Shown: one piece after another, positions 1-42,122 of the stretch
How positions within the stretch are numbered: position 1 is the first letter of the stretch
How the letters are laid out: every line of letters starts with the position of its first letter
NCBI GenBank assembly: GCA_943704525.1
Contig: CALSCQ010001300.1
Span: 1-42,122, forward strand
Length of the DNA: 42,122 nucleotides
Direction: 5' to 3'
Source: Pigoraptor vietnamica
Lineage: Eukaryota; Opisthokonta; Filasterea
The notes under the pieces: model-generated
The model's input: the letters and a program-made list of their open reading frames with translations, nothing else
Databases searched by the model: none
What the model was told of the DNA's origin: nothing
Program-made: the position numbers and the translations under genes

Positions 1-318
1 AAAGGGGGAGTTTGGACACGACACCCCCGGCCACACACGCATATACTCACACTCAGGACCCCGTGCCCAACCTCCGCATCAAAATGTGCCCTCTCCTTCC
101 CGCGATGAAGTCGATGCTGCGCCTTCCCGCGGACCGTAACTTGGTCACAAAGTACGGGCAGACCATCGACGCACTCGTCGCGTGCGCCGACCGTGACGTC
201 ACTGCCACCATCGCCATGCTCAAGCCCGAAATCGACATGATTGAGATTACAAGTCGGCAGGTGCGTGTCCCCTCGTGACGATTGACAGCCGCGGGTGTCG
301 TGTCCAAACTCCCCCTTT
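1..318. repeat. 26-bp perfect inverted repeat at the window start
   Basis: Bases 1-26 are the exact reverse complement of bases 293-318. Allowing one mismatch the match extends to 31 bp. The arms enclose 266 bp that include the first visible exon (57-260). One arm starts at the very first base of the window. It may be a real intronic fold-back, or a mark of a contig end built from a fold-back read. Confidence 0.85.
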
Positions 319-1324
319 GCCAGTGTTGGCGCTCGGACTTCACTCCATGTTGGTGAGATACTTTGGCGTCTGCTGACGTGCGTGCGTGCGTGCCTCTTTC
401 ACCTCTTCCAGCCCGGAAACCAGCGCGCTTTCATGGAGGACGACCTCTTGGACCAGCGACGCGAGGAGGAGGAGCTACGCCTGCTCCAACTTGAGGAGCA
501 GGACGCCGAGGCCGAGAAGAAGCGCTCGGAGGACCGCATCCGCGCGCGCATTGCGGCAGCCGAAGAGAGCGCCGGCAAGGGGAGCAAGGCCAATCTTCTC
601 CCTCGCAAATCGGTATCGCGACCGCCGCAGAAGAGCGCACAGACGGGTCTCCAGGCCGCGACGGCGTCCCTCGCGTCGTCGTCGGCGGGCGATGTCAATG
701 CGATCAAGAAGAAGTCGTCGGTGGGGTCGCAGCCGCAGGGCATGTCGGCGGCGTCGTCGACGTCGTCTGTCGCAAGCGCGGCGTCGGGATCGGTGCCCAA
801 CGGACGCCCGCTGAACCGAGAGAGGGCGCAGTCTCCGAAGACGGCCGGTGGGTAATTTTTGCGTGGCGGGCGCTGTTGATGTTTGTTTTGTTACGTGTCG
901 GGTCGAAGAGACAGTGCAAATCCATGCCTTGCGATTCGTAAAAGGCAGTGCAGTTCGCATAATTCAACCGCTTCGTCCCTTGATTCTTGCAGGACTCGCG
1001 TCGGCGGCGTCTGCCTCTGCCTCTGCGGCGTCTCTCACGCGGCGAACGGGCTCAAAGTCCAGCCTCCCGGACATCTCCGCCGACAGGCCGTCCACCGCCG
1101 AGGGCAAACTGAAGAGGTGTGTCTTTGCTCTTGCGCATGAGACATTTGAGCCGTGAATATTTGCGAAGTTTCTCACCCTTCACTCGCCTCGCAGTGAACC
1201 CAAGGCGAACGGCTCGACGGGCAAGTCCGGCGCAAAGACGTCGACCGCCGGGAAGGACATTGCTCGCCGTGCCACAAGCCCCGCACCCGCCTCGACAAAG
1301 CTGCCGACGATTTCGTCTGGGTGA
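57..1324 (+). CDS. PPP4R4-like HEAT-repeat protein, C-terminal part (5'-truncated)
   Basis: Four visible exons: 57-260, 412-847, 993-1116 and 1195-1324. They are joined in phase through donors GTGCGT, GTGGGT and GTGTGT and end at TGA. The first exon starts after a CACTCAG acceptor and opens with DPVPNLRIKMCPLLP, a HEAT-repeat helix of the type found in protein phosphatase regulatory subunits. The next exon begins a charged helix (MEDDLLDQRREEEELRLLQ) and then a long Ser/Ala/Lys-rich disordered tail. HEAT repeat, charged helix and Ser-rich tail, in that order, is what I recall of the C-terminus of PPP4R4, a regulatory subunit of protein phosphatase 4. In that family the HEAT repeats bind and direct the catalytic subunit. 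The N-terminal HEAT array lies before the window. The PPP4R4 assignment rests on remembered similarity; a generic HEAT protein is the alternative. Confidence 0.6.
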
Positions 1325-1814
1325 TGTGCGGGATGGCGAATCCCTTTAACGGCCTTTCGTTGGTGTCACTAATTGTTGTTTTGCGTGTCATGCGCCGCCT
1401 GTCTCTCTCCCCTTTGCCTCGCTCGTGTGCGCGTGCGCGTTCTCGCGTTGCGTGTGTGCGCATTTTGCGTCTGTTGCGGCTGCGCGCGTTCTGTCGTAAG
1501 TCTTTGCCGCGTCCCTCTGCGTGCTGCTTCTATCCCCTTCACTATGCACTCATACCAGCACGCCATGTAGGCGTGTGTGGGCCACAAACAAGCATAAATA
1601 ACTGAAGTCAAAGTCAACAGTAACAGAGTTTGGTCTATTGACTCGCACCTCTTGCGCTCCCTCACGAATGTGTACAGGTGCAAGCCGTTTGTTCTAATAC
1701 CTTTTTTAAGTACGGGCAATCGAAACGCCACCGCAACGCTGCCGCAACGCACGCACGCAACTCGCACGCAACTGATAACGCCGGTCGCATTAACTGGAAA
1801 CGGGGCAAACCGTC
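1325..1814. other. Convergent intergenic spacer
   Basis: Lies between the 3' ends of the HEAT-protein gene (+) and the SLC13-family gene (-). It must hold both 3' UTRs. I see no convincing coding potential, no tRNA and no canonical AATAAA signal. Confidence 0.5.
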
Positions 1815-4574
1815 CTACTTGAACGGGTGAAGCAGAGGGATGATACCGATGCAGATGCCGGCAGTCACAATGTCCAGAATGATGCCCATCTTGAGGAAAT
1901 CGACAAGCTTGTAGCGCCCAGGGCCGTAACTGCATAGGCACACAAAGAAAAGACGGGGTTTCAACCGACGCACTTGACGTTGTACATAACAGGCGCTACG
2001 ACGCGACACAACTGAACGGAGGAGAGATACTCACACCATGAGGGTGCACTGGTAGCCCCACGGGAACGCGAACCCGAGAGACGAGGAGAACATGACGGCG
2101 AGCGCGTAGGGCTTGTAGCTCACGTTCAACGTCTTTGCCACGGCCATTGCAATCGGATAAACAAGGCTCGCTGCGTGTCGTATGATTAGGGGGTAATGGA
2201 TAGTACTCCGCAGTTCGAGGACGGGGCTATTGTACCGGAAAGCATGACGTGGCAACCGCAACAAACGACAACCAACCTGCGGCGTTGTTGGTCACAAACT
2301 CCGTAATAACAAGTCCCGCAAGGTACACGCCGGCGAGCGCTCCCCAGTTCGAGTCGCCGCCCGTCGCTTTGACAAGGGCTGTGGCGATCGTCTTGGCCGC
2401 TCCGGACGACTGGAGCGCCTGGCTAATGCCGAGCGAGCCCGCGATCGTAATGAGCACGTTGAGGTCGAAGCTCTTGCGCGCGTCGACGACGGGGACGATT
2501 CCCGTGAGGATGAACGTGATCGCGCACGCCCACGACGCCATGAACATGGTCGTCTTCTCGACCGCCGCGAGCACGATCATCACGATCAGGCACGCCAGCG
2601 CAAAGTGCGCGCGCCACTGCCCGGGAATCGGCGTCGCCGTCGCCGCCGCTTCCGTCTCCTGCACCGTCACGAGGTAAAAGTCCTCGGAGCGCGCGTGGCG
2701 ATCCACGAACGACGGCTTCGCGTCCACCAGGATAAAATCGCCCGACTCGAGCACCCAGTCGTTGATATTGGACGAGCGGATAAGCGTGCCCTTGCGCGCG
2801 ACAGCGACGACCGCGGCGTCGTACAGCTGGCGAAAGAGTCCCTCGCCAACGCGTTTGCCAATCAGGGGGCTCTTGTGCGAAATGACGACCTCGAACAGAC
2901 GGCGATCCTCGCGCAGCTTGGACGCGACGACGACTCCCTTGGCGTCGACAGAGTGCGGGCCCTCGGTATACGCAGGCGGCGGCGTTCCCGCCGTCTTCTG
3001 CGCGTCTTCCTCCGGCACAGACGTGGCCACCACATCGATGCGTTCGCCCTCAGGGTCAGCAGCGTCAATCTCCGTCCTGGCCGCCTCCGCATCGGTCGAC
3101 GATTCCTCGCTCGGCCCGTTAACTGCGACCGAAGTTTCGCGGGCGGTGACCTCAATTTCCTCGGCAGGCGCATGCGCACCACTGGGGGAGCTGTTCGAAA
3201 CGACAGATGCAGACGGGGAAATGTCTGCGGGGTCCACGCGTCCCAGTCGAGCGTTCACAGCCCTGCGCGCCTTGCGGAAGTAGACCTTGGCGAGGCGGTA
3301 CCACTCGGACGGCGTCGTGTACAGGCTGACCTTGCCGGCCTTGCTGCCCATGGTAAACTCGCCGTCGGTCGCGAGGCGCAGGCCCTCGATGTGCTGCAGC
3401 GGCAGAATGTGCGCGAGGGCGCCGCCAAACACAAGGCGGTCGCCGCCGCGAATCACTTGCGAGGGCGACGGCGCGGGGATGACCTCGCCGTCGCGGATAA
3501 TCTCGACGGGGAGCACCTTTGCGACCTTCTTGCCCGAGATGGTGGGGACGCTGATGTCGGCGAGGCGGCGGCCGTTGGCAAGCGGGCCATACTCGTCGAC
3601 GATGAGCTCGGCCGTGTACTCGCGCGGATCGGCAAACGTCTCGCTCGCCGTGCCGCGGTCCGGAATGATCCAGCGCGTGAGGGCAGCGAGCACGATGATG
3701 CCGGCGCCCGTGATGGCGAGACCGATGGGGGCGATGCTGAGGAGCGAAAACTTGGGCTTCTTGCTCTGCTCGAGGAGGCCGTTGACGAGAATGTTGGTCG
3801 ACGTGCCCATGATCGTGATTTGCTGCGGTTGGCAATAGGGGGTCGTCAGACGATTGGGTCACCAGAGGCGTGGAGAGGGCAGCGTGAGCACAATAGCAGG
3901 GAGGCTCAGTGCCGGTAACACACAGTTGACTCACCCCGCCGAGCACAATGGCGTGGCACATGGGCATGAGCAGCCGCGACGGACTCTGCTTGATGCGACT
4001 CGACCAGGCGATGACCTGCACGGATACAGTAGTCAATAGCGTGGGTGAGATGTGCGTTCAATGCAACGTCAGTGTGCGCAAGACGACTCACCTCGGGCAT
4101 GAACATGGCGACGAGCGGCGTGTTGTTGAAGAAGGCGCTCAGCGCCGCGAGGGGGATCATCATGCGCAGGAGCGCGTTCGTGAGCGAGACGTCCGACTTG
4201 AACAGCTTCTTCGTGACGAGGCGAATCGCACCCGTCGTGTCGAGGCCGTGCGCGACGATGAACAGCGCAGCGACCGTGAGCAAGCTCGTGTTGCCGAAGC
4301 CCTTGACGGCTTCGTCCTCGGTGATGACCTTGCTGAAGACCAAAATCATGAGGCAGAAGAAGAAGACGAGGTCCGTCGCAAACTTGTTCGTGAGGAGGAC
4401 GGCGAAGAGAAAGATGCAAACGCCGATCGTGATCCACCCATTGTGGGTTAGGGGATCCACTGTTATCGTCATTTTCGCTTCCGCTTCGCCAGCAGCGCCT
4501 CTTGTTCGGAAGACTCCTGATGCCCTTGGATACGAGTGATGGAGAAGGGCTGTTGCGTTGTTGCCCGCTCGCAC
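1815..4574 (-). CDS. SLC13-family sodium/anion symporter with internal TrkA-C (RCK-C) domains
   Basis: Five exons on the minus strand: 4574-4092, 4015-3935, 3822-2277, 2170-2035 and 1929-1815, all joins in phase. The product is 786 residues from the first ATG, or 752 if the ATG at 4472 is used. The N-terminal half has hydrophobic helices and the motif FFNNTPLVAMFMPEVIAW. The next exons give MPMCHAIVLGG then MGTSTNILVNG, the usual SLC13/CitT signature. Two TrkA-C-like regulatory domains follow in the middle (around ISVPTISGKKVAKV and HKSPLIGKRVGEG). The C-terminal half contains TNNAAASLVYPIAMAV and GYQCTLMVYGPGRYKL, the second pseudo-symmetric anion-binding repeat. Such TrkA-C-containing members occur in algae (SAC1/SLT type) and bacteria and are linked to sulfate or other anion uptake at the plasma membrane. 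The substrate here is inferred. A TATA box lies 48 bp upstream of the first ATG. Confidence 0.88.
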
Positions 4575-4621
4575 GGAGTCTTGACAAGCTTGTTTGATCA
4601 GACGTGCGGATTGCCTCGCAA

Positions 4622-4631
4622 CTTTTATACA
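4622..4631 (-). promoter_or_regulatory. TATA box of the SLC13-family gene
   Basis: The minus strand reads GTATAAAAG here. A start site about 25-30 bp downstream would fall near 4600, just before the ATG at 4574, which favours that first ATG over the one at 4472. Confidence 0.55.
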
Positions 4632-4760
4632 GTGGACGGGGGAGGAGCAAGAGGTATGTGAGACTGCCTCTCGAGTTGCGTCACAATCACCTGTTCAGCC
4701 CCGTGCGCGCAGTGAAAAAAATTGCGCAAGACAACACAGAGTCGAACGCGGACCCTTTTC

Positions 4761-4923
4761 ATTGGACGGGTCCTCAATTACGCGCCTCCCATTGGCCGGC
4801 TGTCAGGGCAAGGCGGGTGACCGCGCACCACAGCACACACACCTGCTTAGTGAGTTCACCGATCCGCGCGCCCATTGGCTGCTTGCGTAATTCACGGTGT
4901 CTGGACAAGATTTGAGGACCAAT
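4761..4923 (-). promoter_or_regulatory. Cluster of four CCAAT boxes
   Basis: ATTGG (CCAAT on the minus strand) occurs at 4761-4765, 4791-4795 and 4874-4878, and CCAAT on the plus strand at 4919-4923. Three of the four point toward the SLC13-family gene and lie 130-255 bp upstream of its TATA box. CCAAT boxes are the NF-Y binding motif. The role is inferred from motif, number and position. Confidence 0.5.
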
Positions 4924-5461
4924 CGCGTGGTGAGAATTGGAATTGTGTAATTTTGTATTGAGTCCAGTGAGTCCTGCCGATATTTTTTTTTTCCTCACCG
5001 ACGGGCAGTTTATACAGGCCTGCCTGCGTTTGCACACACTAGTCTCATAAGCTGCTTGGTTGTCCCACCCACGCCCCCCAACACACGCAAAAATATCACG
5101 CAATGCGCTGTGTGTCTCCGGCCAGTGTGGAGACGGAAGGACTCAGCGTTTCTCTCTCGCCGGCTCCGACGCCGGCCTGCCGACATCTGTCCGCGGCGCC
5201 AGTCTCACCACTGCCGTAAGCGGCGTCCCACGCGGATTAGTGGGCAATTCGGCCAAACTCGTTACAGTAAAGGATCTTTATGGACACGCGAGACTAGGAC
5301 GCACGGCCCTGCCGGCCGCCGGCGGAGTAATTACAACGGTCTCAAAAAACCACGGACCGGCCATGTCCTTTGACGAAAGGGCCGAAATAGACTGAGAATG
5401 CTTGTAAGACCAGATGTTGCACTTGCAGTGTTGCAAGAACTCACCCAGTTTATGTCGCTGA

Positions 5462-5598
5462 CCGACGCGCTTCCACACCTGCTCAAACTGTGCTATAGGC
5501 GAGTCCGCGGTGGCAGATAGCGAGCGCCGAGACTGATTAGCACTGTATCAGTGCTTCCAGCGTCCAGCAGACCTTGACCGGCCGACGCGCTTCCACAC
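5462..5598 (+). repeat. 17-bp direct repeat, two copies 120 bp apart
   Basis: The sequence CCGACGCGCTTCCACAC occurs at 5462-5478 and again, identical, at 5582-5598. The second copy is followed by a 14-bp perfect tandem duplication (unit TTTGTCGGCGGTGG) at 5617-5644. Between the two copies is a perfect 7-bp hairpin, AGCACTG-TAT-CAGTGCT, at 5539-5555. Confidence 0.8.
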
Positions 5599-6818
5599 AG
5601 ATTTATCCTAAGGCGGTTTGTCGGCGGTGGTTTGTCGGCGGTGGGTCAGATAGCAAGAAATACAAGCACCTGTGACATAATGCCACTGGCAAGTGAAATG
5701 CACAATTTCACCGGCGCTCACTGCACACACACTGACCGACGCAAAAATTGCAACCGGGTTACGAGAAATGCACACAATATATGCTGATGCACCCGTTTTC
5801 TGAACACGCGCGCATACACACACGACACGCACTCCACAGCCGCACACACTGCACCCTACCTTCCTGCGCCACGTGAGAAACGCACACAGAGTACAGTGAG
5901 ATGCAGGTCACTTGACAAGAAGTGTTGATACCTTCGAGACGGAGGGCCTGCAGAGGTCCTTCTGTCGCGTGTCAAACCGTGCATTCTCCCCGCGGCTGCA
6001 AGGCGATCACGCAGCATCTTGCGCGGCCTCGGCGGGGAACGGCTCGATGGAACCACCGACACAGGCAATTCGTCGACCGTAGCAGTGGAGTAGCACACAT
6101 CCGGCACACGTGGGCGCGCTCCCCGTGAGACCATAGCCCCAGAATAGCACGCGCCGTCAGTCGTATGAAAAGTATCGCTTGTGCGCACACGGCAATAGGC
6201 ACCTCCAAGTTGTTGAAACAAAACTGGTGCATTTGCAACGACTCGTGCTCATCATTTGCGTCTCCGTCGGTACTCCCGCGAACTGTCGCAGAAGATTGAC
6301 GAGTGACATTCTCCCAATAGCGATATCCGCCCGATTTTCGTCAGGGGCCAGCCGTGAGCCGGCGTTGAACTGTCACAGCTGTCAGCCCTTTAAAGCTGCT
6401 CGGGCGTTGTCACAGCGCAACGCCAACGACGCCCGCGATGCCGCCACGCATGTCCTTAGGCACGCGTGAAAGCGCTCGTCATGACTTCCAGTTGGACCAC
6501 CAGAGCTATCAGGGAAGCCTCGCTGCGGCGTCCAGCGCTTCGTTTGATGTGTAACATCGAAGCCAAGAGCCTACGCGTCTCCATCGCGTATGAATAGCAG
6601 CCCATGTCTTTCTTCCTCTCGGCCTCCGCACTTGGAAAACGACGGGTCCAACGCGTGTACTTCGCCGTGTGCGACGGTTGTGAAAGTGCCAGTGAAAGAA
6701 AGGCTTGTGCGCACTCTTGACAACAATGGGGGTAACCATGTCGCTGAAATCAGCCCTCCTCCCGTCCCACTTTTGGCGCCAATTCCAATTTGCGGTGCCC
6801 GGGCGAGTCCGCGGTGGC
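5498..6818 (+). repeat. 17-bp direct repeat pair spaced 1.3 kb
   Basis: GGCGAGTCCGCGGTGGC occurs at 5498-5514 and again at 6802-6818. Both copies lie in the same intergenic region upstream of the cyclase gene. Function unknown; it may be a shared protein-binding element or a remnant of local duplication. Confidence 0.7.
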
Positions 6819-7196
6819 TGCCGGACACGCATCAGCGTCACAGCCAAGACATCCAAAAACAGCCGCACACACACACACACGCACGACGCAGACGCACGCA
6901 GCAAACACCCCCTCTTTTCTCAACGCATCTCTACAAGGAGGTGCTTTTTGAGCTGCGTGGAAGCGCTTCGCTTCAAGGCGGCGCTGTTTGCGCTTGCAGA
7001 CACTCGAGATCTCTCAAGAGTTGCGGACAGTCTGTTTTGGTGTTGCTTCATTATTCGGAAGAAAGGGGCCTGCAGCCCCTCTCGATCGAATGGCGCCGCC
7101 GTCCGAACCCCCCGGTGGATAGCGCGCGTCGCAACCTGCTGCTCAGGGGGGGTGCAGTGACACGTTCGTGCGTGTCTCGTACTGCGCCTCACACCC

Positions 7197-10100
7197 ATGG
7201 CGTCTACGGAAGTGAGCGCCGCGGCGCTGACTCGCAAACGGCGGGACAGCATCGCAGTCGCCGTCGAAGTCGTCGAGGTGGCGTGCCCTACGAGCGCGGT
7301 CGGAGGCACTGCGGCTGGAGATGGACGGGCGCCCGCGGTCGTCAGTGCTGCGTCGGCGGCGGGCGACGAGGGGGAGATGATCATCACGGACGCGACGCAG
7401 CTTCCCACGTACTTGAGCCCGTGGACGCTCACGTTCAGGTCGCGGGAGATCGAGGACGAGTATCTGCGGGCGCGGCTTCCCTTGCTGCTGCGCACACTCC
7501 GGCTGTGCCTTTGGGCCATCTTTGTCGTCGTGTGGGTGCTATTCTTCGCCGCCTATTTCAACCTGTGGTCGTCGAACAACAACGACATTTACGCGCGCGT
7601 GTCGTTCTTTTACATCGCGGGCGCGGGTGCCGCGATCGTGCTGCAATTCATGAGCTACACGCACTGGTTCAAGGAGCGCCTCATCTTTTACACGTGGCTC
7701 CTGCTGACGCCGTGTGCTGCGCTGCTGGGCGTCCTCCTCTTCGTCCCTCGGGGGATGGCCAACGAAGGCGCCGTGTCGTCGGGTCTCTGCCTCGCGCTCG
7801 TCGGCTTTGTGCTCTGCATGGAGCGCTTCCGCTACATCTCGGCGGTGCTGTGGGCGTACATTGTCGCCTACATTGTCCAGGTGGCCGTCTGGTCCGACAA
7901 CAACACGTCGCAGCTGGTCACGCTGTTCGTCCCTATCATTGCCGTCGGCTTCTTTCCGTGCATGGCCGCGTGGATGATCGACAAGCGGTCGCGCCTTTTG
8001 TGGCTCTCGCAGCGCAGTGTCGACGAGCGCAACGCGTCGCTCTGTGGCGAGAAGGAGCAGATGGAGCGGCTCTTGCGGTACCAGCTGCCGGAATCGATCA
8101 TCGCGAAACTCAAGGGCAACGAGAACAGGCGCTCCGGCTTTGCCATGTCCAACCGCTTCGAGTCGGTCACGGTCGCCTTCGTCGAGCTCTACGGCTGGCA
8201 CGACGTCATGCGATCGGTCGATCCCGGGGACGCTGTGGCGATCCTCAACGCCATCTTCACGCGATTCGACTCGCTCGTAGAGCAATCGGGCAGCGCGATC
8301 GAGAAGATCAAGACGACGGGGAGCCTGTACATGGTCGCGTCCGGCGTCCCCAACCCCGTGGAGGACCACGCCGGGGCGGTGGCCGAGTGGGCGCTGCGGC
8401 TACTCGCCGACTGGCGCTCCGGCAAGACGCGCGCGCACCGTGGGCTCGACATTAAGATTGGTATGCACTCGGGGGAGGTCGTCGGCGGGATTGTGGGCGA
8501 CCTCAAGTTCTGCTACGACATCTACGGGGACACGGTCAACACGGCGAGCCGGTGGGTTGGTGTGACTGCATGCTGCGCGTGAGCCACATTTGTCTCTCGT
8601 TTCGTGCCTGATGTTTAACATTGTCGTTACAAATTTCATAGCTGTTGTCTTGTTCGCTCCGTTCTCTGATGGAGTCCATTATTATATCGGTGATATGACA
8701 CTGCGCTCTGTTGTCTCACTGTCACCGCCGCCCTCCCTTGTCTTTCCCTCGCCAGAATGTGCAAGGCGGGGACGCTGAATCAAATTCAGTGCACGCGTCG
8801 CGTTGAAGAGCTCCTCCAGTCCACCGGCCGCTTCGTCGTCGAATTTGCGGGGCTCAAGGAGTTCAAGGGGAAGGGCACGCTGGAGACGTTTCTCGTCGTG
8901 CGGCGCGTGACGGACCCGGACCCCGCGTTGGTCGCGGAAGCCGCCGACGAGGTCGACGGGCGCCGAAATTCGACGCCGGCCCCGGGCGAGGTGGCGCACC
9001 GGCGCATGTCGCGCAATTCTTTCAACGTGCGCCAGCGCGACAGCGGCTCGTTCACGCGATTGTCCAAGTGGTTCACGCAAAAGGGGGCGCGTCCTTCCGT
9101 GTCGAAGAGCCTCACGACGCACTCGCTCGCCGTCAAGTCGTTCTCCGATATGGCCCTGAACGTGTCGGGCCTGAAGAAGGCGCCGGCGCACCGCGGCAGT
9201 CCCAAACTGCCCAAGCGCCACTTTGTCCACGCGGAGCCGTTGAAGGACGCGCCGTCGCAGTCACACTCCCCTGCCCGTTCGCCAAGCGCGTCCTCCCGCG
9301 CCGCAAGCGACGGCGGTAACAACCGCCCGCCGGACACTCCGCCGTCCGTCGGCAGCGAGGCCAGCGATAAGGCGTGGGCGGAGATCGAAGGACCCTACGC
9401 GCCGCGCGGTCCCGACCGCCGCCCGTTGCGGACGTCGGTGCAGGAGGCCATGAAGCGGCTCGCCATGTCGCTCGAGTCTCTCACGAGCATCGGGAGCAAC
9501 GACGACAGCGACGCATCACCGGCGGGGGGCTCAACCAAGGCGCTGCCGGCGGTGGCTGCGTCGAGCGGCGCGGCGTCGAAGGGTTCGAAAGGGTCGCGGA
9601 GGGCGTCGGCGTCAGCCCTCTCGAGCCCCGCGCGGTCCAAGAGCGGGTCGCTGCTCGAACGCGCGGCGGCGAAGCTGGCGGTGATGGGACCGGCGGATGC
9701 AACGGCGGTGACGGGCGGGACTGAGGCGGTGTTGAAGCCAAGTGCGTCCACCGACGTCATTGCGAAGCCGAAGCAGCCCATCCGTCGCTCTGCGTCGGAG
9801 AACGACGTCGCCTTTCTCGCCGTCGAGTCTGATAGCTCGATTGCGAGCGTCACAGCGAGTGAAATTGACCTACGCATTCGGAGCGGGGATGCAAGCGGAA
9901 GCGAGGACGAGGTGCCGCTGCCGGAACCGATGGGGATGTCGGCGGAGAGCACTCTTCGCTCTGCATCGGTCGCATCGCAACGAAGGAACGAGGGAGCGCC
10001 GGAGGTGTCCGTCACTGCGGCGGCACCAATTCCCGAGGACGCGAAAGAGGACGTCGACGCAGTCGCCGCGAGCCTGGCGAGCTCCCTGAGCCACGCGGCG

Positions 10101-12566
10101 CTGAGTCGCATGCACTCGATGCTGAGGCGCGAATCGGCGGCCGCCCCGATTTCCCCGCAAGTGCAGCGCGTGCACGCGGAGTTCCAGCGGCAGCAGTCGA
10201 TTGCCGCCATGGAGGCGACGAGCAGCTCTGCCGGTGCTGCCGCTGACGGCATGGAGTCGCCAGCGCAGAAGGAGGAGGAAGGGAGCGGCGCGTTCATGCG
10301 TCGCCTCAGCGCCAGTTTCAGCTCGCCGGCGGTGCTCGAGGCCGACGGCGCCGAACCGCGCAACGCCGGCAGGCGGATGTCGATGCGCACGACCGACGCC
10401 ATCTTCCACCGCCGTGACGCCGTGAACAAGGTATGGGCTCCGGTTGTCTCTTCTGTTGTCGGTGTGCATTTCGTGCTTTGTTTTCCTTGTATAGATGGGC
10501 ACGCGTAAACATCGTGTGAAACGCGTGTCGTATCGTGTAGGTGCTCGGGCGCGCCGAGTCCTCACTCGTCGCAAAGCTGTTGGCCACGAAACCGAACCGG
10601 TGGACGCTCCGTTTTGCGGATCCGGCACTCGAGGCGGCCTTTGGGCGGGCGAACAACTACCGCACGCGCAGGATTTCGCTTGTGCACATTGTCGCCGCGT
10701 GGATATTTCTCACGGCGTGCGTGGCGATCGAGATCGCAAGCGACATGTCGGGCACCCGCAAGGCGATTCTGATATGCGTGCGAATCGTCTGCGGAACGGC
10801 GCTGTGTGGGATAACCGGCGCCATACTCGTTGGGAAAGCGCGTGTTGACGGCTGCTTTGTGTGCTGCGGCGCGACGTGGGAACTCCTTGGCAGTTGCTTT
10901 CGGCGCAAGAGGGCGGCACCGCGCCTGCACGATGGGGAGACGCACGTGTCTCACGAGCGGCTCGACCTCAGCAGCGTCGGCAGCGAGGGCGAAGTGCCGG
11001 CGGCGATTGCCGCGCCGGACGGGATCGACCGCATCAAGCGGAAGAGCATGCCGCACATGGGAGCGACGCCAGTGGAGCCCGCGCCCGCACGCCGCGTCTT
11101 GTCGGAGGCGTTCCGCGCGAATGTCGTCCTCGTGATATTCACGAGTCTGTACATTATGCTGACGCTCGGTCTGGTGCTCGGGAGCGGGTCGTTCATGGCG
11201 CTGGACTTCTGGTCGCCCGCGGCGATGGTTCAGTACCTGGACATAATCCTCGTGGCCTCGCCCGGCATCTCTCTGCGCTTGCAGACGTGGCTGTTCACGG
11301 CATTTGCCGCGGCGGCGATTGTGCTCAAGGCGTTCTATCCGGACGAGTACTCGCTGTTCTCGCTGCTCGTCGGCCTAATTGGCATGATCATTGCGGTGGG
11401 GACACAGTACCTGTTTGAGCGCCACGAGCGCAAGCAGTTCATCCTCGACGCGGTCGCCGTGGAGCAGGAGAAGGAAATTCGCGAGGAAAAGCTCCTCGGG
11501 GAACAGGTGCGATCTCCCAATGTTTTGTTTGTATTTTTTTGTTTTGTTTTTCTTGATACTTTTTATTGTCCGTCCAGTACTCACACATCCGCAACACAAG
11601 CGTGCGTGCACATATATACGTATTCAATTCCCTCCATCATTCACGCAGCTGCTCCACAACATCCTCCCGCCGTCGATTGCGCGCATGCTCAGCGAGCAGG
11701 CGTCGAGCAGCACCGCGCGGCAGTTTGACGCGGTGACCGTGCTCGCGATGGACATTGCGGGATTCACGCTCATGTCTTCCGAAATGGCCGCATCAGACGT
11801 CGTCTTTTTGCTCAATTCGCTCTTCAACGGGTTCGATGCCCTCGTGCGCCTCCTCGGCGTCGAGAAAATCTGCACGATCGGTGGGTGTCTTGTCGTTGTG
11901 CTTCGCGAATGTGACGTCCATGCCGATAACACCTCTCCATCGCAGGCGACGCGTACGTGGCCGCTAGTGGCGCGCCAGAGCCGTGCGCGGACCATGCAGA
12001 GCGCACCTGTCGATTGGGCGTTGAGATGCTCCGCGTCGTCGCCATGTACAATGCCGCACATCGGCCCCGCCGTCCCGTGCAAGTGCGAATCGGCGTGCAC
12101 ACGGGCACGTGCGTCGCCGGCATCCTCGGCGGAAAGGTGCGCAAATTGCCACGCTCACTTTATGAAGCGGTAGGCTCTCTAAATTGTTGACACCTCTCTT
12201 TGTTTTTAGATTCGCTTCAAGTACGATCTCTACGGTGACGCCGTCTACGTGGCGAGCTCCCTCGAGCAGAGCGGCCAGGCGGGCTGCGTGCACATATCGC
12301 GGACGACGGCCGACGTGGTCGATCTTGACCGGCTCGCAGGGTCCCACCGAATGGTGATCGACGCGTGCGATGCGCCCGTCCGCGTTACCGTGAGCGGCGT
12401 GGAAATGGACATTGCGACGGTGCTCGTTCATCCGGCGCGCGTCAAGATCACGGGCGGCCACCGGCTCGACGCCAGCCACAACAGCCACCACAGCAACAAC
12501 AATCCCGCCCCGCAAAGCGCCGCATCGTCGCGCATGACGTCCGCTATGTCTTCGCCCCACTTCTGA
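7197..12566 (+). CDS. Transmembrane adenylyl cyclase with two class III cyclase domains (mammalian-type 2x6 TM layout)
   Basis: Six exons: 7197-8551, 8756-10430, 10541-11506, 11649-11880, 11946-12136 and 12210-12566, all in phase, giving 1591 residues. Order: six hydrophobic helices (about residues 95-265), cyclase domain 1 (about 310-500), a Ser/Ala-rich linker of about 450 residues, a second hydrophobic block of about six helices (about 1055-1310), and cyclase domain 2 (about 1340-1530). This is the layout of animal G-protein-regulated adenylyl cyclases, which make cAMP at the plasma membrane. Domain 1 lacks both metal aspartates (Glu330, Ser376) but keeps the adenine and transition-state residues Lys372, Asp441, Asn448 and Arg452. 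Domain 2 keeps both metal aspartates (Asp1367, Asp1411) but has Cys1407, Tyr1486 and Ser1490 at the other positions. Together they can form one complete active site. Regulation by G proteins is inferred, not seen. Confidence 0.9.
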
Positions 12567-12892
12567 GGACTGCGTGTGCGGTGCAATCTGTTTTGGCGGG
12601 TACCTATTAAGTTAAACAGAAACAACACATCTTCCAACATACTGGAACGCCTTCGAGCAGTCTGTGAACTCGTGACAGGGAGGTAACTGCGATTTGACTG
12701 TCCGCCAATCTTCTGCATATAAAACGCGGCGGACATCAAATTGATTGTCGACCGAGTCACTCCATTTCCTTTTTGGTCCCGCGCAAAAACCGATTACATG
12801 GGCAATTCCCCCAATGCCTCGCGCGAAATAATTGCGCTTGACTATGGACTGACTATGGGATGACGCAGGTGTAATTAACGGGAGACAGCAGG

Positions 12893-12902
12893 GGGGATTT
12901 CC
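12893..12902 (+). promoter_or_regulatory. kappaB-consensus site (distal)
   Basis: GGGGATTTCC fits GGGRNWYYCC exactly and continues as GGGGATTTCCC. It lies 413-422 bp upstream of the NF-kappaB ATG and directly abuts a palindrome containing CCAAT and ATTGG. Confidence 0.5.
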
Positions 12903-12926
12903 CAATATTGGGTCAGCAGAGTTGCG

Positions 12927-12951
12927 TGCGTGCGTGTGTGTGTGTGTGTGT
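12927..12951 (+). repeat. GT/GC-T microsatellite
   Basis: A short run of GCGT units followed by uninterrupted GT repeats in the NF-kappaB upstream region. Similar GT-rich tracts recur in introns of this window. Confidence 0.7.
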
Positions 12952-13061
12952 GCTCGTTTCAGTAACCAACCACTCTCCCTCTCTCCTTTCCCTCTCACTT
13001 GCGGGTGAGTCTCTCTATTGTCCTCGCACTTGGACGTACGACGCCTGGGGACCCACTTAGT

Positions 13062-13071
13062 GGGGAACTCC
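13062..13071 (+). promoter_or_regulatory. kappaB-consensus site (proximal)
   Basis: GGGGAACTCC fits GGGRNWYYCC exactly and sits 244-253 bp upstream of the NF-kappaB ATG and about 170 bp upstream of the TATA box. Confidence 0.45.
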
Positions 13072-13238
13072 ACGTCCACAAGCAGCGGACATTCCTCCAA
13101 CATTGACACACACGCGCGCAGTCTCCCACTCATTAGCGATATTGGTGAAGCCCCACTCCGCCTATCCACACTGCCTCCTCTCCGTGGCTCCTGTCTGCGG
13201 GCGCGTGGGTGCGCATACCCTTCGAGAGGACGTTGGGT

Positions 13239-13247
13239 GGCTATAAG
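13239..13247 (+). promoter_or_regulatory. TATA box of the NF-kappaB gene
   Basis: GCTATAAGT lies about 70 bp before the ATG at 13315, a fitting distance for a start site with a short 5' UTR. Confidence 0.5.
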
Positions 13248-13314
13248 TTTGCAGCGTCTGTTACCGCAGTCGAAGACCTCGGCGACGCAATCGCCGGGCG
13301 ATTAGCGGCCCCAG

Positions 13315-16300
13315 ATGGCGGCTATTGTTCCCAAGGCAAGGCTCACCGCCGACGACGTGGAGCTCGCTCTCCAGCAACTCCAAGCGCTTGATAGCGTGGC
13401 CGCGCAACGGTTTGTGCCGTCAATGCGAGGACCCCTTGCGATTCCCTTTGGCGCGGCGGAGCGCGGCGGATTGAGCCCACAGCTCGAAGTGCCCTCCACT
13501 CCAGACGACGATAGCAGCTCGTTGGCGACGCCTGGGTTCGTGCTCCCGGGCATGGACGTGGCGCTCAAGGCCGAGGACGACGGAACGGTGATGGATTTTG
13601 CAGAGCTTGAACGCCTCCTTCAGCTTGCGCCGGAGCACTTGATGGCCGGACACATGCCGCACGGTTCCACGGACGCGTTCGGCGTTGCGATGGGAGGGCC
13701 CATGGCGGCGGCGCCGGAGCAGCAGTTGCAGATGCAGATGCAGGCGGGCAGCGGCCCCGTCGAGATCCCCGACCTCCTCATGATTACGGACCAGCCGGTG
13801 CAGTTTGGGCGCTTTCGTTACAAGAGCGAGCAGCGCGAACGGTCGCTGGACGGCGAGAAGTCGTGCCCAGAGGTCCAGCTGAACCCGAAGTACCTGTCGC
13901 TGGTGCCGACGGACGCGATTGTAACGGCCACGCTGGTCACGAAGACGACCGGGCCGGACGGTCACCCGCAGCCCCACTGGCACGAGCTCGGCGGAAATAC
14001 GGCGTCGCTGCTCAGTGGTCACGAGAGGAAGGCGCGGTGCGTTGCGTGTGCGCATGCGTGTCGGGGTGTCGTGCATGCGTGTATGCGGGTTTAGTGTAGA
14101 ACGTTCTCCCGCTTGCGCTGTTACTCATCCCACGCCTGACTTTCAGGTTTGAGAACCTCGTCATTCTAATCGAGAAGACGAACAGCACGCGCGTGGCGCG
14201 CAACAAGGAGGACCAGCGCGCCGTGCGCATCCAGTTTCAGCTCACGTTTGGCGTGGGCGGGCGGATGTTCTTTGGGCGCGCCGTGTCGCACCCCGTGTAC
14301 AACGGTGGGTCCCATTTCGTGTCGTCGCGTGCCATCTGGAGCAATGGGAACACAGTGTGTGGGAGCACAGTCCGCGTCTGCGCGCTTGGAGACTTGCGGG
14401 AACAGTGCCTTTTTGTGTCAGATGTTCTTCTGCGAACCATCCACTTGCTCGTTGTGCCGAGACGCTGACTATGCGTCGTCGCCTGCGCAGCCAAACTTAT
14501 GATTAACAGGCTGTCCCACGCCTCTGGGCCCGTTACCGGCGGCAACACCGTGATTCTCCTCTGCTCGAAAGTGCGCAAGGGTGCGTGTCATCCCATCGCG
14601 CGCGTCTCGCACTGCTTTGTGTTGAAAGTTTTTGGCCGATCGTTTCGTATGCCCACTCATCCTGGGCGTATCTTTATCCATGGTGCAGCGTGTACCACTA
14701 TCCGCGTGAGCGAGCGGACGGCGCCGCACAGCGCGTGCGTCTTTGAGGGCACCGGCGCGTGGCAGGAGGGCGTGTGCATCCTGCCCGTGTCGCACCTCTC
14801 GTTCCACCACCAGTTTGCGATAGTGTTTGCCATGCCGCCGTTCCACACACCGAATGTGGGGGCGCCCGTGACCGTGGACATTGAGATTATCGACACGGCC
14901 GATCGCACCAACAGTCAGCCCGTCGAGTATCTCTACATGCCCACGGGTGAGAAGCGTCGTGTGCGCGCCGTGCAAAGCCGGCGTTTCTGTGCGTGTGCCT
15001 TGCGTTGCTTTTCCGTAGTTGTTGCTGACATGCCCTTCTCGCACGTCCCTGCAGACGAGAGCCGGTTGCAAATGGCGCAAGCAAGCAAGAAACGCAAGTT
15101 TGACGACGGCATGAACGATTTCTGGCGACACTTCGGTCTCGGCGGCCCTGGTCCTCAGGGGGGTCAGCCTGGCAACGACCCCTCCGGCGGCGGCGGCGGC
15201 GGCTTTGGACCCCTGGGATTTGGTGGCGGCGGCTTCTCACTAGGAATGCAGCACGGGGGCGCGGGCGGCCCCGCGATGGACGTGATGGCGCTGCACATGA
15301 ACGCCGTCCGCTTTTTTGCGCACTCTGGGGACGCGCGCTTCCTGCTGGCTGCGCAGAGGGGCCTCATCGGGATGTCAGACGCCGACGGGAACAAGTGGGT
15401 GTGGCGAGGATTCTGTGTGTGCGTCGCATGTGGCTCTGCTTTTGTTTGCTTCGTATGCGTTGACTTGGTCCTCATGTTTCTGCGCTTTCTCGCCCAGCTC
15501 TCTTCACCACGCCATCGCGGAGGGCCGCGTCGATGCCGCGCTCGCTCTCGCCGCTGTGGCACTCCCTACGGCCATTTCGGACGCGAACAACGACGGCAAT
15601 GTGAGTTGTCCGTTCGCTGCGCTCTCGGCTTTGTCGAGTGTGTTTTGAAATTGTGACTAACGCTGGGCGCTTTGAAAAACGCAGACGCCGCTTCACTTTG
15701 CTGTTGAGCGACGGCTAGCCACTGTTGTGCAGCGGCTGGTTGAGCTCGGCGCCAACGTTTCCGCGCGCAATGCGGTTGGGAACACGCCCGTGCACCTCGC
15801 TGCCCGACAGCCCGGCCGCGTGGTACTCGAGTGCCTGCTGCGGCAAGGGGCGGTGGGCGTGTGCGAGGCCCTTCTGATGCCAACCGCCGACGGCCTCCTC
15901 CCGGCGCACGTCGCGGTCATCGCGCGTCAGCCCGAGGCACTCGCGGCCATCCTCAACGCTGGCGCCCACCCTGATGCTGTGAGTGTGCTGAACGTCCGCA
16001 TGACCGTCTCGCTGCTGTTGTGCAGTGTGTGTTGCTGCTCGCTGTCCTGCGGTGTGTGCTTTTACTCACTGGAGTCCGCTGCTTGGTACCGCAGCGCGAC
16101 ATGTGCTCGGGATGGACGTGCCTGCACCATGCGGCTGCCCTTGGACTTCCCCCCGTGGCCATGCTCCTCCTCAAGGCCGGCGCAAGCGTGTCATCCTTGT
16201 CGCACGCCGAGCAGACCCCCCTTCACGTCGCCGTGGGCGCTGGTTCTGTGGCTGTCGTGGACGAACTTCTTGGTGCTGGCGCTTCGCCGTGCGAGCCGGA

Positions 16301-16775
16301 CGGCACCGGCCTGACGCCGCTCGACATGGCGGTTGATCTGGCGGCGCGTCCCTCGGGCGAGCGCATTGTCCTCGCGCTGCGCGAGCGTTTGTCGCAGGGC
16401 ACCCTCGCGGCTCCGGAGGCCTTGTCGCGGATGTCATCGATGGATCCCGCGCCCATGTCGGAGGAGGACGGCTCGCGCGGGCCGAGCGGGGACGAGGACT
16501 ACGTCATGCTGCCCGAGAGCCTCAAGGAGGTCAAGATCTCCGACGCCGACCTGCGCATCGGCAAGTGGCGGAAGGAGGGCGCGCAGCAGCAGGGAGGCAT
16601 GAAGATTGCCCGCAAGCTCAAGGCGCGCCTCGGCGACGACAAGGCCGGCGGAAAGTCTGCCAAGCGTAACAAAAGCGCCAAGAGCGGATCGTCGTCGAAG
16701 CTCGCCGAGTTGGCAGCGGAGAAGCCGGCGGCGGCGGACACGGCTGACGGCGTCAGCCTCATGGGCGTTGACTGA
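13315..16775 (+). CDS. NF-kappaB p105/p100-type protein: Rel homology domain plus ankyrin repeats
   Basis: Eight exons in phase: 13315-14036, 14147-14304, 14491-14580, 14689-14946, 15055-15394, 15498-15600, 15685-15978 and 16095-16775, giving 881 residues. After about 155 N-terminal residues comes the Rel homology DNA-binding half, with the recognition loop RFRYKSE at 166-172. The IPT/dimerisation half starts near 294 (GPVTGGNTVILLCSKV, then HHQFAIVFAMPPF). An NLS-like KKRK sits at 421-424 and a Gly-rich hinge at 437-481. Five or six ankyrin repeats fill roughly 495-690, with SLHHAIAEGR, TPLHFAVE, TPVHLAA, TCLHHAAALG and TPLHVAVG. A charged, Lys-rich tail follows and no death domain is visible. 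In animals this layout gives a precursor whose ankyrin half holds the Rel dimer in the cytoplasm until processed or degraded. The Gly-rich hinge is the processing signal in p105. The redox-sensitive Cys of the loop is Ser171 here. Confidence 0.93.
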
Positions 16776-17179
16776 GCGGCGGCGTCGTCGTTTCCTTCCT
16801 TCTTTTAGCAATCGACCCGTCGTTTCGTGCCGAAACGCGGTATTGACGGCCGCTGCTCACCTAATTTGGACGGGATCGCGCGGCCCCACTTTTTCCGCCT
16901 GCTTGTGTTTGCCTGGATTGCGTTTTCGTTTCTTTCGCGATGCGTGCGTGCGGCTGCGTCACTTCTGCCGGCGTTCCAATTCCGCACTAAACACCGAGAA
17001 ACCAGCATGTGGCCGTCGAGATCGTCAGTGACTCTCTCAGGGTCGCACGTCAGCACTTTTCCCGCAAATGAGTTTCTGCGGAACTCTTGCAACCTATTCT
17101 CTTGCCACTGCAGCGCCTTCTTCCCTCTTTTTTTAATTTTAAATTTTCCCTCTGCAAAGCCGCATCGCGACAAGCACGT
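16776..17179. other. Convergent spacer between the NF-kappaB and HECT ligase genes
   Basis: About 400 bp holding the 3' UTRs of two convergent genes. It includes a T-rich stretch at 17124-17150. No gene or structured RNA is apparent. Confidence 0.5.
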
Positions 17180-20100
17180 TCACACAAAACCAAAGTCGCG
17201 GCACTGCGAAATGGCCGTCTTGAGCTTGTCGCGCAGCGTCGCCTCGTCCTCATACGGCGGCAGAACGAGCTGTCGCGAGCACGTCCGCGCTGTGGGATAC
17301 GCGTCCTTCGCGAGGTTCGGGTCGACCGTGATCTCAATCTTGTAGTTCGCCTCGTCGTCGTCATGAGCGCCTGGTGCACGCTCCTGCGCAGCCAGCGCGT
17401 CCGGGGGAAGGTGCCGCGAGCCCGTGACAAACTCGAGCAGGTCGCCAATTTCCTCGGGCGAGAGGCCATCCACCCACCGCCAAAACATGGCTGCGGCCGG
17501 GTGCATCTTGTCAATGTCGACGCGCACGACGTCGGCGGGCGCCCCGTTCGCATTCAAATCCCCTCCCCAGAACATGTCAAACTCGGCGTCGGCGTCAAAA
17601 TCGCTGTCGTCGTCGTCGTCCTCGCTGTCGCCGCCCATCAACATGCCGTGCAAGTCGGTCATTCGCAACACCGCGTCCGTCACAGCCCTCGCGTGCTCCG
17701 AGTTCACGAATGCGGCGAAATTTAGTGCCGCGATTAAGTTCTGCCGGTCCCTCGTCTCCTGCCGGTTCCCCCTCTCCCGCTCCTCCCGGCCAATGAGTCG
17801 CTGGCTGCGACGAGGGCCCGGCTGCGCGGCGCCCACAGCGTTCGCCTGGCCTTGTTCCGCCGGCCCCGCTGCAGCGTTCGCTCCTGCCGCCCCGACACGT
17901 GCGGGCGCACCACGCCTCGCCGCATTCCGTTGGTTTCGCCTGCCACCATTGGCGTGATCCCCAGGATTTTCACCGAGGGCGGCGTGGGGAGCGTAGTGGA
18001 CAGCGAGACGCCGAAGGTCGGCGCCCGAGACCCTCTGCAGGCCAAAAATCGCTTTCCCGAGAGCATCCGGGGGGAGAAGGCGCAGGAAGCCCGTGTCGAC
18101 CGGGTACGTCAAGACATCCGCGAAGCCGTCGGACAGCGCATCCATCTGCGCAATCACACTGTCGCGCACAATCGACTGCGCCATGAGGTCCAGGTAGCGC
18201 CCCTTGTTGCCCTCCGAAAGCGCCATCTCCCGCCCGCCTTCGCACAGCTCGATCTCTTCACCGGATGAGAGCGCACGCGTAAATCGTGGCTCCCCGAGGA
18301 CGGAGAGTGCCGCGGCGTCCAGCTGAACGTCGCGGACGTGCTTCGACAGGGACGCATGCAACTCTGGATCCACCTTCGCGAGCGCGTCGAACGACGTGCC
18401 GTAGTCGTTGTCCATAAAAAGCATCATGAATGCCGGCGCAAGGTGGGCGTCGATGGGCTCGCGACGGACAACCGCGCAACCCATCAGCCGGCCAAACAGC
18501 CTATACTTCACCAGCGACTCGGCGTCGGTCGCACTCTCCGAGAAGTAGGCGCCCGTGCCGGCGTGGCGCGTGACAAAGAGACCCTCCCTTCGCGACAGCA
18601 GCTCTCGAGCGATGGCGGTGAGCGCTGCACTGACGACGCCGGGTCCCTTGCCCAGCTCGCCCTCGAAGCGCGCCGATATCATAAGCGGGTTCAGCGACCC
18701 CATCTCCGTCTTGTTCTTGAATGTGGGCGCCGCGAGCGCAGAAGCTACGATGCGCGATCGGTCAATCACGAGCACGTGTTCCGCCTCCATTTCCGGCGTC
18801 GCGTCTTCCATCTGCTCGCGAAAGTAGCGGACGTTGTGCGTGACAAACGCCCGCACAAATTCGTCGGACATCGCGCAGAGCCTCTCGATGACCATGGGCG
18901 CCGCGGCCGCAATCGCGCGCGTGCAATCCGAATACCCGATGCCGTCCTCCAGTCCCGCGAAGATCGCCATAAAGTCCCGGATGTATTCGTCGTCCACCAT
19001 CACGCAGAGCAGCACCGCGAGCGGCTCCGGCACCCACTTGCCGCGCACGGCCGACTCCGGCGCGAACACCTGAAGGCAGTGGAACACGGTCAAGAGGCCG
19101 TTCGCGAACACCGCCCGGGTCTCGGCGACAATGTCCTCGTCCATGTCCTCGTCCAAAGGCAGCATCGATATGATCCTCTCGACCGCGCGCAGCAGAGTTT
19201 CCTGAAGCTTCCGAGGTGCCACGCCCTGGAGAGGCGCAATGACGCCCGGGTCGTCGTCGTACACGCGGTGGTCAAGCGCGGCAGCGAGCACCGCCAGGCC
19301 CGACGCAGAGCACGAAGGGCGAAAAATGTCATCCGCGTCGTCGGGGTCGGGGTCGGTGAGCGGCGCGCGATCGCCCCACACCTCGCTGCCGGGACCCAGC
19401 CCAATGTGCGCACAAATCGCGAGCATCTCGCGCACCATCACCGCGCGGTGGGTGTCGTTTGCAAAGACGCGGCGAAGGAGAGCGACGCCCTGGTCCGAAA
19501 GCCACGCGCAGTTCGCGCCGTCGCTGAGGTCCCACGCAAGATAGCGGCACAGCTCCCGCGCGCGCTCCTTCGACAACTTTGGACTGGCCGCCACAATCGT
19601 CTGCAGAATGCACTCCCGCATCTCCTCCGTCATGTTGCCGGAGTCCGCTGCGCACCGGTACGGCGCGTCTTCCAGCGCCCGATCACCCGCGCAGAGCACC
19701 CGCGGCCCACGCGCGTCGAGGACGAGCCGGAGCAGGTCGAGGTTGCCAGACGCGCAGGCGTCCACGGCGAGCGAATCCGCGTCGATGGCGCTCATATCCC
19801 AGACCTTCGAGTCGCGCGGGAACCGCCGAAAGACCATCGTGGCCAGCCGCGGGTGCTCGATCACGAGCGAGTGGGTGAACATGCCGCGCGTGCCACCGCG
19901 CGGGAAAATCGCGTCCTCCAGCGCCTGCAGGGGCATCGCGTCAACGACGACGCCCTGCAGCCTCAAAACGCTCGCGGCGTCCTCGCCCTCGAACTTGTCC
20001 ATCAACAAATCCAGCGCATCCACGCACTTCAGCGGGTCCTTGTACACGCACGGCAGCGCCTCGAGCACCGCGCCCGCAAGGTCACTAACGTCGACCGAGC

Positions 20101-21100
20101 GCGCCACCTCGTACGCCTCCCGCGAAAATTCTTCCCATAGAGCGACGGCCGACGCTTGGGCCGGCGCAGCCTTCGACAGGCGCAACAAGTCCGTCAGCAC
20201 GGCGGACGCAACACCCCCCGAGAAGAACGCCGTCGCACACCTCCATGCAATCAAAGGCGGGGCACAGGCGACGGGCCGCGACACGAGCACAGTACGAACC
20301 AACACGTGAGACACGAAATTCCGGCCGGAAAAACTGCCCGCGTGCCGCAGAGTGTACGCGCGACCGGGCGCGAATAACGAGCGCGCCACACGCAGCACCC
20401 CTCTCGAAGGCCGTCCCGCAGCTACGCGCAGCACGTCGCACGAGACCATTTTGTCGTCTTCGTCGAAAAGCGCGAGGTCCAGAAGGATCGGATCCGAGTC
20501 GTCCCCGGCATTCTCAATGGGCACGACCGATACGTGAACGGCCAGGCACAACGGCACGGTTCGATAACGCACGTCCGGCACTCTGACTTTGCCCCCCAGG
20601 CTCAGACCATTTTGGAAGCCGACGTACATGCCGCACTTGTCGGACGTCGACACCGTGCCCGTGTAATCGCCCGGGTACTTCTTCGTGAGCCACTCGACGC
20701 AGGACGAGAGACGCGCAAACGAGGCGACATCCGTGATGGTATTCGCCACGGCGTACGTGACGTCCGCCATTTCGTTCGGCATCGACTCGACCTGACGCCC
20801 CCGCGATGGGCGGTCCTTGCCGGCGAGCGCTTCCTCGACAGCGCGCTTGTACTCGGGTCGCAAGTGCTCGTGGAAGGACGAGTCGATTACCTCGTGAAAC
20901 TTGGAACGCAGGGCGGTCGCATCTGCCTCGTTCACAGAGGCGCACGCTTCGGTCGCCTTGCGCGAGCGCTTGCGCGTCCCCCCTGCCGACAACTCCTCAT
21001 CCTGACGACGCTTCCTCTCGTTCGTCGTGCTCGTCGAGTCCGCATCGGCCATTTCCACGTCCGAAGGGACGGCATATCGATGGCGAGACATGCGCCGCAT
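17180..21100 (-). CDS. Intronless HECT-domain E3 ubiquitin ligase with a long insert in the HECT domain
   Basis: A single uninterrupted frame of 1306 residues (a second ATG lies nine bases downstream at 21091). The N-terminus is basic (KRR and KRSRK, NLS-like). About 700 residues that I do not recognise follow; they are mainly helical and Ala/Leu-rich with several acidic patches. The C-terminal part is a HECT domain: LNPLMISARFEGELGKGPG near 800, FGRLMGCAVVRREPID, then FWRWVDGLSPEEIGDLLEFVTGS and YPTARTCSRQLVLPPY. Cys1274 is the expected thioester cysteine, and the chain ends ...CRDFGFV as is usual for HECT enzymes. HECT ligases take ubiquitin from an E2 on this cysteine and pass it to a substrate. 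About 160 residues (roughly 1037-1198), basic then strongly acidic, interrupt the domain just before the FWRW motif. Substrate unknown. It is the only intronless gene among intron-rich neighbours. Confidence 0.88.
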   Translation of the reverse strand: MRRMSRHRYAVPSDVEMADADSTSTTNERKRRQDEELSAGGTRKRSRKATEACASVNEADATALRSKFHEVIDSSFHEHLRPEYKRAVEEALAGKDRPSRGRQVESMPNEMADVTYAVANTITDVASFARLSSCVEWLTKKYPGDYTGTVSTSDKCGMYVGFQNGLSLGGKVRVPDVRYRTVPLCLAVHVSVVPIENAGDDSDPILLDLALFDEDDKMVSCDVLRVAAGRPSRGVLRVARSLFAPGRAYTLRHAGSFSGRNFVSHVLVRTVLVSRPVACAPPLIAWRCATAFFSGGVASAVLTDLLRLSKAAPAQASAVALWEEFSREAYEVARSVDVSDLAGAVLEALPCVYKDPLKCVDALDLLMDKFEGEDAASVLRLQGVVVDAMPLQALEDAIFPRGGTRGMFTHSLVIEHPRLATMVFRRFPRDSKVWDMSAIDADSLAVDACASGNLDLLRLVLDARGPRVLCAGDRALEDAPYRCAADSGNMTEEMRECILQTIVAASPKLSKERARELCRYLAWDLSDGANCAWLSDQGVALLRRVFANDTHRAVMVREMLAICAHIGLGPGSEVWGDRAPLTDPDPDDADDIFRPSCSASGLAVLAAALDHRVYDDDPGVIAPLQGVAPRKLQETLLRAVERIISMLPLDEDMDEDIVAETRAVFANGLLTVFHCLQVFAPESAVRGKWVPEPLAVLLCVMVDDEYIRDFMAIFAGLEDGIGYSDCTRAIAAAAPMVIERLCAMSDEFVRAFVTHNVRYFREQMEDATPEMEAEHVLVIDRSRIVASALAAPTFKNKTEMGSLNPLMISARFEGELGKGPGVVSAALTAIARELLSRREGLFVTRHAGTGAYFSESATDAESLVKYRLFGRLMGCAVVRREPIDAHLAPAFMMLFMDNDYGTSFDALAKVDPELHASLSKHVRDVQLDAAALSVLGEPRFTRALSSGEEIELCEGGREMALSEGNKGRYLDLMAQSIVRDSVIAQMDALSDGFADVLTYPVDTGFLRLLPPDALGKAIFGLQRVSGADLRRLAVHYAPHAALGENPGDHANGGRRNQRNAARRGAPARVGAAGANAAAGPAEQGQANAVGAAQPGPRRSQRLIGREERERGNRQETRDRQNLIAALNFAAFVNSEHARAVTDAVLRMTDLHGMLMGGDSEDDDDDSDFDADAEFDMFWGGDLNANGAPADVVRVDIDKMHPAAAMFWRWVDGLSPEEIGDLLEFVTGSRHLPPDALAAQERAPGAHDDDEANYKIEITVDPNLAKDAYPTARTCSRQLVLPPYEDEATLRDKLKTAISQCRDFGFV

Positions 21101-21648
21101 GGCGCGAAAAGTTATGCCGTCGAAAAATAAAAGGCGGAATCACAAGTGGTACAACAATTACACAAGGGAACAAGTGAGGTCGCTCCACTCACGATCCCAA
21201 CATAAACGATACGTTAAATAGAGGCACGCACACTTCGCACAACAGGGGTACTCGCATGAACCCCTGCTCTTCACGATCACACGCAAAAGAGACGCACACT
21301 TCACATCCAGTGTGAGTGCGTGCGTGTGCGTGTGCATATGTGCGTGCGTGTACGTGTGCGTGTGTGCGTTTCAGTTACACCGTCGTCATCACAAAGAGCC
21401 TTGATTTATTTCGCAACGGCCAATCCCATACAAATTTCATAGTGAATGGAAATTTATTTGAATTGCACAGTGTGGCGCCAAACCAGAACTTTCCGTTATC
21501 TCACGTGCATACGGTGTAACGGTGTAACGAAGCTTTACTATCGTAAAATATATTCCGATGTTTATTCTTTGATTCCAGCACTGCGTCAGTTGAAAATCCC
21601 ACGGCTTCGTTTTTTCTCTCCGGTTTTCGCTCACCTATTTCTCAAAAA
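21101..21648. other. Divergent promoter region, HECT ligase / START protein
   Basis: About 550 bp between two divergent starts. It holds a GT/GC-T microsatellite at 21310-21372 and a CGGTGTAA tandem near 21509-21525. An AT-rich part just before the START gene includes AAATATATTCC near 21545. No coding potential is supported. Confidence 0.5.
21310..21372 (+). repeat. Imperfect (GT/GC-T) simple repeat
   Basis: Alternating purine-pyrimidine tract built of GTGC and GTGT units in the gap between the HECT and START genes. Confidence 0.7.
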
Positions 21649-22542
21649 ATGGCGGGCGATCTGAAGGAGCAGCACGAGAACTTTGCGGCGCTGCTGGATA
21701 AGCCCGATTTTACGGGCTGGCAACCATACATTGAGACGTTCGGATTCAAGATTTTCCGGCGAACTCGCGCCAAGTCCGAGCTGTACGAATATCTCGTGGG
21801 TTGTTTGCAGAATCTACGTAGGGTATTTGTTGTGGGCACTGTGCGTGGAGGCGATGCTTATATTAATGTGGAGGTGCGTATGATTATTAAGTTATTATTG
21901 GCCGATTGCGTAGGCGCACGGCGTGCTCCCAGACGTGCACCCGGAGACCTGCCATCGCATCTTCACCGACTATGACCTCCGCAAGAGCTGGGACGAGTAC
22001 ATTTTTAACCATCGGTACATCTCGGGGACGCACGGCGACGGGCACATGTACTGTGCGGTCAAGTACCCGTGGCCGCTGACCAACCGCGACTACGTGTACA
22101 TGCTGCACTCGCACTCAATCGAGCGACCGACATCCGAGCACAAGATTCTGTCGGTTATTGGGCGCAGCAAGGAGCACACCGAGGCGCCCGAGAGCAAGAG
22201 CTTTGTCCGTGTCGTTGACTACGAGCAGGTCCTCGCGATGCGGAAGCACGAGAAGGGCACGGAAATCCTGATGCACTATTTTGACGACCCGCGCGGTAGC
22301 ATTCCCACGGTGAGTTGCGTTGTCAAGACAAGCGCACCGCGTATTGTGTGTCTTCTTTTGGCAAATGCTGTTTCCACACCTCGAATCGGCTCAGTTGTGA
22401 CCGCGTTCGCCCCACTGACTTATGCCAATTGTTCGTGTTCCAGTTCGTCATCAACTGGGCCGCGCAGACGGGCGTACCAAACTTCCTCAAGAAGTTTCAC
22501 CAAGTGTGCCTTGACCACCAGAAGAAGACGGCCGGCAAATGA
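21649..22542 (+). CDS. PCTP/STARD2-like START-domain lipid-transfer protein
   Basis: Three exons, 21649-21795, 21914-22309 and 22444-22542, joined in phase, giving 213 residues. That is almost exactly the length of animal phosphatidylcholine transfer protein. The START domain fills the whole chain: LYEYLAHGVLPDV across the first join, YDLRKSWDEYI, VKYPWPLTNRDYVYM, then FDDPRGSIPTFVINWAAQTGVPNFLK across the last join. These match the order of motifs in PCTP (YRKQWDQYV, VKYPFPMSNRDYVY, INWAAKNGVPNFL). The protein is a soluble carrier that binds one lipid, probably a phospholipid, in a closed cavity. No signal peptide or membrane helix is seen, so it should be cytosolic. The ligand is inferred from family and length. 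Confidence 0.92.
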
Positions 22543-22798
22543 GCGGCGTGAGTAAACGGCGAAGTCAAAAAAACCGGAAAAAAAGGGGGTTTCGTTACGC
22601 TGTGTAACAGCACGTGACCACGGGAATTTGGCGGACACTTCTCGCATGTTCTCGGTTTCACGTAGTGCAATTCATTCGCACTTCCCTTAATGCAGACTCA
22701 AGTAGAGCGGCTGTGCTTTCGCGCGTATATGAGTTCTGGTTTGTTTTGCTTCTGAAGAACGAGGTCGACGTTTGGTGGGCTCTGCCACGTTGTGAAAG

Positions 22799-24789
22799 AT
22801 GTCGCGGCCGCTGGACTATTCGAAATGGAACAACATTGAGATTAGCGACGACGAGGACGACACGCACCCGAACATCGACAAGGAGAGCCTCTTCCGGTGG
22901 CGGCATCAGGCGCGTGTGGAGCGCGAGAAGCAGGAGAAGGAGGAGACGGAAAAACTCATCGCCGCAAAGAAGGAGTGAGTATATATCGCGTCATATCGCG
23001 TTGCGGTTGTCCGCAGCGTGTGGGTGTGTGGTGTGCGTGTGCGCGCGCATGTGCTTGCGTGCGTAAATGTGTGCGGAGAGTATGTGTGGGTGTGGCGATG
23101 CACTGTTGTGCACGTGTTTGTGTGCGTGTGTGGTGTGCGAGTGCGCAGTACTGTTATATTGACATGGGTTTCCCCCAGGACGCACTCGAAGGTTGAAGAA
23201 GTGCAGCAGAAGATTGCACAGGTGAGAATGCCACCCTCTGTGACTCGGATGCATCGCACACTGTCACTCCATGGTGGTCACCTTTGCTTTGATGGGCATG
23301 CATTCGCCTTTGATATGCGCTGCAGTTGCCGTTCCTGCTCGTGATTCCCGTGTGCGGCTCTGGCACTGCTAGTTGACGCTCCAATGCATCCGTCCGCAGT
23401 ATGGCGAGAACAGCCCCGAAGTCGCCGAGCTGAAGGCGAAGCTCACGGAGCTGGAGAAGCAGGAGCTCCACTTTGCCCAGAAGGAAGCCGAAATCCGCCG
23501 ACAGAAGGAGTTGTACCCGAAGTGGAACATCGACAACATCTGCAAGCCGGGCTTCGACAAAGTGGTGGGTGGCTGCGCGGGGGAGAGAGTGCATGCCGGT
23601 GTGTCTCTTGCGGGCGGCCGGCTGTTTGTGGACTGCAGGTGGCTTGTTATGTGTCGGAGAATAGAGGCTGTCGCCCCAGTAGACGCGTTCGCCCTGTGTA
23701 CATCGTTGCGTCGTAGTTGCCGCCGCTGCTTTCAATCTGACTTTGCGCTGGATGTGGTGCGCAGGTGCTCAACAAATCGACCGCGCCGGCCGCCGCGCCT
23801 GTGGACGAGGAGCAGGAGGCGAAGGACACTGTGGGTGCTTGCTGCTTCATGTGTGCGCAGTTGCAGTGTGCGTGTTATTTCCGCGTCGGTGTATCTCAAA
23901 GCACTCATGCGTGCGCTGCCATGTCACCACGCGTGCCTGCGTGTTCTCTGACCCCCTCCCTGCCTGCGACAGACCAAGTTTTTCAAGGACAACGAGAAGC
24001 GCATCAAGAAGTTTGGCATGCTCCAAAAGTTTGAGGACTCGCACCGCTTCCTCATGGAGAATCCCGACCTCGCCGCGGAGGGAACGGCCAACTACCTCGT
24101 CCTCTGGGCCATCGAGCTCGAGATGGAGGGCAAGCACGACCTCATGCGGCACGTGGCCCACCAGACGATCGTGATGCAGTACATCCTCGAGGTCGCCAAG
24201 ACGGCCAAGCGGGATCCAAAGTCGTGCGTCAACGGCTTCTTCCAGCGGTGCGTGCTTGCGTGCGTGTGCATGATATATTGCGAGTGTGTGTGGGCCGTGT
24301 TGATTGTTTGTGTGTGTGCGTTCGCACGAGTGTGTGTTCGCACATAGGCTTCCTGTTGCGCTTGTTGACACGTGCCGCATTCGCGTCCGCAGCATCAAGG
24401 CCGCAGATCAGGCGTACATGGACGCGTTCCAGGACGAAGTGGCGCAGTTTGTCAAGCGCGTCGAGGCCCGCGCAAAGGTCAAGATTGAGGAGGCCACGCG
24501 CGAGTTGGAGGAGGAGGAGCGCCAAAAGCGGCTCGGTCCGGGCGGGCTGGACCCGCTCGAGGTGCTGGAGGAGCTCCCCGCCGACATGCGCGAGGCGTTT
24601 GAGACGCAAGACATGCCGAAGCTGCACAAGGCCCTCGCCGCGCTTCCCATCAAAGAGGCGCGGCTCTACATGAAGAAGTGCGAGGACTCCGGGCTGTGGG
24701 TGCCGTCGAAGGAGGCCAAGGAGGAGGCGGCCGCGGCGGAGGCGGCGGAGGCGGCGGAAGCGGCCGCGCGCGAGCAGGCCGGAAAGTAG
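22799..24789 (+). CDS. CDC37: Cdc37, HSP90 co-chaperone for protein kinases
   Basis: Six exons: 22799-22974, 23179-23221, 23400-23564, 23765-23830, 23973-24247 and 24393-24789, giving 373 residues. The N-terminus [20 protein letters not shown] followed by THPNID and [12 protein letters not shown] is the conserved Cdc37 signature. Ser16 matches the CK2-phosphorylated serine (Ser13 in animals) needed for kinase clients. A coiled coil follows ([11 protein letters not shown] to [15 protein letters not shown]). The HSP90-binding middle region has [20 protein letters not shown]. The C-terminal part contains [15 protein letters not shown] and [14 protein letters not shown], ending in an Ala/Glu-rich tail. 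Cdc37 loads newly made kinases onto HSP90 in the cytosol. A TATA-like GCGTATATGAG lies about 75 bp upstream. The end of exon 3 could be 3 bp shorter; this changes one residue. Confidence 0.95.
23008..23150 (+). repeat. GT-rich simple-sequence intron
   Basis: Most of the first Cdc37 intron consists of imperfect GTGTGC/GTGTGG units on the sense strand. Confidence 0.7.
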
Positions 24790-25108
24790 ATGGCGGGGAA
24801 AGACTGGCGCACGTGACCAGCAGCGTGCACGTAACGATGTGGTCGCCGTTTGTGCGGGATTTGGCGTCGCTCTTTCTTCGTACGTTTTTCCTCGTGTACT
24901 TTTCGCTCTGCGTTAAGTTTTGGTTTGCGGCTGTGCGGCGCTGCGCGCGTGCTCTCCGTTTGCGTAATAGATTGGTCTGGTCTGGGACATTTTCCTTTTG
25001 TGGGCCCATGCGACGCAATTCATTAACGGCGGGACGGCGCCCACAAGCAATCGACACGCTGCAAATAATATGCACACTCAGCACGCGATGCACGCAGCGA
25101 GAAGGTGG
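24790..25108. other. Convergent spacer between Cdc37 and the CLIP-like gene
   Basis: About 320 bp with the 3' ends of two convergent genes. T-rich in its middle; no gene, RNA or clear polyadenylation signal recognised. Confidence 0.45.
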
Positions 25109-28100
25109 TCACTTGTTCTCCGTGATGGGAACGATCTTGTCCGAGTACTTGACGAAGACGCCGTGGTTCGGCTTGCTGCGCATGGACGCACGAAAGTAAG
25201 TGCGAGCGTACGGACCCGCGTCTAAAACGAATTGTGGCAAAACACACTGTCGCATCGCAATAGACCAAGCCATCTCAGCCCAGTGCAGCACATTCGAGTG
25301 TCCCACAGGCCATACGCACCATGCAAAGTACTGCCGCCCGTGCACGGACCCATTGTTCTTTCCGACTAGAAGAGGGCAGAAGAGAGAGGCGAACGTCAGA
25401 AATAAACGTGTGTTCAACTTTCCGGTGGTACGACAACACGAAGAGCACGTGACCGGCGCCACTCACCGGGCTTCTTCAGGACGACGCCGACCCACACGCC
25501 CTTGGCGAAATCCGTTAGCCCAATGTACTTGATCACGCCGACCTCGCCGTTCACAGACACGTTCTGCCCCTCCCGGAGATCGTGCCGCTGCGCCTGCTCC
25601 CGCTGCGGGCGCGGCGATGACGGCGTTGCGCTCGCGGCGTGGATGTTGTGGTTGCTTCCCGATCCGCGCTGCAGCGGATGCGTCGGTGTCTCGAGATGGT
25701 GCCCTTCCGATGCTGAGGCCGCAGCGGACACGGCGCCGTGCTTCTCTGACGAGGGTGTCGCAGCGGCGGGAGCATGCGCGCCCGGAGTTGAGTGCTTGTC
25801 CGCCGACGCTGTGGCTGCCTGCAAGTGCGACTGCGCGGTAGTGACTGCAACGGACTGTGTCGAAAGCGGCGCTCTCTGTTCCCCCGACACAAGCGCCTCA
25901 ATCGAAGCAGCCGCCGCAGCGACATTCGCCGCGTGATGTGCCTGCGAGGCGCGCACTCCATTGGGCGTGTTCTGCCCCGAACCCGCCCTCGAGCCTGTCC
26001 TGCTGCCGCCCTGCGCAGACCCCGAGCCACTACCGAGTTCGTGCTCCTCGCGCAGTCGCGCCGCCCTCTGCAGCGCTGCGGAAGTGGCTGTAGGCAACGG
26101 TGCGTACGCCTGGTGCGGCACGTGCGCGTGGCCGGGAAGCGAGGTTGCAGAGTGCGCGGAGGCAGAGTGCGCGGAAGCCGAGTGCGCGGGCGCAGCATGT
26201 GCCTGCGTTGGGTGATCGGCGTTCGCGGCCTGCTGGGCATGCGCGTGGTGGTTGGGCACCGTCCCGTGAGTGCGTGACGACTCATCGTTCGCATGCGAAG
26301 GACCCTCTGCAGTAGACGCGTGCGCCTTGGTTTCCGCGAGTCGCGCGAGGAGTCGGGGTGAGAGCATCGCTGTGATCATCGGATCGGACAGAGCCGCCCC
26401 GAGCGTGCCAGGAGGGTGCGCTGCACCCGAACCGTCTCCGTGCGCAAACGACTGCGAGTGCGGCAGGCGACGCGGAGAATCTGTCGGCGCGTGCGTCGTG
26501 CGACCGGCGAGGTACCGCGCCTCAGTGACCGACGCAGCGCGTGCAAACGAGGAGCCCTCAGTCCTTCCAGCGCGCAGCGGGGCAACCGTCCCAGACAAGG
26601 CAACACGCTGCGCCGCAGGGGCATGGCCGGCCCTCGCGGCGCCTTCGTTTTCCGCTGGCGCACCATCCTCCCGCAACGGAGCCACATCCTCTGCATCGTC
26701 GTTGTCGGCATCGGCATCTCCCTTGAAACCGCGCGACAACGTATGGACCTCCACAGCGGTATCGAAGCGCACCGAGAGAGACTTGCCACCCATCGCGCGC
26801 TTGTGTGTACCCGCGTCCTCCAGCTCTCTTCGCCGCGACGAGTCATTCGCACTCGCGACATGCGACATCGTCGAAGGCACCGGCTGCGTTCGCGGGGCCG
26901 GCTGTTCCGTACTTCGCCCACCGTCATCAGACCGCGGTGCCGGCTGCGTGTCCGCACCCGCGTCGCCCGCACCAGTCGGCGGTTCGGCCCACTCGGGGTG
27001 CGTCTCCCGAACTTTTGCCTCAGCCGCCTCCAGCGCCGCGCGTACCTGAGCAACAGGCGCTGCGTTGGGGGGCGACGGAAGTGCAGGGTCTTCGTCGTCC
27101 GCGCTTGCGATGAGCTCGCGTGGCGTGCGACCCATGGCGTCGCGTTGGAAGGGGTTCGCATTGTGCGCCAACAGCACGTCGACAACCTTTACGTGCCTCC
27201 CAACGGCCGCCAGATGCAGGGGAGTGGCACCGTCCAGCCCGGGCACTGTGGCTGCAGAGACAGGAAGAGAGAAAAACCGCAGTGAAATGGGGTGAGACTA
27301 TAGGCGTCGCGATTACGCAACAACAACGACTCGTGCTCTACATTGAGCGACAGCTCCGCCGGTCCGATGCCACGGCACCCATCAAACACAGATAGAAAGG
27401 GCTCCTGGCGAAAAATCTGCGACACTATACTCTGCCCCGCACACACCCTCAATATTAGCAGGAGTTCGTCCTTCGAGCAGCGTTCCTACGACCGCGTCGC
27501 AGCCGTAATGCGCGGCCACGTGCAGCGGCGTCATGCCCGTCCACTCGCTTGCCAGGTCCGCAGAGGCGCCAAGGAGCACAAGGGAGGCCGCAAGACGCGC
27601 CGCCCGCCGCGCATCGCCGTAACCCTCTGCGGCACAAGAAAGCGTCAACGAAAGTCCAGCCCATACACAACGTGCACATGCTGTTTGCGCGGTGTACGAG
27701 GTCTGTCTAGAGTGAGTGCACTGGGGCAAAGAGAGCATAAACAATGCCTCGGACACAACACGCGAACAAGCGCAAGTGAAGCACACCTGCGCCAGCCCTT
27801 GCCGCGTAGTGCAGCAGCGTCATCCCTGTCATTCCGTCGCGGTCGTCAAGGTGGCCCCCTCGGCACAGTATCTGTTTTGCAATGTCCTCGATGTGCGCCT
27901 GAGCCAACGGCGTCCACTGCCGCAGAATGGCAAACAGCTGCGCCACGGACGTGCTCGGCCTGCGAAGAGCGGCACGGTTGAACCCAGCGCACAGAGCGGC
28001 ACAAAAAATGCCCTAAAATGCAGGGACGTACATGACCCTCACGACAACACATAACAATTATACTCACTCATCTGCTCAAAGCACAGCTAAACTCCATCGA

Positions 28101-28447
28101 CTGCAACAAGCGGGCACACGTTTGCACTCTCTGTTCAGAAAGCACACCCACCCTGCGATAATGTCCCAGCAGCCGGTGCAGCCCGGATTCACGTAGTCGA
28201 CTCCCTTGCCGGCGCACTGGCGATTGCGTGAGCGTGCCGTCATATAAGCATCAAGAAAATAATCTCACTCGACACACACATTGACTCGACATATAGAGAC
28301 AAGAAAAGGCGCACTTCGTCTCCGACCACAACAGCGCGACGCCCGTGCACAGAGAGAGACACCATCCGGTCCAGCATGCGAACATACCGAGGAGCACACG
28401 GGCGGCACGTCGGAAGCGGGGTGTGCCACGGCCTGCTGCGTCTTCAT
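25109..28447 (-). CDS. CLIP3/CLIP4-like ankyrin-repeat and CAP-Gly microtubule-binding protein
   Basis: Seven exons on the minus strand: 28447-28388, 28216-28152, 27959-27787, 27626-27447, 27251-25467, 25365-25320 and 25175-25109, all in phase, giving 791 residues. The N-terminus (AVAHPASDVPP, then VDYVNPGC) leads to VAQLFAILRQWTP and LDDRDGMTGMTLLHYAAR. This order matches animal CLIP3/CLIP4 (HP motif, LFAI-RQW, NDRDGLTDMTLLHY). Three ankyrin repeats follow (GMTPLHVAAHYG, ATPLHLAAVGRH). Residues about 210-710 are a low-complexity Ala/His/Ser/Pro linker. The C-terminus is one CAP-Gly domain spread over three exons: GLTDFAKGVWVGV, then GKNNGSVHGRQYFA, then CKPNHGVFVKY. CAP-Gly domains bind the EEY/F tails of tubulin and end-binding proteins. 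Animal CLIP3 has two CAP-Gly domains; here I see one. The short first exon is the least certain part. Confidence 0.87.
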
Positions 28448-29202
28448 GACGGCCAGCGTTGACCGGCCCCGCGAAACGCGGGACGTATTGCTCTGCCATG
28501 TGACGCGCCACGTGAGCTCGCTGAACAGTCAACGGTGGCACACACACATTCGCAAGTGCAATAGACCTCAGTGCGTGGCAGCCCTTGGGGTTCAACCCAT
28601 CGACTCTAGCACGTGCAACACATAGGGACATGCGCAGTACAGAGAGACATGCCCACCGTAGCATCCATCCCAGGCATCTCCCTCGCACGCGCCGTGCTGG
28701 TCTGCGTGAGGAGAGAGCGGCGGTGGAATGGCGCGGCTATCGGAGACTTCGACGCCCCATGTGCAATTGCGCAGACCACGGGAAACGGAGCACGACAAGT
28801 GTGTCTGCACACTCTGCGGCGGGGTGTGCGCGTGTCGCAGCAGCACAGCGCTCACGGAGACTCGCAAAGACGAGAGAGGAGGAGAGGAGAGAGGGAGAGG
28901 AGGAAGTAGCACAGATCAAAAAAACGACCTTGAATAGACTGGCGGTTTTTGCGACTGCCGAGATCTCGGCTGGGGTAACCAGGGCAGAGGGAGCGCCGTT
29001 GCTTCATGCTTTGGGGCACCCCGTTCAACTGCTACAACACACCTCTTACTGCGTGGCGGTCGCAGAGAAAAGAGGAGGCTGCGCGTTGCACTCGAGGCCG
29101 CAGTGTGTCGCGCGCGCTCTCGCCGGAGGAAGAGTGTGTGTTGTCTCAAAGGTGTGTAACGTGTCTGTAACCGAGCGAGTGCTCCACTTCGTGGGGGGCA
29201 AG
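28448..29202. other. Divergent promoter region, CLIP-like / CCHC genes
   Basis: About 755 bp between the two starts. It contains a purine-rich GAGAGAGG tract at 28866-28910 and a single GGGGCACCCC that fits the loose kappaB consensus near 29012. No coding potential is supported. Untranslated first exons may lie here. Confidence 0.45.
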
Positions 29203-32200
29203 ATGGAGGCGACAGACAAGGCTTTCTTGAAGCACTGCGCGGGCCTCGAACGCATTGGCACCGAGGCGGTCAAAGGTGCGGTGCTGCATTGTTTGGGACA
29301 CTTCTGGCAGCTGCATCGCAATATTGCGAAGGGGAGGGCGAAGATCTTCGTGTGTGAGCCTGAAGTGTCCCACTTGCTCTACTGTCCGCCGTGCTCATTG
29401 GTTGCGTATTTCAGGCGCAAGCAAGAAGGGCAAGGCGGCGGGTGACGGAAAGCGCGCCGCGGGCGACGTCCGCCTCCCGCCCCCGCTGACCGACTTGCTG
29501 CGCATCGGCCGCGACGACCTCGCTAAGGCACTTCGCGCCATTGCGTGCAACCATTGCCGCCTGTTTGCTCAGCGCGTGTTCCGGGCCCACTTTTCCGGGT
29601 CGCAGTCGGCGGAGGGCTCGAAGGGTGCGAGTGCGCCGGACGAAAGTGATGCCGTCGAATCGGAGAAGGCCGAAGCGGCGGCCGTTGACGTGTCGGATGC
29701 ACTCGCTGCGCACTTTGCAGCGGTTGAAGCTGTGCGAAAGGCGCCCGCGGCGCAGGCTGCGACGTCCGGCAAGCGCGGAGGCAAGAAGGAGGGCGACTCC
29801 GCGCCCGACCAGGACGACGCCGAGCGCCAGCAGCGCACGCAGCGAGCGGCGCAGGCGCAGGCGGAAGCCGAGGGGGCACGAAAGGCCCTTTTGGCGGCCG
29901 TCGAACTCGTGCGGAAGTTGACGAGCGACGCGGCTTCGTCGGACGCCGCCGTTGGCGAGCACATTGCGTTGCGCGTGCCGGACCCGTTCCAGCACCCGCC
30001 GGCACCCGACGCCCCGAATCGCCCCGCGGTCCTCGACGTCCTCGGCCACGTGATGATGGCATCGCAGGCGAACATCGTCTTTTCTCCCACCGTCCTGTCG
30101 CCAAGCGCGCTCAAGACAGTGGGCGCTGGGGCGGCGGAGTGGGCTGCTTCGGCGCCGGCTGCCGCGTGCACGTCCAGCAGCACCCCTGCGGACTATGAGA
30201 CGGCGGCAAAGGAGCTAAACGCGGACGTGGACGCATGCCGGAAGGAGTTCGCGAAAGAACTCTCGACGATGCACGCGACGCGGCACCGGATTGTGTGGCA
30301 GGCGTGCGATGCGATCGCGCGCGCAGCGGAGCGGAGGGCCGCCGCGGTTGCCTCTGTGGCTGACGAGCGCCATGCGTTTGTTGTCAAGTGGGTGGACGGC
30401 GAGCTACCCATAGGAGAGCGATGGTCCGCGCTGGTGCTGGCAAAGGTTGCGAAGAAGAAGGAGTACACGGGGAGCGCACGCAGCGAGCGCCTCGCCGCCG
30501 AGAAGGAGAAGGAGGCGGCAGGGGACGCGATGATTGCGGTGCGTGTGAGACATGGATGTTTTGGTAACGCAATTGGTGGCTATCTGTTTAGTGTGGTTTA
30601 AGGGGCTGTATGTTGACGATGTCGTGCACATGCGCAGTCGTACTGTGAGAAGCTCGAGGCCTCGTCGCGCGCATGGGGAGATGACGTCCTCACGAAGATT
30701 GTGCCGGCCGCCGCCGACGTCGTCAAGGCCGAGCTTGTTGTGTTGCGCAAGTGCACTGCGGAACTGCGCGACAGGTGCGACTGATTACCCCTTGCGCATT
30801 CATACAGACATCCTACCCCTAGCCAAACCCCCCCCCCCCCCCCCCCACACACACACACCCCGGACTGATGTACCCTGTTCGTTGATGATACGCAGGATGG
30901 GCCGCATCGATTCGGCCGCCGTTTCGCCTGATCTCGTGCGCAAGTGCGCGGCGCTCATCGAGGAGGCCGACGCCGCCGTTTCGCAGGCGGAGCAGGCGAT
31001 TGTGGCTGTCGTCAACGACGTGCAGTCGCTGCAGGAGTCGCGGCATGCCGGCATTTGCGCGGATCTCGAGCGCATTCTTGCGCAGTGGAAGGCGCCCCCT
31101 GCACCCGAGGCGGCGGCGGCGGCGGACGGCGAACTGTCGTCGTTCGCGGCAAAGAAGGCGCTGATGGACAACAAGGACTTTCGGCGGAAGCTGCGCAAGG
31201 TGAGCTTGCTGTCGCCCTGCAGCGATTTGGCCATGCAAATATCGCTCACCCCTTGTCGTGCGGCAGATTGAGAACCGGCTGGCGGACGCGCGGTCCGATA
31301 CCGTCGACGCCGTGCTGGGACTCTTGCAGCCGTCGAGTATGCCGGCGTCCCACCGCCTTGTTCTGTTGGCCGCGTGTTGTGAGGCGAAGGCCCTGGGGAC
31401 CTCGCAGCGCGCGGAATTCGGGGCGCAGCTGAAGTCGCGTATGGACGAACTCGCAGTGCGGCGCTCGGCCATAGAGTGGGTTTTCTATTGCGGTTATGTC
31501 TCTGCTTTGGTTATTGGCACCGTAACTTTGGTTCAGTTTCGGACGTGTGTTCGCACGCTGAGCACAGACTGCTTTCGCATGCTAGGGAAGCGTTCGGCGG
31601 AGAGGCGAGTCGGGGGCTGACGTGGCTCTGCCGTGGCCTGGCGAGCCTGGTGTGGCACGCGCTGGAGCGATCGTACGAGGAGAGCCTCGTCGCGCAAAAG
31701 CAGCAGGAGCTTCTCGAGGAACAGCAGAGGGAAGAGGCGCGCCGGGCCAAACAGCTCGAGAAGGAGGCCGCTGCGAAGGCGAAGGCGGTGGAGGCGGCGG
31801 CAGAAGCGGAGGCGAAAAAGGACGCAGCGGACGAAAGCAAGAAGAAAAAGAAGAAGAAGAAGGTCGCTGCGGATGCGCAGACCGCGCCCGCACCCCCGGC
31901 GGAGTCGGTTGCGCAAACGGCACCGCAACAGAATGTGTCCTCGACGATTGCTGCGAAGGCAGAGTCGGAATCGGCCCGCATTGCGCAGCCGCCGGCATCT
32001 GCGCCTCTCCCTCCTGCGGCCGCCCCCTCTGCAGCTGCACAGCCTGCGCTTGCCGCGGAGGGCCTTCCGCCGTGGATGTCGCACCCCTATGCCGCATACG
32101 ATATGCCCACCCTTCTTGCCATGATCGACAACCTCACCGCGGCTAATGGGGAACTCGTGCGCCGCGTGGGCGTCGCAGAGCACACCATCGCGCGACAGGC

Positions 32201-32732
32201 GGCCATGATCACAGACCTCTCCGCGCGTCTGCAGCTCGCGCTTCAGCTCTCCCGGCCGCCCGGCCTTACCGCGGGCGTCCGGTCCGATGCCGCCGCGCCG
32301 CTTGTCGCGGCTGTACCTGTGTCTGCCGCTCCTGTCAGTGCGCCTGTGCCTGTGACGGAGCCAGTTGCAACTCATGCCGAGAGTTCGGCGCCGGAACCCG
32401 CGCCGTCGCAGCGCACGCAGCGGTTTATTCCCCCGAATGAGCGCGCTCGCGCAAAGCGTTCCAAGTACGACGGCGATGGTGCGGCGACCGGGTCGACGGC
32501 TAAGACGCCTTCGAGAGCCGGCGAGGCACCGGGGGCTGATGCGAACGCTCCTCGAGACGGGCAGTCGGGGCGGCAGAACGGGGCGGGAAGAAAGGGCAAC
32601 AATCCGCAGTCACGGCGCGTGTTCTGCGCCAATTGCGGCGAAGGTGGGCATGCGAGCAGCGAGTGTCGCCGCGGATGCCGCTCGTGCGGTGCGCCAGACC
32701 ACGTCAGCGACCGGTGCCCCCAGCGCCAGTAG
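29203..32732 (+). CDS. Unrecognised coiled-coil protein with two C-terminal CCHC zinc knuckles
   Basis: Six exons: 29203-29275, 29415-30538, 30638-30774, 30896-31199, 31267-31475 and about 31586-32732, giving about 997 residues. The acceptor of the last exon is uncertain; 31568 also keeps phase and adds six residues. The protein is largely Ala/Glu/Lys-rich and helical. A KKKKKKKK-type basic block follows a long charged coiled coil (YEESLVAQKQQELLEEQQREE) at about 635-700. After an Ala/Pro-rich stretch comes a second short coiled coil (DNLTAANGELVRRVGVAEH). The last 35 residues hold two CX2CX4HX4C knuckles: CANCGEGGHASSEC at 963-976 and CRSCGAPDHVSDRC at 980-993. Such knuckles bind single-stranded RNA or DNA, so an RNA-linked role is possible but is inference. 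I do not recognise the family. Introns and lack of any enzyme domain argue for a host gene. Confidence 0.75.
30828..30860 (+). repeat. Composite poly-C / (AC)n microsatellite in an intron
   Basis: Nineteen C residues (30828-30846) are followed by about seven AC units, inside the third intron of the CCHC-knuckle gene. The same C-run plus AC design recurs in PPIP5K introns near 33231 and 36690. Confidence 0.9.
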
Positions 32733-32987
32733 ACAAGTCCATTAAATGCGGGCGATGATGTGGACTGGGTCTCTTGTTGCGCGGTTGTCATTTTTTATTT
32801 TATTTTTTTATTTTTTAATTTTATGGGTGCCTCATCTTTCTAGGCCTCTATGGGGCACACCATGTCATGCAAACAAGGAAAAGAAACGCAAGCGGACAAA
32901 AGCAACACAGGAAATGCAAAATATGCATGGTCGCGATGCTCTGACGGGCTTTGATTTTATATCCGAATCCAGCACGGCGCAGAGCAC

Positions 32988-35900
32988 TCAGGGCACGGAC
33001 TTCCTGGCAGGCGTCGAGGGTGCGGGCGGACAGTCGTCCAGCAACGAAATGGCGCTGTTCATGAACGTCTTGAGCGGCATGCTCGGCTTCATCACCACAG
33101 GTGGCTCCACGGGGATCACGTGCCCGCCGCGCGCGAGCAGCCTGCATCGAGTGCGGAATAATTGGCAGTGTTCAGTGTACGCAAACTATTCTTGGGGCAG
33201 TGAAAAACGGCCGGAGCTCTTCTCCATATCGACCCCCCCCCCACACACACACACCCTTCTCTCCAATCCAACCAAGTGGTGAACAGCCACCCAAACACAA
33301 AGAGGAGAAAGAATAATTTTCGCTGTAACCACAATCAAGGACGCACCGTCCGTTCTCGTCAGTGCCAAGCGTCGGGGACTGGCACGCGCCAGGGCTAAAC
33401 AGAACCTCCGCACGGAAGCGCTCGGGGTCGTTCGCGTCGAGATTGGGCCGCTCGTAGAGACGCACGACAATCTGCGTGAGATAATCGAGCTCCGTTGCCG
33501 CAGCCACGCGCGAGAGGCCGTCCGAGTTGGGATTCTGAAACGTGTGTGACACATTCAGCCACAGCAGGCGCACGACAGCACACTGTACGCGCTGCGATGA
33601 CAATGCAACCCACCGCCTCGGGAATGCCGTATCGGAGGCAATTGAGCAACGAGTGCATGTGCGACTCGCTCGTAAAGTAAAGGCGCGTTCGCACGTGGCG
33701 CAGGGGACTCTTGATGTCCGACGTGTACCGAACGTCAAGCCGGTGGACCGTCTCCGTCGGGAAATGGCTGCGAATGTGGCCGTCATCCGCGAGGCCGTCC
33801 GACGCGATGCTGAGGTCGTTGAGCATCTTCCAGAGGAGCTCGCCGCATATGTTCACGCCAATGCACACCTTGTCGTCAACGTTGATTCCATACCTAACCA
33901 GCGAGAGTGGCAATGAGATAAGAAATTTAGGGAGAAGAAATTTTGGGAAAAAATCCAAAAAAAAAGAACATGAAAATAAACAACGGAAAAAGTGCAAGTC
34001 TGATGGAAAGCAACGACAGAAGAAAGGGGGAAAAAAAGAAAGAAAAAAACAAAAACAAAAAAAGACAATGCCCCAAACGACAGAAAAACGAAGAGTTCCC
34101 AAACCACCGTCAACCAACTGAAGGAAGGCAGGAGATCAACATGCATCGGGGCAACGTGGGAGAGCAACAACAAAAAAAAAAAAACCGACAGCAGAACGCC
34201 AAAGAGTCCCCTCAAACACCCACTCCTGCGGAATCACAAAGTCGGCGAGGGCCTTGGAGACGTCGTACAGCTCCGTCATCCCAGCAAAGTTGAGCTCGGC
34301 GTTGTGGAGGCAGTCGTACTTGGCGCAGTCGTAGATGTCGGGTATCTTGCTAATCTCAAAGCTCCCCTTCTTGCGGTTGTGGAAGTCGCGCAGCAGCTTG
34401 TCCCACCGCCGGAACATCAACGACAGCGTCTGCAACGCGCACGCAGGCAAAAGATTCGTCAAAAACGAGATTCCCGAAGGACCACACCGCCGCAGCAATC
34501 CTGCCCACCTCCCCGTTGCACAGAGCCACGTCCACGCCACTCTCAGACGACAGGCGCACTCGAAGCTGGTCCGTCAGGGTTTCCACAAGCTGCGACAGGC
34601 GCTGCAAGGCAGCGTGTGGGTTCGCTATCTTGCGCAGGGAAGCCTCAAGCGACGCGGCCTTAGTAGGCGCCGCCTCGGCAATCGCCGCGTCGTCGATGTC
34701 ACGGTCCGACGAAAGGATGCTCTTGAGTGTCGTCTTCACTCGGTCAAGTTGCGGGACGGCCGCCGAGCTGTCGTCCAGGAGCTTGATGGCAGCGGCGTCC
34801 TTGCGCACGAGGCTAGAGAGTGGGCAAGAGAACAGGCGAGAGCGATGAGCCACGCGCACGACGCCAATCCATCTACCACGACGCGTGCGGCATTACGTTT
34901 CGCAACGCACCTGACGTTGATTGGTGTCAGTTCGCCCTCCAGGTCGAGGAGGCCCTTCGCAAAGGCTGCGGCCGTCATTTGCACGCGGCCCTCGTCGCTC
35001 GAGTAGATCTTGAGGTCATGGCGGTACGTGCTGTGCAGGCGCAGCAAGCCAGTGCCCTCGCCTGCGACGGACGACCGGTCAAATGGCGAAAGCACGCTGA
35101 AGCAACGAACGCACAGGGCAGAAAGTGTAATCGCCCGCACATGGGCCCGCTGCTTGTTACACACCTGGGTAAATATTCCCGCGGAACCACCGGCCAAGCG
35201 ACTCGGACTGCTCGAGCCCCGCGTGCGTGAGCTCTCCGCCCCACTTGAGAATGAGAAGGGCCTCGGTGACCACCTCCGTCTCGCCGTCACCGTCATCCTT
35301 GCGCGTCGCCCACCGGCACGGCTTCAGCTGCACCTTACGGTTGATGCCGCTGAAGTGCCCGCCCTTCTCAAGGACAGCCTGTGGCCACACGAGGGAGTCG
35401 CATCAGTCGAGAAACAGGCAAGCTTACATGGCAGCCGTGCCACACTGCTGCGCACACATGACCCCGGTGACGCGCGGCGAATGCAGCAGCAGCGCCACGC
35501 ACCCTCATCTGCAGCAAGCGGCCGCGGCTCTCTTCGGTGTCGGAGTCCTCGGCCGTCGAGTGGTCCGCGAGCAAACCGCGCGTAATGTCCAAAAGTTCCT
35601 GCAGCTGCGGCGCCGTCTTGAGCTTCAGTTCCTTGCGACTGCTGCCGAAGCGACCGAAGAGCTCGAGGAACTGGGGATTTGTGACCTAGTGGCGAGGACG
35701 ACGTGAGATGCGCAGCAGTGCAGGGGCCAAACCTTCACTTCCACGTCGCAGCACAACACGGTCGCCTGCAAGCAGGACACACGCCCGTGCACGGAGCCCA
35801 CCTTCATCTTCATCTTCTGCTTGGGCGTGCGGTCGCCGTGCCGAACCACCGCAATGACGCAGCGCAGCTCTTCGGTGTCGGCCGCGGCGAGAGTGCCGCC

Positions 35901-38639
35901 GTCGAGCAGCTCAATCTCATCAAGCGCAGTCACGTCGCCGGGATTGCTCACCAGAACGCGTGACCGCCGCTGAAGCCTAGAGCGCCGCAACGACGACAAG
36001 CATGACAAACCAAAGTCAATAAGTGCGTGAACGGGGGCAAAAGGCGGAACCATGCCGGCAGATGGGCCAATAAAGTACGCCTCACAAGCGTTGCTATCAT
36101 CGAACGCCCAGGGAAAGCGAGCACAACAGCGCCACGCAATCGACGCACCTGTGCGGGGCGCAGTGAAGGATGAACGTGTCGCGCAGGACGGCGACGCAAT
36201 CTTGAATGTACTTTGCCGAGTTCTTCACAAAGGACCACCCGTTGACATCGCACACTGCGCACGCAAGGAAAACGCGTAAGCCGCGGAAGTCTCACACTGA
36301 AAAGCGAGGCAAGGCAACGCAAGACAGAAGAGCAACACTCAAGCGCAAGTCTACAACCAACGCACCGTACGACTGGCCGTGCGTTCGCAAGAGGTCAAAG
36401 CCGCACACTGTCTGCAGAGCGGGTAATACGCGCGTCAGATTGGAACTCATGACCCAGACAGGAACTCGCAGGCAGCGTGACAAGAACCCACCTGCTTGAA
36501 CGCGAGGCACACTTTGCGCGCAATGTCCTTCTCTTCCGGCGTGAGCATGACGGGGTATCTGAGACGCAGGCGGCGCAATGAATTTACCGCAGCAATTAAA
36601 AGAGCGCCGGGTACATCAACACGGACAGCGATGACAGTTTGCGACCACACCCACACACCCACACACCCACAGACACAGCGACGACAGTCCCCCCCACACA
36701 CACACTCACACACGCACACACAACACGCACACGCAACTGCCCACCTCACTTCCTTGCCGTCCTTGTCTCGTTGCACCTTGCCATCGACCGTCGGCGACTT
36801 TCGCGCCTCGGCGTGGGCATAATTAGGACCGCACTGCGACACACGCAAAAGAATAAGCCCGGCGATCAAGAGACGAAACAGTGGGAGAGCATGCGTGTAC
36901 CCACCGTATACACCTTGAGGTCGGTGCCTTCCGTGGCGAGAAAATCCTGCGATCGCACGCACGCCATGAGCTCTTTCGAAGACAGACCACGTCACAGCAA
37001 GGTAAGCCTGGCCTTTGCACACGCGCGTAGTGGACAGAGACGCAGTCGCATCACGTGGCACACCTCGTAAATGTACGATCCCTCTTGCCGGACGTTGTTG
37101 ACGTTCGACCGGAATTCGCTCGAGCGGTCGCCCACTTTCCGGAACAGGCGCTGGCTGCCACCGCCCGCAGACTGCGCAACAGCCGCCAGAGTGAACATGG
37201 GCGCCGCGAGACAACAGGCGAAGGCGTACCGCAGCATCAAGCCGCGCGACACGAGGGAGAGTTTGGTACGGGAAACAAGGGAAATAGCAGTGGGCGCACG
37301 ACTGCACGCAGAGTGACTGGATGGCGGGCACCTTTGGGTAGTATATGACAATGTTGTGGTCTTCTCCGCTGATGGGCTTCTCGACAAATGGCTTGTTGAA
37401 GCGTTCGCCATTCACCTGCGGACAAACAGGGCGTCAGACGACGCACCGTCAGAGCACAGGATTCGGATTGGCACAAGCATGATGCATGCGTACATGTATA
37501 CAAGCGCGCGCACACACACACTCACACATGCACACGCACGCACGCACACATGCGACCGTCCACCCCCCCGTACGCCGCACCTCAATGTAGTCCTCGTGCT
37601 CATCGAGCGACTGCTCCATCCCGCTGTCACGGTCAATCACCACGTGGCGCGGGATCGGGATGCCGTGCGTCTTGAGCACCTCGTACACCTGGTGAGAATG
37701 ATCGCGAGCGTGCGTTGGCAAAGGCCACTACGACACCCTTTCGCACATGGCCGATGGCTCATTCCCGGCAAGCACTTATTAACTAACGCATATCACGGCG
37801 CAGTCCTCGCATGGGCACACCGTAGCAGTAAGAAAGAGAATGCAGAACGCACCGTGTGCCTGTTCCACAGCGTGCGTTGCATCGCGAGGTCGTTCAGGAC
37901 GTACGGCTTCCGCAGTGCGACGTACGCCTAACAAAGTGAGGCATAGTGAGGGTCAACGCAGCGACTGAGATCAGCGCGTCGGGGATAGAGACAAGTGAAG
38001 CACCGCGAGCATCAACACAGCGACTGTGATCAGCGCGTCGCGGACGGAGGTAGCCCCACCTCGGCCTTGTTGAGGGGAAAGCCCGTCGAGAAAAACGAGA
38101 TGAGGCAGTCGCACGTCGGCCACTCCTGTATCGGCTTGTTCAGAATGGCACTGCGCAACACGTCACTCCCCGTCAGACAATTTGCGGCCCTCCACAGCGC
38201 CGCACCCAAGGCAGTGTTCGAAGCGAGCGCAAGACAACATTGGTGTAAGAGGGCGAGGCAAATTCCCGCAGTCCCCGCACACATGTGAAATGGCATCGTC
38301 GCAAGACTGAATGTACCACAGCCACTCCATAGTACCCACTCGTCGCCGAAGAGGACAATCTCAAAGTCACCGCTCCCGCGGAGACCGTCGAGAATTTTGC
38401 GCATGGGCTTGGATTGCGCCTGCGACATGGAGCACACACGCAGCGTCAGCCGCCGTAGAAATCACAAGCCCGACACAAACAACACAGCTTACACACACAT
38501 GCAAAGCAACAGAACACGCACACCGACGAGAACCATGCACTGTGGGCGCGCATGCATGACATCCCCGCACCTTTTTGTCCATGGCACAGACGCCAACGAC
38601 AATCTTGCGATTGTCGTCGACGGATGTTTGGAGGAACAT
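32988..38639 (-). CDS. PPIP5K/Vip1 diphosphoinositol pentakisphosphate kinase (kinase plus histidine-phosphatase-like domains)
   Basis: Twenty-one exons on the minus strand from 38639 to 32988, all in phase, giving 939 residues. Exons are 42-304 bp. The N-terminus [11 protein letters not shown] opens the ATP-grasp kinase domain: [49 protein letters not shown] and [13 protein letters not shown] histidine-phosphatase-like domain starts near 358 with [16 protein letters not shown] (RHGDRTP at 367-373). It continues with [68 protein letters not shown] and [16 protein letters not shown]. The last exon adds a short tail ending ...PARKSVP. The enzyme phosphorylates IP6/IP7 to inositol pyrophosphates, and the second domain can remove the same phosphate. 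These molecules report phosphate and energy status. The long disordered C-terminus of vertebrate enzymes is absent. Confidence 0.95.
33231..33253. repeat. Poly-C / (AC)n tract in the last PPIP5K intron
   Basis: About ten C residues followed by AC units on the plus strand; on the sense strand of the gene it reads (GT)n then poly-G. Confidence 0.85.
33894..34223 (-). other. Large T-rich PPIP5K intron
   Basis: This 330-bp intron is the longest in the gene. On the plus strand 33935-34190 is strongly A-rich with several A runs and AAAG units, so the sense strand is T-rich. It joins IPQE to YGIN in phase, restoring the family motif IPQEYGI, which supports the intron boundaries. Confidence 0.75.
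36640..36735. repeat. CA-rich simple repeat with a C run in a PPIP5K intron
   Basis: Imperfect CACACC units, then a short C run near 36689, then CACACA units, between the exons at 36745 and 36558. GT-rich on the sense strand, like other introns here. Confidence 0.75.
37508..37570. repeat. CA-rich simple repeat in a PPIP5K intron
   Basis: Imperfect CACACG and CACACA units followed by a seven-C run, between the exons at 37581 and 37415. Confidence 0.7.
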
Positions 38640-38959
38640 GGCTGGTGGATTTCTCTCTCGTCGTTCAGGTGCCGGAGTTTTCGCAGCTGCGTTCGCCGCA
38701 CAGAGGCGCTTCTGCGGGCGCCCTTACAGCGGTGCACGCGCTCCCTTGGCGATGCCCGTCGCCGTCTTGCTGAAGTTGCTTTGAAGCCGGTTGGTACGGA
38801 TGGTTTGTTTACGTCAGCGCCCGTGTGAGTGCTAGTCTGGGTGAGGGTTAGCATGGAAGAATATCACGTGTGACGAAGTGGCACGTGCCAGCGCATATTG
38901 CCTTTCGTTTTCGAAGAGAGAGAGGCACTAGCGGAAGCCCTCTTAGTATTCGTTGGAAA
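38640..38959. promoter_or_regulatory. Bidirectional promoter, PPIP5K / OCIA-like gene, with E-boxes and a CRE-like site
   Basis: Only 320 bp separate the two divergent start codons. A CRE-like TTACGTCA (TGACGTAA on the other strand) is at 38809-38816. Two CACGTG E-boxes lie at 38865-38870 and 38882-38887. The second forms a perfect 12-bp palindrome, TGGCACGTGCCA, at 38879-38890. CACGTG is the core of bHLH-ZIP sites. Function is inferred from motif and place. Confidence 0.5.
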
Positions 38960-39731
38960 ATGGCGTCGAGTGGGACGACCCCAGTGCGCGTGGAAGGCAC
39001 GCGGCCGACGCTTGACGTCTTCTTCCTCTTTGACGCGGATGCGCGAGCACAAAGGGGCGACTTCAAGGTCAGTAAACCCGTGTGTACGCAAATCGTCGTA
39101 CGCTTGCGACGGACGATCTTCAAAGAGTCGACGTATTATGGCGGCCGCGTGCTTCGTAATAGCGCCGTGCTTTCGTGCGTGTGTGTGACATGTTTCGTTT
39201 GTTCCCCGCAGCCCACTGACGACGAGCGTGTGATTGTGGACAAGGCGCGCTTCAAGGTGCTCTTGGGGTGGGCCTGCGTGTGCATTCCGTCAGCATGCAG
39301 CGCAGGGCCTCAATGTGCGATCCGACGTTTGCCGCAGATTTTTTCCCGGGGCGCTGCTGTCGACTGTTGGCGCGCACTTGCTCTTCACGCGAGCGGCCGC
39401 GCGCGATAGCATGCCCCGTGCGCAACTCGTGCGCACACTACCCAAAGTACATGTTGGTGGGTCACTGGTGGTGTTTCACGCCGTGTGTAAGGGGAGGCTT
39501 GTTGTATTTCCGATACTTTGATATCGTTCATTTCGACTGCCAGTGACATCCCCTTCGCTCTGCACAGCGACATTCCTGCTCGGAGGAGCGCTTGGCTGTT
39601 TGTTTGTTGCGAACGTGCTTGCGCAGCAGATCAAGCGGCTGCCGGCAGATTCGCCGCTCAAAGCAGCGCACGCCGCCGGGTGGCCGCCGAGGTTGCCAAG
39701 TGCGCCGTTGGTGGCCAGTCAAAAACAGTAA
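38960..39731 (+). CDS. Small two-helix membrane protein, OCIA-domain-like
   Basis: Proposed exons 38960-39067, 39211-39267, 39306-39456 and 39568-39731, in phase, giving 159 residues. After about 55 polar residues come RSDVCRRFFPGALLSTVGAHLLFTR, an amphipathic to hydrophobic helix, and then TFLLGGALGCLFVANVLAQQIKRLPADSPLKAA, a Gly-rich membrane helix. Helix, PK-containing loop, Gly-rich helix and a final (K)xLPxSPL motif is the plan of the OCIA domain (OCIAD1/2), which sits in mitochondrial and endosomal membranes. OCIAD2 has nearly the same length. The second intron in this model is only 38 bp, so the exon 2/3 border is uncertain. The family call rests on pattern, not on a search. Confidence 0.5.
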
Positions 39732-39916
39732 CTAAAATGCGCGGGAAAATTTGAAATTTGAATCGTGTGGTCATCGGAAGCCGAACACACTCACCGTAGT
39801 TCCGCAGCACACGCCTTGAGAGAGAAAAAAAACAGCCCCACAAATTCTGTTGCCACGTTTTAGGGCACGGCAGGCTGCGTTGCCACACCCTGGCCAGGCA
39901 GTTGAGCCCAGCCATA

Positions 39917-42046
39917 ATGGACAACATTCACGTCAGCATCCGCGTGCGCCCTCTGAACCAACGGTAAGGACGAGGCTGAGGCCGCACTCATGCCGACCCA
40001 TCACACCACTATGTGGATGAAAATTCACCGCGTGCGTATTATTGTCTCATTTTATCCTTCTCTCGCAGCGAAATTGCGCAGGGCCAGGGGCAGACATGGC
40101 AGCTCGATGGGAGCACCATCACGCAGTGCACCGACCGCGGACGGCCCATCCAGTCCGCGTCTTACACGTTTGGTGAGATGTGCGCGCTTTCTGCGTCGGC
40201 CAAGGAGAGTCGTCCTAACGCGCCGTTGCTTATGTTGCGCCTTCTTTTTAGATCGCATTTTCGGCATGAACTGCCGCACCATGGACGTGTTTGAGTCAGT
40301 TGCGCGCCCCATCATCACGTCAACCATGGAGGGCGTCAACGGTACGTTGTGTTTCACTCTTTACACGCGTAGATGACGCACAACGCACACGTCTCAAGGA
40401 ATGCGTATGCTGCGCTCCCGTCTCCAGGCACCATATTCGCGTACGGACAGACGAGTTCCGGCAAGACGCACACGATGAAGGGATCCGTCGCCGAGCCTGG
40501 CATCATCCCCCTTGCGGTCCAGCAAATCTTCTCGTACATCGAACAGGTGCGCTGCGAGCCACTCGCGCCCGTGTGTGGTCCACTGTTCGCTTGTGTTACA
40601 TTCTCGCACCCTCCGTCTCGCTAGTTCTTCAGTGCGCATGGTTTGTCTAGCCCGTTCCATGAGCAAATCCAACGGGATGCTTAACCCACCGCTCACTCTC
40701 TCCCTTGTGACGTGGAGTCGATGGACACACGTCTATGATTTAAGCTGATCCGACCTCTCCCCTGTGGCGCCACAGAGCCCCGACCGCGAGTTTCTCCTGC
40801 GCGTGTCCTACCTTGAGATTTACAACGAGGTCATCACGGACCTCCTCAACCCGACGAGCACCAACCTCAAGATTCGCGAGCAGCCCTCGGTGAGGACGAA
40901 AGTGCCGTGCAGTGCCTATATCGCCCTCATCTGCGCTGCACGTACAACGCACGGAGCGTGGTCAACTGTTGCTGGCTTCAACTGTTTCCACGTGGAGCGC
41001 GTGGCACGGCCTGACGCCGGCTAACACCGACACCCGTCGCATTCCCAGGGCGACATTTTCGTCGGCGATCTCAGCGAGGAGGTTGTTGTATCGCCCAGCC
41101 AAATCCTCTCCCTCATGGAGGCCGGCGAAGGTGGGCGTTCGTGGCGTGGCGTAACAGCAGCGCGGCAGTCCTTCTTTGGTTGAGTCTGCAATGCGCGACC
41201 GCCTTCTGAAAGATGCGTTCGTTCCACAGCCCATCGCCACACGGGGGAGACAAACATGAACGAACGCAGCAGCCGTTCCCACACGATCTTTCGAATGGTA
41301 CGTGACGTGACGTTGTGCGACGCGTGTCGCAGCCCACTGTTCCTGAGCCACTCACGTGCGCTTTTTTGTCGTCCAGGTCATCGAAAGCCGCGAGCGCTCG
41401 TCGGAATCGGAGGACGCGCGAGATGGTCGGCGGTCCATTGACGGCGCAATCCTTGTCTCGTCGTTGGTGAGTGGCCCTCGCGAAAGCGGAAATGTTGCTC
41501 TCGCAACACCACAATTTTATCCTGTCTCTTTCTTGCGAGCCCTTTAAGCTCCTCCGTCTTGATTGCCTCTCATTTCGACTCGGCACTGTTGCGCGATACG
41601 TGCACGCACGCACACCAGAACCTCGTCGATCTTGCCGGCTCGGAGCGCATCAGCCTCACTGGCGCGGAGGGCATTCGGCTGAAGGAGGGCGGTTTCATCA
41701 ACAAGAGCCTCCTCACTCTCGGAACGGTCATTGGGAAGCTATCAGACGGCGTGAAGGAGAGGTGCGTCTTGTTCTGAGGAGACAACAAGCGCGTGCGCAC
41801 TGACGCAGTTGCAGCATCATTTGTATCTTTTCTTTGCACTCAACGCCTCCCCCCATCCCCAGCGGCCACATTCCCTACCGCGACTCGAAGCTCACGCGCA
41901 TCCTGCAGCCCTCGCTCGGCGGCAACGCGCGCACTGCGATCATCTGCACTGTCACGGCAGCGACCATGCACTCCGAGGAGACGCTGAGCACGCTCAAGTT
42001 TGCGAACCGCGCAAAGACCATCAAGAACAAGCCCATCATCAACGAG
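39917..42046 (+). CDS. CENP-E-type kinesin (kinesin-7), motor domain; cut by the window end
   Basis: Ten exons, all in phase: 39917-39963, 40069-40172, 40252-40341, 40428-40546, 40776-40889, 41049-41130, 41230-41297, 41377-41466, 41619-41761 and 41863-42046, giving the first 347 residues. The motor begins almost at residue 1 ([13 protein letters not shown]). It has the P-loop GQTSSGKT at 87-94, switch I NERSSRSH at 196-203 and switch II DLAGSE at 242-247. [27 protein letters not shown] and [19 protein letters not shown] are close to CENP-E. The motor ends in KNKPIINE, the kinesin-7-type neck entry. CENP-E is a plus-end motor that moves chromosomes to the spindle equator. The coiled-coil stalk and tail lie beyond the window; the last exon is followed by donor GTGCGC. 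Confidence 0.93.
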
Positions 42047-42094
42047 GTGCGCGAAGAGAAACAGTTGCCGACATTGCGTGGCCCTCTGTCTCAA

Positions 42095-42122
42095 CCCCCT
42101 CCCCCCCCCCTCCCCCCCCCCC
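42095..42122 (+). repeat. Poly-C tract at the window end
   Basis: A run of C broken by two T residues closes the window inside a kinesin intron. The right edge may be a contig end caused by this tract. Confidence 0.85.

Follow-up and report, generated by a model that had tools for sequence, protein, structure and literature searches.

A single gene at positions 13315–16775 on the + strand of the window (the whole 42122 bp stretch of DNA that was analysed) encodes an NF-kappaB together with its own inhibitor. The gene has 8 exons and a product of 881 aa. On the spliced model, Pfam profiles and a phmmer search of the PDB, the protein is, with a probability of about 0.86, a genuine NF-kappaB, of the p105/p100 type, that is retained by its ankyrin part. 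From the N-terminus it comprises an N-terminal region, the DNA-binding half and the dimerisation half of a Rel homology domain (RHD), the basic motif KKRK, a glycine-rich hinge, a p105-type cap with ankyrin repeats, and a charged tail. The first-pass annotation had named a Rel homology domain, a nuclear signal, a Gly-rich hinge and ankyrin repeats over this same interval, and all of these parts are present in that order. Self-inhibited NF-kappaB holds a central place in animal immunity; the published tracing of this plan to the animal–fungal ancestor uses few sequences, to which an intact, intron-mapped gene adds one.

Retention, release and control of the Rel part

The nuclear localisation signal (NLS) KKRK (aa 421–424; 15087–15098, + strand), recognised from the sequence, stands after the dimerisation domain. 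The glycine-rich hinge (aa 437–483; 15135–15275, + strand) lies between the RHD and the ankyrins and contains 24 Gly in 47 aa, a content matched by 0 of 2000 shuffles. The C-terminal tail (aa 758–881; 16401–16772, + strand) consists of an acidic, serine-bearing stretch with five S-x-x-D/E sites, then a Lys/Arg-rich stretch. The tail had been described as free of a death domain and of a DSGxxS degron, and the searches agree: no Death match occurs among Pfam matches at E≤1 for the whole protein, and the IKK-type DSGxxS pattern is likewise absent from the whole protein, which leaves room for other kinase sites. At the opposite end, the N-terminal region (aa 1–149; 13315–13761, + strand), defined by sequence and net charge, has an acidic middle. 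Within this region the acidic and hydrophobic stretch MDFAELERLLQL (aa 93–104), with its apparent resemblance to a RelA activation segment, is a candidate for such a segment here. An AlphaFold model of exon 1 only, computed without an alignment, had a mean pLDDT of 38.3 and was too poor to use.

Family knowledge and the experiments on Capsaspora suggest that the full-length protein would dimerise through the second Rel half, and that the C-terminal ankyrin domain would fold back over both the NLS and the dimerisation domain, keeping the protein cytoplasmic and off DNA. In Capsaspora the ankyrin part is reported to bind the RHD part, hold it in the cytoplasm and block both DNA binding and activation, as assayed in vertebrate and yeast systems (PMC8677719). 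The later steps are less certain. The ankyrin part may be removed, most likely by the proteasome halting at the Gly-rich hinge, and the freed RHD dimer may then enter the nucleus and bind kappaB sites; cutting at the hinge is somewhat favoured. Release is probably not IKK-driven, because DSGxxS is absent and because neither IKK nor NEMO was retrieved outside animals in a broad survey, according to the available text of that work (PMC8763368). The available text on Capsaspora reports that IKK induces no processing of the native NF-kappaB, and that basal processing in 293T cells is blocked by MG132 (PMC8677719). In Capsaspora cells both the full-length and the truncated forms are reported to be mainly cytoplasmic (PMC8677719), which weakens the case for release in protists.

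A protein of the same class whose ankyrin part is never shed departs from this explanation in the release step only: the NLS would be exposed by phosphorylation of the acidic tail, or activity would follow from the level of synthesis alone. The missing degron and death domain, the five S-x-x-D/E sites and the IKK-independence of the Capsaspora protein are in keeping with such a factor, as is the transcriptional control that its authors suggest for several early-branching organisms (PMC8677719). However, the protein retains the Gly-rich hinge where p105 has it, a hint that this segment serves in processing or as a flexible linker. An uncleaved factor is thus a possible but rather unlikely form of the protein, and removal of the ankyrin part at the hinge is the preferred reading of the release step.

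How much active factor is present may depend mainly on transcription, perhaps under feedback through kappaB-type sites 5′ of the gene. A kappaB-type sequence made up of overlapping GGGRNWYYCC matches, GGGGATTTCCC (12893–12903, + strand), starts 422 bp 5′ of the ATG and is a candidate self-control site; a second match, GGGGAACTCC (13062–13071, + strand), starts 253 bp 5′ of the ATG. The 42122 bp contain GGGRNWYYCC at four separate places, two of them in the 746 bp between an upstream cyclase gene and the NF-kappaB gene (binomial P 0.0018, post hoc). Additionally, the only GGGRATTYCC match of the window falls within these 746 bp, and at least one such match occurs in 16 of 100 shuffled windows. 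When the upstream stretch was resampled under a first-order Markov model, the observed counts, which overlapping matches inflate, were reached with post hoc P values of 0.0008 for GGGRNWYYCC, 0.0032 for GGGRNNYYCC and 0.005 for GGGRATTYCC. The whole window is not enriched for kappaB-type matches (6 against 3.55 expected, with 19 of 100 shuffles reaching 6), and the sites were spotted by eye first and counted afterwards; possible self-control through them is thus a lead only. Human NFKB1 is under feedback control by kappaB sites, a subject on which no paper was found in the open-licence literature.

Gene structure

The gene was spliced by hand at GT–AG sites into exons 13315–14036, 14147–14304, 14491–14580, 14689–14946, 15055–15394, 15498–15600, 15685–15978 and 16095–16775, the last including the stop. 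The spliced coding sequence of 2646 bases (882 codons, stop included) is open in frame all through, and an in-frame TAG at 13303 lies 12 bases 5′ of the ATG at 13315. All seven introns are GT–AG and measure 84–186 bp; G and C make up 80 % of third codon positions. A CDC37 gene in the same window (22799–24789), which matches PDB CDC37 chains, presumably human, at 1.5e-99, has introns of 142–204 bp. Pooled over the two genes, the 12 introns range from 84 to 204 bp with a mean of 140. The introns of the NF-kappaB gene are similar to those of CDC37, so that the gene appears to belong to this genome rather than to have strayed into it. Searches of the window for Rfam families (at gathering score) and for tRNAs found none.

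The Rel and ankyrin parts are encoded as one gene, and a split into two is very unlikely. A genomic ORF at 14469–15656 covers the dimerisation domain, NLS, hinge and cap, reading even through introns 3 and 4; the dimerisation half is thus joined in one ORF to the helix that precedes repeat 1, which argues for one gene. The gene model might be proposed to have falsely merged two adjoining genes, one for a factor with the Rel part only and one for an IkappaB-like ankyrin protein, with reference to a gene-splitting event that is thought to have occurred in Nematostella (PMC13042239), but besides this shared ORF the KKRK, the Gly-rich hinge and the cap all lie in exon 5 (15055–15394), and the ankyrin exons come next with GT–AG introns. 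A merger of this kind is hardly credible, and a single precursor gene is retained as the model.

The Rel homology region and the ankyrin part

The Rel dimerisation half (IPT-like; aa 294–409; 14304–14945 on the + strand, with introns 14305–14490 and 14581–14688 inside) is matched by RHD_dimer over aa 298–409 at 2.9e-18, with 66.2 bits against a cut-off of 28.3. The DNA-binding half (aa 150–293; 13762–14303 on the + strand, with intron 14037–14146 inside) is delimited by RHD_DNA_bind and by alignment with p50, p65 and NFATc2. The RHD_DNA_bind match (2.3e-05) covers aa 155–229 only and profile positions 1–74 of 169 only, and its 24.9 bits lie under the curated cut-off of 27.0. Of the profiles that the first-pass annotation had proposed for the spliced protein, RHD_dimer and Ank are thus clear, whereas RHD_DNA_bind is found but falls short of its cut-off.

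In the PDB, 49 of the 50 sequences matched by aa 1–431 at E≤0.1 are Rel/NF-kappaB chains, the best being p65 at 1.3e-18. The remaining match, a TetR chain at E 0.0024, was taken as chance. No NFAT chain is among these 50 matches, although the PDB set includes at least 14 NFAT sequences. Identity of the RHD over aligned columns is 91/245 with p65, 83/251 (33 %) with p50 and 54/235 (23 %) with NFATc2. As for the calcineurin docking motifs of NFAT, PxIxIT is absent from the protein and one LxVP-like LEVP occurs at aa 57.

The recognition loop RFRYKSE (aa 166–172; 13810–13830, + strand) aligns with RFRY[VK]CE of p50 and p65; the RxRY recognition loop is therefore present, with Ser171 (AGC, 13825–13827) in place of the Cys of both proteins. 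A Cys at this site is reported for nearly all characterised NF-kappaBs, and a natural Cys/Ser polymorphism in Nematostella is reported to alter DNA binding and thiol sensitivity (PMC2751831). In the alignment the DNA-binding half is shorter than that of p50 and p65, having no insert and a short linker. Six p50/p65 residues of the linker between the Rel halves find no counterpart, and the linker is not of the animal type; the RHD inter-half linker appears animal-specific in the available text of the survey (PMC8763368). Contig collections of viruses and prokaryotes, from which little was expected, were also searched for RHD relatives: the viral contigs gave no pattern match, and the prokaryotic contigs gave 9 pattern matches, of which none was confirmed by tblastn.

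The cap helix and ankyrin repeats together occupy aa 491–757 (15297–16400 on the + strand, with introns 15395–15497, 15601–15684 and 15979–16094 inside), as delimited by Ank_2 and pairwise alignment. Ank_2 is the best ankyrin profile in Pfam (8.2e-33); NCBIfam matches are generic ankyrin only and far below cut-off. Against a provisional sequence of human p105, 93/241 positions of the ankyrin domain are identical (39 %) with a score of 294 (maximum of 200 shuffles 64); against p100, with letters taken from the PDB, 86/230 are identical (37 %) with a score of 289 (shuffle maximum 77). The sole pairwise control, part of ankyrin-1, scores 216. The alignment with p105 starts at the helix before repeat 1 and runs on through the ankyrin part. 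This pre-ankyrin segment, HMNAVRFFAHSGDARFLLAAQRGLIGMSDADGN, is the most telling sign of p105-type ankyrins. Its likeness to p105, suggested in the first-pass annotation, is upheld by a score of 84 against 33 letters of the provisional p105 sequence (shuffle maximum 43); the cap scores 66 against p100, and 28 against ankyrin-1, which is within the shuffle range (maximum 38).

Database ranks point less clearly to p105. The ankyrin query is matched by p100 in one stretch (residues 13–248 of 276, 97.7 bits), and among three chains with domain tables given the best single stretch is 62.4 bits (ankyrin-1). By whole-chain E-value, p100 stands 34th among the best 60 of 386 PDB matches, below long repeat proteins and designed ankyrins, and with a cap-only query it is 15th of 18 (E 0.008), behind generic ankyrins. 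Since other repeat proteins outrank p100 in both the whole-chain and the cap searches, the p105 identity is based on the single-stretch and pairwise comparisons. Profile and pairwise evidence place an ankyrin domain of the IkappaB/p105 kind at the C-terminus of the same polypeptide, although the PDB ranks run contrary. A fusion by convergence, in which an IPT/Rel-like domain joined generic ankyrin repeats with no NF-kappaB orthologue involved, would suit the sub-cut-off DNA-binding half and the high scores of generic ankyrins, but the coincidence of domain order, NLS, hinge and an NF-kappaB-type cap that matches p105 and not ankyrin-1 leaves it the least probable account, close to negligible.

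Relatives and known systems

The pre-animal origin of the retention logic is already published, and the present gene, in a compact genome that probably belongs to a unicellular relative of animals, is a further case in the class. An RHD-GRR-ANK protein and ankyrin-based cytoplasmic retention in a unicellular organism are reported for Capsaspora (PMC8677719), and a review from 2026 on holozoan NF-kappaB gives the same account of it (PMC13042239). The architecture is also reported for filastereans, ichthyosporeans and the nucleariid Parvularia atlantis, and the self-inhibited NF-kappaB plan is inferred there for the opisthokont ancestor (PMC8763368). The open-licence texts consulted mention no Rel homology protein from beyond the opisthokonts, and no paper was found on one in Acanthamoeba.

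A genuine p105-type protein can miss the RHD_DNA_bind cut-off, and calls of absence in protists merit a recheck with RHD_dimer and ankyrin profiles. According to its available text, the survey collected proteins by RHD_DNA_bind and applied gathering thresholds for architecture under an older Pfam release (PMC8763368). A protein below the cut-off could thus be missed, the value of 27.0 being that of the newer release. Likewise, a choanoflagellate paper states in its available text that its own Pfam analysis failed to detect Capsaspora NF-kappaB (PMC6040629). It is improbable that the host lies outside Opisthokonta and that the plan predates the animal–fungal ancestor, having been overlooked through an RHD_DNA_bind cut-off that is missed by 2 bits; the protein would then be a feedback-controlled, thiol-insensitive NF-kappaB, by virtue of its upstream kappaB-type sites and its recognition-loop Ser. 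Possibly new in the present gene are the Ser in place of the recognition-loop Cys, the upstream kappaB-type sites and a DNA-binding half below the survey cut-off. Both the natural Ser at the redox site and the putative self-control sites lend themselves to experiment.

Among known systems, NFAT shares the two-part Rel homology region and differs in its 23 % identity and in its lack of ankyrins, as given in the available text of the survey (PMC8763368), ankyrins being present here. The Parvularia atlantis protein, compared by its description, has the same RHD with dimerisation domain, GRR and ankyrins, and likewise has no death domain in the available account (PMC8763368); Parvularia introns average 60.67 bp (PMC9492541), against the mean of 140 here, and on this difference the window is very unlikely to be Parvularia DNA carrying the published protein. 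The Capsaspora owczarzaki NF-kappaB, also compared by description, carries RHD-GRR-ANK in one protein, and its available description reports no IKK-type serine cluster; it is larger by extra residues after the ankyrins, whereas the tail here is 124 aa (PMC8677719). In comparison with human p105/p100, the present protein is without a death domain and DSGxxS, carries Ser for Cys in the recognition loop, and has a short DNA-binding half and linker and a shorter loop before the last repeat. The RHD, NLS, Gly-rich hinge, cap and ankyrin repeats follow one another in the same order as in the two human proteins.

Genes flanking the NF-kappaB gene

Two adjacent genes at 7161-12566 (+), located 5′ of the p105-type NF-kappaB precursor gene, encode class III nucleotidyl cyclase domains; matches to the domain score 111.9 bits and, for one exon, 27.2 bits, and hydrophobic N-terminal parts precede the cyclase domains in both genes. 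Convergent with the NF-kappaB gene is a long ORF at 17180-21139 (-), which encodes a HECT ubiquitin ligase of approximately 1300 aa and appears to lack introns; two stretches of it match HECT.

Other genes in the window

The CDC37 gene, located at 22799-24789 (+), is complete with 6 exons, and its product matches CDC37 in PDB with an E value of 1.5e-99. His_Phos_2 is matched by exons at 33350-37700 (-), which we take to be probably those of an inositol polyphosphate kinase of the PPIP5K/VIP1 type. Near the end of the window, exons of a kinesin motor domain are found at 40752-42058 (+).

Domain plans resembling known proteins

In ORFs at 25417-28012 (-), a CAP-Gly domain (27.0 bits, cut-off 26.5) comes after ankyrin repeats, an arrangement that we regard as reminiscent of animal CLIP3/CLIP4. 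A transporter of CitMHS type with two TrkA_C stretches within it is located at 2281-4460 (-); this plan is known from algal and bacterial sulphate transporters.
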